Shown: piece after piece, positions 1-64,000 of the stretch
Layout of the letters: each line of letters starts with the position of its first letter
Numbering within the stretch: the first letter of the stretch is position 1
Origin: Proteiniphilum propionicum
Lineage (GTDB): Bacteria; Bacteroidota; Bacteroidia; Bacteroidales; Dysgonomonadaceae
Assembly: GCF_022267555.1 (NCBI RefSeq)
Contig: NZ_CP073586.1
Span: forward strand, 434,001 to 498,000
DNA: 64,000 nucleotides
Reading direction: 5' to 3'
The notes under the pieces: model-generated
Database searches by the model: none
What the model was told of the DNA's origin: nothing
Seen by the model: only the letters and a program-made list of their open reading frames with translations
Program-made: the position numbers and the translations under genes

Positions 1-398
1 ACACTTCGTTGAGAAGTTATCTTTTCAGAAGTGTGGCCAATAAATGCATAAATTATCTTCAACTTGAATACGTGAGAAGAGAAACATCCTGTTCACAGGA
101 TGATATAGAAGCCTTCAGTGATTTGTGGTCAATGGGAGACAATCCTCTTCAAGATCTGGAGCACGCAGAGCTAGTGTCAATCATCAGAAACACAATTGAA
201 ACAATGTCGCCTGAAACCAAACAGGTGTTCCTGTTAAGCCGTTTTGAAAATAAAAAGCAAAAGGAGATTGCAGAAATTATGGGAATAACTGTACACACCG
301 TAAAATATCACATGGGGAGCGCATTAAAAAAATTAAAGGAATCAATGGAGTTATATCTTCCCTTTATCATTTTTTTTATGATGAATATGTTTAATTAA
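1..398 (+). CDS. ECF sigma-70 factor, 5' truncated by window edge
   Basis: This is the C-terminal part of an extracytoplasmic-function sigma factor that would direct RNA polymerase to a small set of promoters. The reading frame is open to the window edge, so the true start lies upstream; the TTG at position 9 is only the first start-like codon. The visible part begins in the end of region 2 (SYLFRSVANKCINYL) and contains a full region 4 helix-turn-helix (QKEIAEIMGITVHTVKYHM). It ends in a hydrophobic tail (YLPFIIFFMMNMF). The gene lies 99 bp upstream of a FecR-type anti-sigma gene, the usual sigma/anti-sigma pairing of Bacteroidota. Family is clear; target genes are unknown. Confidence 0.9.
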   Translation, partial: TSLRSYLFRSVANKCINYLQLEYVRRETSCSQDDIEAFSDLWSMGDNPLQDLEHAELVSIIRNTIETMSPETKQVFLLSRFENKKQKEIAEIMGITVHTVKYHMGSALKKLKESMELYLPFIIFFMMNMFN

Positions 399-497
399 TA
401 TTAAATGCCATAAAATTCACTATACTTACTATAATGAAAAACTGTCTTATCTGTGACACAGATATAGTTTTCAAAAGAAAATTAAGTTTATGATTAT

Positions 498-1478
498 ATG
501 AAAGAAGAATTTGAAAAATTGATATATGATTTTCTTTCCGGAAACATTGCCAAGAAAGATCTACACAAGTTGAATGACTGGGTGCACGCAAGCACGGAAA
601 ATAAAAAACATTTTGAAAAGCTGAAACACATCTGGCTTTTATCTTCCGGGCATGATACTAACCATTTTTATGCTGAAGGTGCATACGCCAGATTTTTGGA
701 GCGGATTCGCAAAAAGGAGGTTACTAAAAGAAAGGATAGGCTTGTTAGATATGCCGGGTATGCAGCAGCTATAATTTTACTATTGGTCACTACCACACTA
801 ATAACCAACGTATTTAAGGACACTCCTGAAAATTTGCTTATCTCTGAGGTATATGCCCCTCGAAAATCTAAATTAAAAATGAAGCTACCCGATGGTTCCG
901 TTGTTTGGTTGAACGCCGACTCTAAATTATCATACTCTGAGAAATTTGGCAGGAATAACCGTAATATTCAATTAACAGGAGAAGGATACTTCGAAGTACA
1001 ACATGGAGAATATCCATTTATTGTACAAACAGACTCCACACAAATTAGAGTTTTAGGCACAAAGTTCAATATCAAGAATTACAGTGACGAGGATTATATG
1101 AAAATTTCGCTGCTGGAGGGGTCTATAGCTTTATCAGGTGCTAATAAGGAGTACATAATGAAACCCAATCAAACAATATCTTTTAATAAAGTAAATCAGA
1201 TTTATACACTGGCTGAAAACGCCGACTATGCTGAGCAATGGATTAATAATAAAGTTTTTTGGGATGAAATCCCTTTATTAACAATTTCCAAAGAGCTCGA
1301 ACGACAGTTTGATGTGGCATTTTCATTTGAATCTGAGGGCCTTGAGAGTTTAGTTTTCCACGGGAGCTTCATTATTGAAACAAATAATCTGGAAGAGATA
1401 CTTGGAATAATGGCAGAAACAAATAAATTTAAGTATTCAATTAAAAAAAACAAAGTTTATATCTTTAATGGCAAATAA
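498..1478 (+). CDS. FecR-family anti-sigma factor (first pair)
   Basis: A 326-residue single-pass inner-membrane anti-sigma factor. The N-terminal ~85 residues are cytoplasmic and would hold the sigma factor. A membrane segment follows (about 90-112, AAAIILLLVTTTLITNVF). The periplasmic part has the FecR domain (LPDGSVVWLNADSKLSY, then the GEGYFEV motif) and a C-terminal DUF4974-type domain that resembles the STN signalling domain of TonB receptors. In this family a substrate-loaded receptor signals through that domain to release the sigma factor. Its likely partner is the truncated sigma gene just upstream. No receptor gene directly follows; a second sigma/FecR pair comes first. Confidence 0.93.
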   Translation: MKEEFEKLIYDFLSGNIAKKDLHKLNDWVHASTENKKHFEKLKHIWLLSSGHDTNHFYAEGAYARFLERIRKKEVTKRKDRLVRYAGYAAAIILLLVTTTLITNVFKDTPENLLISEVYAPRKSKLKMKLPDGSVVWLNADSKLSYSEKFGRNNRNIQLTGEGYFEVQHGEYPFIVQTDSTQIRVLGTKFNIKNYSDEDYMKISLLEGSIALSGANKEYIMKPNQTISFNKVNQIYTLAENADYAEQWINNKVFWDEIPLLTISKELERQFDVAFSFESEGLESLVFHGSFIIETNNLEEILGIMAETNKFKYSIKKNKVYIFNGK

Positions 1479-1491
1479 AATGACTTCCTCT

Positions 1492-1515
1492 TGAAAAAAG
1501 TTGACTCTTGAAACA
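1492..1515 (+). repeat. 24-bp dispersed direct repeat, copy 1
   Basis: This 24-bp stretch just after the first FecR gene is identical to 18176-18199, about 16.7 kb away, in the leader region of the kinase operon. Its core reads GTTGACTCTTGAAACA. In both places a TAnnTTTG promoter-like element follows about 100 bp downstream (1613-1620 here). It could be a regulator site or part of a dispersed intergenic repeat; function is unknown. Confidence 0.6.
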
Positions 1516-1706
1516 GCGGGGGCAAAAATGAAAAACAGATATTAAATCAATCAATACAAGGAAAATACACAGGTAGAAAGTCGAATGCAACTTTTATTTA
1601 AACTTTTGAACATATATTTGTATTTTTGCATGACATTTATATAGTCAAATGTAAGCAGCACAATTGTTGACTTTTTTCAGCAAGTGTATTAAAGGGTTTT
1701 GTACGT

Positions 1707-2303
1707 ATGCCAAGTTGTGGAAATATTGCGGAAATATACAATAATTATGTGGATGACATGTATACTTACGCCATTTATTTAGGTTTTAAAGAATACGATA
1801 TCATCGATGCTATACAAGATGTTTTTGTCAATCTATGTGAACTAAATAGAGATATAAAAAAGATCTCAAACATAAAATTCTATTTATTTAAATCTCTTCG
1901 CAACAGGCTGATAGATTTATATAAAAAAGAGAGCTTCACAATAACCTTCAACAATTCGACTCTACTTGACACTCTTTTTACTGATACTCAAAACACACCG
2001 GAAAGCAGGTTAATTAAAGGGGAAGAGTCAGATGAGATCGAAAAAAAGATTGAAGAAATGCTTTCTCTCTTATCTCCGCGACAAAGAGAAATCATCTATC
2101 TTCACTTTATTCAGGAACAGGATTATAAACATGTAGCGGAGATAATGGATATTAATTATGATAATTGCCGTAAATTGGTATATAAAGCCTTGTTAACCTT
2201 ACGTAATAAATACGATGGTATAATATTTATTATTTATTTCACATACTTGATATATGAATTATCCACAGCGCCATTTCATTTCCCTTCTCCTCTTCTGCAA
2301 TAG
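1707..2303 (+). CDS. ECF sigma-70 factor (second pair)
   Basis: A complete 198-residue ECF sigma factor. Region 2 spans roughly residues 10-75 (EYDIIDAIQDVFVNL, then FYLFKSLRNRLIDLYK). Region 4 spans roughly 105-165 (LSPRQREIIYLHFIQ and KHVAEIMDINYDNCRKLVYK). After region 4 comes a hydrophobic C-terminal tail (GIIFIIYFTYLIYEL), similar in kind to that of the first sigma factor. It lies upstream of the second FecR gene and the TonB-receptor gene at 3801, so it probably drives transcription of the receptor operon. Divergence in sequence from the first sigma factor argues against a recent duplication. Confidence 0.93.
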   Translation: MPSCGNIAEIYNNYVDDMYTYAIYLGFKEYDIIDAIQDVFVNLCELNRDIKKISNIKFYLFKSLRNRLIDLYKKESFTITFNNSTLLDTLFTDTQNTPESRLIKGEESDEIEKKIEEMLSLLSPRQREIIYLHFIQEQDYKHVAEIMDINYDNCRKLVYKALLTLRNKYDGIIFIIYFTYLIYELSTAPFHFPSPLLQ

Positions 2304-2458
2304 TGAACTATTCTTCTGGATTTTGTATGCAAAGGATGTGGATTTGTTAATTTATCATTATTTTTACTAAATACAGGCGACATTCCCAAGTTTTATCTGT
2401 CTTGTTAATACGTTATAAAATCTTTAAATAGATTTTATCAACAAAATTTTCCCCAATT

Positions 2459-3670
2459 ATGATAAGCAATAGTCGCCCTTTTCATAAAACTCATTCTGAA
2501 TTGCTACGAGATAAAAAATATCTATTGTGGCGATTTTCTCCTTCAAGAGAATTAGACAGATATTGGAATGTATTGATAAAACAAAATCTTGAATTACAGA
2601 AGGAAATTGATATTGCTGATGGATACCTGAAAAAAAAGTCTTTTCCAAAAAGATATCTCAAAGTAGAGAAAAAAGAAAAAATCCTTCAGGAGATATTATT
2701 TTCAGTACAGCAAAAAAGAAAAAACAAAGAGAAAAAGAGAGAGAGAATCCTAAGATTAGTAAGTTACGGGACAGTAGCTTCAATTCTGCTATTAATAGGA
2801 ATGTTTATATATCAAATATCTCAATCTGGCTCCACCGGACAAATATCAATCTATCAAAATGAGACTGAAAGTATTCAGCTTATAACTACTGGTAAGACAA
2901 CATTGTTTGATAAAAATATCAGTTTGCAAATTGATAAAATGGGTATAGCAAGAATCCCAGATGATAACAAAGGGGGAGAGGTTGAAATTGCAATGAGCAA
3001 GAATGGGCTCAATAAACTTATAGTACCTTACGGAAAACGTACAACAGTTACCCTCTACGACGGAACAAAGATTTGGCTCAATTCAGGTTCTACACTGACC
3101 TTCCCTTCAGAGTTCGAAGAAAATAAGCGCGAAATATCAATAACAGGCGAGATGTATATAGAAGTGGCTGAAAATAAAAAAGCACCTTTTTTTGTTAAAA
3201 CATCCGATTTTTGTGTCAGCGTGTTAGGAACAAAATTTTGTATTTCGGCGTATGAAAAACAGCCACAGACTGTTGTACTAGTGGAAGGCAAAGTGAATTT
3301 AATGGCAAAAAAAACAAAAAAAGATATAGATTTTCTGCTTATGCCAAACGAAATGGCATTACTCAATAACAATCACTCATTTAGCAAGCGTCAGGTTGAT
3401 GCATCGCAATATATCACCTGGACTAAAGGGTATATAATACTTAATGAAACGCCCGTAGAGGATTTATTGAATTACATAGCACGAAATTATAATTTCTCGT
3501 TAAAATGTACAAATGCTACAAACCTGAAAGGTCTTACATGCAATGGGAAACTATATCTTTCTGATAATATAGACAATGTAATGAAATCAATCGCAATACT
3601 ATCTAACACAACATATAAGAAAGAAAATAACACAATTTACATAAGAAATAATAAAAAGATCGCAAAATAG
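2459..3670 (+). CDS. FecR-family anti-sigma factor (second pair)
   Basis: A 403-residue anti-sigma factor. An N-terminal cytoplasmic region rich in Lys/Arg precedes a membrane segment near residues 98-118 (YGTVASILLLIGMFIY). The periplasmic FecR domain follows (LYDGTKIWLNSGSTLTFPSE and GEMYIEVAENK). The C-terminal DUF4974-like domain (TPVEDLLNYIARNYNFSLK) resembles the receptor STN domain. It is 80 residues longer than the first FecR protein, mostly in the insert between membrane segment and FecR domain. It sits between its sigma gene and the receptor gene at 3801, so it most likely transmits that receptor's loading state to the sigma factor at 1707. Confidence 0.93.
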   Translation: MISNSRPFHKTHSELLRDKKYLLWRFSPSRELDRYWNVLIKQNLELQKEIDIADGYLKKKSFPKRYLKVEKKEKILQEILFSVQQKRKNKEKKRERILRLVSYGTVASILLLIGMFIYQISQSGSTGQISIYQNETESIQLITTGKTTLFDKNISLQIDKMGIARIPDDNKGGEVEIAMSKNGLNKLIVPYGKRTTVTLYDGTKIWLNSGSTLTFPSEFEENKREISITGEMYIEVAENKKAPFFVKTSDFCVSVLGTKFCISAYEKQPQTVVLVEGKVNLMAKKTKKDIDFLLMPNEMALLNNNHSFSKRQVDASQYITWTKGYIILNETPVEDLLNYIARNYNFSLKCTNATNLKGLTCNGKLYLSDNIDNVMKSIAILSNTTYKKENNTIYIRNNKKIAK

Positions 3671-3800
3671 ATTACAACTAACAAAATGTTTTCAGTATAA
3701 ATGGCTAAAATAATTATCATCTCATTGTTTATCATCTACATAACCATACTTTTCAATCATTATATTATCACACACAATGTAACCAATAAAAGTATTTCGC

Positions 3801-6800
3801 ATGAAGAATAAATGTATAAGACAACAGGGAAAACCTGATAATGCCAAAATGGTATTTAAAATGTTCAAGGTTTTGAATGTATTACTACTTGCTGTAATTC
3901 TTTCTGCAAACGCAACAACCTTTTCACAGGAGACTTATATCAGCATCAGGCTTGATAATGTATCCATTAAGCAAGTGATTTCTGAAATTGAGAAAAAAAG
4001 CGACTTCATTTTTCTTATACCTGGTAATCTGAACGATGAGATGAGTAAAAAAATTGATATCAACGTCAAGAATGAATCAATTGAAGATATCCTACACATC
4101 ATCACATACGGAAGCAATTTTAATTATAAAATTTACGATAAACAAATTGTGTTTTACCTGGACGAAGAAAAAGAACAAATCGTTTTTGAAAAACCAATTA
4201 ATCAAAAAAAGGAAACCAAAAAAAATGGTTTTGCCATTAACGGTACAATAATCGATTCCAAAGATAGAGAAACAATTATTTTTGCCGTCGTAGTATTAAA
4301 AGAGCTCAATTTATGGGCAACGAGTGACAAAAACGGTAAATTTTCCATCCAGAACGTCCTTCCCGGTGAATATACTCTTGAAGCATCGAGTATGGGCTAT
4401 GTCACCTACTCTATCCCGATAAGTGTAACAAAGGATATTTCAAAATTGAATATTTTGCTGGAGCCCAGCAATTTGTTACTTGATGATGTTATAGTTACAG
4501 CTCAGTCAGGAGGGGCAATAAACTCATCTCATATAATGGAAAAGGCTTCTATTGATCACCTTCAGCCATCGAGCCTTGCAGATGTTATGCAACTTATGCC
4601 GGGTGCACTTACAAACAATCCCAATCTAACTACTCAGAACAAAATAACCATAAGGAGCATCAAGGATTTTAGCGGGTTAAATGCTGCCGGAGTAGGCTTA
4701 CTGATTGATGGTAATAAAGTATCCAATAATGCAGAGGTAGAAAGTGCCACATTCGACTACAGAAAAATCCCAACTGACAATATCGAATCGGTAGAAGTTA
4801 TGACAGGAGTACTTTCGGCTCAGTATGGTGATATGACCTCAGGCGCGATTGTAGTGAAAACCAAGGCAGGTATGACACCCTACGAAGTGAGGATAAAATC
4901 TGATCCAAGGACAAAAGCTGGATCAATTAATAAAGGATACAGGCTGCCATATAACGTGGGATTTTTAAACGTGAGCATGGATTACGCCAAGGCTTTCAAG
5001 AAAAATATCTCGCCTGTTGATATCTTTGACCGGACAACGATTGGATTAACTTACTCCAATACTTTCAATAAAGAAAAAACGCCATTCAGGTTTAATTTCA
5101 AGGTTAATGGTAACTTTACCTCCAATAATGTCACACAAGATCCGGATGTCTCAAAAGAAGACTTTTCCAAGTCCTCTACAAATAATTTAAACACATCCAT
5201 TTATGGGTCCTGGATGCTTAATAAACCCTACATTTCTGTGCTAAACTACAATATTTCGGCAGTCTATCAAAAACAAAAAACAAATCAATACACCGTCATA
5301 AACAGAACCCCCACTCCAACAACAAACACTAAAGTGCCAGGAATATCAGAAGGCTATTTTACAGAACTTCTCTATAAGGAAGATTTTTGGCTGGAAAGTG
5401 TTCCACTTTCCTTTAATGCCAAAATTCATGGGAATCTTAATAAGTTGATGGGAAAAACCCTATTCGCCAGTTTACTTGGATTTGAATATAACCATGATGG
5501 AAACAAAGGAAGGGGTAGTTATTATACCGATGCAACTCCTCCCTTTTTCAGAGAACGTAATTATAAAGAGATCCCTTTCATGGACAACATCAGCTTATTC
5601 GCCGAAGAAAAAATTAAAATACCAATAAAAAAATCCACTCTGGAACTTGTAGGTGGAGCTCGTATAACCAAAATGAAACTGGAAGGATATAATTATAATC
5701 CTACTGTTGAGCCCAGGTTTAATGCGAGATACGAACTATTCAAACCTAAATTCAGGGGTGGCCTGAGAAAATTAAACTTCAGGGGTGGTTGGGGAATAAT
5801 GGAAAAGTTGCCATCGATCGGTTATCTGTATCCTGCACCGATTTATATGGATTATAACCTATTCCGTTATAGCAGTACGGAAGCCAACAAGTCACTTGCG
5901 GTAATACAGACCGATATTATTGATGAACTGCTGCCATATAACTTAAAACCCAACAAGACCTATAATATGGAGATGGGTATTGATGTAAACATTTCCGGAA
6001 TTAATGCACAGATTACCTATTTTAAAGAAAAACTGGTTGATGGTATTACCCAAAATGTTAATTTCAAGACTAATACTATTAAATATTATAACGCCTTGAC
6101 CGGAGAAAATGCTGATCCAAAATTTGAGAACGGCACCGTATATGCAAAAGATGAAACAGGAAATTACATTGAAGTATCCCATACACTCCGAAATGATTTT
6201 AAATTATTTAGCAGGCCGGATAACCGGGGTAAAATAGATAAATGGGGCATTGAATATTCAATGTCATTCCCTAAAATCGAGGCACTGAACACTACGGTTA
6301 TTCTTAACGGTGCTTACCTGAAAACGGAAGACAGTAAAGATGGAGAAGAACTTAAAAAGATAAACAGTAACGATCCGGTAAATCCACAGGAGGTCTTCCC
6401 CTATTTAGCAGTATTCGACAAAAATACCGGCAGCAATATCGGTAACAGTGCCAGAAGGTTTAACACCAATCTGAATTTTGTAACAAACATTCCTGCAATT
6501 AGAATGATTGTTTCATTAACCACTCAGTTTATCTGGTTCAATCAATCGCGATATATTTTTGATCCGGCAAACTCATACATTGAAGATCAGAATGGGAAGC
6601 CGATATATGACGATTTTTCAAACAAAAATGTGCTGCAGGATATCTATAGAGATCCAACATATTACATAGGTTTTGATGGAAACAGACATCCGTTTTCAGA
6701 TTTTCACACCACCAACGATCCTGTGTTAAAAACTCGGCTCGCTCTTTTAAGGGAAACTACAAACAACAGCTACTACTTTCTGCCAACAGGATATAAACCA

Positions 6801-6980
6801 TATATGATGGCTAATATAAGACTGACAAAGGAAATTGGCGATAACACCTCCCTATCGTTTTATGCAAATAATTTTACAAATCATACGCCGATCATGAAGG
6901 ATAAAGCACGTCCTAATGCAATTGGGAACCGATTAAATTCAGATATATATTTTGGAGCAGAAGTGAAATTTAAATTTTGA
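3801..6980 (+). CDS. TonB-dependent outer-membrane receptor with STN signalling domain
   Basis: A 1059-residue outer-membrane transporter. After a signal sequence (about 22-42) comes an STN domain (about 45-105, IRLDNVSIKQVISEIEKK), which marks receptors that signal to FecR proteins. A carboxypeptidase-regulatory-like domain follows (FAINGTIIDSKDRETIIFAV, then DKNGKFSIQNVLPGEYTLEA). The plug domain (VLSAQYGDMTSGAIVVKTK) and a long beta-barrel ending in KFKF complete it. A TonB box is probably the DDVIVTAQ stretch. The two upstream sigma/FecR pairs fit its regulation. There is no SusD gene downstream; a DUF4876-like lipoprotein takes that place. The substrate cannot be told from sequence; siderophores, metals, peptides or glycans are all possible for the family. 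Confidence 0.93.
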   Translation: MKNKCIRQQGKPDNAKMVFKMFKVLNVLLLAVILSANATTFSQETYISIRLDNVSIKQVISEIEKKSDFIFLIPGNLNDEMSKKIDINVKNESIEDILHIITYGSNFNYKIYDKQIVFYLDEEKEQIVFEKPINQKKETKKNGFAINGTIIDSKDRETIIFAVVVLKELNLWATSDKNGKFSIQNVLPGEYTLEASSMGYVTYSIPISVTKDISKLNILLEPSNLLLDDVIVTAQSGGAINSSHIMEKASIDHLQPSSLADVMQLMPGALTNNPNLTTQNKITIRSIKDFSGLNAAGVGLLIDGNKVSNNAEVESATFDYRKIPTDNIESVEVMTGVLSAQYGDMTSGAIVVKTKAGMTPYEVRIKSDPRTKAGSINKGYRLPYNVGFLNVSMDYAKAFKKNISPVDIFDRTTIGLTYSNTFNKEKTPFRFNFKVNGNFTSNNVTQDPDVSKEDFSKSSTNNLNTSIYGSWMLNKPYISVLNYNISAVYQKQKTNQYTVINRTPTPTTNTKVPGISEGYFTELLYKEDFWLESVPLSFNAKIHGNLNKLMGKTLFASLLGFEYNHDGNKGRGSYYTDATPPFFRERNYKEIPFMDNISLFAEEKIKIPIKKSTLELVGGARITKMKLEGYNYNPTVEPRFNARYELFKPKFRGGLRKLNFRGGWGIMEKLPSIGYLYPAPIYMDYNLFRYSSTEANKSLAVIQTDIIDELLPYNLKPNKTYNMEMGIDVNISGINAQITYFKEKLVDGITQNVNFKTNTIKYYNALTGENADPKFENGTVYAKDETGNYIEVSHTLRNDFKLFSRPDNRGKIDKWGIEYSMSFPKIEALNTTVILNGAYLKTEDSKDGEELKKINSNDPVNPQEVFPYLAVFDKNTGSNIGNSARRFNTNLNFVTNIPAIRMIVSLTTQFIWFNQSRYIFDPANSYIEDQNGKPIYDDFSNKNVLQDIYRDPTYYIGFDGNRHPFSDFHTTNDPVLKTRLALLRETTNNSYYFLPTGYKPYMMANIRLTKEIGDNTSLSFYANNFTNHTPIMKDKARPNAIGNRLNSDIYFGAEVKFKF

Positions 6981-7044
6981 TCATCAGATACTTGGGTGCA
7001 AACACAGCGCCAGAAAAATTTCAAAAACATTAAAATCAAATAAA

Positions 7045-8274
7045 ATGAAAAGATATTTATACAGTATTATTTCTATAAGCTTCATTTTAATTATTCCTTC
7101 TTGCCTCGAGAATATCAGATCAGATGAATTCAGTGAAGCAGAATTAAGTGGAACTGTTATTGTAAGCGTAAAAATGCCAGAAGGATATGATTATCCTGTA
7201 AAAGGATTAAAGGTTATACTTTACGATAACACAGCAGGTCTTCAGTTTAAAGGCATTACCGATGAACAGGGGGTTGCAGAAATCAGAGTTGCTCCAGGTT
7301 ACTACATAGCGTCAACCGAAACATCCTTTAGAGATTCGGGAGGAATCCTTTACCTCTTTAACGGAATGTCTGAAAAAATTGATGCGATATCCCAGTCAAA
7401 CAGCGTTGAAATTGAGCTTACAGCATCGAAATCGAGTCAGATTGTATTCAAAGAGTTGTATTTTGGGGGATGTTTCAACGAAGAAACAGGCAAAAGCTAT
7501 ACTACTGACAAATACATTATCCTATATAATAACTCAGATCAGGACGCATACCTTGATTCATTGTGTTTAGGTGTGGTTTATCCATTTAATGCTCCCACCA
7601 ACGGACGTTTGTCTGATTGGGTAAAACCGGGGACCTCGGAACTGAGAGATTCCATTCCGGCAGCATCCATGGTATGGATGTTTCCCGGAACCGGTAAAGA
7701 CAACATTCTTGAACCTGGCCGGGAAGTGGTTTTAGCACTCAATGCTATAGATCACTCCGCATCTGTGCAAACCTCTGTAAACTTAGGGAGACCAGGATAT
7801 TGGGCCATTTATGATCCCATCATGACCCCTAGCCATGCTACTCCCGAAGCGGGTGTCAAATTACTTGAGGGGATTTGGAAAATTGGGAGTGCAAAAGCTT
7901 TTGTAATTTCTAATTTCAGTCCAGGATTTTTTATATTTACCCTGGGTGGAAAGAGTATTGAACAGTATATTCTGGACAATTACGCGTTAAATCCGAACTC
8001 CTCAAACATTAATTTAAGCGCTTTGCTTGTTGATAAAAATCTTATTTTAGATGCTGTTGAATGCCTTAGAAATCCCACAGATACCAAAAGATTCATGCCA
8101 GAGATTGATAACGGATTTGCAATGATATCAGGATCGGGTCAGGGACAGAGTATCATAAGAAAAGTCGACAATGAAGAAACGGAAAAAACAGGTGGAAGAA
8201 TAGTATATATGGACACGAACAATTCATCCAACGATTTCGAAGTTATACCTCATCCTACTTTATATAATCAATAA
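7045..8274 (+). CDS. DUF4876-like surface lipoprotein
   Basis: A 409-residue predicted lipoprotein with the lipobox IIPSC (lipidated Cys about residue 20). An Ig-like or carboxypeptidase-regulatory-like module follows (VKGLKVILYDNTAG, then GVAEIRVAPGYYIA). The central part (VFKELYFGGCFNEETGKSY, DKYIILYNNSDQDAYLDSLC) matches what I recall of the DUF4876 family and resembles a lamin-tail-like beta fold. It lies 64 bp after the receptor and 41 bp before a DUF6850-like barrel, so the three are probably co-transcribed. By position it may be the substrate-binding lid that SusD provides elsewhere; that role is inference. Confidence 0.7.
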   Translation: MKRYLYSIISISFILIIPSCLENIRSDEFSEAELSGTVIVSVKMPEGYDYPVKGLKVILYDNTAGLQFKGITDEQGVAEIRVAPGYYIASTETSFRDSGGILYLFNGMSEKIDAISQSNSVEIELTASKSSQIVFKELYFGGCFNEETGKSYTTDKYIILYNNSDQDAYLDSLCLGVVYPFNAPTNGRLSDWVKPGTSELRDSIPAASMVWMFPGTGKDNILEPGREVVLALNAIDHSASVQTSVNLGRPGYWAIYDPIMTPSHATPEAGVKLLEGIWKIGSAKAFVISNFSPGFFIFTLGGKSIEQYILDNYALNPNSSNINLSALLVDKNLILDAVECLRNPTDTKRFMPEIDNGFAMISGSGQGQSIIRKVDNEETEKTGGRIVYMDTNNSSNDFEVIPHPTLYNQ

Positions 8275-8315
8275 GCTGGCGTTATTTAACCCGTTATATT
8301 TTAAATATTTATTTC

Positions 8316-9899
8316 ATGAAAAAAAGATATATAATTATACTAGGAGCATGGGTATCATGGCAGTTAATGACATTCAACATGTTCGCACAGGCAAGCGATA
8401 AAAATGAAAAAATTGACTACACATTAGAAGAAATACAATTACGTGCTCCATGGGCTGTTTCTGATAATGTTTCGGGACTGGCCTATTATCAGTTTCAGGA
8501 TTATGCTTCTGTTGGAGGCTTTTACAATTCTGAGAGTGGTGATTACAGAAATTACAATTCGGCTGAAAATTTATTTAATTTCGGAGTTGCTACACAAGCT
8601 TATAGGAAAGTTAAGAAACTGCTTTTTTATGGTGATTTCACATACAAATATGACACCAAAAAGAATCAAACCTGGCTAGGCAACTACATACCTGACTTTA
8701 CAACAAACCCTATGCTGGACTCAATTCCGGGGAAAGTCCTAAGCGAGAGTTACGACATGTCCGGAAAAATTGCATATGCCCTGACTAATAAAACAGCATT
8801 GGGAATTGGCATTAGTTATCACACTGCAACAATGGCAAAAAGAACTGATGGAAGAAACTCGAATGTATATTCGTCAATATGTATAAAACCTGGTGTTACC
8901 CACAAAACTGCAAATTTCACTACAGGTCTGAACTTCAACTATAAGTACGATGTAGACAGAGTGACCTATGATTTTATCGGAGATTTGACAGGGAAAAACA
9001 TATACTACATGGAAGGACTGTTTTTTATGGCCAAATCAGGAATAACTTCAGCAACCATTCTTAAAAGAGGCTATTTTTTTAATTTACTTGGAGGGGCATT
9101 TCAACTTGACTACAATAACAATAATCTCGAGTGGTTCAATGAATTAGAAATGAATTATGGGAAACTCAACAACTACGAAGGGATATCTCTTACCAAAAAG
9201 TACAGTCGTGAAGAGTTGCTAAACTACCATTATGGCGGTTCTATCAAGTTTTTAGGAAACAGCTCCAATCATTTTATAAAATTTAATCTAAACAGCAACG
9301 AAAGGGCTTCGAATTACATAATTAATAATTATGAGCAGGTTCCGGGAGAAATTAAATCGTGGGAATATTATGAAAAAGGGAGCGTTTTAAGATATATGAC
9401 TTCCATTAAAGAACTAGATGTTGCTTATCGCTTTTGCTATAAAAAAACCGACTGGAAATATAATTTCAACCTAACAGCTGGGTTTAACAGGATGATTAAC
9501 GAGAAAACTTACAAAATTTTCCCCGAGACTTACAATCAACATTTTAACATCAATACTTTGTACTTTGAGGGGAGGAAGTATTTCTATCCTCAGCAAAAAA
9601 ATATAATTGAACTGGAAGCCGGGGTAGCATTCTCTAAAGGTTCAGATGAAGGGAACTCATTAAATTCGGAAAGCTCAGGCAATTTAGGCATGCTGCAACT
9701 AAATAAGAGATTGTTGGAAATAGATTATCAATACCGTAATGCCTCCAGAACAAACATCAATGTTGGAGCAAGGTATCGTCACTTATTGAATCCGGATAAA
9801 AATTATGCTTTAGAATTCTGTATGAAATACCACAAGATAGTAGCTAAAAACAAACAGAAGAGATCATTTCTGTCTTTATCAACGAGCTATGTTTTTTAG
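8316..9899 (+). CDS. DUF6850-like outer-membrane beta-barrel protein
   Basis: A 527-residue protein with a signal peptide ending near MFAQA. The rest is rich in aromatic, alternating beta-strand segments (LLFYGDFTYKYDTKK, FINLNSNERA-type strands) and ends in SLSTSYVF with a terminal Phe, the signature of an outer-membrane barrel inserted by BamA. The opening YTLEEIQLRAPWAVSDNVSG is what I recall as typical of DUF6850 proteins, which often follow DUF4876 proteins in Bacteroidota. Function is unknown. It lies between the lipoprotein gene and the membrane iron-sulfur protein gene, in one direction with short gaps, suggesting a common envelope task. Confidence 0.68.
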   Translation: MKKRYIIILGAWVSWQLMTFNMFAQASDKNEKIDYTLEEIQLRAPWAVSDNVSGLAYYQFQDYASVGGFYNSESGDYRNYNSAENLFNFGVATQAYRKVKKLLFYGDFTYKYDTKKNQTWLGNYIPDFTTNPMLDSIPGKVLSESYDMSGKIAYALTNKTALGIGISYHTATMAKRTDGRNSNVYSSICIKPGVTHKTANFTTGLNFNYKYDVDRVTYDFIGDLTGKNIYYMEGLFFMAKSGITSATILKRGYFFNLLGGAFQLDYNNNNLEWFNELEMNYGKLNNYEGISLTKKYSREELLNYHYGGSIKFLGNSSNHFIKFNLNSNERASNYIINNYEQVPGEIKSWEYYEKGSVLRYMTSIKELDVAYRFCYKKTDWKYNFNLTAGFNRMINEKTYKIFPETYNQHFNINTLYFEGRKYFYPQQKNIIELEAGVAFSKGSDEGNSLNSESSGNLGMLQLNKRLLEIDYQYRNASRTNINVGARYRHLLNPDKNYALEFCMKYHKIVAKNKQKRSFLSLSTSYVF

Positions 9900-9955
9900 A
9901 AGAAACAGCGAAAAGAATAACGATACAACAATATATTAATACAATAAAATAAATT

Positions 9956-11914
9956 ATGAAACTATTTTCGAGACATTTCAAAAAAAATTGGTTCAGACAT
10001 CTACTGCAATGGGGTGTATTATTTGCAATAATCATCACAATGACCAATGTTTTCTCTAAAACTTCTTCCGATCCGGAAGCGTATTGTCCTTTTGGCGGCC
10101 TTCAAGCTTTTGGATCTTACCTATCCAGCGAAACTTTAGCCTGCAGTATGACCACAGTTCAGGTTTTGATGGGCCTGGCACTTGGAGTGGGAGTAATTCT
10201 CTTTGGCAAGTTGTTCTGCGGTTACTTATGCCCTGTAGGATTGGTTTCGGAATATATGTTTAAGTTTCGAAAAAAGACAAAGATTAAAGGGATTGAAATT
10301 GCGAACGGAACCGTTGTAGATAAAATTCTCAGATCGGTAAAATACATACTCCTATTTATCGTTTTTTACATGACATTGAGTACATCTGAACTATTCTGTA
10401 AGAATTTCGATCCCTACTATGCAGCTGCTACCGGATTTCATGGGGAGATCACATTATGGATGGCAGTTGCTTCTTTAGTAATCCTGTTCTTAGGAAGTTT
10501 CTTCATTAAATTGTTCTGGTGTAAATATGTTTGTCCTTTGGGCGCATTAAGTAACCTGTTCAAGTTTACCATTTCGTTCTTATCCATGATAATCCTATAT
10601 ATAATTCTTATTCAGTTAGGATTAAATATTCCATGGTTATATCTTTTGATAACAGCCTGCCTTATGGGGTATATCCTTGAAGTTTTCATGGTAAAACCCA
10701 AAGTCTTCCCATTGATAAAGGTGAATAAGGATGAGGGAAAGTGTACTGACTGCGGACTTTGCTCCAAAAAATGCCCCTACAACCTCCCTGTTGACAAAAA
10801 CAAAGTTGTAAAGGAAGTGGATTGTACTCTATGCGGCGAGTGTCTATCGGCTTGTCCTTCTGATGCACTTACATTCAACAAGAAGAAATATAACCGCTGG
10901 TTACCGGCCATATTAACAATAGTTCTATTTATCATTGCATTGATTATTGGTTCTAAGTGGGAAATGCCTACAATCAATGAAACATGGGGTGATAACATCG
11001 AAGATGTAAAGCTTAAAACATTCAAAATGGAAGGACTAAGCTCTGTACATTGTTACGGTAGTTCAAAAGCATTTTCCGCAAAGTTACGTCGTGTTCCCGG
11101 TGTTTATGGTGTATCTACTTTTGTTAAAACTCAAACTGCAAACATCCTCTACGATCCAACTCAAACAAGCGAAGAGGAGATCATGGGAGCAACATATACG
11201 CCTGTGAAGTTCAAGATTGTAAATCCCGAATTATCAGACAGTCTGATTAAAGTAATTACAATGTATACCGAAAAGATGTACGATAAATTAGATCCGAATT
11301 ATCTCGGAATGCAGTTCAGACAATATGGAAATGATAAGTATTTTGGAATTGAGACCAAGTTTTCATGTCCGCTAACCGTACATCTGTATATGGATATTGA
11401 CGAACCCGTTGATAAAGAGTTCCTAAAAAATATTGTAGAGAAAAGGCAGCTTATCATTCGTTCGGCCGATGGGCAAGAGAATATAAGAGATTTGAATTTT
11501 GAATTTGTGAAAATTGAAACGGAAACCGATACTATTACACGGAGAGATTTTCTGGAAAGGCATTTCAATAAATACAATTCACGTTATAAGGAGAATATTA
11601 AGAAATTTGCCGGATTAGACTCTGCATCATTGGTGGTACCCTTTCCTGAACTTGACAAACCAATCTATTCGAGAAATATTCCCTATTTATCTAGTTACCT
11701 CTCTTTAAACGAAGGAGTTTTGAGACTGGAGACATTTTTAGATGACAATGATACTCCTTCCATGAAAATAGTCTATATCCCTTCAGTAATTTCCGGAGAG
11801 AAATTATGGGAAAATCTTTGTTCGGATAAATGGAGTGTAAAAATGACAAGTGGAGAGATCAAAGAAATAGATGCAAGATTAGATTTCAAGGACAAGAAAC
11901 AACAAACAGAATAA
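9956..11914 (+). CDS. Membrane polyferredoxin (NapH/CcoG/NosR-like) with degenerate HMA-like domain
   Basis: A 652-residue inner-membrane electron carrier. Residues 1-250 contain several membrane helices and the family cysteine motifs CPFGGLQ, FCGYLCPVG and WCKYVCPLGAL. Two [4Fe-4S] ferredoxin motifs follow near 262-305 (CTDCGLCSKKCP and CTLCGECLSACP). After another membrane helix (LPAILTIVLFIIALIIG), residues ~350-415 look like a heavy-metal-associated fold: the usual CxxC loop is replaced by SSVHCYGSS with a single Cys, followed by FSAKLRRVPGVYGVSTFV. The C-terminal 230 residues are unrecognised. It probably passes electrons across the inner membrane, perhaps to reduce a metal imported by the receptor; that link is inferred from position only. 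Confidence 0.8.
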   Translation: MKLFSRHFKKNWFRHLLQWGVLFAIIITMTNVFSKTSSDPEAYCPFGGLQAFGSYLSSETLACSMTTVQVLMGLALGVGVILFGKLFCGYLCPVGLVSEYMFKFRKKTKIKGIEIANGTVVDKILRSVKYILLFIVFYMTLSTSELFCKNFDPYYAAATGFHGEITLWMAVASLVILFLGSFFIKLFWCKYVCPLGALSNLFKFTISFLSMIILYIILIQLGLNIPWLYLLITACLMGYILEVFMVKPKVFPLIKVNKDEGKCTDCGLCSKKCPYNLPVDKNKVVKEVDCTLCGECLSACPSDALTFNKKKYNRWLPAILTIVLFIIALIIGSKWEMPTINETWGDNIEDVKLKTFKMEGLSSVHCYGSSKAFSAKLRRVPGVYGVSTFVKTQTANILYDPTQTSEEEIMGATYTPVKFKIVNPELSDSLIKVITMYTEKMYDKLDPNYLGMQFRQYGNDKYFGIETKFSCPLTVHLYMDIDEPVDKEFLKNIVEKRQLIIRSADGQENIRDLNFEFVKIETETDTITRRDFLERHFNKYNSRYKENIKKFAGLDSASLVVPFPELDKPIYSRNIPYLSSYLSLNEGVLRLETFLDDNDTPSMKIVYIPSVISGEKLWENLCSDKWSVKMTSGEIKEIDARLDFKDKKQQTE

Positions 11915-11955
11915 CAATACTAAATAAACAGAAATTTTACAAAAGAAAATCTGAT

Positions 11956-14055
11956 ATGAGAAAATATATCATCATCTTGATAATTTTAATAGGTATAAGT
12001 GCAAACACAGTAAAGGCAGACGAAGGCATGTGGCTGATACAAGCTCTGAATAATGAACTGCAAAAGCGCATGGAAACCGGGGGATTGGAAATTGGGTCAG
12101 AAGTTATATACAGTGAAAATGAAGCTTCTCTGAAAGATGCCGTTGTTTCATTAGATTTTGGTTGCACCGGCAGTATGATCTCCAATAAAGGACTCTTAAT
12201 AACAAATCATCATTGTGCTTATGATGATATTTTCAATCTAAGTACCCCTGAAAACAACCTGCTGGAGAATGGATACTGGGCAAAAAACAGCTCCGAGGAG
12301 ATACCTGTAAAAGGGAAAACCATCTATTTCCTAAGAAAAGTGGTAGATTGCACAAACGAATTGAACCATGTCAGAGATTCTTTACAGAAAATAAAACAGC
12401 CAAGCGGTTCGCGACGTGTATTTAGTATTATCGAAAATAAACACAAGCAGCAAAGCGGATACGAAGCCTCGTGCTCTTCCATGTGGAATGGCAACAAGTA
12501 TTATATGTATTATTATGATACCTATACCGACATAAGGTTTGTTGGCGCCCCCCCTGTTCAGGTCGCAGCGTTTGGAGGCGATGTTGATAATTGGGAATGG
12601 CCTCAACATAAATGTGATTTCGCACTGTATCGTATATATGGAGATAAAAATGGAAGACCTGCAGCTTACTCAGATGAAAACATTCCAATTAAACCCAAAA
12701 AAATTCTGAAGATTTCACTGGATGGTGTTCAGGAGAACGACTTTGCTATGATAATTGGCTTTCCGGGGAGAACCGACAGATACAGTTCCTCTTTCAAAGT
12801 AGATATGAATGAAAGAATAATTGGGCCTATAATGGTGGAATCTATGGGGACAAAAATGGAAATTATCAGAAAATGGATGAACAGAGATTCCGAAATACGC
12901 AAGAAATATTCAAATATATTTTTTGGTTTAAGCAACGTACAGGAATCCCTGGCAGGTGAGGTTGCTTGCACACGAAGATTTGATGTTGTAGAGAAAAAAA
13001 TGCAGGAAGAAAACAAATACTGGAAAAATGACGCCTCACTCCTGTCGATGATGGAAAGAGGATACAAAGATGTGGAAGAAATCGAAAAATATATGACATA
13101 CTACCGCCAATCGCTCGTTTCAGGGAAGGGATTTATTGCACTGGGGAACAGGGTAAACTCTTTAAAACCTGACGACAATCAATCGTATGACTCATTCGTA
13201 AAAAGGGTTGAAAAATTATTTACTGAATATGATGCCCGAGTAGAAAAAGAGCTTATGGAGTATCAACTGAGACTATTTATCGAAAACGTACCTAAAAAAT
13301 ATTGGGGGCCATTTATAAAGTATCTGACAGGAAAGTTCGAAGACAATTACGCAGCAATGACAAGTGAGATATTCGATAATTCTGTTATGCTGGATCCCAA
13401 TAGATTTAAAGAGGCAGCGAAAGAAAAAAACAACATTAAGCTCTTCATGGAAGATCCAGCAGTTAAGTTGGCTAGAGATATAAAAATATCTGATTTACGC
13501 AAAGATGAAACACAGATATTAAAGGATAAAGTGTCATTGTACAAAATGGACGGTCTTTATGAAAAAGCATTGTACAACAAGAAAAAAAGTGCAGGTATAT
13601 TACAATATCCGGATGCCAATTTTACCATGAGACTTACTTATGGAAATGTGTGCAAAATGCAACCATCTGATGCAATCAATTACAACTATATATCAACCAC
13701 GCAAGGCATTATTGACAAGTATAATCCTTATGATTATGACTTTGCATATCCTGAAAATATTCTCAATATAATTGAAAGAGGAGAATGGGGAAAATATGGA
13801 AAGGATGGAAAATTGCATGTAAACTTCCTTACAAACAATGACATTACGGGCGGCAATTCGGGAAGCCCTGTCATGAACGGGAAAGGCGAGCTGATAGGAT
13901 TGGCATTCGACGGAAACAAAGAGTCCTTGGCTTCAAAGTATTACTATCAGGATGAGATGACAAACTGTGTTTCGGTTGATATCCGGTATGTACTTTGGTA
14001 TATCGACAATTGTACTGATGTTGGATATCTTTTGGATGAAATAGCAGCCAAATAG
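11956..14055 (+). CDS. dpp7: S46-family dipeptidyl peptidase, DPP7-type specificity pocket
   Basis: A 699-residue periplasmic serine exopeptidase that removes dipeptides from peptide N-termini. A signal peptide ends near VKA, followed by the conserved DEGMWL of mature S46 enzymes. The triad is visible: His86 in TNHHC, an Asp in GGDVDNWEWPQH (209/211), and Ser635 in GGNSGSPV. The residue 18 positions after the Ser is Gly653 (AFDGN). In Porphyromonas gingivalis the equivalent site is Gly in DPP7 (hydrophobic P1) and Arg in DPP11 (acidic P1), so this copy should prefer hydrophobic residues. I chose the ATG at 11956 because the longer frame from 11830 overlaps the preceding gene and hides the signal peptide. 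Confidence 0.9.
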   Translation: MRKYIIILIILIGISANTVKADEGMWLIQALNNELQKRMETGGLEIGSEVIYSENEASLKDAVVSLDFGCTGSMISNKGLLITNHHCAYDDIFNLSTPENNLLENGYWAKNSSEEIPVKGKTIYFLRKVVDCTNELNHVRDSLQKIKQPSGSRRVFSIIENKHKQQSGYEASCSSMWNGNKYYMYYYDTYTDIRFVGAPPVQVAAFGGDVDNWEWPQHKCDFALYRIYGDKNGRPAAYSDENIPIKPKKILKISLDGVQENDFAMIIGFPGRTDRYSSSFKVDMNERIIGPIMVESMGTKMEIIRKWMNRDSEIRKKYSNIFFGLSNVQESLAGEVACTRRFDVVEKKMQEENKYWKNDASLLSMMERGYKDVEEIEKYMTYYRQSLVSGKGFIALGNRVNSLKPDDNQSYDSFVKRVEKLFTEYDARVEKELMEYQLRLFIENVPKKYWGPFIKYLTGKFEDNYAAMTSEIFDNSVMLDPNRFKEAAKEKNNIKLFMEDPAVKLARDIKISDLRKDETQILKDKVSLYKMDGLYEKALYNKKKSAGILQYPDANFTMRLTYGNVCKMQPSDAINYNYISTTQGIIDKYNPYDYDFAYPENILNIIERGEWGKYGKDGKLHVNFLTNNDITGGNSGSPVMNGKGELIGLAFDGNKESLASKYYYQDEMTNCVSVDIRYVLWYIDNCTDVGYLLDEIAAK

Positions 14056-14075
14056 CAAGTATCAATAGTTGTAAT

Positions 14076-14798
14076 ATGTGTCTAAGATTGTTTCCCTTCT
14101 TTCTTCTTGCTGCACTAATTGTATTACCGGGATGTTGGACATTGAAAAACACATCAACCCGAAAAATTAACAACAGATTTTTCAAACAGGCCGGAAGGAC
14201 TGATTCGAAAGATCTGTTTGTTAAGGGTGATGAAGATCAAGTGGAAATATTCCGGATAAACAGCAAGAACTTCACATGTGATTTTGATAGTTCGACAGTA
14301 GAAATCTACCCATTAATTTTATGCGAAAAAAACATTTTGCCGCGAATAACTTTCCATGAAAATGCCTTTAAAATGAATTTCATTATTCTCCCGCTTAAAT
14401 TAAGACCTGCTGTAAAGGAAGTTTCTCATCAGCTAAATTGCGATTTTAACGGTTCAATTTGTGCCGGATATTCGAAAAACAGATATAATATTGATTATTT
14501 AAACCACAAGTCTGGCTTATATGTAAGAAATATCTCCAACTACGAATTCTTTTACGGCCTGTTTATGGGAATAGGGAACACTTTTATATCCCCAACCACC
14601 ACAGATCATGCTATAGATGATGAGTACGACGGGGTAGTGTTACAAAAAGGAATTGCCGTCTATATGGGTTACAACAACCTAAAGGCAGGTATTGCTATAG
14701 GAATGGATAATTTACTGGGTAAAGACAGAAAAAACTGGATTTACGAGAACCGGCCTTATCTTGCTTTTACGCTGGGTTTTAATATCGAAAATAAATAA
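14076..14798 (+). CDS. Hypothetical lipoprotein
   Basis: A 240-residue protein not recognised from sequence. It opens with a hydrophobic signal and a good lipobox (IVLPGC, Cys20), so it is probably lipid-anchored. The C-terminal half has alternating strands and ends YLAFTLGFNIENK, which hints at a small barrel or beta-sandwich attached to the outer membrane. The gene starts 20 bp after the DPP7-type peptidase gene and ends 35 bp before an M16 protease gene, so all three are likely one transcript. Nothing more specific can be supported. Confidence 0.75.
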   Translation: MCLRLFPFFLLAALIVLPGCWTLKNTSTRKINNRFFKQAGRTDSKDLFVKGDEDQVEIFRINSKNFTCDFDSSTVEIYPLILCEKNILPRITFHENAFKMNFIILPLKLRPAVKEVSHQLNCDFNGSICAGYSKNRYNIDYLNHKSGLYVRNISNYEFFYGLFMGIGNTFISPTTTDHAIDDEYDGVVLQKGIAVYMGYNNLKAGIAIGMDNLLGKDRKNWIYENRPYLAFTLGFNIENK

Positions 14799-14833
14799 AT
14801 TACTGGAAATACTACATTATTAACAAGTATAAT

Positions 14834-17689
14834 ATGAATAAGAAAACGTTTCTTATAATTGGATTGCTCGTTCAGGTTGCATTCTTAGCTGCACAATCGT
14901 TCGATATATCAGAAGCATTGCCTGTCGATAAAGAATTTATTACAGGTCGGCTAGAAAATGGACTTACCTATTATATCAGAGAGAGCAAATTAAGTGAAAA
15001 CAGAGCTGATTTTTTTATTGTCCACAATGTAGGTTCTCTGCAGGAAGAGGAAAACCAGCGCGGATTGGCCCATTTTTTAGAACATATGGCTTTTAACGGT
15101 ACAAAACATTTTCCCGGTAAGCAATTGCTCAACTATTTCGAAAGTATAGGCGTACGATTTGGGGTAAATGTAAATGCATACACTTCCATGAGCCGTACTG
15201 TATACAATATATCGGAAGTACCTGTAACCAGGAGTTCAGTGGTTGATACTGCTTTATTGGCACTGCACGACTGGTCACACTACATCAACTGTCTGCCTGA
15301 AGAGATTGAAAGTGAGCGAGGAGTAGTTCGTGAAGAAATGCGAAGAGGTGACAACCCGCTGACAAGAACAATGCAGACCATATCAAAAATTCAACGTACC
15401 AACTCACGTTTTGCCGAAAGGACCCCTATAGGATTAGCTGAAGTGATAGAAAACTTTGACCATCAAGATTTAATCGACTTCTATCATAAATGGTACAGGC
15501 CTAACCTGCAAGCAGTAATTGTTGTAGGAGATATTAATGCCGTAGAGATCGAAAAAAAAATCATAGAGAGGTTTTCCACAATCCCAAATCCTGAAAATGA
15601 AACGAAGAAGATATATTATACGGTTCCCGATAACAAGGAGCCCATTGTTGGATTTTTCACTGATCCTGAAACAAAAGCGAGCTCAGTAAGGATGACTGTA
15701 AAAATACCGCATCGCTCTGTTGCCGAAAGGCAAACACATGCATTTGTATACGATAAGCTTGTGGAAGAACTATTTTTAGAGATGTTTAAATCAAGATGTA
15801 CGGAAAGAGCCAAAAAGACCGGTGCTGATTTTCGCGTAATCGTTCCGGTATTCGGTGAAATTGATTATACATGTAAAACTTTTACTGCAACTGCTATGCC
15901 TGCACACGGGAAAGATCTATACACAGCTCTCAATGGTGTTTTAGAAGAAGTTGAACGTATAAGGCAACATGGAATGACAAGATTAGAATTGGATAATGCT
16001 AAAAATATTGTAAGAGCAAACATCAGAAAAAAACAATCTAATCAAGTGCAAAAACCGGCCAACAAAGATTTTGTTAATATTGCAGTAGAAAACTTTACAC
16101 GGAACAAGGCACTTGTGAATCATACAGAATTAATGGATCTGACATACTCAATGTTAGACAAAATGAAAATTTCAGATATTAATGACAACATTGAAGTCTT
16201 TTTAAATGAAAACAACAGGATAATAATCTTTGCTGCACCGGAAAGTGACAAAGAATCACTTCCTTCAGCCACTGAGGTGTTAGGGCTCGTTAAATCAGTC
16301 CAAAATAAAGCTCTAGAACAATATAACCCTGTGATCAAAAAAGAACTTGCTCTCTCAGTACCAATAAATCCAGGTAGAATTTCAGGTTTCCGCCAGATAA
16401 GTGCAGCTGACTTTGGCATTAAATATAAAGTAACACTTGATTCAACCACTGAGATCAAGCTTGAAAATGGAGCAAGGGTCATATGGAAAGAATCGTACGG
16501 AAACGGTAAAAAAGTTAGGCTATCAGCCTTTACTCCGGGAGGTTATGCTCGTCCTCACTCCATAGAGGAGATTATGATTCTGAAAAATTACATGAGGTAC
16601 TATAATGTAGCCAACTTAAACTGGAATGAATTGAGTGAATGGAAACATACCAATAGCATCAGATTAAGCCAGTCAGTCAACAGAAGAACAGATAACTATT
16701 CAGGGGATTTTTATCCGCAAAAAAGTGAAAATTTCTTTAAACTGCTCTACTCCCATTTCACTGACGTTTCTGCAGACCAAACAGAGCTCAGTAAGTTCCA
16801 ACAACTATTTTTAAAGACTATCGGAGAAGAAAAAAATGAAACAAAACTATTTGAGGATTCAGTTAAGAGACTTAGCTACTCTTCCGATCCTCTTAAAACT
16901 AACTTCGATACTCTATATATTCAGTCAATTAATACGGAAAAATTAAATAAACTTTATAAGCGTCATTTTTGTAATCCAGCTGAGTTTACATTCATATTTA
17001 CCGGCCCTATGCCTGTTAAAGATGCTGTCCCTTTAATAGAAAAATATTTAGCCTCTATTGCTGTCAATCACCACGCACAAGAAAAAATTTTGGAATACAA
17101 AGATCCTGAATTAAACAGAGGAAAAGTAGAACTTTTTTATAATGCGAAAAACACAATAACATCGAAGGCTTCAGTATCTATCACTTACCATACAGATATT
17201 GAATATAGCTCAACAAATTATGCAAACACGCTGTTTTTACGTGATATATTATCCAGAAGATGTTATCAAAGCATTCGCGAGGACAGAGGAGGCACCTATC
17301 ATGTCGCTGTATCCGCATCACTCATCAGACACCCTCAATCGCAACTTGTTGTAAAGATTGAATTTGAGACTAATTCTTCAATGATTCCTGAATTATTGAA
17401 AGTTGTACAGCATGAAGCAGATCTATTAGCAAAGGATGGACCTACCATAAAAGAGATTGATGAAGTAAAGAAATATCGGGAAAAAGCCCTGAATAATAAT
17501 AAGATTATTCCCTGGTCTACCATCATTACCCAATCAATATTAAATGAAGAATTTCTGGATACTAATGATTCTGAATTGTTGGATGAGGTTAATGCAGCAA
17601 GGATACATAATCTGGCTAAACAACTATTTGGCTCAGGTAATAAAATGACTTTTGTCTTTGATCCCCGGGATAGCACAGTTGAACAATAA
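14834..17689 (+). CDS. M16-family (pitrilysin/insulinase-like) zinc protease
   Basis: A 951-residue secreted protease with a signal peptide (LLVQVAFLAAQS). The inverted zinc motif HxxEH is present as HFLEH at residues 80-84, followed by MAFNGTKHFPG as in bacterial PqqL-like M16 proteins, and a distal Glu region at SERGVVREEMRRGD. A second, inactive M16 half occupies roughly 490-940 and retains the RGGTYH motif that binds substrate. The size fits the single-chain two-lobe form that cuts short peptides inside a clamshell chamber. Together with the upstream S46 peptidase it suggests periplasmic digestion of imported peptides. A terminator hairpin follows at 17737, which closes the transcript. 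Confidence 0.92.
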   Translation: MNKKTFLIIGLLVQVAFLAAQSFDISEALPVDKEFITGRLENGLTYYIRESKLSENRADFFIVHNVGSLQEEENQRGLAHFLEHMAFNGTKHFPGKQLLNYFESIGVRFGVNVNAYTSMSRTVYNISEVPVTRSSVVDTALLALHDWSHYINCLPEEIESERGVVREEMRRGDNPLTRTMQTISKIQRTNSRFAERTPIGLAEVIENFDHQDLIDFYHKWYRPNLQAVIVVGDINAVEIEKKIIERFSTIPNPENETKKIYYTVPDNKEPIVGFFTDPETKASSVRMTVKIPHRSVAERQTHAFVYDKLVEELFLEMFKSRCTERAKKTGADFRVIVPVFGEIDYTCKTFTATAMPAHGKDLYTALNGVLEEVERIRQHGMTRLELDNAKNIVRANIRKKQSNQVQKPANKDFVNIAVENFTRNKALVNHTELMDLTYSMLDKMKISDINDNIEVFLNENNRIIIFAAPESDKESLPSATEVLGLVKSVQNKALEQYNPVIKKELALSVPINPGRISGFRQISAADFGIKYKVTLDSTTEIKLENGARVIWKESYGNGKKVRLSAFTPGGYARPHSIEEIMILKNYMRYYNVANLNWNELSEWKHTNSIRLSQSVNRRTDNYSGDFYPQKSENFFKLLYSHFTDVSADQTELSKFQQLFLKTIGEEKNETKLFEDSVKRLSYSSDPLKTNFDTLYIQSINTEKLNKLYKRHFCNPAEFTFIFTGPMPVKDAVPLIEKYLASIAVNHHAQEKILEYKDPELNRGKVELFYNAKNTITSKASVSITYHTDIEYSSTNYANTLFLRDILSRRCYQSIREDRGGTYHVAVSASLIRHPQSQLVVKIEFETNSSMIPELLKVVQHEADLLAKDGPTIKEIDEVKKYREKALNNNKIIPWSTIITQSILNEEFLDTNDSELLDEVNAARIHNLAKQLFGSGNKMTFVFDPRDSTVEQ

Positions 17690-17736
17690 AAGGGTCAACC
17701 TATCTCAAGCGTTACCGACGTAAATCATTATATACA

Positions 17737-17776
17737 ACTTCCCGATTGAAGAAATTTCAATCGGGAAGTCTTTATT
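17737..17776 (+). terminator. Rho-independent-type terminator after M16 protease gene
   Basis: A perfect 14-bp stem (ACTTCCCGATTGAA at 17737-17750, its complement at 17756-17769) with a 5-nt loop is followed by a short T-rich run (CTTTATT). It begins 48 bp after the stop codon of the protease gene. Confidence 0.8.
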
Positions 17777-17925
17777 AAACTATTCATGAGTCCTCTCCGA
17801 AAACCTCAAAACCCAATTTTATCGGTTTGCAACTTATTGAATATCAATGATCATATTGTGAAATTTTTAAGAAAAAAGACTTATTGGAGGAGACTCGTTC
17901 ATTTATTTTTCAATTTTAATTTTAT

Positions 17926-17938
17926 AATACTTCGGTAA
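17926..17938 (+). repeat. 13-bp direct repeat flanking the kinase operon, left copy
   Basis: AATACTTCGGTAA here is identical to 30719-30731, just beyond the last gene of the operon. The two copies bracket 12.8 kb. The length is at the edge of chance for two AT-rich gaps of this size, so it is only suggestive of an insertion boundary. Confidence 0.4.
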
Positions 17939-18175
17939 TTTTTTTAAATAGTTCTTGTAATTCACTGAATATCAATAGAGTATGGCACTTTTAGAGGGTC
18001 TGATATAAATTGTTGACTGTCAGCATTATAAATGAAGTTTTAACGAAGTATTAATTTTATATAGCTAAAAAGTTAAACTTGAAGATCCGGTACAAATTGC
18101 AATATCATACACTATCACGAAACTTATTTGTATGGTTGAAAAAAAATGCTGAATTTTCAATAGTATACCTTTACC

Positions 18176-18199
18176 TGAAAAAAGTTGACTCTTGAAACA
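18176..18199 (+). repeat. 24-bp dispersed direct repeat, copy 2
   Basis: Identical to 1492-1515 over 24 bp. It lies 104 bp upstream of the promoter-like TAACTTTG at 18304 and 177 bp upstream of the first operon gene. Confidence 0.6.
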
Positions 18200-18303
18200 A
18201 CACTCCTTTCCAAACATCCATGTAGACCATACAAAAATCTATTTTAAAAAGAGTTTATGTAAATTTTTAAACATATTCTTATAAAAGAATATTAAAAATT
18301 TCA

Positions 18304-18311
18304 TAACTTTG
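18304..18311 (+). promoter_or_regulatory. Bacteroidota -7 element before the kinase operon
   Basis: TAACTTTG matches the TAnnTTTG consensus and lies 65 bp upstream of the first start codon. No clear TTTG (-33) box is found at the usual distance, so the call rests on one element. Confidence 0.45.
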
Positions 18312-18375
18312 CAAATAGATTTTTGAATTTGCTGGTTGAATCTACCTTTTACTATTATATTATTTAGATTTTATC

Positions 18376-18624
18376 ATGCCACAAAATTTAATCGTACTTA
18401 CCGAAAGGGTTCTTCTTGAGGAGCAAATAAAAACAAAAGTTCTTGCCAACGCCGACTTAAGCCGACTTGATGTTTCAGGACTTGACTTCTCAGATTGTAT
18501 GTTGAGCAACATAATATTTTCTTCCGAAAACAATACTCATAAAGAAATAACCGATGTGTCATTTTGCAATCCAATGTTACATAATGTTTTCTTTATTCCG
18601 GGCAACAAAATCAGAAATCAGTAG
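18376..18624 (+). CDS. Small pentapeptide-repeat protein
   Basis: An 82-residue protein. Residues ~23-72 read as imperfect pentapeptide repeats with the A/L-x-x-x pattern (LANADLSRLDVSGLDFSD, then VSFCNPMLHNVFF), which would form a short right-handed beta-helix. It has no signal peptide, so it should be cytoplasmic. It is the first gene of the kinase operon, 35 bp ahead of the zinc-ribbon gene. Such small repeat units often serve as binding surfaces; its partner here may be one of the operon's proteins, which is inference. Confidence 0.7.
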   Translation: MPQNLIVLTERVLLEEQIKTKVLANADLSRLDVSGLDFSDCMLSNIIFSSENNTHKEITDVSFCNPMLHNVFFIPGNKIRNQ

Positions 18625-18659
18625 CGTTTTACGAACCCAAACATATACTTGAAATAAGT

Positions 18660-19637
18660 ATGAACCATAAGCAACAAGCGCAACTAAGGCAAGCACAACC
18701 AATGCAAGCGCAAAAAGCGGAAACCAAAACCCGGGATAACCACACCATGCAAGAGAACCGCTGCAAAAAATGCGGCGCTTCTTATTCAAGTGATGACAAG
18801 TTTTGCTCCGAATGTGGTTGCTCTCTAAACTTAACCACCTGCCATAAGTGCGGAGCCGGTATAAAGGCCGGCATAGAGCTGTGTCCACAATGTGGAGAAA
18901 ATCTGCTGTTGGAAATCTGTCCTTTCTGCGGAAGTTCTGTCAGTAGCACCGATCTGTTTTGTTCCGAGTGTGGAAATCCCAAATCGGGTATCACCTGTTC
19001 AAACTGCCAAACGCTGAATTTCAGAAGTTTCTGTCGAAAATGCAATGCTCCTCTAAACGCACGGGCACGGCAAGCTCTCCTTATTGCTAAGAAAGATCCG
19101 ATAGTAAAAAAGACAGTCGTGTTGATCGAAGAGCTTGCTCAATTAGAAGAGTATATTTTAAGTCAAACGCAAGAGGCCAAAAAAGAACAACTATCGGAAG
19201 AGGATTTGAATTTGGTAAACGAGCATAAAGAGTTGCTTGCGTCCATCCGAGGAATGAAGTTGGAAAAAGAAAAACCACAACCTAAACTCAAACCTCAACC
19301 AAAGCCTGAAAACAATAGCAAGATATCTTTCTCTATACATGCCTTAAGCAAAGAGGAAGCGATGGAAAAGTACAAAGAGAAACTAAAAGAGATGCAGGAA
19401 ACGTTATCAGCAATGATACCCGATGCGGGTATGACGCCGCAAATGCAACGCGACTTTCATTCGGCACGAAAAGTAGAGATAGAAGTACTTACCAGGCAGA
19501 AAGTACCCATAGGGTGGCGGTGTAAAGCCTACGGCTGTCTTCACTCGCAACCCAATGAGTGCGTAAAACCTTTTTCAGGTGGAGAGTGGATTTATGAAGA
19601 ACGTGAAATATTGACAAGGACGTGGGGACATAAATAA
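18660..19637 (+). CDS. Four-zinc-ribbon scaffold-like protein
   Basis: A 325-residue protein of unknown function. Four zinc-ribbon knuckle pairs sit in the first ~130 residues: CKKCG/CSECG, CHKCG/CPQCG, CPFCG/CSECG and CSNC/CRKC. A Glu/Lys-rich probable coiled coil follows (EELAQLEEYILSQTQEAKK), then a Pro/Lys-rich linker and a C-terminal domain with more cysteines (WRCKAYGCLHSQPNEC). The N-terminal 29 residues are a Gln/Ala-rich tract; ATG 18747 (MQENRCKKCG) is a plausible alternative start. It precedes the kinase gene by 42 bp. Zinc ribbons recur in several proteins of this operon, so it may hold the complex together. Confidence 0.85.
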   Translation: MNHKQQAQLRQAQPMQAQKAETKTRDNHTMQENRCKKCGASYSSDDKFCSECGCSLNLTTCHKCGAGIKAGIELCPQCGENLLLEICPFCGSSVSSTDLFCSECGNPKSGITCSNCQTLNFRSFCRKCNAPLNARARQALLIAKKDPIVKKTVVLIEELAQLEEYILSQTQEAKKEQLSEEDLNLVNEHKELLASIRGMKLEKEKPQPKLKPQPKPENNSKISFSIHALSKEEAMEKYKEKLKEMQETLSAMIPDAGMTPQMQRDFHSARKVEIEVLTRQKVPIGWRCKAYGCLHSQPNECVKPFSGGEWIYEEREILTRTWGHK

Positions 19638-19679
19638 AAATAAGCAAAACCTGTTTACTATCAATAAAACCATTCGGCA

Positions 19680-22600
19680 ATGGATAAAACACTTAGGCCC
19701 GACAGTAAAACCATAAGAGCTACCGAAAGAAAATCCAACGTTTCGCCAACAGAGAGAACCTTGCGACCGAACGAAGACAGAACCATTCGCAAGGCACAAA
19801 GGCAAACGGGAGGAGAAAAAACAGCACGTACAAATGAAGCCAAAACACTTAGAAAAACCAAACAGCAGTCCGAAACAGCTCACACTATACAAACAACAGC
19901 CACGGAGTTTACAATAAAAAATAAACCATACACGGTTGTGAACGTAATTTCGGAAGGGACAGGCGAAGCACAGATATATCTTGTAGAACATGAAAAAGAT
20001 CAATCTGTGCTGAAACTATATTATCCCAACCTGATGCCGCCTCCCAATTTTACAATCATTGAATCAGTTAAAAGTTATGCCGAAACAGGATCCTTTGTTC
20101 AAGTGTTCGACTGTGGCGAGTGGATTGACCCGGCAACAGGCATGAAACGAATTTACGAACTGATGGAATATTGTACCGGAGGTTCGTTGGAACAGCTCAA
20201 TGTAAATAAAGACGAAAAACTGATAGGCGAAATAGCCTTGCAATGTGGCGCATCTATACAGTTCCTAAATAGCAAAGGGGTCATACACAGAGACATAAAA
20301 CCAGCCAACTTCTTTTTTGCCGATGACACCAAAGGGGTTGAAACACTTCGCCTTGCCGATTTTGGTATTGCTATAAATACGGACAAGGAGGGCATAGCCG
20401 AAATAAAGGCTGATTCGCAACTGCGTACACCTGTATATACAGCTCCTGAGTATTATTATACCATTGACGGCAAAATCCAATTCGATTACAAATCCGATTT
20501 TTATTCCCTTGGAATGATGTTGCTGGTGCTTTGGGACGGCGAAAAAATATTTACTCTTAAAGAGTACGAACTTAGGAATCTGAAGATACACGGCAACTTG
20601 CCATACCCGACAGATATTTCGGATAGGACCTTACAACTGTTTAAAGCTCTTACGGACCCAGATCCGAGATCACGAGCCGACTACCACGACATCATTCGTT
20701 GGGTGAAAGGAGAGAATATTTACGAGTTGAAGGAGAAAACAAGTGAAGGGTTTAATATCTTGTTCGACCCGGCCAACAACCTTACTGCCACTTCTGCCGA
20801 AGAGTTGGGGCAGTTTATGTACGACAATCAGGGACTGGCTGCCAAATATTTGTATTCGGGTAAAATAGCCGAATGGCTTACCGGTAACAAAAGACCCGAT
20901 TTGGCGGTAGAGATGGAAGACATCGTTGAAAACCAATTCCCCAAAGACAAGGAAGCGGGTACTCTGACTGCGTGTTTCTTTTTGAATATGATTATCCCAT
21001 ACTACGATGTTAACAACCGCCCACACTCCACTCCCATATCTATTGCCCAATCGCTAAACGAGAACGCTGAATACTATGCGGCCGCGTTAGCCAATAATAA
21101 CGACCGGCTTTTTTTATTCCTTAGCTCTCACGGCTCAAGGAATTTAACGGAAAGATTCGCTCCGCTTTTCAAGAAAAAGAACGACAACATAGAACCGTTG
21201 CGTCAGCTTATTTATACCTTAAATCCACAGGCACCGTGGATACTTACCAACGAAGAAAACGAGGTGTTTGAATGCCACACCATTGACGATGTTATAAATG
21301 CCAATTACAAAGAAACACTTTCCGATGAATCGTGGAAAAACCTTCTCGAAGAGTCGTTTTTACTGTGGGTTCGCAACCAGAACCCGGCGGTAGAGGGTAG
21401 AATTCGCTCGCAAGAGGGACACGATGAAAATGCGTGGTGCGTATTGTACTACCTGAGCCCGAAAGTATCATATAACCTGAGTCTTGAAGAAGATTCCGAC
21501 ACCTATTTCTTTACGTCTGCCGAAATAGGAGAATACATGAATAATATGATAGATGATTTTATTCATGATGCCGAAAATAGTGAATACGCGAGTGAGCAAC
21601 TGGATATGATGTGCGACATTGACGACACACGCCTTTACTATTACTTGAAATCAAAAGTGGTTTATGACGACAAGATAGAGTGGATAAGATATTGCGCAGA
21701 TGTAAATTCAGTGGAGAATGCTGCAAAGTACGCTCCATACAATTGGAAAACCGGTGTTTATAAAAGCATCAAAGGACTTGGCTACGATCCGTATTATTAT
21801 TTTCCCGAAAGTGATGAGTATATTTACAACCTCGAAGAATTAAACGATATTCCGAATAAGGAAGTAGAAGAAGAACTGGAAAATGGATTCCTAAAAGAAT
21901 GGATAGCCTTGTTTTTTCAAGAAAATCCCGATGAAGACTTGTCGGAGAAATATACTTTTGAAAGCCTGACTGTCGATTACATAGACTTCATTTCACAATA
22001 TAGTGTAAACGACGTTGAAATTAATGATTATCACGAAGCTGTAGGCACAGTACAAAATACACATTCAAAATTGAAACGAAATTACAGGACCAACCTGATT
22101 GTTAAAATTGTAATGGGGATATTGTCCCTTATGGCCGTTGGATTTGTCTCGTATAAGTTGTTAATCTCAGAATTAGCATTCAATACCAATTCTAAATGGC
22201 TGTACATTATCCCATTAATAATCGGTTATGCCGTTGGGAGATATAGATATGGCGAATGTCTTGACAGTTTCGTTAAAAGCTTCCTAATAGGCTTGGGCTC
22301 TTTTATCGGAATATCCTTGATAGTTTCCTTTTCAATATCCTATCCTGCCTATCTATTATCCGGACTGTTGATAGCCGGCTTGATATGGGTAGCTATCATA
22401 TGCTATATAAGAACAAGGTTGCATATTAGAAGGAAGAAACACCTTTTTAAACCCGGTTTCGAAGAACTAAGCCTTGAGCCACTGCACTACGGATTTGTAG
22501 CCGATGAAGGAGAAATGTTTGAATCCTCTATCGGTGGGGTAAGCCTCCAATTGGTGGCAGACTTGAGACAAAACACTAAGAAAGTGTTGAAAAATACCGC

Positions 22601-22997
22601 CATGTTAATATTATTGTCAATCTTCCTTTTCCTGGGACATGCTTATCTGTCGATGTATGTTTCCAACAAACAAACCAATAAGGCAAGATACGAAGCGTTG
22701 GCAGGCGAATATAAAGGTATTTTTGATAATAGGGACGCTGTTTTCACCATTACAGACATGGAAGAAGAAAAAGCAAAAGCCGAAATAGAAGTACGGTATA
22801 AAAGTTTAATCACCGAGAAGCTGAAAGGCGAAATCAATATCGACACGCGCAGCTTTCATTTCGACGATATAAACAGAAACAATAACCAACTTGATGGCGA
22901 ATATAACGGCTCATTCAACGATGACTTTAGCCAATTGTCGGGAACGTACAAAAACTACACAACAAGAAAAGAGGTTGAATTTAAGTTTAACAAATAG
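19680..22997 (+). CDS. Membrane-anchored Ser/Thr protein kinase with repeated TxR tail
   Basis: A 1105-residue Hanks-type kinase. The kinase domain spans about 78-345: glycine loop SEGTGEAQIYLV, ATP-binding Lys112 (SVLKLYY), catalytic Asp205 (VIHRDIKPANFF), Asp227 (LADFGIA) and the TAPEYYY motif. All residues needed for activity are present. Residues 1-60 are unusual: the motif [KR]T[LIA]R occurs six times, at T4, T11, T27, T35, T48 and T56. The ~450-residue middle is unrecognised. Five probable membrane helices lie between ~803 and 995, followed by a beta-rich C-terminal domain. It is co-directional with FHA, PP2C and AAA+ genes, so it is likely the writer of a local phospho-signalling pathway. 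Confidence 0.92.
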   Translation: MDKTLRPDSKTIRATERKSNVSPTERTLRPNEDRTIRKAQRQTGGEKTARTNEAKTLRKTKQQSETAHTIQTTATEFTIKNKPYTVVNVISEGTGEAQIYLVEHEKDQSVLKLYYPNLMPPPNFTIIESVKSYAETGSFVQVFDCGEWIDPATGMKRIYELMEYCTGGSLEQLNVNKDEKLIGEIALQCGASIQFLNSKGVIHRDIKPANFFFADDTKGVETLRLADFGIAINTDKEGIAEIKADSQLRTPVYTAPEYYYTIDGKIQFDYKSDFYSLGMMLLVLWDGEKIFTLKEYELRNLKIHGNLPYPTDISDRTLQLFKALTDPDPRSRADYHDIIRWVKGENIYELKEKTSEGFNILFDPANNLTATSAEELGQFMYDNQGLAAKYLYSGKIAEWLTGNKRPDLAVEMEDIVENQFPKDKEAGTLTACFFLNMIIPYYDVNNRPHSTPISIAQSLNENAEYYAAALANNNDRLFLFLSSHGSRNLTERFAPLFKKKNDNIEPLRQLIYTLNPQAPWILTNEENEVFECHTIDDVINANYKETLSDESWKNLLEESFLLWVRNQNPAVEGRIRSQEGHDENAWCVLYYLSPKVSYNLSLEEDSDTYFFTSAEIGEYMNNMIDDFIHDAENSEYASEQLDMMCDIDDTRLYYYLKSKVVYDDKIEWIRYCADVNSVENAAKYAPYNWKTGVYKSIKGLGYDPYYYFPESDEYIYNLEELNDIPNKEVEEELENGFLKEWIALFFQENPDEDLSEKYTFESLTVDYIDFISQYSVNDVEINDYHEAVGTVQNTHSKLKRNYRTNLIVKIVMGILSLMAVGFVSYKLLISELAFNTNSKWLYIIPLIIGYAVGRYRYGECLDSFVKSFLIGLGSFIGISLIVSFSISYPAYLLSGLLIAGLIWVAIICYIRTRLHIRRKKHLFKPGFEELSLEPLHYGFVADEGEMFESSIGGVSLQLVADLRQNTKKVLKNTAMLILLSIFLFLGHAYLSMYVSNKQTNKARYEALAGEYKGIFDNRDAVFTITDMEEEKAKAEIEVRYKSLITEKLKGEINIDTRSFHFDDINRNNNQLDGEYNGSFNDDFSQLSGTYKNYTTRKEVEFKFNK

Positions 22998-23002
22998 AGA
23001 TC

Positions 23003-26000
23003 ATGGAGTGTCCTTCGTGCAATAAACCCAACAGAAGCAAAGCGCTGTACTGCAAATGGTGCGGAGAAAATGTAATAACTGAAATCAACGATCCGTTAAG
23101 CGACCTAATCGGCTTGGAAGCCATTAAGAAGCAACTTGAAGAACTGGTTAAAACATGTGAAAACATTTCGTTGCGGACAAAAAAGACAGGGGTGAGAATT
23201 CGCCTGGGAATGGATATGGTGATTACGGGAAATACCGGAACAGGGAAAACTGAACTTATCAAAGTATTGCAAAACCTGCTTTTCTCAACCGGTATTATCA
23301 AGAAAAATAATGCCGTGATTGTCGATGCGGTCGATTTTGATGAGTTTTCACGAAAGACCGAAAAAACAGACAACTGGTCCGAAAATACAAACAAAGCCAA
23401 AGGAGGGCTGCTGGTCATCGAAAACGCTCAAAAACTCGTACCGCAAACCTCCGCCAACGAAATCAACAAACTCGATAAACTCTTCAAATGTATGAACGAC
23501 GAATGGGACAATGATCCCATCGTAATACTTTCGGGATTATCGGGACTGAAAGCCTTTATGATGGCTAATGCCGATATTGCAAACCGCTTTGAATACCATT
23601 TCGACTTGACCGGTTATGATTCAAAAGAGCTGACCGGTATTTGCCTGAAGAAACTCCATGACAACTACGATGGATTGACCCTCAGCGAAGATGCAACAGC
23701 TAAACTGGAGCGTGTATTCAAACATGAGTTCCGCAACAAAAAAAGTGATTTCGGCAACGGACACTTGGCCACAAAAAAAGCTTCCGAAATTTTCGCTAAT
23801 GTCATAAAACGCAACCATAACGCACAAAACGCTGAATGCGAAGATATAACAGGCAACGAATTTCGCCCCAGAAGCTACGATGAGATTATGCAAGAGTTGG
23901 ACAGCTTTGTGGGTATTGAGGAGATCAAACAATCCATCAAAAAAATTATCAGCCGGTTAGATACAGGTGAAATGATGCACGGCGAAAAGGCAAAACGGGA
24001 GATAAAAGACCACTTCCTGTTTTTAGGCAATCCCGGGACAGGCAAAACAACCATTGCCCGTATTTTTGCAGATATACTCAATTCGCTCGATGTATTACCC
24101 ACAGGACAGTTAGTTGAGGTCTCCAGAAAAGAATTGGTAGCTGGCTATGTCGGACATACGGCTATTGCGGTGGAAGAAGCGGTAAACAGAGCAATGGGGG
24201 GTGTCTTGTTTATTGATGAAGCCTACTCGATTATTAAAGACGAGAACGACTCCTTCGGTATTGAGGCAGTAAACACACTGCTGAAACTCATTGAAGACAA
24301 CAGAGGTAAGCTGGTTGCCATAGCTGCAGGATATACAAAGGAAATGGCAGACTTTCTCGCGGCTAACTCAGGCATGAAGTCACGTTTCAACGAAACCATA
24401 AATTTCAGAGACTATACCGCCAAAGAACTGACTGAGATTTTCCGTCGGTTGGTGAAAAAAGAAAAGATGACCCTGAGTGACGACGCTGAAAAAAACATTG
24501 AAAACTTCTTCAACCGTATGTATATCTCCCGCGATAAAAAATCGTTCGGCAATGCCAGGGAAGTACGCAATGCGTTCGACAAAGCGTTGAAAAATCACGC
24601 GCTCCGTGTGCAACAACTCAAAGGCGATGCCAATATCACGCAAGAAATGCTCTACACACTTACCCGGGCAGATATTGAAGGAGAGGAAAATCTGAAAGAA
24701 AAAGATTTGGACACTATCCTCACAGAGCTTGACCAATTTATCGGAATGGACTCGGTAAAAACCGAAATACGCAAGCTGGCCACCAAGCTGATGATGGATA
24801 AAAAAATGCAGGAAAAAGGTTTTGCCGATGCCGAACTCACCAATGTACATATCGTCCTTACCGGCAGTCCTGGCACAGGAAAAACGACCATTGCCAATAA
24901 GCTGGGCGAGATATTTAAAGCCATAGGCCTACTTCCTTCCGACAGGGTGGTTGTCAAAGAACCGAAAGACATCCTCAGCTCTATTGTCAACGACAGCTCA
25001 AAGCGTATGGACAAAGCCTGCGATGAAGCCATGGGTGCCACCTTGCTGATAGACGAAGCGTATAATCTTGCCAAAGTGGATGGTGTGGGAAACGTGGATG
25101 AAACGGGCAGACAGGCCGTGGAAGCCCTGATGACACGCATGAGCAACGATGCCGGTAAGTTTGTAGTGATTGTGGCAGGATATAAAAACGAAGTTGATAG
25201 GTTTATCCAAAAAGCAAATCCGGGATTAGACCGTAGATTTACCACCCGGCTGCATATCGAAGACTATACCGCCAATCAATTGGTGGATATCTACAAGCTG
25301 AACGCCAGAAAAAACAAACTTAATCTCACCCAAGAGGCTGAAGTGCGACTACATAAGCTTGTTAATAGAATGGTAGACGCCAAAAAACCTAACTTTGGCA
25401 ATGCGGGCGAGGTAATTAAGGTGCTTGCCGAAACAAAAGCCCGTAAAGCGAACCGTTTGGCTGAAATGATGGGACAAGGCATCGACATAACCAAAGAGAT
25501 ATACCAGACGATAGAAGCAGACGATATCCCATACAATGAACCAAAAGCATTGGTTAAAAACGATTATCTCAAAAATCTAGACCAATTGATAGGATTGGAA
25601 AATGTCAAAAATGAAGTGCGTCGTGTAGCCGGCTACATCGAAGTAGAGCGGGCCAAAGCAGCGAGGCTCGGCAAAAAGTTCCAGGGACTTGACGATCATT
25701 ACCTTTTTGTAGGAAACCCCGGTACAGGCAAAACAACGGTAGCCAGAATTATGGCCGATATTTTATATTCATTGGATGTATTGCCTACAAACAAACTCAC
25801 GGAAACAGCCCGCGATGGCCTGGTAGATATGTTCCAGGGACATACCGCCAAAAGGACCAAAGAGGTCTTTCAGAGCGCCATGGGCGGTGTGCTTTTTATC
25901 GATGAAGCATATTCGCTAAAACAATCGGATGGTGATTCTTTCGGACAGGAGGCCATTGATACTCTTCTGAAATTAATGGAAGACAACAGAGGTAAAATTA

Positions 26001-26368
26001 TCTGCATTGCTGCCGGATATCCGTATGAGATAAATCAGTGGCTCAATAGCAACAGCGGATTGAAGCATCGATTTACCAAGACCATCGATTTCGATGACTA
26101 TAATGACAAAGAATTGGCTCAAATATTCTTGATGAAAGCACAAAAAGACCAGTTGATACTTACCCCGGAAGCCGAAAAGCTAATGAGGAACTATTTCTGC
26201 GACTTATACGAAAATCGCGATGAGAACTTTGCAAATGCCCGGCAAGTCAATAAATACTTTGCAAAAGTAAAAACAAACCAAAGTACACGTATTCAAGAAA
26301 TCATGAACCAGCCCGATTTTGAAGTAGACAGCTTTAAATTGTTAATGGCAGAAGATATGCTTTTATAA
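23003..26368 (+). CDS. Four-module AAA+ ATPase (CbxX/CfxQ-like) with N-terminal zinc ribbon
   Basis: A 1121-residue protein. A zinc ribbon (C3, C6, C17, C20) is followed by four AAA+ modules with Walker A motifs starting near residues 76 (GNTGTGKT), 342 (GNPGTGKT), 621 (GSPGTGKT) and 904 (GNPGTGKT). Walker B motifs are intact in modules 2-4 (LFIDEAYS, LLIDEAYN, LFIDEAYS) but module 1 has LLVIENAQ, lacking the catalytic Glu, so it is probably inactive. Modules 2 and 4 are most alike. This is the CbxX/CfxQ (CbbX, EccA) clade, whose members remodel protein complexes. It starts 5 bp after the kinase gene, so the two are surely co-expressed, and is the likely ATP-driven effector. Confidence 0.92.
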   Translation: MECPSCNKPNRSKALYCKWCGENVITEINDPLSDLIGLEAIKKQLEELVKTCENISLRTKKTGVRIRLGMDMVITGNTGTGKTELIKVLQNLLFSTGIIKKNNAVIVDAVDFDEFSRKTEKTDNWSENTNKAKGGLLVIENAQKLVPQTSANEINKLDKLFKCMNDEWDNDPIVILSGLSGLKAFMMANADIANRFEYHFDLTGYDSKELTGICLKKLHDNYDGLTLSEDATAKLERVFKHEFRNKKSDFGNGHLATKKASEIFANVIKRNHNAQNAECEDITGNEFRPRSYDEIMQELDSFVGIEEIKQSIKKIISRLDTGEMMHGEKAKREIKDHFLFLGNPGTGKTTIARIFADILNSLDVLPTGQLVEVSRKELVAGYVGHTAIAVEEAVNRAMGGVLFIDEAYSIIKDENDSFGIEAVNTLLKLIEDNRGKLVAIAAGYTKEMADFLAANSGMKSRFNETINFRDYTAKELTEIFRRLVKKEKMTLSDDAEKNIENFFNRMYISRDKKSFGNAREVRNAFDKALKNHALRVQQLKGDANITQEMLYTLTRADIEGEENLKEKDLDTILTELDQFIGMDSVKTEIRKLATKLMMDKKMQEKGFADAELTNVHIVLTGSPGTGKTTIANKLGEIFKAIGLLPSDRVVVKEPKDILSSIVNDSSKRMDKACDEAMGATLLIDEAYNLAKVDGVGNVDETGRQAVEALMTRMSNDAGKFVVIVAGYKNEVDRFIQKANPGLDRRFTTRLHIEDYTANQLVDIYKLNARKNKLNLTQEAEVRLHKLVNRMVDAKKPNFGNAGEVIKVLAETKARKANRLAEMMGQGIDITKEIYQTIEADDIPYNEPKALVKNDYLKNLDQLIGLENVKNEVRRVAGYIEVERAKAARLGKKFQGLDDHYLFVGNPGTGKTTVARIMADILYSLDVLPTNKLTETARDGLVDMFQGHTAKRTKEVFQSAMGGVLFIDEAYSLKQSDGDSFGQEAIDTLLKLMEDNRGKIICIAAGYPYEINQWLNSNSGLKHRFTKTIDFDDYNDKELAQIFLMKAQKDQLILTPEAEKLMRNYFCDLYENRDENFANARQVNKYFAKVKTNQSTRIQEIMNQPDFEVDSFKLLMAEDMLL

Positions 26369-26404
26369 AAAAGCAAAAACACGGGGATAGTCATAAAAAA
26401 CGAT

Positions 26405-27007
26405 ATGTACAATTGTAAAACTGATGATATGCCTGAATTAGTAAAATGCCCTCTTTGCGGCAAAGAAATTGAAGCCGATAGTTTCTACTGCGACCAGTGC
26501 GGAGAAGAGTTGAAGCTTTGCGGAAACGGACACGGTTTCAAGAAAGGTAAAGTTTGCAGCCAATGCGGACAACCATTGGTTAAAGCAAAATTTGCCCCTA
26601 ATAATAAAAGTCAGACTGAGCCCGATAATAGCGTTGTCACACACAATACTGCAGTTGAACCTACGCAAACGGATAATAGCTCTCAAAAAACGATACGCCT
26701 TACTCCAACAAAGGCTAAACCTCAATTTATGGTCGGCAAAAGCATCAATGCCCGGTTGCCCATAAAAGAGGGAGCTGTTATTGGCAGGCGCACGGGCGAT
26801 TATGTCTCAACATTTGCCTCGCAAGGTTATGTGTCGGGAACACATGCCAGAATCCAGGCCAATGCCGACGGGGATTATGAAATTATTGACTTGGATTCCA
26901 CTAACGGCACATTCGTAAATGGCTCACAAATAGCGCCCAATAAGCCTACTGCCATCCATACAGGTGATGAAATAGCCTTCTATGACACCACTTTTATTAT
27001 CGAATAA
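26405..27007 (+). CDS. Zinc-ribbon plus FHA-domain phospho-reader
   Basis: A 200-residue protein. The N-terminus has one standard ribbon (C15, C18, C29, C32) and a second set (C39, H43, C51, C54). A Ser/Thr-rich linker contains QKTIRLT at T96, the same KTIR motif that repeats in the kinase tail. The FHA domain fills about 115-200, with the phosphothreonine-binding hallmarks GAVIGRR, SGTHARI and DLDSTNGTFVNG. FHA domains bind phosphothreonine peptides, so this is the probable reader for the operon's kinase. The arrangement of a phosphorylatable Thr ahead of an FHA domain recalls GarA/OdhI, where the phosphorylated tail folds back on the FHA domain. Confidence 0.92.
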   Translation: MYNCKTDDMPELVKCPLCGKEIEADSFYCDQCGEELKLCGNGHGFKKGKVCSQCGQPLVKAKFAPNNKSQTEPDNSVVTHNTAVEPTQTDNSSQKTIRLTPTKAKPQFMVGKSINARLPIKEGAVIGRRTGDYVSTFASQGYVSGTHARIQANADGDYEIIDLDSTNGTFVNGSQIAPNKPTAIHTGDEIAFYDTTFIIE

Positions 27008-27029
27008 TAATCCTTAAAATTTATATGGT

Positions 27030-28619
27030 ATGTTCAGATTTTTTAAAAACAACACATTTTTCGATCGCACATTTATTTCCATTTTGCTCGGTATACTTCT
27101 CATTGTAATTGTAATTATTACCATATACCCAAACCGGAAGGTGGCAAATGTAAAAATGGCAGCATTAAAAAACACAGCACTAACTTACAACGAAGATGTA
27201 CTGGAAATAATAAACAAAGGCGATAGCGTGATTATTCTGGGGCAAGACATTAAAAACGGGACAATGGGAATGATGTTTTGGGTGGAGACTAAAAGCGGGC
27301 AAAGAGGCTTTGTGCCACAAGAAGCATTTGACGAATCGGGAGTAGTTTATAAAGTGAAGGAAGTACAAAAAAACGACGAACTAAATATTCAAAAAGGCGA
27401 TACCGTTACCATAATGGGACGAACGGATGAAATTGCCTTTGTGGATTTTAACATTAAAACAAAAGACGGAAAGACCGGGACAGTAGGCCATGATGGAATA
27501 ATAAGCGTCACAGGTAAAAAACTGGCAAAATATAATCTCAACGATAGAAGGGCTTTTTATATGACAAAGCAAAAGTTTGAACGGTTATATATGGGCAGGA
27601 CTTTCGATGAAGTCGAAAATCTGTATTGTAATGCATTCATTATAATGAACAAAGGCAAAAACAAAGAGGCTGTTTATCCACTGAGGGTTTTCAATAAATC
27701 GGACGGGAAGTTCTATAAACCAACCCTTGTTTTTGAAGATAGCATCGCGAAGTCGTATTCCATGGAAACGGTTCATTATCATAAAAAATCATGGTTTCCC
27801 AAAAATTATCTTTTCTTGAAATACCTGCCGCTCTCAGGCACTATTTTAGACATCGATTTATTTGCGAACATGATAAACGGGCTTATGTTCGAGAGTGAAA
27901 TTGTTGATGATTTTACCGATACACCTATCCGAAAAACCTTGGGTATAATTATGGCGATTTTTGTAGGATTAGGAGCACTCTTGTGGATATTTTCCACTAA
28001 CCTTGCTATTCCGCTTTTGCTTTTCGGGTTGTTGAAATTCCGCTATCCTTTACTATTTGTGAGCAATAAGGCTTTCCCAATTACATTTTTGGTGGTTAGC
28101 ATTATTACCACATACATATGGATAGTTTTGGGACTGAGCTATCAGTTCTTTTGGTGGTTCTTTATCCCAGTTGTTTTGTATCTGTTTTTCTTTTCATATA
28201 GACAAATCAACGATTTTTTTGATGAATTTCCCTATAACCGCTGTCCCGACTGCAAGCATCTGTACACCATCAATTATAATGCTAAAAATCTTATCAAAAA
28301 ATACGAAGAATGGCGGCCCAAAACAGAAAGAGGCAAGCTTTTAGATTCGCATACTGAAAGATGGCAAACAGGCGACAAGGTTACAACATACGATCAATAT
28401 AGCGATGGCTCAAGAAGAAACTACCAAACAAAAATAGAAAATATTCAAAATCACTCTCGTACAATTAATGTGTATCAATACAATGAGTATAATGTTTTAT
28501 ATAAGGTGTATGAATATGAGCATGTTTACAAATGCACAAAATGTGGTTATGAGCAATATTCGCACTCTGAAGAGTTGGAGGAACTCGACCGTAAATTTGT
28601 AAAATCATACGCAAAATAA
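27030..28619 (+). CDS. Membrane protein with SH3-like repeats and a split zinc ribbon
   Basis: A 529-residue protein not assigned to a family. A first membrane helix (ILLGILLIVIVIITIY, ~20-36) is followed by two bacterial-SH3-like segments (~48-105 and ~110-165; KNTALTYNEDVLEIINKGD and NIQKGDTVTIMG). Then comes an unrecognised ~130-residue region, four closely spaced membrane helices (~295-395), and a C-terminal cytoplasmic domain. In that domain two Cys pairs, CPDC (~404) and CTKC (~501), are separated by nearly 100 residues and could form one interrupted zinc ribbon. It lies 22 bp after the FHA gene. It could sense the envelope and relay inward to the soluble zinc-ribbon proteins; that is inference. 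Confidence 0.8.
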   Translation: MFRFFKNNTFFDRTFISILLGILLIVIVIITIYPNRKVANVKMAALKNTALTYNEDVLEIINKGDSVIILGQDIKNGTMGMMFWVETKSGQRGFVPQEAFDESGVVYKVKEVQKNDELNIQKGDTVTIMGRTDEIAFVDFNIKTKDGKTGTVGHDGIISVTGKKLAKYNLNDRRAFYMTKQKFERLYMGRTFDEVENLYCNAFIIMNKGKNKEAVYPLRVFNKSDGKFYKPTLVFEDSIAKSYSMETVHYHKKSWFPKNYLFLKYLPLSGTILDIDLFANMINGLMFESEIVDDFTDTPIRKTLGIIMAIFVGLGALLWIFSTNLAIPLLLFGLLKFRYPLLFVSNKAFPITFLVVSIITTYIWIVLGLSYQFFWWFFIPVVLYLFFFSYRQINDFFDEFPYNRCPDCKHLYTINYNAKNLIKKYEEWRPKTERGKLLDSHTERWQTGDKVTTYDQYSDGSRRNYQTKIENIQNHSRTINVYQYNEYNVLYKVYEYEHVYKCTKCGYEQYSHSEELEELDRKFVKSYAK

Positions 28620-28633
28620 AAATATTTAAAAGC

Positions 28634-29398
28634 ATGCTTGTCAAAACAGACCTGATTTGCGATATTGGCTGCGTAAGGCAGAAGAACGAAGACATAATAC
28701 TGCTGGATGGAGAGTTGTATCGTGATAAATCGGCACAGAGCAAGTACGAGCTCACCCCGGAAGTCCGCTTTGTAGCCATAGTTGCCGACGGCATGGGCGG
28801 ACACAAGGGAGGTGATGTTGCCTCCGAGATTGTCGCTCAGCAATTCAACGAGTTTGTTTACAACCTGCCCGGCAAATTGAGTCAAGAGGAAGTAATTTCG
28901 CGAATAAAAGATTGGACACAAGCAACACATCAGCTTCTTGTCCACTTAAGCAGTGTGAATAGGGAGTTGGAAGAGATGGGTTCTACTTTTTGCGGTATGC
29001 TGTTTTACGAAAAGATGATTTTCATTCTCAATATCGGCGACAGCAGGATTTATCGATTTCGCGACGGTATATTCAAGCAACTAAGCACCGATCACTCTTT
29101 GCGTCAGCTCACGGGCGATATGTCCATACCCAACAACATTATCTACAACTCGTTTGGCGGCAACGATGATGTTTATATTGATGTGAAAAACATCTCCGGA
29201 CAAGTTTTTGAAAACGATATTTTCCTGATATGCTCCGATGGACTGGCAGATATGGTTTCTGACACTGAAATAGAAAAGACTTTGATAGAGACTGTTTCGG
29301 CACAGAAATTAGTGGATAAAGCCAAACAAGCGGGCGGAAAAGACAATATAAGCGTAATAATAATGCAAATCTGCCAATCAACTAACTCCGGCCTATGA
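28634..29398 (+). CDS. PP2C-family Ser/Thr protein phosphatase
   Basis: A 254-residue cytoplasmic phosphatase that would reverse the kinase's phosphorylation. All metal-binding motifs of the PP2C/SpoIIE fold are present: RQKNEDI near the start, ADGMGGHKGG, GDSRIYRF, SDGLADMV and the terminal GGKDNISVI. No membrane segment or extra domain is seen. It begins 14 bp after the membrane-protein gene, and its stop codon overlaps the next gene's start (ATGA at 29395). Kinase plus PP2C plus FHA is the standard set for reversible threonine signalling in bacteria. Confidence 0.95.
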   Translation: MLVKTDLICDIGCVRQKNEDIILLDGELYRDKSAQSKYELTPEVRFVAIVADGMGGHKGGDVASEIVAQQFNEFVYNLPGKLSQEEVISRIKDWTQATHQLLVHLSSVNRELEEMGSTFCGMLFYEKMIFILNIGDSRIYRFRDGIFKQLSTDHSLRQLTGDMSIPNNIIYNSFGGNDDVYIDVKNISGQVFENDIFLICSDGLADMVSDTEIEKTLIETVSAQKLVDKAKQAGGKDNISVIIMQICQSTNSGL

Positions 29399-29991
29399 TT
29401 GAGATTTCTTACGAACTTAAAAACGCCCTAATTCCTTTGCTTAACTCAAAGCAGAGTTTTGAACTGTTCGATGCGAATAAAACGTGCTTGCACACCACGG
29501 TCTTGTCTTTCTTTAGGTATTATGATTTGATTTCGGCTCGCACCTTCTCAACCATTCCGCCGGTAACGATGGAATACCTCTGGAACCGAAACAACAACCA
29601 TATTATTAAGTTAGACGGCACATGCGACTGTATTTTTGACAACCTCGAAAAATTGGGGTTGAACCTGAACGACAACAACTTTTCCGATTACCTGACATTT
29701 GTTCTTGAAAACGTTCAAAGCGAGCAGGGAAAATTGCGATTGGTGCAAAGCATTGACGATGTAGAATATTCGCAAAACCCCACGAAAGAAGAAATCAAGT
29801 TTCTCGAGAGAAATATCAAACCGATAGAAGTCGAACTTAAAGATGAAACATGCAGGGTTCAATGTCATATCCTGTACGGAGATACGCTCTATCGTGCAGA
29901 AATAAATGTTTCTGACGACGGCACTTTTGAATTTGTATCCGAAGAGTGTCTAAGGGCCGGATTGCCCGTAAGGCAAATATTTTTAGAGTAG
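29395..29991 (+). CDS. Unrecognised 198-residue protein of the kinase operon
   Basis: I do not recognise this protein. It has no signal peptide or membrane segment and is acidic. The first half has helical character (YELKNALIPLLNSKQSFEL), the second half beta character (VELKDETCRVQCHILYGDTL). Its start overlaps the phosphatase stop by 4 bp, which implies translational coupling and therefore matched amounts with the phosphatase. It is followed 20 bp later by a SUKH-like gene. A role as adaptor or regulator of the phosphatase is possible but unproven. Confidence 0.75.
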   Translation: MIEISYELKNALIPLLNSKQSFELFDANKTCLHTTVLSFFRYYDLISARTFSTIPPVTMEYLWNRNNNHIIKLDGTCDCIFDNLEKLGLNLNDNNFSDYLTFVLENVQSEQGKLRLVQSIDDVEYSQNPTKEEIKFLERNIKPIEVELKDETCRVQCHILYGDTLYRAEINVSDDGTFEFVSEECLRAGLPVRQIFLE

Positions 29992-30011
29992 ACGCACTAG
30001 ACCATATAACC

Positions 30012-30431
30012 ATGATTATCAAAGATATAATACGTAATCTCGATGAATATGTCCTTGCAAATCCTCCGGCTACCGGCAAGGATATCGACAGATGCAACAA
30101 CCAGATGACAAAAATCAACGCTCCGCGGTTGCCTGTCGACTTTGTAGCGTTTCTTCAGATATGTAACGGCATGCAGTATAACGGCATGCAGATATTTGGC
30201 AGCAAACAAAACGAAATTATTCATTTTACCGCACAAAACCGTATCTATTACGAGCGTTTTGACGAGATAAATGATTTGATTTTCTTCGGGCAAATTGATG
30301 ACGACTTGTACACCTATAACGCACAAACACAAAAATATCAGGCACGCGACATTTGCAGTTTTGATATTTGGGACGAATATAACTCCTTCAGTGAGTTTTT
30401 CTCGAAAGAAATGATGAAATGGCTTGCTTAA
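30012..30431 (+). CDS. SUKH (SMI1/KNR4)-like protein
   Basis: A 139-residue cytoplasmic protein. RLPVDFVAFLQICNGMQYNG is the typical SUKH core (LP-x-D followed by L-x-x-x-NG), and the later FDIWDEYNSFSEFF fits the C-terminal helix of the YrhA/SMI1 type. SUKH proteins include many immunity proteins against polymorphic toxins, and also eukaryotic signalling adaptors. I chose ATG 30012 because the longer frame from 29946 overlaps the previous gene by 46 bp and adds a basic segment unlike the family. No toxin gene was found next to it, so an adaptor role within the operon is as likely as immunity. Confidence 0.78.
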   Translation: MIIKDIIRNLDEYVLANPPATGKDIDRCNNQMTKINAPRLPVDFVAFLQICNGMQYNGMQIFGSKQNEIIHFTAQNRIYYERFDEINDLIFFGQIDDDLYTYNAQTQKYQARDICSFDIWDEYNSFSEFFSKEMMKWLA

Positions 30432-30450
30432 AAACAATAAAAGAAACGTG

Positions 30451-30666
30451 ATGAACAAATCGCTTGAAGCACTTAAACAACTAGCCGGACAGGACGATAC
30501 CGAAGCCCAATACCAACTGGCCTTGCTCTTGCTTACCGATGCCGAAACCTACTGGGAAGGCATGGAATGGCTCAAACGAGCTGCCGATAATGGGCATGAA
30601 CTTGCCCGGCAAGCCTACGACGATGAATTCATAGATGACGATGGCAGGTTTGACGCTTGGGCTTAA
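30451..30666 (+). CDS. Sel1-repeat-like small protein
   Basis: A 71-residue protein made almost entirely of one to two Sel1-type repeats (DTEAQYQLALLLLTDAETYW, then GMEWLKRAADNGHELARQAY). Sel1 repeats are alpha-helical hairpins that mediate protein contacts. An acidic tail (EFIDDDGRFDAWA) ends it. It lies 19 bp after the SUKH-like gene and is the last gene of the operon. ATG 30451 was preferred to 30424 because the latter overlaps the upstream gene and adds only basic residues. Confidence 0.75.
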   Translation: MNKSLEALKQLAGQDDTEAQYQLALLLLTDAETYWEGMEWLKRAADNGHELARQAYDDEFIDDDGRFDAWA

Positions 30667-30718
30667 ACGTTGGTAGTATCCATAAAACGTGTAATTTTTA
30701 TCTCTTATTCATTATAAC

Positions 30719-30731
30719 AATACTTCGGTAA
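30719..30731 (+). repeat. 13-bp direct repeat flanking the kinase operon, right copy
   Basis: Identical to 17926-17938 (AATACTTCGGTAA), 53 bp after the stop codon of the Sel1-like gene. Confidence 0.4.
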
Positions 30732-30867
30732 ATATTCAATTAACTAATTAGTCAGCCCTTAAAAAGTATTCAATTATCTATAATGCAAAGGCTAAGTTCA
30801 ATTTAGAAGTGCAACTTTCCCGGTAAGTTTTATATAGGTTTTTTAATAAAACCATGAAAAAACACTG

Positions 30868-30904
30868 CGGGGGTTACCTAACGGGCGGAGGCGCGCGGCC
30901 CCCG
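30868..30904. repeat. GC-rich inverted repeat in an AT-rich gap
   Basis: CGGGGG at 30868-30873 is complementary to CCCCCG at 30899-30904, enclosing a 25-nt GC-rich segment (ACGGGCGGAGGCGCGCGG). The composition contrasts sharply with both flanks. It could be a structured RNA end or a dispersed GC-rich repeat unit. Confidence 0.55.
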
Positions 30905-30924
30905 AAGAGAGTCAAACAGCAACA

Positions 30925-30950
30925 TAAATAAAAAGGAGACCGAAGTCTCC
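30925..30950 (-). terminator. Minus-strand rho-independent terminator
   Basis: Read on the minus strand, a 6-bp GGAGAC/GTCTCC stem closed by a TTCG tetraloop is followed at once by TTTTTATTTATG. This is a good terminator for leftward transcription, yet no intact minus-strand gene lies to its right before 31301. Confidence 0.65.
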
Positions 30951-30986
30951 CTAAAATTAACTATTAGTGTGAGTTCGGGATAATAT

Positions 30987-31258
30987 TTACCTCCAAATGG
31001 TTAATTGACTTGACTTTTCTACTTCAAATTTGATTGGAAGTATTTGGGGAGCATCATAATCTGTTGAATTATATTTTTCAAAATTATATTTTCTGAAATA
31101 GCTGAAGATCAATAAAAATATTGTATCTTTGTACTCTAAACAATCAAGCTTATATTGATATCTTTCACAGCAATGCTTTGCATTACCCTCATCGGGTAAG
31201 TCTTTTCATCGTCTAAATCGACCTCAAAATCAGCTTTCTTGTTTGGATCAACCAGGTG
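30987..31258 (-). pseudogene. Possible frameshifted gene remnant
   Basis: Two overlapping minus-strand open frames look coding but have no sound start. One (31136-31258) includes DFEVDLDDEKTYPMRVMQSI. The other (30987-31205, 72 codons) includes FRKYNFEKYNSTDYDAPQIL and ends KSSQLTIWR. The two could be one decayed gene joined by a frameshift near 31140-31205. It points toward the minus-strand terminator at 30925-30950. The same bases form hairpins on the + strand, so a chance open frame is a real alternative. Confidence 0.3.
31124..31131 (+). promoter_or_regulatory. Bacteroidota -7 element before the nitronate-monooxygenase-like gene
   Basis: TATCTTTG matches TAnnTTTG. A transcript from here would have a ~160-nt leader containing AATGC/GCATT and TTACCC/GGGTAA hairpins (31172-31199). 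No -33 box is clear. Confidence 0.4.
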
Positions 31259-31300
31259 TTAGTGTGCAATACACCTACATCTTTACACCCATTTACAGAG

Positions 31301-32392
31301 ATGTTCAAATCATTTTTTATTGGAGAAAAAGAAATTAAATTGCCCATTATTCAGGGCGGCATGGGTGTTGGCATATCCCTTTCAGGCCTAGCTTCGGCAG
31401 TAGCCAACGAAGGAGGAATTGGAGTGATTTCAAGTGCAGGCTTAGGATTGCTATACCGGCGAAAACCGGGTGATTATCTGAAAGACTGCATTTGGGGACT
31501 AAAAGAAGAATTGCGCAAATCTCGCGAAAAGTCCAAAGGAACAATCGGTGTGAATATCATGGTTGCTTTGTCAAATTTCGCCGATATGGTGCGTACCACA
31601 ATTGCTGAAAAGGCCGATATAATTTTTGCGGGTGCAGGATTGCCCTTGGATTTACCATCCTACCTATCCACTTCAAGCGAAACAAAGCTCGTTCCCATCG
31701 TATCATCAGCACGTGCCGCAAAAGTGATTTGCGAAAAGTGGCAAACCAATTACAATTATCTCCCGGATGCCATTGTGGTAGAAGGACCCAAGGCAGGAGG
31801 CCACCTCGGTTTTAAGAGAGAAAATCTGGAGGATGCGAATTATTCCTTGGAAAGACTAGTTCCGGAAGTGCTGGCAATTGCCACAAGTTACAAAGACAAG
31901 AAAACAATTCCCGTAATTGCTGCCGGCGGAATTTCTACTGGGGAGGATATCCTTCGTTTTATTCAGCTTGGCGCATCAGGCGTACAGATAGGAAGTCTCT
32001 TCGTGCCAACCGATGAATGTGACGCTTCAGATGCATTTAAGCAAATTTATGTCAATTCCTCACAATCGGATCTGATGATTATTCAAAGTCCGGTGGGTAT
32101 GCCGGGGCGCGCTTTTCAGGGAGATTTTTTAGATAGCGTCAATGCTGGCAACGAAATACCCAAATCGTGCCCTTACCACTGTATCAAGACCTGCGATTAT
32201 TCAAAAAGCCCATATTGCATAATCAAAGCGTTGTATAATGCTTCAAAAGGCAGGATGAACCGGGGATACGCATTTGCCGGAGCAAACGCCTATCTGACAG
32301 AAAAAATATCCAGTGTAAGAGAAGTAATATCTAACCTGAAAAAAGAATTTATTGATGCTGAATTTCTGTTGGGTAAAGATTTAGCGCATTAA
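31301..32392 (+). CDS. Nitronate monooxygenase / FabK-like flavoenzyme
   Basis: A 363-residue FMN-dependent TIM-barrel enzyme of the 2-nitropropane dioxygenase family. Visible motifs are PIIQGGMGVGISLSGLASA at the start, GVNIMVAL, the VEGPKAGGHLGF phosphate-loop region and PVIAAGGISTGEDI with GVQIGSLF. Near residues 287-305 there is a Cys-rich stretch (CPYHCIKTCDYSKSPYC), seen in a subset of this family in anaerobes and possibly a metal or iron-sulfur site. Substrate cannot be assigned: the family includes nitronate oxidation and enoyl-ACP reduction. The ATG at 31301 matches the family's start; the upstream GTG at 31256 would add 15 residues without homology. Confidence 0.85.
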   Translation: MFKSFFIGEKEIKLPIIQGGMGVGISLSGLASAVANEGGIGVISSAGLGLLYRRKPGDYLKDCIWGLKEELRKSREKSKGTIGVNIMVALSNFADMVRTTIAEKADIIFAGAGLPLDLPSYLSTSSETKLVPIVSSARAAKVICEKWQTNYNYLPDAIVVEGPKAGGHLGFKRENLEDANYSLERLVPEVLAIATSYKDKKTIPVIAAGGISTGEDILRFIQLGASGVQIGSLFVPTDECDASDAFKQIYVNSSQSDLMIIQSPVGMPGRAFQGDFLDSVNAGNEIPKSCPYHCIKTCDYSKSPYCIIKALYNASKGRMNRGYAFAGANAYLTEKISSVREVISNLKKEFIDAEFLLGKDLAH

Positions 32393-32509
32393 ATGTTTTA
32401 AAAACAAATAAGACATCGATTAACGAACGGTCGTGCTGTTAGTACAAACCGGTTTCGAATAATCGCAAATTAAATAAATGATTGAAAAAAAAATTGAAAA
32501 AAAGAGAAA

Positions 32510-32791
32510 ATGAACATTTATGTATCAAATTTAAGCTACGACACAACAACTGAAAGCTTACAGGAATTATTTGCAGAATACGGTGAAATATCTTCTGTCA
32601 ACATAATAAGAGACAGGATCAGTGGTCAGTCCAGGGGTTTCGGATTTGTAGAAATGCCAAATGACGACAACGCTCAAAAAGCCATTGATGAGCTGAATAA
32701 TAGCGATTTTGAAGGAAAAACAATCACCGTAAACAAAGCCCGTCCAAGACCGGAAAGAAACGACGGTGGTTACAACAGAAGACGGTATTAA
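32510..32791 (+). CDS. RRM-domain RNA-binding protein
   Basis: A 93-residue protein consisting of one RNA-recognition motif. RNP2 is MNIYVSNLSY and RNP1 is SRGFGFVEMP, with the usual aromatic residues for stacking on RNA. A short Arg/Gly/Asn tail follows (RPRPERNDGGYNRRRY), typical of small cold-responsive RNA-binding proteins in Bacteroidota and cyanobacteria. It probably binds single-stranded RNA in the cytoplasm and acts as an RNA chaperone. It is a single-gene unit with its own terminator. Confidence 0.93.
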   Translation: MNIYVSNLSYDTTTESLQELFAEYGEISSVNIIRDRISGQSRGFGFVEMPNDDNAQKAIDELNNSDFEGKTITVNKARPRPERNDGGYNRRRY

Positions 32792-32812
32792 TCGTCGACT
32801 CATTGAATTACT

Positions 32813-32847
32813 TCCCGGCTGCAATTGATGTAGCCGGGATTTTTTTA
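32813..32847 (+). terminator. Terminator after the RRM gene
   Basis: An 8-bp stem (TCCCGGCT at 32813-32820, AGCCGGGA at 32832-32839) is followed by seven Ts. It lies between two convergent genes. Confidence 0.85.
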
Positions 32848-32866
32848 TCTACTGCCCGGCACTATT

Positions 32867-33298
32867 TTAACCTTTGGCTTTGGCTGCCGTTTCATTTCTG
32901 AGCAGTTCTTCCAGCAAGGCAACCTTCTCTTGTTCAGCTTTAAGCATCCGCTCGTAAAGCTCCACTTTTTCATCGTACAACTGCACGATCCTTTCGATCG
33001 GATTATTGATCGTATAACTGTTATATGCCGAGGAATTATCTGAAAAATTGTTCGACACAATATGAACAGCTCCCTCGTCGGTAAAATTCCTTATGGCATC
33101 TTCCGGGATATTCAATGCGTTGGCCACTTTTGCCAGCGTTTCGTTATCCAACTCTTCTTTGTTCTCAATTTTGGATATGGATTGCTGAGAGAGCTGAAGC
33201 CTCTCGGCCAAATCCTCCTGTTTAACGCCCAGAATTTCGCGAAGACGCTTCACGTTATATCCCAAATGTGTCCGATTAGCCCTGTAAGTTGTTTCCAT
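32867..33298 (-). CDS. XRE-family transcriptional regulator with C-terminal coiled coil
   Basis: A 143-residue DNA-binding protein. The helix-turn-helix covers about residues 13-66 (NVKRLREILGVKQEDLAERL and SQQSISKIENKEELD). A middle segment rich in Asn/Ser (NNFSDNSSAYNSYTINN) leads to a coiled coil (VQLYDEKVELYERMLKAEQE) that probably dimerises it. The longer frame starting at 33406 was rejected: a promoter-like TAnnTTTG on the minus strand (33347-33354) lies inside it, which places the transcript start below 33346. The target is unknown. Confidence 0.9.
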   Translation of the reverse strand: METTYRANRTHLGYNVKRLREILGVKQEDLAERLQLSQQSISKIENKEELDNETLAKVANALNIPEDAIRNFTDEGAVHIVSNNFSDNSSAYNSYTINNPIERIVQLYDEKVELYERMLKAEQEKVALLEELLRNETAAKAKG

Positions 33299-33346
33299 AT
33301 TGTTTGTATTACGCTGAAAGATGAAACATAATAACACCTCAATAAG

Positions 33347-33354
33347 CAAAAATA
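33347..33354 (-). promoter_or_regulatory. -7 element of the XRE regulator gene
   Basis: On the minus strand this reads TATTTTTG, matching TAnnTTTG. It gives a leader of about 40 nt to the ATG at 33298 and helps fix that start. Confidence 0.5.
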
Positions 33355-33485
33355 CAAAAAAAAGGAACAAGTTGTATTTTACTCCCCGATATTTGAAGTT
33401 AAACAACCGCGATTGTTAAAATACAAGCACTTAATCCCATATGTTTGTGGTTCAAACAAAATCAAATTTTAACTATTTAATATTA

Positions 33486-33498
33486 AATGATAATCATT
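33486..33498. promoter_or_regulatory. Fur-box-like palindrome
   Basis: AATGATAATCATT is a perfect 6-1-6 palindrome and is identical to the central 13 bases of the classical 19-bp Fur box; the outer three bases on each side mostly differ. It lies 236 bp upstream of the SusC start and 187 bp upstream of the regulator start, so it could put either gene under iron control. Confidence 0.5.
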
Positions 33499-33734
33499 GC
33501 AAAAGGCGCATCATTCTTAAAAACTCCGTTTTAATCTGTTGTTTTTTTAATCAAAGAGATAGCTAACAAGTTTATTTGCTAGCATATTAAACATCTAAGT
33601 TTCTATTTGGAAATAGTTTATATGAATGTTAAGTAACAATTTATTTATTTTTTTGTCATCACTTCGTAACAATAAAAACCGTTCTTTGCCGGAAATTTTA
33701 GAAGTGATTCCAAAGTTCTATTAACAAAAAAATT

Positions 33735-36700
33735 ATGAACAAATTATTAAGATTTAAATTATTTGTATTGTCCTTGTGTTTTGCTTTAGCAATAAATGCA
33801 CAAGACGCGACGCTTTCAGGCGTTGTAAGGGATGTGAGCAACAATCCGCTGATCGGTGTCAACGTCGTTCAAAAAGGAACTACTAAAGGAACCATCACCA
33901 ATCATGACGGAGAATTCTCTTTTCAGGCTACGCCTCATTCAACCATAGTATTTACCTATATCGGATTTGCCAAACAGGAAATTGCCTGGGACGGGAACAG
34001 TCGATTGAATGTTACACTCCATGAAGATTCCGAACTATTGGAAGAAGTAGTGGTGGTTGGGTATGGAACCGCTCAAAAAGTAAACTTGACCGGAGCTGTT
34101 GAACAAGTAACCAGTAAAGTATTTGAGAACCGACCCATAACCAATATTACACAAGGCCTTGTAGGTGTTATTCCTAATTTAAACATCAGCTTGACAGATG
34201 GAAAACCCACTCAGTCTCCTTCTTATAATGTGAGGGGCACCACCTCTATCGGTCAGGGAGGAAATGCATTGGTGTTGATTGATGGCGTAGAGGGAGACCC
34301 TCGTATGCTGAATCCAAACGACATTGAAAGCGTCTCTGTTTTAAAAGATGCAGCCTCTGCTTCCATTTATGGTGCGAGAGCCGCATTTGGAGTTGTGTTG
34401 ATTACAACTAAAACTGCGTCAAAAGGAAGAACATCATTGAATTACACCGGAAATTTGTCTTCCAAACGTCCTACAACTGTCCCCGACAATATCGTGGATT
34501 CATACCCGTGGGCAAAATCTTTTAGTGATGCATGGTCCAATTGGAATGATGACGGAAGAACACCCACCGCCGTCAATAAGACGCTCTCTTTCTCTCCAGA
34601 ATACTTGGCCGAGATAAAAAGGAGATGGGAAGACCCCTCCTTACCGCGCATAGAGATAAATCCAACCACCGGAGCTTATGAATATTATTACAGCACCGAT
34701 TGGTATAAGGAACTGTATAAGGATAGTTTTTTTGCACAGGATCACAATGTATCCGTTTCAGGAGGAAATGAACTGGCTTCTTTTTATGTAAGTGGGAGGT
34801 ATAACAGTGAGGATGGACTCTATAAATACAACACGGATACCTATTCTATGTACAATCTTCGTGCCAGAGGCAACATCCAAATATTCGACTGGTTACTGGT
34901 CGATAATAATACAGAGTATTCAACAATGAAATACCATCAACCGATAAATGTGGGTGAAGGGAGCAACATCTGGCGCAATATGGCTGATGAAGGCCATCCT
35001 TTAGCCCCGCTCACAAATCCCGATGGAACCTTGACGTTTCCGGCTGCATATACCATTGGAGACAGGTATTTAGGGAAAAGTGGAGCCGACTTACATCAAA
35101 AAATTATTAAAAACAAAACCGCATTAAAAGCAGACTTTTTTGACAAAAGTTTAACATTGCAGGCCGATTTTACTTTTCAAAATACGGAATACGGTCATCG
35201 GCAAATACGGGTACAAGTGCCTTATAGCCGTTACGAAGGGCAGATCGGTTATACCGGCACAAACACGAATGACTTACAAGAACGTCGCTCTACAACAGAA
35301 TATCTGGCAACAAATGTGTATGCCAATTATTTGAAGTCATTCAACAAAAAACATAATTTCGAATTCCTGGCAGGATTCAACTACGAACAATCTACTTATA
35401 ATAATGTAACAATGACAAGAAACGGTATTGTTTACGAAGACGCAAAAGATATTAATCTTGCTTTGGGAAATAACATCAACACATCAGGCGGATATAGCAG
35501 GTGGCGGATTGCAGGAAATTTCTTCCGTGTAAACTACAATTACCTGCAAAGGTACCTGATTGAGATAAACGGGCGTTATGACGGTTCATCAAGATTTCCA
35601 AGCAACCAACAGTGGGCATTCTTTCCTTCATTTTCCGCAGGTTGGCGATTATCTGAAGAGGCCTTCTGGCAGGTTAATCCCGATGTTATTTCAAACATCA
35701 AGTTTAGAGTGTCATACGGATCTTTGGGTAATGGATCCATTAATCCATATACGTTTACAGAGAACTTCAGCATCAGCCAATCCTCCCGGATACTGGGAGA
35801 CACACGTCCTCAGCGCACATCACAGCCGGGAGTCATTCCCAATACACTTACCTGGGAGACCGCCACTACCGGCAACATCGGACTAGATATCAACGCTCTG
35901 AACAATCGAATTTCCTTTACCGGTGATGTATACAGGAGATGGACAGAAGATATGTATACTGTGGGTCCAAGCGTACCGGCTGTTTTCGGAACCGGAGTTC
36001 CAAAAGGAAATTATGCCTCCCTAAAGACAACAGGCTGGGAGTTAAGCTTGAACTGGATGGATGGGATTACTTTAGCCGGCAAGCCTTTCAATTATAATGT
36101 AAAGGCAAGCCTTGCCGATTCCAAAGCGATCATAACCGATTATTACAATCCCGACAAGCTCCTTACCGACTATTATGTGGGCCAGACAATAGGTGAGATC
36201 TGGGGATATAGGGTTGAAGGATTATTTACCTCCTATGAAGAAATAAAAAGTTCTCCCTCTCAATCCAATATTCCTGCTCACAATACGCGTGTAAATCATC
36301 CGGGTGATTTAAAATTCAAAAATCTGGATGGCGATGATGAAATTTATCACGGGCTAAACCGTGTAGGAGACTCAGGCGACAAGACGATAATCGGCAACAA
36401 ATCACCGCGCTATGTATTTGGATTGACGTTAGGGGCTGACTGGAATAATTTTTTCTTCACAACTTTTTTTCACGGTGTTGGAAAACAACAGTGGTATCCC
36501 TCCACAGAATCGAGATTCTGGGGACAATATAACAGGCCGTACAACCCATATCCTCGTTGGCAGGAAACCAAACAGTTCCGGCCCGAATTACAAAACTTTG
36601 ACGCCTATCTCCCATTCTTATCCGGCTATACAGCATCAAGTGGAAGCCGTCAACTGGGAATGCCTAACGACCGATATTTGCAGAACGTAGCTTATATACG

Positions 36701-36968
36701 TTTAAAAACACTGAATTTGGGATATACACTTCCTGTTTCGATCTCATCCAAACTCCAGGCTGACGACATAAAAATATATCTTTCCGGTGAAAATTTATGG
36801 ACTTGGTCACCTTTATATAAAATCACAAAAGACACGGATGTTACCAATGTGTGGAGAGCTGGGTCACAATTAACCGGTTTGGACAGCGACAATACCCGAG
36901 GTGACGGAGATGGCTATAATTATCCTACACTCGGCACAATTTCTGTGGGTTTATCCATTAACTTTTAA
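33735..36968 (+). CDS. SusC/RagA-family TonB-dependent transporter
   Basis: A 1077-residue outer-membrane transporter. A signal peptide (ending NAQDA) precedes a carboxypeptidase-regulatory-like domain (LSGVVRDVSNNPLIGVNVV) with no STN domain, so sigma/anti-sigma signalling is unlikely. The TonB-box-like segment EEVVVVGYGTAQ and the plug (VSVLKDAASASIYGARAAF) follow. The long barrel ends in SVGLSINF. The next gene, 12 bp away, is its SusD partner. SusC/SusD pairs import oligosaccharides or peptides too large for porins. The downstream sialate O-acetylesterase-like enzyme suggests acetylated glycans; the upstream Fur-box-like site suggests possible iron control. Confidence 0.96.
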   Translation: MNKLLRFKLFVLSLCFALAINAQDATLSGVVRDVSNNPLIGVNVVQKGTTKGTITNHDGEFSFQATPHSTIVFTYIGFAKQEIAWDGNSRLNVTLHEDSELLEEVVVVGYGTAQKVNLTGAVEQVTSKVFENRPITNITQGLVGVIPNLNISLTDGKPTQSPSYNVRGTTSIGQGGNALVLIDGVEGDPRMLNPNDIESVSVLKDAASASIYGARAAFGVVLITTKTASKGRTSLNYTGNLSSKRPTTVPDNIVDSYPWAKSFSDAWSNWNDDGRTPTAVNKTLSFSPEYLAEIKRRWEDPSLPRIEINPTTGAYEYYYSTDWYKELYKDSFFAQDHNVSVSGGNELASFYVSGRYNSEDGLYKYNTDTYSMYNLRARGNIQIFDWLLVDNNTEYSTMKYHQPINVGEGSNIWRNMADEGHPLAPLTNPDGTLTFPAAYTIGDRYLGKSGADLHQKIIKNKTALKADFFDKSLTLQADFTFQNTEYGHRQIRVQVPYSRYEGQIGYTGTNTNDLQERRSTTEYLATNVYANYLKSFNKKHNFEFLAGFNYEQSTYNNVTMTRNGIVYEDAKDINLALGNNINTSGGYSRWRIAGNFFRVNYNYLQRYLIEINGRYDGSSRFPSNQQWAFFPSFSAGWRLSEEAFWQVNPDVISNIKFRVSYGSLGNGSINPYTFTENFSISQSSRILGDTRPQRTSQPGVIPNTLTWETATTGNIGLDINALNNRISFTGDVYRRWTEDMYTVGPSVPAVFGTGVPKGNYASLKTTGWELSLNWMDGITLAGKPFNYNVKASLADSKAIITDYYNPDKLLTDYYVGQTIGEIWGYRVEGLFTSYEEIKSSPSQSNIPAHNTRVNHPGDLKFKNLDGDDEIYHGLNRVGDSGDKTIIGNKSPRYVFGLTLGADWNNFFFTTFFHGVGKQQWYPSTESRFWGQYNRPYNPYPRWQETKQFRPELQNFDAYLPFLSGYTASSGSRQLGMPNDRYLQNVAYIRLKTLNLGYTLPVSISSKLQADDIKIYLSGENLWTWSPLYKITKDTDVTNVWRAGSQLTGLDSDNTRGDGDGYNYPTLGTISVGLSINF

Positions 36969-36980
36969 TATTACAATCAT

Positions 36981-38735
36981 ATGAAGAAAAATATACGACA
37001 CATCTTTGCAAGCATGCTGGTCCTGACTGGATTTCTAAGCTGCGACATGGAAGAATTACCGCAGGCCACGGCTTCACGTGTAGCCATTTTTGAGTCAGCC
37101 AGCGGACTGGAACTTTATTCCAATTCCTTTTACGAAATACTGCCCACTCCATACGACGGTGTCTTTGCCATTGACGACAATTCGGATTTAGTAGCGCGCA
37201 ACGGGGTTGATACACGATTCATGCCCAATGCCCTGAGTCCTACAACAAGTGGCGGTTGGTCGTGGGGAAACCTACGCAATATCAACTATTTCATTGAGAA
37301 TGCTGAAGAAAGTACGGTACCCACAAAAGATCACTACCTGGGCCTTGCCCGCTTTTTCCGGGCTTATTTCTACTTTGACAAGGTCAAACGATTCGGAGAT
37401 GTGCCCTGGATTGATCGCACTATTGATGTTGATGATGAGGAAACCCTTTATGCTCCGAGGGATGATCGTTTTGAAGTCATGGAACATGTGTTGGAAGATT
37501 TAAATTACGCAATATCGCATATATCCGACAAGTCAGAACCTACCCGAACCCTGATTACCAGGGATGTAGCCAGAGCATTTAAAACAAGGGTATGCCTGTA
37601 TGAAGCATCCTTTAGGAAGTATCACACATCGTATGGCAAAGAGGGAACAGCCAACAAGTGGTTCGAAGAAGTTGTTAAAACAGCTGATGAAATTCAAGGA
37701 TACACATTGGTAGAAGGGCCATCTGCTTACAGGAATCTGTTTCTGCAGAAAATACCCAACAGCAACGAAGTAATTCTGGCCGTCACATTAGATGCCGATC
37801 TGCAGGTGTTTAGCTCCAGAAACAGGAGAGTTATCAGTCCTACATATGGCAACAGGCCGTCGTTAACACGCCGCTTTATCAACACCTATCTAAATATTGA
37901 CGGCACCCCTTTTACAAGTAATCCCAACTACAAGACAACTCCTTTTGCAGAAGAAGTTAAAAACAGGGATGGCCGCCTACAACAAACGATACGTATGGGA
38001 AATTATCGACGTACCGAGAACGGGGTTCCCGTTATTGCACCGCCTAACCTCGACCAAGCTTACACGGGCTACCAGATTATCAAAGGGTGTTACGACGAGC
38101 GTTTTCCTTATGACGATGAAAGCCGAAATGAAAATGCACACATTATTTTCCGTTACGCCGAGATTCTCTTGAACAAGGCCGAAGCTTTGGCTGAACTGGG
38201 AACAATGACCGATACCCAGTGGGCGTCTACCATTGGAGCCTTGAGAGCCCGTGCCGGAATTACAGGTCCTTCCCTGACACAGAAACCTGTAACAGCCGAC
38301 CCCTATATGGTGAACTTTTACAACAATAGATTTACCGATCCTGTGCTGCTAGAAGTCCTTCGGGAGCGTGCGGTAGAGATGATAACGGAAGGACTGAGGC
38401 CTGATGATTTGTCACGATGGCGCTTGGGTGAATTATTTGCTGAAGCTCCTATGAACGGAATGTATGTTCCTGCTCCAGGAGAATACGATCTTAACGAAGA
38501 CGGAGTAATGGATGTCTGTTTTTATATAGGTAAACGGCCTGCTAATGCTACAGCTTCAATCTTTGTGGATGTCACATCGGAAGGGGTTGGTAGGAGAGTT
38601 TTATCTGAAGGTGATTCCGGTGAAGTTATCTGGAATCCGGGGCAGCGGGAATGGTTAGACAAAAAGTACCTTTATCCTATTCCTGAAGCCGACAGGCTAA
38701 AAAATCCCAACTTAGGGCAAAACCCCGGTTGGTAA
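36981..38735 (+). CDS. SusD/RagB-family surface lipoprotein
   Basis: A 584-residue lipoprotein with lipobox GFLSC (Cys ~21). It forms the lid of the SusC transporter and binds the substrate outside the cell. Family features include LGLARFFRAYFYFDKVKRFGDVPW near the middle of the N-terminal half, the AEILLNKAEALAELG helix, and the C-terminal VLLEVLRERAVEMITEGLRPDD region followed by NPNLGQNPGW at the end, which is characteristic. It follows the SusC gene by 12 bp. Confidence 0.96.
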   Translation: MKKNIRHIFASMLVLTGFLSCDMEELPQATASRVAIFESASGLELYSNSFYEILPTPYDGVFAIDDNSDLVARNGVDTRFMPNALSPTTSGGWSWGNLRNINYFIENAEESTVPTKDHYLGLARFFRAYFYFDKVKRFGDVPWIDRTIDVDDEETLYAPRDDRFEVMEHVLEDLNYAISHISDKSEPTRTLITRDVARAFKTRVCLYEASFRKYHTSYGKEGTANKWFEEVVKTADEIQGYTLVEGPSAYRNLFLQKIPNSNEVILAVTLDADLQVFSSRNRRVISPTYGNRPSLTRRFINTYLNIDGTPFTSNPNYKTTPFAEEVKNRDGRLQQTIRMGNYRRTENGVPVIAPPNLDQAYTGYQIIKGCYDERFPYDDESRNENAHIIFRYAEILLNKAEALAELGTMTDTQWASTIGALRARAGITGPSLTQKPVTADPYMVNFYNNRFTDPVLLEVLRERAVEMITEGLRPDDLSRWRLGELFAEAPMNGMYVPAPGEYDLNEDGVMDVCFYIGKRPANATASIFVDVTSEGVGRRVLSEGDSGEVIWNPGQREWLDKKYLYPIPEADRLKNPNLGQNPGW

Positions 38736-38803
38736 TAGAAAATTAATCATTTAAATTGATGGGCCCGGAATACACCGGGTCCAGTCTTAAAAATAAAAGT
38801 ATA

Positions 38804-39655
38804 ATGAGAACAACAATTATTTGGGCACACCTCTTTTTATTGATTTCAATTGTCCTCTCAGCCCCCAAAAGCAAGGTGGCCAGATTCAATGTAGCCTCTT
38901 ATAACCTCCGTATGGATACCCCAAGGGACAGCATGGATTCATGGGAACACCGTAAAGATATGGTAAATGGTCTGATACGCTTTCATGATTTTGATATTTT
39001 CGGCACACAGGAAGGATTTCACCATCAGATAACGGATATAATTAAACCTGGAGATTATGCTTATACAGGAGTGGGGCGAGACGATGGCAAAGATGCCGGA
39101 GAACATTCTGCCATAATTTATAAAAAAAATAAATTTCTGGTTCTGGATAAAGGCGATTTCTGGTTCTCTGAGACTCCCGAAATCCCAGGAAAAGGATGGG
39201 ATGCCATCTGTTGTAACCGTATCTGTTCATGGGCAAAGTTCAAAGACATTATATCCGGTAAAGAGTTTTATTTCTTTAATGTACATTATGACCATCAGGG
39301 AAAAGAGGCTCGAAAACAATCATCTATATTGTTGATGAAAAAAATTCGCAAGATTGCAGCAGGTTATCCTGTAATCTGTACAGGCGATTTTAACGCGACC
39401 CCCGATTCCGAACCTATTAAAATCATTAATGAAAACGGGCTACTCAACGACTCATACAAAGTCACTCTTCAGCCTCCTTATGGTACAACCGGTACCTCCA
39501 ACTCGTTTAATATCTTTGCGAAAATGAAAAACAGAATTGATTATATCTGGATAAGTAAAGAATTTACAGTTAACAAATATGGCGTTCTGAACGATGTACA
39601 ATATGGACATTTTCCTTCCGATCATTTTCCGGTAATGATAAACGTGAGTTTTTAG
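38804..39655 (+). CDS. Secreted endonuclease/exonuclease/phosphatase-family hydrolase
   Basis: A 283-residue enzyme of the EEP fold, with a signal peptide (WAHLFLLISIVLSAP). Motifs seen: ASYNLRMDT at the start, the catalytic Glu in FGTQEG, NVHYDHQG, CTGDFNATPDSEP, and the terminal SDHFPVMI. Members cleave phosphodiester bonds in nucleic acids, phospholipids or inositol phosphates. The export signal and its place in a SusCD operon suggest it acts on an imported substrate, perhaps a phosphodiester-linked glycan. ATG 38804 was chosen because it yields the signal peptide; the frame from 38756 adds 16 unrelated residues. Confidence 0.88.
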   Translation: MRTTIIWAHLFLLISIVLSAPKSKVARFNVASYNLRMDTPRDSMDSWEHRKDMVNGLIRFHDFDIFGTQEGFHHQITDIIKPGDYAYTGVGRDDGKDAGEHSAIIYKKNKFLVLDKGDFWFSETPEIPGKGWDAICCNRICSWAKFKDIISGKEFYFFNVHYDHQGKEARKQSSILLMKKIRKIAAGYPVICTGDFNATPDSEPIKIINENGLLNDSYKVTLQPPYGTTGTSNSFNIFAKMKNRIDYIWISKEFTVNKYGVLNDVQYGHFPSDHFPVMINVSF

Positions 39656-39737
39656 GCATAACTCTTTGAAATGCTAAACAAATGCCCCTTTTGATCACCA
39701 GATATCCATTCAAACGGTAATTTTAGAAAAAAATGAC

Positions 39738-39745
39738 TATTTTTG
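39738..39745 (+). promoter_or_regulatory. -7 element before the sialate O-acetylesterase-like gene
   Basis: TATTTTTG fits TAnnTTTG. With transcription starting about 7 bp later, the ATG at 39781 has a ~30-nt leader while the ATG at 39757 would have almost none, which favours the later start. Confidence 0.45.
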
Positions 39746-39780
39746 CTCATAATTAAATGAAAAAAAAATATTCACATGTC

Positions 39781-41199
39781 ATGAAAAAAATTACAAAACG
39801 AGTATGTCTTATTTTATTGCTGTCTTCTGCCCTGTTCTCATTGAACGCGGAAATCAGAATGCCGGCCATTTTTGGTGATAATATGGTATTGCAGCAACAA
39901 TCGGAGGCTGCAATCTGGGGCTGGGCAAAAGCAAACACCTCCGTACGGGTAACCACCTCCTGGAACAAGAAAAGCTATTCGGCGAAAAGTGACGGACAAG
40001 GGTATTGGAAACTGAAGGTAAAGACACCGGCAGCAGGCTATACACCCTATACCATCACCATAAGCGACGGCAAAGCGGTCACATTGAATAATATCCTGAT
40101 CGGAGAAGTATGGGTCTGTTCGGGGCAATCCAACATGGAGATGCCGATGAAGGGATTTGGAAACCAACCGATCGAGGGAGGGCCGGAAGCTATTGCCACT
40201 TCCAGGAATCACGGCATCCGTTGCTTCACCATGAAAAAGGCTTCCAAGTCAGCCCCTCAGACCGACGGTGAAGGCTACTGGGAGGTTGCGGGGCCGGAGA
40301 CAACACCGGATTTCACGGCGACAGGCTATTACTTCGGCCGCTTGCTGAATCAGACGCTGGACGTTCCTGTCGGACTGATCCACACCAGCTGGGGAGGTTC
40401 GCGCATCGAAGCATGGATGACGCCTTCTTCCATCAAAAGCGTGATCCCCGACGTTCAGATACCCGCGACCGACGCCGACATAAAATCACAGAACGGGACA
40501 CCCACCGTATTATATAACGGTATGCTGCATCCTATCGTAGGGTATGGTATACGCGGCGCTATCTGGTATCAGGGCGAAGCCAACCGGGGTGAACCGGACA
40601 GATACGTGGAGCTGTTTGACAGGATGGTGCGCGAATGGCGTACGATCTGGGAAGTGGGCGAATTTCCGTTTTATTACTGTCAAATTGCTCCTTTCAACTA
40701 CGGAGGCGGGTTTAACTCTGCCTTTATTCGCGAAGCACAGGCCAAAGGGATGAAGACCACACCCAACACGGGAATGGCCGTCCTGATGGATTCGGACAGT
40801 CCCGGTTGCATTCATCCGCCTAAAAAGAAATATGCCGGTGAGCGCTTGGCGCTTTGGGCACTGGCGAAAACATACGGTATGGACAAGATGCATTACCGCA
40901 GTCCGGAAATTCAGTCCTTAACCGTGGACGGACGAGTAGCCATTCTCACGATGGACATTCCTTCCAGCCCGGGACTCACCACGCACGGGAAAGAGATCCT
41001 ACAGTTTCAGGTTGCCGGAGATAACAAATGGTTCCATCCGGCCAAGGCGGCTGTTGCCGGTAACCGGATTTATGTTTTCTCACCCAACGTGGAAAAACCG
41101 GTAGCTGTTCGTTACTGTTTTAACGACACCGAAGCAACGGAAATATTCACAGTGGAAGGAAACCTTCCAATTTCTTCTTTCCGTACCGATGACTGGTAA
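39781..41199 (+). CDS. Sialate O-acetylesterase-like SGNH hydrolase
   Basis: A 472-residue secreted esterase of the SASA family. A clear signal peptide begins the protein (VCLILLLSSALFSLNA). The nucleophile Ser is in VWVCSGQSNMEMPM. The block GAIWYQGEANRGEP carries the family's oxyanion-hole residues, and the Asp/His pair probably lies in DSDSPGCIHPPKK. Enzymes of this family remove acetyl groups from sialic acids, xylan or other glycans. It has its own promoter-like element yet follows the SusCD-EEP genes in the same direction. ATG 39757 is an alternative that adds eight residues. Its GC content looks higher than its neighbours', which may mean a different origin. Confidence 0.88.
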   Translation: MKKITKRVCLILLLSSALFSLNAEIRMPAIFGDNMVLQQQSEAAIWGWAKANTSVRVTTSWNKKSYSAKSDGQGYWKLKVKTPAAGYTPYTITISDGKAVTLNNILIGEVWVCSGQSNMEMPMKGFGNQPIEGGPEAIATSRNHGIRCFTMKKASKSAPQTDGEGYWEVAGPETTPDFTATGYYFGRLLNQTLDVPVGLIHTSWGGSRIEAWMTPSSIKSVIPDVQIPATDADIKSQNGTPTVLYNGMLHPIVGYGIRGAIWYQGEANRGEPDRYVELFDRMVREWRTIWEVGEFPFYYCQIAPFNYGGGFNSAFIREAQAKGMKTTPNTGMAVLMDSDSPGCIHPPKKKYAGERLALWALAKTYGMDKMHYRSPEIQSLTVDGRVAILTMDIPSSPGLTTHGKEILQFQVAGDNKWFHPAKAAVAGNRIYVFSPNVEKPVAVRYCFNDTEATEIFTVEGNLPISSFRTDDW

Positions 41200-41304
41200 A
41201 CAGTGATTCGAAATAATACTGTCCTCAGGTTGCTTCAAAAGATAAATAACTGAAAACCGGCTAAAAAAAGAGGTGGTGGCTTAAAAAATTTACACCCCAT
41301 AACG

Positions 41305-41335
41305 TTGATGTTTATATTTATATTTTATAACTTTG
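41305..41335 (+). promoter_or_regulatory. Promoter of rpsU
   Basis: TTG at 41305-41307 and TAACTTTG at 41328-41335, separated by 20 bp, match the Bacteroidota -33/-7 promoter. Transcription from here would give a leader of about 260 nt before rpsU. Confidence 0.7.
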
Positions 41336-41341
41336 CAGCCC

Positions 41342-41600
41342 AAACAGAAGGGAGGTTATTGAAACACTCAGAAACAGATAAATATTTTATATCTATTTAC
41401 ATTACGGATCATTGGTCCCAAAAGCCAGGGTAAATATTATGGATTACCCGACAGAATATTCGTGCATGAAGTAAAGGTATAGGGACCATTGTACATGATT
41501 TGGTGTTTTTCCACAGTAACAAAATTGGGAACACTAATCATCCCGTAAGTTTTCAAGAAACAATAATCTCAAAACAAATTTCAAAAAAATCAATTTTCAA
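41342..41600 (+). ncRNA. Structured leader RNA of rpsU (candidate cis-regulator)
   Basis: This ~260-nt region between promoter and rpsU can fold in several nested pairs. TGGTCCC (41413-41419) pairs with GGGACCA (41482-41488), and the stem extends through ATCAT/ATGAT (41408-41412, 41495-41499) across a 6-nt bulge. Inside is a GGGTAA/TTACCC hairpin (41428-41449). TTACGG (41402-41407) can pair with CCGTAA (41543-41548). A Shine-Dalgarno-like GGAGGT sits at 41351-41356. It may control S21 synthesis, or be a separate small RNA. The pairing was found by eye; no family match is claimed. Confidence 0.45.
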
Positions 41601-41603
41601 ACT

Positions 41604-41795
41604 ATGATAGTAGTACAACTGAAAGAAGGCGAAAACATTGAAAGAGCCTTGAAAAAATTTAAACGTAAATATGAAAAAACTGGCGTGGTAAAAGAACTTC
41701 GCGGCCGTCAGGCCTATACAAAGCCTTCGGTAAAAAAGCGCAAATCAAAACAACACGCCATTTATGTACAGCAAATGCAACAAAATGAAGAATAA
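41604..41795 (+). CDS. rpsU: Ribosomal protein bS21
   Basis: A 63-residue basic protein of the small ribosomal subunit. It begins MIVVQLKEGENIERALKKFK and has the conserved KYEKTGVVKELRGRQ stretch and the basic tail KPSVKKRKSKQ. S21 sits next to the 3' end of 16S rRNA; in Bacteroidota it helps hide the anti-Shine-Dalgarno sequence. The start codon has no Shine-Dalgarno sequence of its own, in contrast to the long structured leader upstream. Confidence 0.96.
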   Translation: MIVVQLKEGENIERALKKFKRKYEKTGVVKELRGRQAYTKPSVKKRKSKQHAIYVQQMQQNEE

Positions 41796-41839
41796 TTTTC
41801 TTATCTTCGTAGTCACATCCATTCAGGGATAGGTGCGGC

Positions 41840-42730
41840 ATGTGGAAAGAAAAATTCATAAAATATCTCCGTTATGAGAAGAACTATTCCTCTCTAACGG
41901 AGATTGCTTATTTAAAAGACCTTACACAGTTCGAGGAATTTATAACAGAAATATGTGGGGAATTCAACCCGGCTAATATTGATAGCGACCTTATACGTAT
42001 ATGGATGAGCAGGCTGATGGAACAGAAATTGAAAGCCCGTTCGGTAAACAGGAAACTAAGCGCGGTGAAGTCGTTTTTCCGATACCTGAAAAAGAACGAA
42101 GTAATCGCCCGAAATCCCGCCGAAGCCGTTGCAGGGCCGAAAGCCTCAAAAAGGCTTCCATCTTTTGTAAACGACCGGGAGATGACACAAGTAATTGATG
42201 ATTCACTTGATTATACCGATGATTTTCGTGGGCATCGCGACAGGTTCATTATTGAACTGTTATATCTTACCGGGATGCGGCGTGCCGAGCTGATTGCCCT
42301 GAAAGACAGCGACGTTGATCTCTCTTCATGCACGCTTCGTGTAACAGGAAAACGTAATAAACAGCGTATTATACCTTTTTCTGACGATACAAGAGAAAAA
42401 ATTAAAAATTACATTCAGATAAGAGACGCCGAAATAGAGAACAAATCTCCTTTTCTGTTTGTTAAAGAAGATGGAGCACCTTTATATCCTAAACTGGTTT
42501 ATAACATAGTTAATGAACATCTCAGCAACATCCCCACTTTATCAAAAAAAAGTCCGCACGTGCTACGGCACTCTTTTGCCACCGAAATGTTGAATAACGG
42601 TGCAGAGATTAATGTGGTAAAGGAACTGCTGGGGCACTCAAGCCTTGCTTCAACAGAGGTCTATACACACGTTACATTTGAAGAATTGAAAAAAGCTTAT
42701 CATAACGCTCACCCAAGAGCAAAAAAATGA
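41840..42730 (+). CDS. Tyrosine recombinase, XerC/XerD type
   Basis: A 296-residue site-specific recombinase. The N-terminal SAM-like DNA-binding domain spans ~1-85 (FIKYLRYEKNYSSLTEIAYL, then VNRKLSAVKSFFRYLKKN). The catalytic domain carries Arg in YLTGMRRAELIAL, the HxxR motif in HVLRHSFATEML, His in LLGHSSLAS and the nucleophile Tyr in TEVYTHVT. Its length and its place between rpsU and hpf, a conserved arrangement in Bacteroidales as I recall it, point to a housekeeping Xer protein for resolving chromosome dimers rather than a phage integrase. Confidence 0.93.
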   Translation: MWKEKFIKYLRYEKNYSSLTEIAYLKDLTQFEEFITEICGEFNPANIDSDLIRIWMSRLMEQKLKARSVNRKLSAVKSFFRYLKKNEVIARNPAEAVAGPKASKRLPSFVNDREMTQVIDDSLDYTDDFRGHRDRFIIELLYLTGMRRAELIALKDSDVDLSSCTLRVTGKRNKQRIIPFSDDTREKIKNYIQIRDAEIENKSPFLFVKEDGAPLYPKLVYNIVNEHLSNIPTLSKKSPHVLRHSFATEMLNNGAEINVVKELLGHSSLASTEVYTHVTFEELKKAYHNAHPRAKK

Positions 42731-42736
42731 AGGAGG
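42730..42736 (+). promoter_or_regulatory. Strong Shine-Dalgarno sequence of hpf
   Basis: AAGGAGG pairs fully with the anti-Shine-Dalgarno end of 16S rRNA and is 6 nt from the ATG. Neighbouring genes lack such a site. Confidence 0.8.
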
Positions 42737-42742
42737 AAAAGT

Positions 42743-43039
42743 ATGGAACTAACAATTCAATCTGTAAATTTTGACGCTACCGACCAGCTGAAAGCGTTCA
42801 TTGAGAAAAAAATTAAAAAACTGGAGCGATTCACCGATGATATTATCCAAGCTGAAGTAATCCTCAGGGTGGTAAAACCGGAAACTGCAAATAATAAAGA
42901 TGCAGCAGTGAAATTAAACCTCAGACACAGAGAAGCATTTGCAAACAAAAAAGCCGATTCATTTGAAGAAGCCATAGATCTATGCGCTATGGCGATAGAA
43001 AAACAAATAATTAAAACCAAAGAAAAAAAGGAGAGATGA
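42743..43039 (+). CDS. hpf: Ribosome hibernation-promoting factor (short HPF/RaiA family)
   Basis: A 98-residue protein that binds the decoding centre of idle ribosomes and blocks translation. It shows the beta-alpha-beta-beta-beta-alpha pattern (MELTIQSVNFDATDQLKAFI, VILRVVKPETANNKDAAVKL, FEEAIDLCAMAIEKQIIKTK). It lacks the C-terminal dimerisation domain of long HPF. The gene follows the recombinase gene by 12 bp and has a canonical Shine-Dalgarno sequence, AAGGAGG at 42730-42736, 6 nt before the ATG, which is rare in Bacteroidota. Confidence 0.93.
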   Translation: MELTIQSVNFDATDQLKAFIEKKIKKLERFTDDIIQAEVILRVVKPETANNKDAAVKLNLRHREAFANKKADSFEEAIDLCAMAIEKQIIKTKEKKER

Positions 43040-43061
43040 CGCCAAAAAATTAAGATAAATG

Positions 43062-43093
43062 TTTTGGCATCAAAAAAAATATCACTACCTTTG
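43062..43093 (+). promoter_or_regulatory. Promoter of the tRNA cluster
   Basis: TTTTG at 43062-43066 and TACCTTTG at 43086-43093, with 19 bp between them, form a complete Bacteroidota promoter 53 bp upstream of the first tRNA. Confidence 0.75.
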
Positions 43094-43146
43094 CGACCGT
43101 TTCTCTCCTAAAAAATGGAGGGAAGCGGTTAATATCAAGAAAATAA

Positions 43147-43220
43147 GCCTCTTTAGCTCAGTTGGCCAGAGCACGTGATTTGTAATCTCGGGGTCGTTGG
43201 TTCGAATCCGACAAGAGGCT
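43147..43220 (+). tRNA. tRNA-Thr (TGT)
   Basis: Seven-base acceptor stem GCCTCTT/AAGAGGC, D-arm TAGCTCAG, anticodon loop TTTGTAA giving TGT, T-arm with GGTTCGAATCC. The CCA end is not encoded. First of four tandem tRNAs upstream of tuf. Confidence 0.95.
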
Positions 43221-43230
43221 CAAGTTTTTA

Positions 43231-43313
43231 GGGCAGTTACCAGAGTGGCCAAATGGGGCTGACTGTAACTCAGCTGGCTTACGCCTTCGGTGGTTCGAAT
43301 CCATCACTGCCCA
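43231..43313 (+). tRNA. tRNA-Tyr (GTA)
   Basis: Acceptor stem GGGCAGT/ACTGCCC, anticodon stem CTGACT..ACTCAG around GTA, a long class II variable arm (CTGGCTTACGCCTTCGG region) and a standard T-arm. The 83-nt length fits tRNA-Tyr. Confidence 0.95.
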
Positions 43314-43401
43314 CAAAATTGTAAGTGTGAGCAAATGCTCAATATGCAAAAGCAATAATCATTTGCAAATGTGCATATTAAAAAATTTGCACATTAATAC
43401 T

Positions 43402-43474
43402 GCGGAAGTAGCTCAGTTGATAGAGCATTAGCCTTCCAAGCTGAGGGTCGCGGGTTTGAGTCCCGTCTTCCGCT
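43402..43474 (+). tRNA. tRNA-Gly (TCC)
   Basis: Acceptor stem GCGGAAG/CTTCCGC, D-arm TAGCTCAGTTGATAGAGC, anticodon TCC in GCCTTCCAAGC, T-arm CGGGTTTGAGTCCCG. Confidence 0.95.
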
Positions 43475-43541
43475 CTATAGCGTGTAAAAAACCTCCTGTC
43501 GGGAGGGATCCCGGCACTTGTTGGGAAGTGACGCTCTTATT

Positions 43542-43613
<72 letters not shown>

Positions 43614-43734
43614 CAATTACAAATGATCGGCATTTCGTCAAGATAAAGGAGTGTGCCTGTGTCTTGAGATTTACTGTTTACGACAATAGAGACGAAAATA
43701 CAATTTTTATTTACACTAATTAATAGTACATTTT

Positions 43735-44922
43735 ATGGCAAAAGAACATTTTAACCGGACGAAACCGCATGTAAACATCGGTACAATAGGTCACGTTGAC
43801 CACGGTAAAACTACCTTAACGGCTGCAATCACAACCGTATTAGGTAAAAAAGGATTCTCGCAGGTTCGTTCGTTCGATTCAATCGACAACGCTCCAGAAG
43901 AGAAAGAGAGAGGTATAACCATTAATACTTCACACGTTGAATACGAAACTGAAAATCGTCACTATGCTCACGTTGACTGTCCCGGCCACGCCGACTATGT
44001 GAAGAACATGGTTACAGGTGCTGCCCAGATGGACGGTGCAATAATTGTAGTTGCAGCAACTGACGGTCCGATGCCCCAGACACGTGAGCACATCCTTTTG
44101 GCCCGTCAGGTAAACGTTCCCAGACTGGTTGTTTTTATGAACAAGGTTGACCTGGTTGACGACGAGGAGATGCTGGAATTGGTTGAAATGGAAATGCGAG
44201 AACTGCTCTCATTCTACAACTTCGACGGAGACAACACGCCCATTATCAGAGGTTCAGCACTTGGCGGTTTGAATGGCGAGCCCAAATGGGAAGAAAAGAT
44301 CATGGAGTTAATGAACGCTGTTGACACTTGGATTCCACTGCCTCCGCGCGATGTGGACAAACCTTTCCTTATGCCGGTTGAAGACGTATTTTCTATCACC
44401 GGACGTGGAACCGTTGCTACAGGCCGTATAGAAACAGGTATTATTAAAACCGGCGAAGAGGTTCAGATTATCGGTCTTGGAGCAGAAGGCAGGAAATCTG
44501 TTGTTACAGGTGTGGAAATGTTCCGCAAGATTCTCGACGAAGGCCAGGCTGGTGACAACGTAGGGTTGCTACTCCGCGGCATCGAAAAAGATGAAATCAA
44601 GCGCGGTATGGTTCTCTCTCACCCGGGCAAGGTTAAACCTCACTCTAAATTCAAAGCTGAGGTATATATTCTGAAGAAAGAAGAAGGAGGACGTCATACT
44701 CCGTTCCACAACCATTACCGTCCTCAGTTCTATATACGCACACTCGACGTTACCGGAGAGATTCAGTTGCCCGAAGGCGTAGAAATGGTTATGCCGGGCG
44801 ACAACGTAACCATCGAGGTAGATCTCATCTATCCTGTTGCATGTAACATTGGTCTTCGTTTCGCTATACGCGAAGGTGGCCGCACGGTTGGTGCAGGACA
44901 GATTACGGAGCTGATCGATTAA
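43735..44922 (+). CDS. tuf: Elongation factor Tu
   Basis: A 395-residue GTPase that brings aminoacyl-tRNA to the ribosome. G-motifs are GHVDHGKT (19-26), the effector-loop [20 protein letters not shown] and NKVDLVDD. Domains 2 and 3 are complete and end [13 protein letters not shown]. It lies downstream of four tRNA genes and upstream of tRNA-Trp and secE, the usual order. Length is normal for the family. Confidence 0.99.
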
Positions 44923-44977
44923 TAACAACTGCTCTGCTGGCATCCGGCTTCCGGATTGTCAGAAGACAACAATAAAG

Positions 44978-45021
44978 CCCTGCCGGATAAATGTTTTCCG
45001 CAATGAAAAGCAAAGGCAGGG
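44978..45021 (+). terminator. Possible terminator or attenuator after tuf
   Basis: CCCTGCC (44978-44984) can pair with GGCAGGG (45015-45021), followed by TTTAT. The 30-nt loop makes it weaker than the other terminators in the window. A second small hairpin, ATCCGG/CCGGAT with a CTT loop, lies at 44942-44956. Confidence 0.45.
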
Positions 45022-45026
45022 TTTAT

Positions 45027-45099
45027 ACGGGTCTAGCTCAGTCGGTAGAGCACTGGTCTCCAAAACCAGGTGTCGGGAGTTCGAGTCTCTCGACCCGTG
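45027..45099 (+). tRNA. tRNA-Trp (CCA)
   Basis: Acceptor stem ACGGGTC/GACCCGT with discriminator G, anticodon stem CTGGT/ACCAG around CTCCAAA giving CCA, T-arm GGGAGTTCGAGTCTCTC. Located between tuf and secE, as in many Bacteroidota. Confidence 0.95.
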
Positions 45100-45117
45100 C
45101 AAAACGATCCGAATTAA

Positions 45118-45309
45118 ATGAAAAAAATAGTTGCATATCTTAAGGATTCTTATAATGAACTAGTTCACAAAGTATCCTGGCCATCCAGAGAAGAGCTTTC
45201 CGGTAGTACGGTAATTGTATTGATTGCTTCCCTTATAATTGCCCTGATTGTTTTCGGAATAGACTCTTTATTTGAGTGGATAGTTAAACTCCTGTACGGT
45301 ATTTTATAA
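45118..45309 (+). CDS. secE: Preprotein translocase subunit SecE
   Basis: A 63-residue inner-membrane protein of the SecYEG channel. The amphipathic helix (YLKDSYNELVHKVSWPSREEL) carries the conserved KVSWPSREEL motif, and one membrane helix follows (VIVLIASLIIALIVFGI). It precedes nusG by 17 bp. Confidence 0.95.
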   Translation: MKKIVAYLKDSYNELVHKVSWPSREELSGSTVIVLIASLIIALIVFGIDSLFEWIVKLLYGIL

Positions 45310-45326
45310 TTCTGAAAAAAGAAACA

Positions 45327-45869
45327 ATGACTGAAGAGAGAAAAAAATGGTACGTTTTGCGTGCTGTTAGTGGAAAAGAAAACAAAGTCAAAGAGTATCT
45401 TGAGTCAGAAATGAAAAAAACCGATTTAGGAAAGTACGTTTCTCAAGTTCTCATCCCCACAGAAAAGACTTATACAATACGCAACGGAAAGAAAGTGATG
45501 AAAGAACGCGCTTATCTTCCCGGATACGTGCTTATTGAGGCTGAGCTGACCGGTGATGTGGTTCACGAACTTAAGAATATCAATTACGTAGCCGGCTTTT
45601 TGCCAAACACAGCCGATCCCCAGCCTTTACGGGATTCGGAGGTTAAACGTATCCTCGGCACAATGGATGAGCTGGAGGAAGCTGGAAACGAAATGGATGC
45701 CAAGTACTATGTCGGTGAAAATGTGAAAGTGATTGGCGGTCCTTTCAGCAGTTTCTCCGGTGTGGTTGAAGAGGTGAATGACGAGAGAAAGAAACTCAAA
45801 GTGATGGTCAAAATTTTCGGACGGAAACAACTCCTGGAGTTGAGTTATATGCAAGTAGAGAAAGAATAG
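45327..45869 (+). CDS. nusG: Transcription termination/antitermination factor NusG
   Basis: A 180-residue protein that binds RNA polymerase and links it to Rho or the ribosome. The N-terminal NGN domain starts [20 protein letters not shown] and includes [12 protein letters not shown]. The C-terminal KOW domain has [20 protein letters not shown] and ends [12 protein letters not shown]. The order secE-nusG-rplK-rplA is the conserved one. Confidence 0.97.
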
Positions 45870-45943
45870 TCAGATATTTGGTTACGCAGATTCTGTAAAT
45901 TCTTCAAAGTGTTTCGAAAACCGTAATTAATTAAATCAAAAAA

Positions 45944-46393
45944 ATGGCTAAAGAAGTTGCCGGACAACTAAAATTACAAATCAAAGGAGGAGCTGCAAAT
46001 CCATCTCCCCCTGTAGGACCTGCATTAGGTTCAAAAGGGATAAACATTATGGAGTTTTGCAAGCAATTCAATGCCAGAACTCAGGACAAGGGCGGTAAAG
46101 TTTTACCTGTGGTAATTACTTATTATACCGACAAGTCTTTTGATTTTATTGTTAAAACACCACCGGTTGCGATTCAGTTATTAGAAGCCAGCAAACAGAA
46201 AGGCGGTTCGGCAGAACCCAATCGCAAAAAGGTTGCGGAAGTAACCTGGGATCAGGTAAAAACTATCGCCGAAGAAAAAATGCCCGATCTGAACTGCTTC
46301 ACACTGAAATCTGCAATGAAAATGGTAGCAGGAACGGCCCGGAGCATGGGTATCACAGTAAAAGGGAATTTCCCGGATATTATAAATAATTAA
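45944..46393 (+). CDS. rplK: Ribosomal protein uL11
   Basis: A 149-residue protein of the GTPase-associated centre. It has the Pro-rich N-terminal domain (LKIQGKGGAANP-like, here [18 protein letters not shown], then [13 protein letters not shown]) and the rRNA-binding C-terminal domain ending [14 protein letters not shown]. Length and sequence are typical. Confidence 0.98.
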
Positions 46394-46408
46394 AACTTCA
46401 ATTGAGAC

Positions 46409-47110
46409 ATGGGTAAACTGACAAAAAATAGAAAGTTGGCTTTAAGCAAGATTGAAGAGGGAAGGACCTATTCACTGAAAGAGGCATCGGCCTTGGTTAA
46501 GGAGATTACCACAACCAAATTCGATGCATCTATTGATATCGATGTACGCCTCGGCGTAGATCCGCGTAAAGCTAACCAGATGGTAAGAGGCGTTGTGTCT
46601 CTGCCACACGGGACAGGAAAACAAGTAAGAGTTCTTGTATTGTGTTCTCCAGAGGCTGAAGCCGCTGCTACAGAAGCTGGCGCAGACTATGTAGGACTCG
46701 ACGAATATATCGATAAGATTAAAGGAGGTTGGACTGATGTGGATGTGATAATCACACAGCCGCAGATTATGGGTAAAATTGGTGCGCTCGGCCGTATATT
46801 AGGGCCTCGCGGATTAATGCCTAATCCAAAAAGCGGTACAGTTACTCCCGACGTTGCAAAAGCCGTAAAGGAGGTAAAACAGGGAAAAATCGACTTTAAA
46901 GTAGACAAAGCCGGTATTATTCACACCTCTATTGGGAAAGTATCTTTCACGCCCGAACAGATTCGAGACAACGCAAAAGAATTTATCCTAACGTTGATCA
47001 AATTAAAACCTGCCGCGGCAAAAGGTACCTATATTAGGAGTATTTATCTTTCCAGCACGATGAGCCCGGGTATAAAACTGGACACTAAATCGTTAGAAGA
47101 ACAGAAATAA
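46409..47110 (+). CDS. rplA: Ribosomal protein uL1
   Basis: A 233-residue protein of the L1 stalk. Family motifs [30 protein letters not shown] and the highly conserved [19 protein letters not shown] are present. In many bacteria L1 also represses its own operon mRNA. It lies 15 bp after rplK. Confidence 0.98.
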
Positions 47111-47124
47111 AAAGTTTTAATTGA

Positions 47125-47649
47125 ATGAAAAAGGAAGATAAACAACAAATAATAGAACAGATAGCTGCAAATCTCCAAGAGTACGAAAACTTCTATCTTA
47201 CCGATATTGCTACACTCAATGCAGTAAAGACAAGCAATTTAAGAAGGGAGTGTTCAAAACAGGAGATCAAGCTGCTGGTGGTTAAGAATACCTTGTTGCA
47301 AAAAGCATTAGAATCGCTCGAAAGAGACTATAAGGAGTTGTATCCCGTTTTAAAGGGCAACACTGCTATCATGTTCTCCAACGTAGCAAATGCTCCTGCA
47401 AAGCTTATTGACAAATACAAAGCCGACAAAGTGCCCGCTTTTAAAGGCGCGTACGTACAGGAGAGTTTCTTCATCGGCGATAAAGCGTTGAAAGACCTTA
47501 TAAACATCAAGAGCAAGACAGAGCTTATAGGAGACGTTATTGCACTCTTGCAATCTCCTGCCAAAAATGTTATTTCTGCACTCCAATCCGGCGGTAATAT
47601 ACTTCACGGAGTATTGACAACGTTAACGGAAAAAGAACATTCTCATTAA
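47125..47649 (+). CDS. rplJ: Ribosomal protein uL10
   Basis: A 174-residue protein that forms the base of the L7/L12 stalk. It starts MKKEDKQQIIEQIAANLQEY and includes NLRRECSKQEIKLLVVKNTL and FSNVANAPAKLI. The C-terminal helix (KNVISALQSGGNILHGVLTT) binds L7/L12 dimers. It begins 14 bp after rplA; a 195-bp gap then precedes rplL. Confidence 0.97.
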   Translation: MKKEDKQQIIEQIAANLQEYENFYLTDIATLNAVKTSNLRRECSKQEIKLLVVKNTLLQKALESLERDYKELYPVLKGNTAIMFSNVANAPAKLIDKYKADKVPAFKGAYVQESFFIGDKALKDLINIKSKTELIGDVIALLQSPAKNVISALQSGGNILHGVLTTLTEKEHSH

Positions 47650-47844
47650 ACAAAAACAACAGAAAGCGACTGATAGAACCGGTAATCAAAAAATAAACAT
47701 TATCAGATTTTATATTGATGAGGTGCTATGTAAAAAACAAAGTCACGTTTATTAGCACTAATCGGTTGAAAGAGAATGTTGAAGAATTCAAAATTAATTT
47801 CACACAACAAACAGAATTAGTAATCAATTTAAACAAATACAAAA

Positions 47845-48222
47845 ATGGCAGACTTAAAAAAATTTGCTGAAGACCTGGTTAACTTGACAGTAAAAGAGGT
47901 TAACGAACTGGCTGAAATTTTAAAAACAGAGTACGGTATTGAACCCGCTGCTGCAGCCGTTGCTGTTGCTGCAGGACCTGCTGCCGGCGCCGAAACCGCC
48001 GTAGAAGAAAAAACATCTTTCGATGTTGTTCTCAAGAGTGCCGGTGCAGCTAAGCTGGCTGTAGTAAAAGCCGTGAAGGAACTTACCGGTCTCGGATTGA
48101 AAGATGCTAAGGATTTAGTGGACGGAGCTCCCAGCGAATTGAAAAAGGGTATAACAAAAGACGAAGCAGAAGCTTTGAAAAAACAACTTGAAGAGGCTGG
48201 AGCAGAAGTTGAACTTAAATAG
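47845..48222 (+). CDS. rplL: Ribosomal protein bL12 (L7/L12)
   Basis: A 125-residue stalk protein. The N-terminal dimerisation domain ([19 protein letters not shown]), an Ala-rich hinge ([17 protein letters not shown]) and the C-terminal factor-binding domain ([20 protein letters not shown]) are all present. It recruits translation GTPases. Confidence 0.98.
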
Positions 48223-48246
48223 CATTTACCTAATTTAGGTTAATAC

Positions 48247-48284
48247 GGTTAGGAATCTTCTACCTGAAGATTCTTAACCTTTTG
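48247..48284 (+). terminator. Hairpin between rplL and rpoB (attenuator-like)
   Basis: A 14-pair stem with one G-T wobble (GGTTAGGAATCTTC at 48247-48260, paired with 48266-48279) and a 5-nt loop is followed by TTTTG. Its position matches the classic attenuator between rplL and rpoB of other bacteria, which lowers polymerase output relative to ribosomal proteins. Confidence 0.65.
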
Positions 48285-48318
48285 TGTCAATATATACAAG
48301 GTTCAAAAACTCACATCC

Positions 48319-51300
48319 ATGTCTGTAAATAACGCCAATCAAAGAATAAATTTCGCGTCGATAAAAAATCCACTCGATTTCCCTGATTTTCTTGAAGTAC
48401 AATTAAAATCGTTTCAGGATTTTATCCAACTTGACGCACCTCCAGAGAGTAGAAAAAATGAAGGATTGTATAAGGTTTTCACGGAGAATTTCCCAATCGC
48501 TGATACCCGGAACAATTTTGTACTTGAATTTTTAGATTACTACGTTGATCCACCCCGCTATACCATTAAAGAGTGTATAGACAGGGGGCTAACCTACAGC
48601 GTTCCGCTGAAGGCAAAACTTTATTTGTACTGCACGGATCCCGATCACGAAGACTTTACCCCTGTTATACAGGATGTTTACCTTGGGACAATCCCCTACA
48701 TGACAGAAAAGGGAACATTCGTGATAAACGGTGCAGAACGTGTAATCGTTTCGCAGCTTCACCGCTCTCCGGGCGTATTTTTCGGCCAGAGCCTCCATGC
48801 TAATGGTACAGTTCTATACTCGGCCCGTGTCATTCCGTTTAAAGGGTCATGGATAGAGTTCGCTACAGACATTAACAGTGTGATGTACGCGTATATCGAC
48901 CGCAAAAAGAAATTACCGGTCACCACACTTCTCCGCGCCATCGGTTTTGAGAGTGACAAAGATATCCTCGAAATCTTTGACCTGGCCGAAGAGGTTAAGG
49001 TAAACAAGACAAACCTTAAAAAAGTGTTGGGCCGGAAGCTTGCCGCCCGCGTACTGAAATCGTGGATGGAAGATTTTGTTGATGAAGATACCGGTGAGGT
49101 AACCTCCATCGAAAGAAACGAGGTTATCATTGAACGTGAGACCATTCTTGAGGCCGAACATATTGACGAGATAGTTGAATCGGGAGTTGCATATATTCTC
49201 CTGCACAAGGAAACGCCTAACACCTCCGATTATTCTATCATTTACAACACTTTACAGAAAGATCCCAGCAATACTGAGATCGATGCAATACGCCATATCT
49301 ACCGCCAGCTGCGCAGCGCGGAACCTGCTGATGATGCCAGTGCACGCGAGGTGATCAATAACCTCTTCTTCTCGGAAAAGAGATACGATTTGGGCGATGT
49401 AGGGCGTTACAGAATTAATAAGAAACTGAATCTCGATATTGATGTAAACATCCGTGTGCTTACTAACGAAGACATCATAGAGATCATCAAATATCTTATA
49501 GAGCTAGTCAACTCCAAGGCAATAGTGGATGATATAGACCACCTCAGTAACAGACGCGTACGTACGGTAGGAGAACAATTATATACTCAGTTCGGAATAG
49601 GGTTGAACCGCATGGCACGTATTATCCGTGAAAGGATGAACGTTCGTGACAACGAGGTTTTCACACCCATAGACCTTATAAATGCAAAGACTATATCGTC
49701 GGTTATCAACACCTTCTTCGGGACCAACGCGCTGTCGCAGTTCATGGATCAGACCAACCCTCTGGCTGAGATAACACACAAGCGCCGCCTGTCGGCCCTT
49801 GGTCCTGGTGGACTTTCACGTGAGCGTGCAGGTTTCGAGGTGCGCGACGTGCACTACACTCATTACGGGCGACTTTGCCCAATTGAAACGCCGGAAGGGC
49901 CCAATATCGGTCTTATCTCGTCGCTCTGCGTATATGCAAAGATCAATGACTTAGGATTTATTGAAACACCTTATCGCAAGGTAGACGATGGAGTGGTAAA
50001 TATTGTAAACGACGAAGTAATCTATCTGGCAGCGGAGGAAGAAGAAGACAGAATTATTGCACAGGGTAATGCACCACTCGATGACAAGGGCAACTTCGTA
50101 AACCCACGCGTGAAAGCAAGGCAGGATGCCGATTATCCTGTTGTAGCACCAGATGAAGTTGAGCTGATGGACGTATCGCCCATGCAGATTGCATCTATAG
50201 CGGCTTCACTCATCCCGTTCCTCGAGCATGATGATGCTAACCGCGCCCTGATGGGTTCCAATATGATGCGCCAGGCTGTTCCGCTAATAAGAGCTGAAGC
50301 ACCTATTGTGGGCACAGGAATCGAGGACCAGCTTATTAAAGACTCCCGCTCACAGATTATGTCGGAAGGCAATGGTGAGATCATCTACGTGGATTCAACC
50401 ACTATAAAAATAAAATACGAACGCACAGAAGAGGAGGAATTCACCAGCTTCGATGATGCAGTTAAAACATATAACATCCCTAAATTCCGTAAAACCAACC
50501 AAAATACCACCATCGACCTGCGTCCTGTATGCAAGGTGGGGCAAAAGGTAAAGCCCGGTGAAATCCTTACAGAAGGTTACGCTACACAAAATGGAGAACT
50601 GGCATTAGGCAGAAACCTTAAAGTTGCTTTCATGCCATGGAAGGGTTACAATTTCGAGGATGCTATCGTACTAAGTGAAAGAATGGTGATTGATGATGTA
50701 TTTACATCTATTCATGTTGAGGAATTCTCTCTGGAAGTACGCGAGACCAAACGGGGGATGGAAGAGCTCACCTCCGACATACCTAACGTAAGTGAAGAAG
50801 CTACGAAAGATCTCGATGAGAAAGGTATCGTGCGCGTTGGTGCGCGAATTAAGCCTGGAGATATACTGATAGGGAAAATAACCCCTAAAGGGGAATCGGA
50901 CCCGTCGCCGGAGGAAAAACTGCTTCGTGCTATCTTCGGCGACAAGGCAGGCGACGTGAAAGATGCCTCGCTGAAAGCTTCTCCTTCGCTCAATGGGGTG
51001 GTTATACATACCAATCTCTTCGCAAAAGCTTCTAAAAAGGGAAAAACAAAACTCTCCAATAAGGCCCTTCTTCCAAAGCTTGAAGAGGAGTACGAAAACA
51101 GAATGGAAGAGCTAAGAAAGGTTCTTATCGACAAGCTGCTGAAGCTTACCGAAGGCAAAACTTCCGCCGGGGTTAAGGATTACACCAATATGGATGTCGT
51201 TCCAAAAGGTGCAAAATTCACGGTAAAAGTGCTTTCAGACATCGATTTCCAGTCTGTTCAGTTAAACAAATGGACAACCGACACACATAAGAATGAACTC

Positions 51301-52131
51301 ATACGTACAACAGTTATCAACTATCTGCGCCGCTACAAGGAGCTTGATGCCGAATTGAAACGTAAACGTTTCGATTTAACCATCGGAGATGAACTCCCCT
51401 CGGGTATAATGCAGATTGCAAAGGTGTATGTAGCAAAAAAGAGAAAGATACAGGTAGGCGACAAAATGGCAGGACGCCACGGAAACAAAGGTATTGTGTC
51501 TAGAATTGTACGTCAGGAAGATATGCCTTTCCTTTCAGACGGGACACCCGTGGATATTGTACTTAACCCGCTGGGTGTACCTTCTCGTATGAACCTCGGG
51601 CAAATATTCGAGACTGTTCTGGGATGGGCCGGGAAAGAACTTGGCGTAAAATTTTCCACTCCCATATTCGATGGAGCATCGCTGGACGACCTGAGCGTAT
51701 GGACCGACAAGGCTAAAGTGCCGGCATACGGTAAAACTTACCTCTTTGATGGAGGTACCGGAGAGCGTTTCGACCAGCCCGCAACTGTGGGAATAATATA
51801 TATGCTCAAACTGGGGCACATGGTGGAAGATAAGATGCACGCGCGCTCAATTGGGCCTTACTCGTTAATCACACAACAACCGTTGGGTGGTAAAGCGCAG
51901 TTTGGAGGCCAGCGTTTTGGGGAGATGGAGGTCTGGGCACTCGAGGCATTTGGTGCTGCGCACATACTTCAGGAAATTCTCACTGTTAAATCAGACGATG
52001 TGGTAGGCCGTTCAAAAGCATATGAAGCAATTGTAAAGGGCGAGGCAATGCCTCAGACAGGTATCCCCGAATCACTGAACGTACTGCTTCACGAGCTGAA
52101 AGGGCTGGGGCTCAACCTCAGTCTCGATTAA
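48319..52131 (+). CDS. rpoB: RNA polymerase beta subunit
   Basis: A 1270-residue catalytic subunit. It begins [20 protein letters not shown]. The rifampicin-pocket region reads [20 protein letters not shown] and [20 protein letters not shown], the normal sensitive sequence at the main resistance sites. Later blocks include [39 protein letters not shown] and [20 protein letters not shown]. Length fits Bacteroidota, which have a lineage-specific insertion relative to some other phyla. It is followed by rpoC after 60 bp. Confidence 0.99.
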
Positions 52132-52191
52132 CGACTGTACTCAAGGTTATTATACTATTCAACATCTTAACTCTTTTTATATACAATATAT

Positions 52192-55100
52192 ATGGCATTT
52201 AGAAAAGAGAACAAAATAAAGAGTAACTTTTCAAAAATTACTATAGGGTTGGCATCGCCGGAACGAATTCTGGAGAACTCTTTCGGCGAAGTTCTAAAAC
52301 CTGAAACTATCAACTACCGTACCTATAAACCGGAACGGGATGGCTTGTTCTGCGAACGCATCTTCGGGCCGGTAAAAGATTACGAATGTCATTGTGGCAA
52401 ATATAAACGTATTCGTTACAAAGGCATCGTGTGCGACCGCTGCGGTGTGGAAGTGACAGAGAAAAAAGTGCGTCGCGAACGTACAGGACACATTCATCTG
52501 GTAGTACCCGTGGCACACATCTGGTACTTCAGGTCGCTACCCAACAAAATAGGTTATCTGTTGGGCATCCCTACCAAAAAACTGGATTCCATCATCTATT
52601 ACGAAAGATATGTGGTGATACAGCCAGGTGTGCTTGAAGAAAAGGTGGCAGAAAAAGATCTGCTCACCGAAGACGAGTATCTTGACCTGCTGGAGACGCT
52701 CCCGAAAGAGAACCAGCAACTGGAAGATACCGATCCCAATAAATTTATAGCTAAAATGGGTGCCGAGGCTGTGCTCGACCTGCTCGAAAGACTGAACCTC
52801 GACAAGCTGGCTAATCAGCTGCGCCACCGTGCTAGCACCGACACATCACAGCAGCGTAAAAACGAAGCGTTGAAACAGCTGCAGGTGGTGGAGGCATTCC
52901 GCGGATCGAAAAATATCAATAAGCCGGAATGGATGATAATGAAGGTGGTTCCCGTGATTCCGCCTGATCTGAGGCCACTGGTTCCGCTCGACGGAGGACG
53001 CTTTGCCACGTCCGACCTCAACGATCTCTATCGTCGCGTGATTATTCGCAACAACCGTTTGAAACGACTGATTGATATCAAGGCACCGGATGTGATTCTG
53101 CGTAACGAAAAGCGCATGTTGCAGGAAGCTGTAGACTCACTGTTCGACAACTCACGCAAGTCGAGCGCCATCAAAACAGAATCTAACCGCCCGTTAAAAT
53201 CACTTTCTGACAGCCTTAAAGGCAAGCAGGGCCGTTTCCGTCAGAATCTGCTCGGCAAGCGCGTCGACTATTCTGCCCGTTCGGTTATTGTTGTAGGTCC
53301 CGAACTTAAGATGCACGAATGCGGGCTACCCAAAGATATGGCAGCCGAACTATATAAACCGTTCATCATCCGTAAGCTCATTGAGAGAGGTATAGTGAAA
53401 ACGGTTAAGTCTGCGAAGAAAATCGTAGACAGAAAAGAACCGGTTGTATATGATATTCTGGAATATGTGATGAGAGGCCACCCAGTTCTGCTGAACCGTG
53501 CCCCTACCCTTCACCGCCTGGGTATCCAGGCATTTCAGCCCAAGCTGATAGAGGGTAAGGCCATTCAGCTGCACCCGCTGGCATGTACGGCGTTCAATGC
53601 CGACTTCGACGGTGACCAGATGGCTGTACACCTTCCACTTGGCAACGAAGCCATACTGGAGGCACAGCTGCTGATGCTTGCTTCCCACAACATTCTTAAC
53701 CCGGCCAACGGTGCACCAATCACAGTGCCTTCACAGGATATGGTGCTTGGATTATACTATATCACAAAAATACGTCCGGGAGCTAAAGGCGAAGGGATGA
53801 CATTCTACGGCGAAGAGGAAGCCATAATAGCTTACAACGAGGGAGCAGTAGATATTCACGCGCTGGTGAAAGTGATAGTAGATGACATAGACGAGGAAGG
53901 TAACCCTGTCCGTAAGATGCATGAAACAACTGTAGGACGTGTAATCACTAACGAAGCTATCCCGAAAGAGGTGGGATATGTAAACGAGCTGCTCTCAAAA
54001 AAATCACTCCGCGACATCATTGGCAAGGTGATAAAAACTTGTGGAGTTGCGCGTACAGCCCAATATCTTGACGATATAAAAGATCTTGGCTATTACATGG
54101 CATTCAAGGGGGGACTCTCATTCAACCTTGAAGACGTGATCATACCCAAAGAGAAAGAGACTCTTATTCAGGAAGGATATAGCGAAGTGGAACAGATCAT
54201 GGACAACTACAATATGGGTTTCATCACCTATAACGAACGTTACAACCAGATCATCGACACATGGACACATATAAATTCCAAGCTTTCGAACATACTGATG
54301 AAGCAACTTTCGGAAGACGACCAGGGATTCAACTCTGTATATATGATGCTTGATTCGGGTGCCCGCGGTTCGCGCGAACAGATTCGCCAGCTGTCGGGTA
54401 TGCGCGGATTGATGGCAAAACCGCAAAAGAGCGGTGCTGAAGGTGCTCAAATCATCGAGAACCCCATCTTGGCTAACTTCAAGGAGGGCCTGTCGGTGCT
54501 GGAGTACTTTATCTCTACCCACGGAGCGCGTAAAGGTCTCGCCGATACGGCTCTCAAGACAGCCGACGCCGGATATCTGACCCGCCGTCTTGTTGACGTA
54601 TCACAAGATGTGATCATCAACGAAGAAGACTGCGGCACATTGCGCGGGCTGGTAGCTACTGCTATCAAAAACAATGAAGAAGTTATCGCTTCACTATACG
54701 AACGCATACTTGGACGTGTTTCCGTTCACGACGTTCAACATCCAACTACCGGAGAAATCATTGTAAACGCAGGGGAAGAGATCACTGAAGATGTTGCCAA
54801 AAAGATAGAAGACTCACCAATAGAACGTGTAGAGATTCGCTCAGTACTAACCTGCGAATCGCATCATGGTGTGTGCGCGAAATGCTACGGCAGAAACCTT
54901 GCCACGGGACGTATGGTTCAAAAGGGCGAAGCGGTGGGAGTTATTGCGGCCCAATCGATTGGCGAGCCGGGTACTCAGCTTACACTGCGTACTTTCCACG
55001 TGGGAGGTATTGCATCTAACATTGCAACTGAAAACAACATTACAACCAAATACGATGGCTATATTGAGTTCGATGAACTACGCTACGTGGAAACCACAGA

Positions 55101-56478
55101 TGCCGAGGGTAAGCCATACAAGGTAGTGGTAAGCCGGTTAGTGGAAATGCGTATCGTTGACCCCAACACAAAGATCGTACTGTTAGCTCACAACGTTCCC
55201 TATGGTTCGAAGCTCTATTTCAACCAGGGCGACAAAGTACAGAAGGGCGATCTGATATGCGAATGGGACCCGTTCAATGCTGTAATTGTTTCTGAAGCTA
55301 CCGGTAAGATACGTTTCGAGAACTTCACCGAAAACATGACTTACAAGGTAGAGTCTGATGAGCAGACAGGGCTGAAGGAGAAGGTGATCATCGAATCACG
55401 TGACAAGACCAAAGCCCCCTCGGCACACATTGTAAATGAGAACGACGATATCCTGCGTACATATACGCTTCCACTGAGCTCCCACATAGTGAAGAACGAA
55501 AATGACGATATCAAAGCCGGTGATGTGCTTGTGAAGATACCGCGCGCTGTGGGTAAAGCCGGCGATATTACGGGAGGACTGCCGCGAGTAACCGAACTGT
55601 TTGAAGCACGTAACCCGTCGAATCCGGCAGTGGTTTCCGAGATAGATGGAGAGATATCATTCGGTAAGATTAAGCGTGGAAATCAGGAGATATCGGTCAC
55701 GTCAAAGACTGGGGAGATGAAAAAGTATATGGTTTCCCTTTCCAAGCAGATACTGGTTCAGGAAAATGACTATATACGTGCCGGGATGCCTCTTTCCGAT
55801 GGAGCCATTACACCTGCCGACATTTTGGCAATCATGGGACCGACAGCCGTTCAGGAATACATTGTGAATGAGGTTCAGGATGTTTATCGACTGCAGGGTG
55901 TGAAGATCAACGACAAGCATTTTGAGGTTATCGTCCGTCAGATGATGCGCAAGGTAGAAGTGGTTGATCCGGGTGACACACGCTTCCTTGAACAACAGCT
56001 TGTTGACAAGCTTGATATGATGGAAGAGAACGACCGCATCTGGGGTAAGAAGGTGATTATTGATGCCGGAGATTCACAGGTGTTTGAACCGGGACAGATT
56101 GTTACCGTTCGTAAACTGCGCGACGAAAACAGCTCTCTCAAACGCCGCGACCTGAAGCCGGTGGAAGCACGCGATGCCGTTCCTGCAACTGCCAACCAGG
56201 TTTTGCAGGGTATCACGCGCGCTGCTCTTCAGACAACCAGCTTTATGTCAGCCGCCTCTTTCCAGGAGACGACCAAGGTGTTAAACGATGCAGCCATCAA
56301 TGGCAAGACCGACACGCTGGAAGGATTGAAAGAGAACGTAATATGCGGTCACCTGATTCCTGCCGGAACCGGCCAGCGCGAATTCGAAAAGTTGGTGGTA
56401 GGCTCACGCGAAGATTTCGAAAAGCTTAGTGCCAACAAGCGAAGCAACCTGTTCCAGGAAGCCGCTGTAAAAGAATAA
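52192..56478 (+). CDS. rpoC: RNA polymerase beta' subunit
   Basis: A 1428-residue catalytic subunit. The N-terminal zinc finger is [20 protein letters not shown]. The active-site motif NADFDGDQM lies at residues 469-477 and its three Asp residues hold the catalytic magnesium. The second zinc site ([13 protein letters not shown]) and the bridge-helix/trigger-loop region ([16 protein letters not shown]) are intact. It ends the cluster and is followed by a strong terminator. Confidence 0.99.
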
Positions 56479-56501
56479 TAGCTTAGAGATAACTTTTTTT
56501 A

Positions 56502-56535
56502 AACCCGTGCCGGCAATCCGACACGGGTTTTTTTA
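56502..56535 (+). terminator. Terminator after rpoC
   Basis: AACCCGTG (56502-56509) pairs with CACGGGTT (56522-56529), followed by a T run. It lies 23 bp after the rpoC stop. Confidence 0.9.
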
Positions 56536-56608
56536 TGGGTTCAAATTTACAAAGGCTTCATGGTTTATTATGATAATAGACTGAATAAGATGTTACTGGA
56601 GCATAAAC

Positions 56609-58693
56609 TTACTGCCCGGTCGACTTTTTCAGGTAGTCGTAAATGGCTTGCTGAGCACGTACGGGGTGCGCGTCAAGCGTATTACTATCACGTTTAAACA
56701 CGTTCTGCAGGTTCTCGTCAACCCACACCGCACTCTGGTTATCGGCAAGCTGTATCTTCAGTATATCGATAATCTGTCTCTTTATATTCTCTGTGTAGAT
56801 AGGGAATGCCACCTCTATACGGCGATACAGGTTTCGCTGCATCCAATCGGCTGAAGTCAGAAAGATATTATCATCCCCTTCGTTAAAGAAATACCATACC
56901 CTGGCATGTTCAAGGTAAGCATCAACAATACGGGTAACAGTGATATTTTTGCTGAAAGGCTGATTTGGCACCAGACAGCAGATACCTCTGATAATCAAGT
57001 CGATCTTTACCCCTGCTTCGCTGGCACGATAAAGTTCGCTTATCATCACTTTATCCTCCAGGCTGTTCATCTTTAAGATAATATAACCTTTACCTCCATT
57101 TCTCACATGCTCAATCTCCCGCTCTATCATCCTGTGTATCTCAGGAAGCATATTAAACTGCGTTACCAGCAGATGTTTGAAACTGTGATTATGTGGTTTC
57201 CCCTCCAGTACCCTGAAGACCTCGTCAATATCTTTAATGAATTCTTTATTAGAAGTAAGCAATCCCTTGTCGGAGTATATGCGTGCGGTTTTTTCGTTGA
57301 AGTTACCTGTACCCAGATAAGCGTAACCCTTGAGCGGTTCCTTGGGGTCGTTACTTCGCTTACGCACATAAGCCAGCTTGGCATGAACCTTCAGGCCCGG
57401 CAGACTGTAAATAATTTTCACTCCCGCCTGTTGCATCAACTCAGAGGAGAGATAGTTGCTTACCTCATCGAAACGGGCTTTAAGCTCAACAAAGACCGTC
57501 ACTTTCTTCCCGTTCTTGGCCGCACTGATAAGACTGTTTATAACAGCAGAATTTTCGGCCACCCGGTACTGTGTAACCTTAATTTCCAACACTTTGGGAT
57601 CAAAAGCTGCCTGCATAAGGAAACGCAGTAGATAGTCGAACGACTGATATGGAAAATGAAGCAGTACATCCTGCTTTCGTAAAACTCTAAGGATAGAATC
57701 GTTTGTCTCCAACTCAGGCACACGAAGCGGTTGGGGCAGACTCTGCTTGAGGGAATTTCCAACCGGGTTAGGCAGTTCCATCAGATCAGACAAGTTAAGG
57801 TAACGCCCCGAGGGGAGTAGCTCCTCTTCCTCAATTTCATACGCTTCGCGAAGGTATTGCAGGAAATAACCGGGCATATCCCTGTCGTACTGAAACCGGG
57901 TAACTGCCCCTATCTTACGTTTGCGCACCTTCCGGAGAATCTTTACTGCAATATCGTTCTGATCCTCGTCCTCGAGTGAGAAATCTGCATCGCGTGAAAT
58001 CTTTATACTATAACAATCCCTAATATCATATCCCGGAAATACACTCTGCATGTTAGCCCTTATCACGTCATCAATAAACATAATGTAATAATTACCCCCG
58101 AAGGACGGCAGCTCAATGAATCGGGGTATATCTTTATATGGAATTTTCATAATGGCATAAGTATAGCTCAACTGATTAGTATTCCTCTTTTTTTTCTTCC
58201 TTGTAAGACTAATAACCTGGTAGATACGGCCATCCTGTATAAAAGAGTGAATATCATCCTTTTGGATAATCATCGGTTGCAGATAGGGGAATACCTCCTC
58301 ATTGAAATAATTCTTCACATAATCGCGGTGAAAATGCTCAACCTTGTCGGTCTGATACAACACAATACCATTCCTTTTCAATTCAGGAAGGATCATATTA
58401 TTAAAAATATTGTTATACTCCTTCTCCTGCGCAGTAACCTCACTGTTAATCTCCACAATGGTCTTCAATGCCTCTTCAACAGATTCATCGCGGTTGATGC
58501 TCCCCAACAGCGAACTGTGATAACCCGAAACACGAATCTTATAAAACTCCTCCAGGTTAGAAGAGTAGATTGAGAGAAACTTGATGCGTTCATAAACGGG
58601 CAAACGCTCGTCCCTTGCCTCCAAGAGTACTCTATAATTGAACGATAACCAGCTGATATCGCGCTTAAAGTAAGAATATTTATTATTTCCCAT
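56609..58693 (-). CDS. ppk1: Polyphosphate kinase PPK1
   Basis: A 694-residue enzyme that makes inorganic polyphosphate from ATP at the membrane. The start YFKRDISWLSFNYRVLLEARD is typical. The autophosphorylated His lies in GLKVHAKLAYVRKR, followed by YLGTGNFNEKTARIYSD; the second His region is in AYLEHARVWYFFN. Length matches the family. It is transcribed against rpoC and divergently from the phosphoesterase gene at 58837. A minus-strand TATTTTTG at 58726-58733 may be its -7 element. Confidence 0.97.
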   Translation of the reverse strand: MGNNKYSYFKRDISWLSFNYRVLLEARDERLPVYERIKFLSIYSSNLEEFYKIRVSGYHSSLLGSINRDESVEEALKTIVEINSEVTAQEKEYNNIFNNMILPELKRNGIVLYQTDKVEHFHRDYVKNYFNEEVFPYLQPMIIQKDDIHSFIQDGRIYQVISLTRKKKKRNTNQLSYTYAIMKIPYKDIPRFIELPSFGGNYYIMFIDDVIRANMQSVFPGYDIRDCYSIKISRDADFSLEDEDQNDIAVKILRKVRKRKIGAVTRFQYDRDMPGYFLQYLREAYEIEEEELLPSGRYLNLSDLMELPNPVGNSLKQSLPQPLRVPELETNDSILRVLRKQDVLLHFPYQSFDYLLRFLMQAAFDPKVLEIKVTQYRVAENSAVINSLISAAKNGKKVTVFVELKARFDEVSNYLSSELMQQAGVKIIYSLPGLKVHAKLAYVRKRSNDPKEPLKGYAYLGTGNFNEKTARIYSDKGLLTSNKEFIKDIDEVFRVLEGKPHNHSFKHLLVTQFNMLPEIHRMIEREIEHVRNGGKGYIILKMNSLEDKVMISELYRASEAGVKIDLIIRGICCLVPNQPFSKNITVTRIVDAYLEHARVWYFFNEGDDNIFLTSADWMQRNLYRRIEVAFPIYTENIKRQIIDILKIQLADNQSAVWVDENLQNVFKRDSNTLDAHPVRAQQAIYDYLKKSTGQ

Positions 58694-58811
58694 TGTAACC
58701 GGCTTGCTTTAATACATTTAATCTTCAAAAATACAAAGTTTGTTTGAATAAACTATTTTTTTGAGTCCTGGGTTACGGATGATTGTGAGAATTGTTTTGC
58801 CAAAAAAGCTT

Positions 58812-58819
58812 TATCTTTG
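58812..58819 (+). promoter_or_regulatory. -7 element before the YfcE-like gene
   Basis: TATCTTTG fits TAnnTTTG and lies 17 bp before the ATG at 58837. A TTG at 58792-58794 is 17 bp upstream, slightly closer than usual. Confidence 0.5.
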
Positions 58820-58836
58820 CTGCAAACGTAAAAAAA

Positions 58837-59331
58837 ATGAAAAAAATCGGGTTGCTTTCCGACACTCATGGGTATTGGGATGAGAAATTTGAAACCTACT
58901 TTGCACCTTGTGATGAAATCTGGCATGCGGGCGACATCGGTTCCACAGCTCTTGCTGACCGCTTTGAGGCATTGAAGCCTTTTCGGGCGGTGTACGGAAA
59001 TATCGACGATTACAAAACCCGTGTCGTCTATCCGCAGACCCTGCGGTTTACCGTAGAAAAGGTAGAAGTGCTGATGACCCACATCGGCGGCTACCCGGGT
59101 CGTTATGACCCGGCTATTCGTGCACAGCTCCTTGCTCATCCACCAAAATTGTTTATCTCCGGTCATTCGCACATTCTGAAGGTGATGTACGATAAAAAGC
59201 TGGACTGCCTGCACATGAATCCCGGTGCTGCGGGAAAGTATGGCTTTCACCGTGTACGTACGCTGCTCCGTTTTGTGCTGGACGCCGGCGACATCAGAGA
59301 CCTTGAAGTAATAGAGATCGGAAGGCAGTAG
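58837..59331 (+). CDS. YfcE/MJ0936-type metallophosphoesterase
   Basis: A 164-residue cytoplasmic phosphodiesterase. Metal-binding motifs are all present: IGLLSDTHGYWD (D-x-H), WHAGDIG (GD), YGNIDD (GNxD), MTHIGG (H) and SGHSHI (GHxH). Members hydrolyse phosphodiesters such as bis-pNPP in vitro; physiological substrates are mostly unknown. The start at 58837 places the first beta strand at the N-terminus; the longer frame from 58792 would overlap the promoter. It converges on the LysE-family gene with a 10-bp gap. Confidence 0.93.
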   Translation: MKKIGLLSDTHGYWDEKFETYFAPCDEIWHAGDIGSTALADRFEALKPFRAVYGNIDDYKTRVVYPQTLRFTVEKVEVLMTHIGGYPGRYDPAIRAQLLAHPPKLFISGHSHILKVMYDKKLDCLHMNPGAAGKYGFHRVRTLLRFVLDAGDIRDLEVIEIGRQ

Positions 59332-59341
59332 TAGAACATGG

Positions 59342-59977
59342 CTAAAAGAGGTCTGAGAACAGAGATAACACTATTCCCCCCACACCCAGTAACATTAATA
59401 TTAAGCCTACCGTAAGATTTAGCATAACCAATCCTCTCCGGTTAAAATGCCTGCTTAACATAGAGACAAAAGCTGTAAGAAAAAACCACCATAAAATTGA
59501 AGCAGCAATAAACGAAACCAGTCCTGCAATGAGAGAAACCCACCCGTCTGACAGAGGGTTAAACGAAAAACTTGCATTAAGCCCTATCAGCACAAGTATA
59601 ATTGCCGGGTTTGAAAACGTAAGAAAAAAAGAGGAGATAAAATCTTTCACATAACGCGTCTCCCGCGGAATCATATCAGTAATATGCCCTTTAAGTGGGT
59701 TGGAACGAAAAACAAACAAGCCGAAAATAATGAGAATAATGCTTCCTGCAATTTGAATCCATCGCTCATTATCAGTCAGAAAATCTGAAACAAAACTTAA
59801 CCCCACCACTGTGATCAAGGCGTATATGAGGTCCGACAAAACAGCCCCCATCCCTGACACTAATCCATGCTGACTTCCTCTGTTAAGCGTTCGTTGAATT
59901 ACCAGCATATTTATTGGTCCCATCGGTGAAGAAGTCAGGATGCCGATAATAAAACCTTTAGCAATCGTTTCTAACAT
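59342..59977 (-). CDS. LysE-family exporter
   Basis: A 211-residue inner-membrane protein with about six hydrophobic helices. The opening KGFIIGILTSSPMGPINMLV is the LysE/RhtB signature, and FFLTFSNPAIILVLIGLNA matches the second conserved region. Such proteins export amino acids or related small molecules; the substrate here is not known. ATG 59977 was chosen because it places the first helix at the N-terminus; the frame from 60028 adds a Cys/His-rich stretch not seen in the family. Confidence 0.9.
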   Translation of the reverse strand: MLETIAKGFIIGILTSSPMGPINMLVIQRTLNRGSQHGLVSGMGAVLSDLIYALITVVGLSFVSDFLTDNERWIQIAGSIILIIFGLFVFRSNPLKGHITDMIPRETRYVKDFISSFFLTFSNPAIILVLIGLNASFSFNPLSDGWVSLIAGLVSFIAASILWWFFLTAFVSMLSRHFNRRGLVMLNLTVGLILMLLGVGGIVLSLFSDLF

Positions 59978-60064
59978 AAATTGAAGTTTGCCTGAACAGC
60001 CTGTAGATTGATGCCTGCAAAGATACACTCATTATCATAACTGACAAAATGAGATTTTTAAGTG

Positions 60065-60085
60065 TTGACTTAACGAAAAAGTTCA
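60065..60085 (+). repeat. 21-bp operator-like direct repeat, copy 1 (purL promoter region)
   Basis: Identical over 21 bp to 60145-60165, with a start-to-start spacing of 80 bp. The unit (TTGACTTAACGAAAAAGTTC and one more base) is itself an imperfect palindrome, TGACTT/AAGTTCA. Confidence 0.75.
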
Positions 60086-60119
60086 AGCAAGTTTAGACTT
60101 TTTCTCGCCATGGCATAAT

Positions 60120-60133
60120 ACAAGTAAACTTGT
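60120..60133. promoter_or_regulatory. Palindrome between the purL repeats
   Basis: ACAAGTAAACTTGT is a perfect 6-2-6 palindrome. Its right half, TAAACTTG, is also complementary to CAAGTTTA at 60088-60095, so the region could form a larger hairpin. Confidence 0.5.
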
Positions 60134-60144
60134 CTTCTGCTCAC

Positions 60145-60174
60145 TTGACTTAACGAAAAAGTTCACTAACTTTG
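60145..60174 (+). promoter_or_regulatory. purL promoter overlapped by 21-bp repeat copy 2
   Basis: TTG (60145-60147) and TAACTTTG (60167-60174) are 19 bp apart, a full Bacteroidota promoter. The second copy of the 21-bp repeat (60145-60165) covers the -33 box and the spacer, so a protein bound there would block or steer RNA polymerase. Confidence 0.7.
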
Positions 60175-60259
60175 TCTCTCCATTCTGATTGACGGAAGGA
60201 TGGCCTTTCTCAATCTTCTTAATCTCATTCAAGTTCAGTAAATAATAAAAAGCAGAGAT

Positions 60260-63200
60260 ATGATTTCATTTTTCAGAACCCCCTCACAGAGCGTTATAGC
60301 CGTTCAGACAAAATCGGCATTCTCACCTGAAACAGAACTGAAGCTGGCATGGCTGTTCGGAGAAGCAGAGATGCTTGCCACTGAGATAGTAGACCGGCCG
60401 TTTGTCGGCCCCCGCCGCGAAATGATTACCCCCTGGAGTACCTGTGCGGTAGAGATCACACAAAATATGGGGATCGGGGATATCTCACGTATTGAAGAAT
60501 ATATTCCCCGGACGGAAGACAATGAAAATGATTTCGATCCGATGCTGCAACGCAAGTATGCAAGGCTGGATCAAACTATATTCAGCATCGACAGAAAGCC
60601 TGAAGAGATAGTATATATTGATGATATTGATACATATAACAATACAGAAGGGCTTGCGCTGAGCAGTGACGAGATCGATTATCTCAACTCCGTCAGCAAA
60701 AAGATGGGTCGCAAACTCACCGACAGTGAAGTATTCGGCTTTTCGCAGGTGAATTCGGAACATTGCCGGCACAAGATATTCAATGGCAAATTCATCATCG
60801 ATGACGAGGAGAAGGAGATGTCGCTATTTCAGCTAATTAAAAAAACTTCGTCTGTTAACCCGAACAGCCTGATCTCTGCTTACAAAGATAACGTGGCTTT
60901 TGTCCAGGGGCCTTTAATAGAACAATTTGCACCTACAAGCGGTGATAAACCCGATTTCTTCCAAACAAAAGATGTTGAGAGCGTGCTTTCACTCAAAGCC
61001 GAAACACATAACTTTCCTACAACTGTGGAGCCATTCAACGGAGCATCCACAGGTACGGGTGGAGAAATACGAGACCGCCTTGCAGGCGGAAAAGGATCTC
61101 TTCCCGTAGCTGGAACGGCCGTTTACATGACCTCCTATCCGCGACTAGAAGAAGATCGCACATGGGAGCAAACACTGCCTCCGCGAAAATGGCTTTATCA
61201 GACGCCCGAACAGATACTAATAAAAGCCTCCAACGGAGCATCCGATTTCGGCAACAAGTTCGGGCAGCCTCTTATCTGCGGATCAGTACTGACTATGGAA
61301 CACTTCGAAAACAACAAGAAATTTGGCTATGACAAAGTGATCATGCTTGCCGGAGGTATAGGTTATGCCAACAAACGCGATGCAAAGAAAGGAGAACCGC
61401 AAAGCGGAGAGAAAGTGGTAGTACTGGGCGGAGACAACTACCGTATCGGCATGGGCGGTGGCGCTGTTTCGTCTGTAAACACGGGCGAATATTCATCAGG
61501 GATTGAATTAAATGCCGTGCAGCGCGCCAATCCCGAAATGCAGAAGCGTGTGTCGAATGTTATCCGTGCTCTGGCAGAGTCAGATGACAATCCAATAGTC
61601 TCAATTCACGATCACGGTGCTGGCGGACATCTTAACTGCCTGTCAGAGCTCGTGGAAAAAACCGGCGGGGTAATTGATATTGACAAACTGCCTGTAGGCG
61701 ATGAAACACTTTCAGCTAAAGAGATAATAGGAAACGAAAGCCAGGAGCGTATGGGCTTGTTGGTTAAACAGCAGGATATTGAACGAATAGAGCGGATAGC
61801 TTCACGTGAACGTTCACCAATGTATGTTGTGGGAGAAACCACCGGCGATATGATGTTTACCTTCCGTCAGCCCGATGGCACCTGCCCTATCAGCATGGAG
61901 CTGGGAGATTTCTTCGGCAAGCCGCCGGCGACAGTCATGGAAGATAAAACCATTGAAGAGAGATACAGCGCTCCGGAGTATACCCAGGAGATGTTGGAGA
62001 CATATATAGAGAACGTTCTAAGGATGGAAGCTGTTGCCTGTAAGGATTGGCTCACCAACAAGGTTGACAGAAGCGTCACCGGAAGAATTGCCCGTCAGCA
62101 GTGCCAGGGCGAGATACAACTGCCCTTGAGCGACTGTGGCGCCATTGCCCTCGATTACAGGGGGTGTTCCGGCATGGCTACATCTCTTGGGCATGCCCCG
62201 ATGACAGCCATGATAGATCCGGCTGCAGGCTCTGTAATGGCCGTTGCCGAATCACTGACAAACATTGTTTTTGCACCACTTGCAAACGGTTTGCAGAGTG
62301 TCTCGCTAAGCGCCAACTGGATGTGGCCCTGCCGCAATCCGGGTGAGGACGCGCGACTCTACAAAGCGGTAGAGGCATGTTCCGATTTTGCCTGTGACCT
62401 GGGTATCAATATCCCCACCGGCAAAGATTCACTCTCAATGACTCAAAAGTATGGCGATGACAAGGTATTTTCTCCCGGGACAGTTATCATCTCTGCTGCT
62501 GCCGAGGTTATTAACATAAGAAAAATTGTATCTCCAGTATTGGCATATATAAGAGGAACCTACCTCTATTACATTGATTTTTCGTTTGATACGTTTAAGC
62601 TGGGAGGATCGGCTTTTGCACAGTCGCTGGGAAAGATTGGAGATGAGGCTCCAACGGTGAACGATCCGGAATATTTTAAGAACGCTTTCGCTGCCGTCCA
62701 GGAGCTGGTTAACCGTGGATTAATCCTTGCCGGCCATGATATTTCTGCGGGTGGTATTATCACCGCCATGCTCGAAATGTGCTTTGCAAATCCCAGGGGC
62801 GGGCTCGAATCACGGCTCGATAAAATCCGCCATGCCGACCTTGTTAAAATACTGTTCTCCGAAAATCCCGGTGTCCTTATTCAGGTTAAACATCACCGCC
62901 TAGTGGAGAAAATCCTGGGTGACTACGGTGTAGGCTTTGCAATAGTAGCAAGGCCTGTTGAAGAGCGCAGCCTGATTATTGAAAAAGATGGATTCCGGCA
63001 GGAGTTCAACATTGACAGATTGCGTGATATATGGTACAGAACATCATATTTGCTTGACATTAAGCAGAGTGGAGAAACATGTGCCGGACAACGTTATAAG
63101 AACTACGGGAGTCAGCCTCTTCAGTTCAATTTCAAACCATCTTTTACTGGAAAACTTGAGGATTTGGGTTTAAATCCAGATAGAAAGATAAAAACGGGAC

Positions 63201-63955
63201 TCACAGCTGCCATCATCCGTGAAAAAGGCACCAACGGAGAGCGTGAGATGGCATATGCGCTTTGGCTTGCCGGATTTGATGTGAGAGATGTGCATATGAC
63301 CGACCTCACATCGGGACGAGAGACACTTGAAGATGTGCGGTTTGCTGTATTTTGTGGCGGATTCTCCAATTCCGATGTTCTGGGTTCCGCCAAAGGGTGG
63401 GCCGGTGGTTTCCGGTACAATGAAAAGGCAAAAACCTCGCTCAGTAATTTTTTCGCCAGGGAAGATACACTCAGTCTCGGCATCTGCAATGGCTGCCAGC
63501 TGCTTATGGAGCTAGGGCTTATTTATCCTGAGATGGGCGACTCTCATCCCAAAATGGCACACAACCTGTCGCACAAGTTCGAATCGGCTTTTGTAAGCGT
63601 TGAGATTCCGAAGAACAGGTCGGTAATGTTCAAATCGCTCGAGGGCACAAAGCTTGGCATATGGGTGGCACACGGCGAAGGACGCTTTAATTTGCCTGAA
63701 CCTGAATCAGCATACAATATTGCAGCCAAATATGTGTATGATGAATATCCAGGCAATCCCAACGGCTCCGATTACTCAGTTGCTGCCATCTGTTCTCTCG
63801 ATGGCCGCCATCTGGCAATGATGCCCCATCTCGAACGGACTGTCTTCCCCTGGCAGAACGCCTGGTACCCACACGAATACCGGAAACATGAGGTCACCCC
63901 ATGGATGGAAGCATTTGCAAATGCACGGGAGTGGTTAAAATTAAGTGAAAAGTAA
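60260..63955 (+). CDS. purL: Phosphoribosylformylglycinamidine synthase, single-chain form
   Basis: A 1231-residue enzyme of purine synthesis, converting FGAR, glutamine and ATP to FGAM. The N-terminal and synthetase domains include VNSEHCRHKIFNGKF, KAETHNFPTTVEPFNGASTG and DHGAGGHLNCLSELVEKTGG. The C-terminal glutaminase domain has the nucleophile Cys1076 in GICNGCQLLMEL, with AHGEGRF and the HMPHLERTVFPWQ-like end (MMPHLERTVFPWQN). This is the large fused type of Proteobacteria and eukaryotes, found also in Bacteroidota, in contrast to the three-part PurSQL of Gram-positives. Upstream lies a promoter with repeated operator-like sequence. Confidence 0.98.
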   Translation: MISFFRTPSQSVIAVQTKSAFSPETELKLAWLFGEAEMLATEIVDRPFVGPRREMITPWSTCAVEITQNMGIGDISRIEEYIPRTEDNENDFDPMLQRKYARLDQTIFSIDRKPEEIVYIDDIDTYNNTEGLALSSDEIDYLNSVSKKMGRKLTDSEVFGFSQVNSEHCRHKIFNGKFIIDDEEKEMSLFQLIKKTSSVNPNSLISAYKDNVAFVQGPLIEQFAPTSGDKPDFFQTKDVESVLSLKAETHNFPTTVEPFNGASTGTGGEIRDRLAGGKGSLPVAGTAVYMTSYPRLEEDRTWEQTLPPRKWLYQTPEQILIKASNGASDFGNKFGQPLICGSVLTMEHFENNKKFGYDKVIMLAGGIGYANKRDAKKGEPQSGEKVVVLGGDNYRIGMGGGAVSSVNTGEYSSGIELNAVQRANPEMQKRVSNVIRALAESDDNPIVSIHDHGAGGHLNCLSELVEKTGGVIDIDKLPVGDETLSAKEIIGNESQERMGLLVKQQDIERIERIASRERSPMYVVGETTGDMMFTFRQPDGTCPISMELGDFFGKPPATVMEDKTIEERYSAPEYTQEMLETYIENVLRMEAVACKDWLTNKVDRSVTGRIARQQCQGEIQLPLSDCGAIALDYRGCSGMATSLGHAPMTAMIDPAAGSVMAVAESLTNIVFAPLANGLQSVSLSANWMWPCRNPGEDARLYKAVEACSDFACDLGINIPTGKDSLSMTQKYGDDKVFSPGTVIISAAAEVINIRKIVSPVLAYIRGTYLYYIDFSFDTFKLGGSAFAQSLGKIGDEAPTVNDPEYFKNAFAAVQELVNRGLILAGHDISAGGIITAMLEMCFANPRGGLESRLDKIRHADLVKILFSENPGVLIQVKHHRLVEKILGDYGVGFAIVARPVEERSLIIEKDGFRQEFNIDRLRDIWYRTSYLLDIKQSGETCAGQRYKNYGSQPLQFNFKPSFTGKLEDLGLNPDRKIKTGLTAAIIREKGTNGEREMAYALWLAGFDVRDVHMTDLTSGRETLEDVRFAVFCGGFSNSDVLGSAKGWAGGFRYNEKAKTSLSNFFAREDTLSLGICNGCQLLMELGLIYPEMGDSHPKMAHNLSHKFESAFVSVEIPKNRSVMFKSLEGTKLGIWVAHGEGRFNLPEPESAYNIAAKYVYDEYPGNPNGSDYSVAAICSLDGRHLAMMPHLERTVFPWQNAWYPHEYRKHEVTPWMEAFANAREWLKLSEK

Positions 63956-63972
63956 ACAAAGGAATTGTGAAA

Positions 63973-64000
63973 ATGACTCAGCCTGCTTTTGAACATATAA
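63973..64000 (+). CDS. Start of a further gene, cut by the window edge
   Basis: An ATG at 63973, 17 bp after the purL stop, opens MTQPAFEHI and runs to the edge with no stop. Only nine codons are visible, so neither the family nor the start is certain. Confidence 0.35.

What the first reader, a model, noticed from the sequence alone, without database searches (positions are those of the whole stretch)
18376..30666. Ten-gene kinase/phosphatase/FHA/AAA+ operon as a candidate undescribed signalling system
Seen: ten + strand genes with gaps of 5-42 bp and one 4-bp overlap encode a Hanks-type membrane kinase, a PP2C phosphatase, an FHA reader, a four-module CbxX-like ATPase, three other zinc-ribbon or membrane proteins, and pentapeptide, SUKH-like and Sel1-like proteins. 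Known: kinase, PP2C and FHA proteins together control type VI secretion and mycobacterial metabolism, and CbxX-clade ATPases (CbbX, EccA) remodel protein complexes. Inference: phosphorylation controls the assembly or activity of the AAA+ machine. No secretion, phage or metabolic enzyme gene lies in the operon, so the output is unknown.
Basis: partly seen in the sequence, partly recalled or inferred. Interest (0 to 1): 0.85.

Follow-up and report, generated by a model that had tools for sequence, protein, structure and literature searches.

The report
Five-gene phospho-signalling chaperone cassette
Gut and anaerobic bacteria of the Bacteroidota carry an intact, apparently undescribed block of five genes that seems to use a protein kinase, its reader and its eraser to control a large ATP-driven chaperone whose target is unknown.

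Summary
That order, on one strand, holds in 75 of 80 named loci. In 7 of 10 metA-bearing Prevotella-type genomes without the FHA gene, the block's two flanking genes are direct neighbours, so it comes or goes as a block. The other five window genes are accessory.

New evidence: the kinase's disordered N-tail carries repeats of [D/E]-x-T-[IVLM]-R-P, with 227 T[ILVM]R in 76 tails against 8.3 expected. The same motif lies beside the FHA domain in 14 of 20 readable proteins outside Prevotella-type loci, before it in Bacteroidales, after it in Ignavibacteriota-type loci, and in 0 of 40 readable Prevotella-type ones. FHA phosphothreonine residues and kinase and PP2C active-site motifs are kept. Best reading: autophosphorylated tail, FHA docking, control of the AAA+ chain, PP2C reset. 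Target unknown. T6SS, T7SS and Rubisco marker families are absent from the 10-12 genomes tested.

The parts
17737..17769 (+). terminator-like hairpin after the upstream peptidase gene, sets the cluster apart from it
   Evidence: 15-pair stem, T-rich tail; consensus match only
18304..18312 (+). TAACTTTGC, candidate Bacteroidota -7 promoter element 63 bp before g1 (motif recalled)
   Evidence: 20 matches in the window against 14.2 by chance, so weak; the two-element version does not match here
18376..18624 (+). g1, pentapeptide-like 82-aa protein; accessory, found in none of the 80 relatives
18660..19637 (+). CORE g2: 325 aa, zinc ribbons (8 CxxC in 68 of 75 proteins, window included) and a C-terminal WxC-H-C-GGxW domain (73 of 75)
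19680..22997 (+). CORE g3: Hanks-type kinase, helical repeats, probable TM segments; 1105 aa
19680..19862 (+). disordered N-tail of g3 with TLR/TIR repeats (T4, T11, T27, T35, T56)
   Evidence: pLDDT under 50 for residues 1-61
19905..20714 (+). kinase domain of g3; K112, H203, D205, K207, N210, DFG, APE glutamate in 49 of 49 aligned
20757..22019 (+). helical region of g3; two stretches (360-515 and 520-700) match each other
   Evidence: hhalign probability 98.8, E 5e-17; a third stretch (703-780) does not match; no family above cut-off names it
22014..22694 (+). long, probably membrane-spanning helices of g3 (residues 779-1005)
   Evidence: secondary structure; hydrophobicity read by eye
23003..26368 (+). 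CORE g4: zinc ribbon plus four CbxX/SpoVK/EccA-type AAA+ modules, 1121 aa
23090..23872 (+). module 1 of g4 (limits approximate): P-loop kept, Walker B glutamate replaced by Asn (VIENAQ)
26405..27007 (+). CORE g5: double zinc ribbon, linker, FHA domain, 200 aa
26684..26701 (+). QKTIRL motif (T96) in the linker just before the FHA domain of g5
27030..28619 (+). g6, membrane protein (by eye) with SH3-like matches below cut-off and C-terminal Cys pairs; accessory
28634..29398 (+). CORE g7: PP2C phosphatase; DGMGGH-type motif in 75 of 77
29395..29991 (+). g8, unknown 198-aa protein; accessory, in L040, L044, L051, L124
30012..30431 (+). g9, SUKH/YrhA-family protein; recurring accessory
30451..30666 (+). 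g10, small Sel1-like protein; accessory, related gene in L051

Best explanation
g2-g3-g4-g5-g7 is one signalling-chaperone cassette. Shown by sequence: a membrane-linked kinase with a disordered Thr-repeat tail, a zinc-ribbon-FHA reader, a PP2C phosphatase, a multi-ribbon protein and a single-chain multi-module AAA+ ATPase of the CbxX/SpoVK/EccA clade are inherited as a block. Inferred: on a signal the kinase autophosphorylates the [D/E]xT-psi-R-P repeats of its own tail, which become several docking sites for the FHA domain of g5. In many lineages outside the Prevotella type g5 carries the same motif beside its FHA domain, so it can bind itself or a neighbour, giving a competing state (GarA/OdhI/DgcB-like). 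Zinc ribbons on g2, g4 and g5 join the parts, so docking brings the AAA+ chain to the membrane or switches it. The AAA+ chain then remodels or activates a dedicated target, as CbbX does Rubisco and SpoVK does MurG. PP2C resets it. The target is not identified; a cell-envelope assembly step is my guess, weakly held.
For: Block inheritance: order in 75 of 80 named loci, different flanks in different lineages, empty site in 7 of 10, similar groupings in kinase and AAA+ trees of 31-32 rows, not formally tested. Tail: 227 T[ILVM]R in 5679 aa of 76 tails against 8.3 expected and 19 in 73683 aa of the rest; at least one in 71 of 76, at least two in 64 of 76; predicted disordered in the window protein. 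FHA side: motif in 14 of 20 readable proteins outside the Prevotella type (15 copies against 2.0 expected), 8-11 residues before my FHA anchor in Bacteroidales (one second copy at 29), 13-17 past my assumed end of it in Ignavibacteriota-type proteins. FHA residues G127, R128, S144, H147, N167 in 29 of 29. Best solved relatives of g5: ArnA over ribbon, linker and FHA by sequence (E 6e-12; by fold it ranks 26th) and, top by fold, the DgcB FHA domain with its own phosphorylated tail. DgcB's ligand has Glu at -2 and Thr 14 at the centre after K13; here D or E is at -2 in 161 of 227 and K, the commonest letter, at -1 in 64. CbbX and EccA1 are the nearest solved AAA+. AAA+ modules 2 onward read DEAY and AGY in 236 of 236; module 1 keeps a P-loop in 77 of 77 but has Asn for the Walker B glutamate in 76. 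Characterised clade members act as dedicated chaperones (PMC10659427, passages).
Against: No phosphorylation or binding was observed. The FHA-side motif is absent in 40 of 40 readable Prevotella-type proteins (21 of 81 proteins had no anchor and were not scored), so the self-binding switch is not general. Five of 76 kinase tails lack T[ILVM]R, though L050 and L117 carry other Thr repeats. The motif differs from DgcB/GarA ligands, which have Ser at +1 and hydrophobic residues at +2 and +3; here +1 is hydrophobic, +2 Arg and +3 often Pro. Nothing shows that FHA docking alters the ATPase; zinc ribbons as the link is a guess. The AAA+ chain passes the SpoVK, EccA and CbbX models alike, so the target cannot be read from family. 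L049 has unrelated genes after g5 where PP2C would be, and L126 shows no g2.
Confidence: 0.55

Rival explanations
1. It is a conflict or anti-phage system in which the phospho-relay licenses the AAA+ chain to act on an invader, with SUKH, ankyrin and pentapeptide proteins as immunity-like parts.
For: Patchy spread: 5 strong FHA hits in 393 genomes of the order, 3 of 101 in the window's family. Accessory SUKH proteins recur; ankyrin proteins were found beside two cassettes and DUF1963 beside one. Kinase and AAA+ give hits to MAD6, PD-T4-6 and IetA models.
Against: No effector or toxin domain recognised in the core. No relative of the FHA protein found in viral contigs or phages. In Prevotella-type loci it sits at one chromosomal site between M13 peptidase and metA-U32 (56-58 loci share each flank family). 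PADLOC hits fall on the kinase or ATPase domains.
Confidence: 0.2
2. The kinase, FHA and PP2C control some other process; the AAA+ and zinc-ribbon genes are only co-transcribed, or the AAA+ acts upstream and serves the kinase.
For: No direct evidence of contact between g4 and the phospho-proteins; direction of control cannot be read from sequence.
Against: AAA+ lies between kinase and FHA in 75 of 80 loci in the full order and its block is absent as a whole at the empty site; it bears an N-terminal CxxC-CxxCG ribbon in 76 of 77, as g5 bears ribbons.
Confidence: 0.18
3. It is the threonine phosphorylation pathway of a type VI secretion system (kinase PpkA, phosphatase PppA, Fha, AAA+ ClpV).
For: Same four kinds of protein (PMC5995506, search listing and start of abstract; further detail recalled).
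Against: Sheath families PF05943 and PF17541: 0 of 10 genomes with the FHA gene each (no control rang). PF17541 finds 4 of 149 genomes of the order, one of them in the window's family and without an FHA hit. AAA+ is nearest CbbX and EccA1 among solved chains.
Confidence: 0.02
4. The AAA+ serves the known partners of its clade: T7SS substrates (EccA) or Rubisco (CbbX).
For: Nearest solved structures are CbbX and EccA1.
Against: WXG100 (PF06013) and Rubisco large chain (PF00016): 0 of 12 genomes each; control genomes rang (2 and 5 of 14).
Confidence: 0.02

Closest known systems
ArnA-ArnB archaellum switch of Sulfolobus (ArnA zinc finger + FHA, kinase ArnC, PP2A)
   Same: g5 matches ArnA over ribbon, linker and FHA; a kinase and a phosphatase set a ribbon-bound and an FHA-bound state (PMC12852372, passages)
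   Different: ArnB is a vWA protein; here no vWA was recognised, and the partners are a kinase tail and an AAA+ chain; the phosphatase is PP2C, not PP2A
GarA/OdhI and DgcB self-binding FHA proteins
   Same: Thr motif beside the FHA domain in many members; DgcB-FHA is the top fold match and its ligand also has an acidic residue at -2
   Different: motif on either side of the FHA domain; +1 to +3 differ; repeats also in the kinase tail; output is neither dehydrogenase nor cyclase
SpoVK / CbbX / EccA clade of dedicated AAA+ chaperones
   Same: AGY sensor-1 and DEAY Walker B in modules 2 onward, AAA_lid_6
   Different: 3 to 5 complete modules plus a module without the catalytic Glu in one chain, N-terminal ribbon, linked kinase/FHA/PP2C
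T6SS threonine phosphorylation pathway
   Same: kinase, PP2C, FHA and an AAA+ protein
   Different: no T6SS sheath gene found in the 10 genomes tested; different AAA+ family
KKP kinase-kinase-phosphatase prophage module (PMC11341870)
   Same: kinases, PP2C, FHA domain
   Different: two kinases, FHA fused to a kinase, no mention of AAA in the text (passages); here one kinase and an AAA+ chain
Kinase + PP2C + vWA genes of GAP1-N2 systems (PMC7159879)
   Different: actinobacterial, vWA and GTPase partners; CbbX not mentioned in the text

Membership tests
CbxX/SpoVK/EccA AAA+ clade | AAA+ core with AAA_lid_6 and GY in sensor-1 | tested here: met
   AAA_lid_6, three stretches in the window protein; AGY in 236 of 236 modules after the first
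CbxX/SpoVK/EccA AAA+ clade | Asn four residues before the first Arg finger, and sensor-2 Arg | not tested
   feature read in PMC10659427; not scored here
SpoVK proper | sporulating Firmicutes; short own N-terminal domain (PMC10659427); model of one module (261 positions) | tested here: not met
   four modules, zinc ribbon, in Bacteroidota. The TIGR02881 score (666.7 over 422.95 bits) is for the whole four-module chain
EccA / T7SS | T7SS with WXG100 substrates in the genome | tested here: not met
   0 of 12
CbbX | Rubisco partner in the genome | tested here: not met
   0 of 12
T6SS threonine phosphorylation pathway | T6SS sheath TssC in the genome | tested here: not met
   0 of 10; in-order positives
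GarA/OdhI-type FHA switch | FHA with conserved pThr-binding residues | tested here: met
   29 of 29
GarA/OdhI-type FHA switch | Thr motif beside the FHA domain | tested here: inconclusive
   14 of 20 outside the Prevotella type, 0 of 40 of that type, 21 of 81 not scored
GarA/OdhI-type FHA switch | motif phosphorylated by the kinase and bound by the FHA domain | not testable with these tools
   needs protein
ArnA | zinc ribbon plus FHA in one chain | tested here: met
   profile 3-189 on chain 4-198
ArnA | vWA partner ArnB | tested here: not met
   no vWA family among those shown for the ten window proteins (lists cut to 25 of 79 for g4 and 25 of 31 for g5)
Active Hanks kinase | catalytic Lys, HxD, Asn, DFG | tested here: met
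   49 of 49
PADLOC defence systems | specific match to a system's set of proteins | tested here: not met
   kinase and ATPase domain hits and a few weak ones among the rows shown; no set

The most novel reading that the evidence does not exclude
A new class of phosphorylation-gated, membrane-recruited AAA+ assembly chaperone: the kinase builds a multivalent phospho-tail that captures FHA-zinc-ribbon adaptors, which load a single-chain CbxX-type ATPase of four to six modules (the first able to bind but probably not to hydrolyse ATP) onto a dedicated target at the Bacteroidota envelope.
Probability: 0.3. Interest if true: 0.82.

Novelty: new variant of a known kind. Interest (0 to 1): 0.62.

Why it matters
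Ser/Thr phospho-signalling in Bacteroidota is little studied (my own knowledge). The FHA gene of this cassette is in 81 of 200 sampled genomes of one Prevotella-type genus, and the cassette reaches Ignavibacteriota. Kinase, reader, eraser, candidate docking motif and an AAA+ effector are all in one discrete five-gene block with natural empty sites, so a complete bacterial phospho-circuit could be deleted, moved and rebuilt. It would also give the understudied CbxX/SpoVK/EccA clade a member under phosphorylation control.

Tried and rejected
Ten-gene system: rejected; g1, g6, g8, g9 and g10 are missing from most relatives. T6SS, T7SS and Rubisco as output: tested and rejected for 10-12 genomes; of these genomes G691 was taken in on its FHA hit alone. 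The 3-module, about 1300-aa AAA+ proteins common in the phylum search were checked in two loci, L038 and L039, and have no other core gene beside them, so I set them aside. Plasmid hits to the AAA+ protein (270 records) are all under 60% identity, mostly Sinorhizobium, mycobacteria and Streptomyces; I took them as generic clade members without inspecting neighbourhoods. Empty-site test at the window's own locus: uninformative; its upstream neighbour was not found beside the downstream gene within the short loci fetched. Geometry of the FHA motif against the cleft could not be measured, as no coordinates were given. In one search four of nine FHA hits (E about 1e-13) were left out as generic FHA domains. 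In one search, 76 tails had a usable kinase anchor. In one search, 21 of 81 FHA proteins without anchor were not counted; the split into Prevotella-type and other loci was my own list.

Mended while checking: my first P-loop pattern missed GETGTGKT and made it look as if Prevotella-type proteins had lost the P-loop of module 1; notebook entry 4 still says so and is wrong. correct it. I had also counted L049 as cut off by a contig end; it starts inside g4 but has unrelated genes after g5.

Print search: searches gave no paper that I saw to describe this gene set; only open-licence full text was searched, I saw listings and passages, and figures are not held. PMC10659427 Fig. 3A shows operons of this AAA+ clade with a label ZnBd in its legend; its main text has no kinase or FHA, but the drawing itself could include this cassette.
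Full report
OBSERVATION. All ten ORFs are present on the + strand at the stated place, with gaps of 35, 42, 5, 36, 22, 14, -4, 20 and 19 bp. A terminator-like hairpin at 17737-17769 separates them from the upstream peptidase gene. I call them g1 to g10 in order. The window lies in a one-contig 3.9-Mb genome. Its genus is probably Proteiniphilum: a genome placed in the same genus, G1031, has a contig of exactly the length (65807) of the Proteiniphilum sp. UBA1403 record that carries the cassette; this is an inference.

THE UNIT IS FIVE GENES. I searched 395 genomes of the phylum with g4 and compared eight fetched regions with the window genes. Five have the order zinc-ribbon protein (g2), kinase (g3), AAA+ (g4), FHA (g5), PP2C (g7); a sixth has g4-g5-g7 at a contig start; two regions with 3-module AAA+ proteins have none of the other genes. 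Of these 80 loci, 75 have all five in that order on one strand. Of the other five, L052, L054 and L090 begin at a contig end inside or just before g4; L049 also begins inside g4 but has unrelated genes after g5 where PP2C would be; L114 has g2 last. Four further regions were read: L124, L125 and L128 have the full order; L126 shows no g2. Flanks differ between lineages. Four of the 80 are the same contigs as four of the unnamed regions.

GAINED OR LOST AS A BLOCK. In the Prevotella-type loci the block lies between an M13 peptidase gene and metA-U32 (families in 58, 56 and 58 loci). From the 119 genomes of that genus without an FHA hit I took 12 of the 20 listed and searched them for metA: 10 have it, and in 7 of those 10 the M13 peptidase gene lies directly upstream, about 60-300 bp away. 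In 3 of 10 it was not within the fetched stretch. The two states differ by the five-gene block. Prevalence of the FHA gene: 81 of 200 genomes of the genus of G394 (a few match over the FHA domain alone, and two of those, L125 and L126, proved to be cassettes), 3 of 101 in the window's family, 5 strong hits of 393 in the order sample (four weak ones left out). Kinase and AAA+ trees show similar groupings, which fits joint inheritance; no formal test was made.

ACCESSORY GENES. g8 is in L040, L044, L051 and L124; g6 in L044, L051 and L124, after g7 rather than before it. SUKH relatives occur downstream in L040, L044, L051 and L124, right after g7 in L098 (same contig as L034), and between g2 and g3 in L059 (same contig as L035). 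Ankyrin proteins (L044, L051), a DUF1963 protein (L047) and a second CbxX-type ATPase (L041, L043) occur beside some. An AraC-type regulator, membrane-spanning by eye, precedes g2 in L044, L124 and L128 (Pfam) and a related gene in L051.

CORE PROTEINS. Kinase: catalytic residues in 49 of 49 aligned. AlphaFold model: mean pLDDT 85, pTM 0.59; residues 1-61 under 50; kinase, helical region, long helices, C-terminal beta domain. Two helical stretches match each other (hhalign 98.8), a third does not. AAA+: of 77 proteins over 1000 aa, 76 begin with a CxxC-CxxCG ribbon. P-loops: 4 in 73 including the window, 5 in 3, 6 in 1. Every module after the first reads DEAY in Walker B and AGY in sensor-1 (236 of 236). 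Module 1 keeps a P-loop in 77 of 77, never reads AGY, and has Asn in place of the Walker B glutamate in 76 of 77: by known AAA+ rules it should bind ATP but hardly hydrolyse it. g2: 8 CxxC in 68 of 75. PP2C motif in 75 of 77. FHA: phosphothreonine-binding residues in 29 of 29.

THE MOTIF. The kinase N-tails hold 227 T[ILVM]R in 5679 aa over 76 proteins, against 8.3 from composition shuffles and 19 in 73683 aa of the remainder; 71 of 76 have one or more, 64 two or more. D or E stands at -2 in 161 of 227, P at +3 in 115 of 227. The same motif (T[ILVM][RK]) occurs next to the FHA domain of g5: in the linker, 8-11 residues before my anchor, in window, L040-L043, L045, L046, L050 and L051; and in the C-tail of L033, L054, L059, L072 and L098. 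That is 14 of 20 readable proteins outside the Prevotella type, 15 copies against 2.0 expected; 0 of 40 readable Prevotella-type proteins; 21 of 81 not readable by the anchor. One motif on opposite sides of the same domain in two lineages is what a ligand of that domain would look like. These counts treat related sequences as separate. Of 1019 other ORFs in the 80 loci (core genes other than the kinase included), 47 have at least one [DE]xT[ILVM]R and one has two, so no second tail-like protein is nearby.

MECHANISM. The top fold match of g5 is the FHA domain of Bdellovibrio DgcB with its own phosphorylated tail. That ligand has Glu at -2, as here, but Ser at +1 and hydrophobic residues at +2 and +3, unlike here (PMC6733907, section 9 and passages). 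The best sequence match over ribbon and FHA together is archaeal ArnA, whose two domains hold its partner in an unphosphorylated and a phosphorylated state (PMC12852372, passages). The AAA+ clade contains dedicated chaperones for Rubisco, MurG and T7SS substrates, and its authors suggest envelope roles for several (PMC10659427, passages). From these I infer: autophosphorylation of the tail, docking of g5, recruitment or switching of g4 through ribbons, reset by PP2C. Shown: block, motif, intact active-site residues. Inferred: phosphorylation, binding, control of g4. Unknown: signal and target. The membrane placement of the kinase, the weak SH3-like matches of g6 and SUKH neighbours would fit an envelope target, but this is a guess.

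KNOWN SYSTEMS. T6SS sheath families 0 of 10, with 4 positives of 149 in the order including a same-family genome that had no FHA hit; WXG100 and Rubisco 0 of 12 each. It works like the T6SS phosphorylation pathway or ArnA/GarA switches in parts, but I file it under none. No description of the set was seen in the papers searched, with the caveat about an unseen figure in PMC10659427.

VERDICT. Interest 0.62; new variant of a known kind.

Noticed in passing
L114 (uncultured bacterium), 4342-12204: Rearranged cassette g3-g4-g5-g7-g2 with the longest kinase branch in the tree; may mark a lineage outside Bacteroidota.
   Followed up: no
L041:11538-13409, L042:11463-13337, L043:1-1539: Second AAA+ gene (single module; CbxX-type lid found in L041) with an unnamed N-terminal region beside the cassette in Odoribacter-type genomes.
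   Followed up: partly
L044, L051, L124, L128 upstream of g2: AraC-type regulator of about 352-361 aa, membrane-spanning by eye, just upstream of the cassette, a likely transcriptional input.
   Followed up: partly
L050 and L117 kinase tails: T-psi-R repeats replaced by other Thr repeats (EPTRK-like, DRTNV-like), suggesting the repeat drifts as a unit.
   Followed up: no
L054 (BQMY01000139.1) 156-5189: AAA+ chain of 1677 aa with six P-loops, the number of modules in single-chain ring ATPases such as dynein or midasin (recalled).
   Followed up: no
L049 (JAFUNW010000004.1) 3013-5729: FHA gene followed by unrelated genes on the other strand instead of PP2C: a possible cassette without its phosphatase.
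   Followed up: no
G1029:C1:3584623-3587010: Relative of the window's 31256-32392 gene appears split in two about 1.3 kb apart in a same-genus genome.
   Followed up: no
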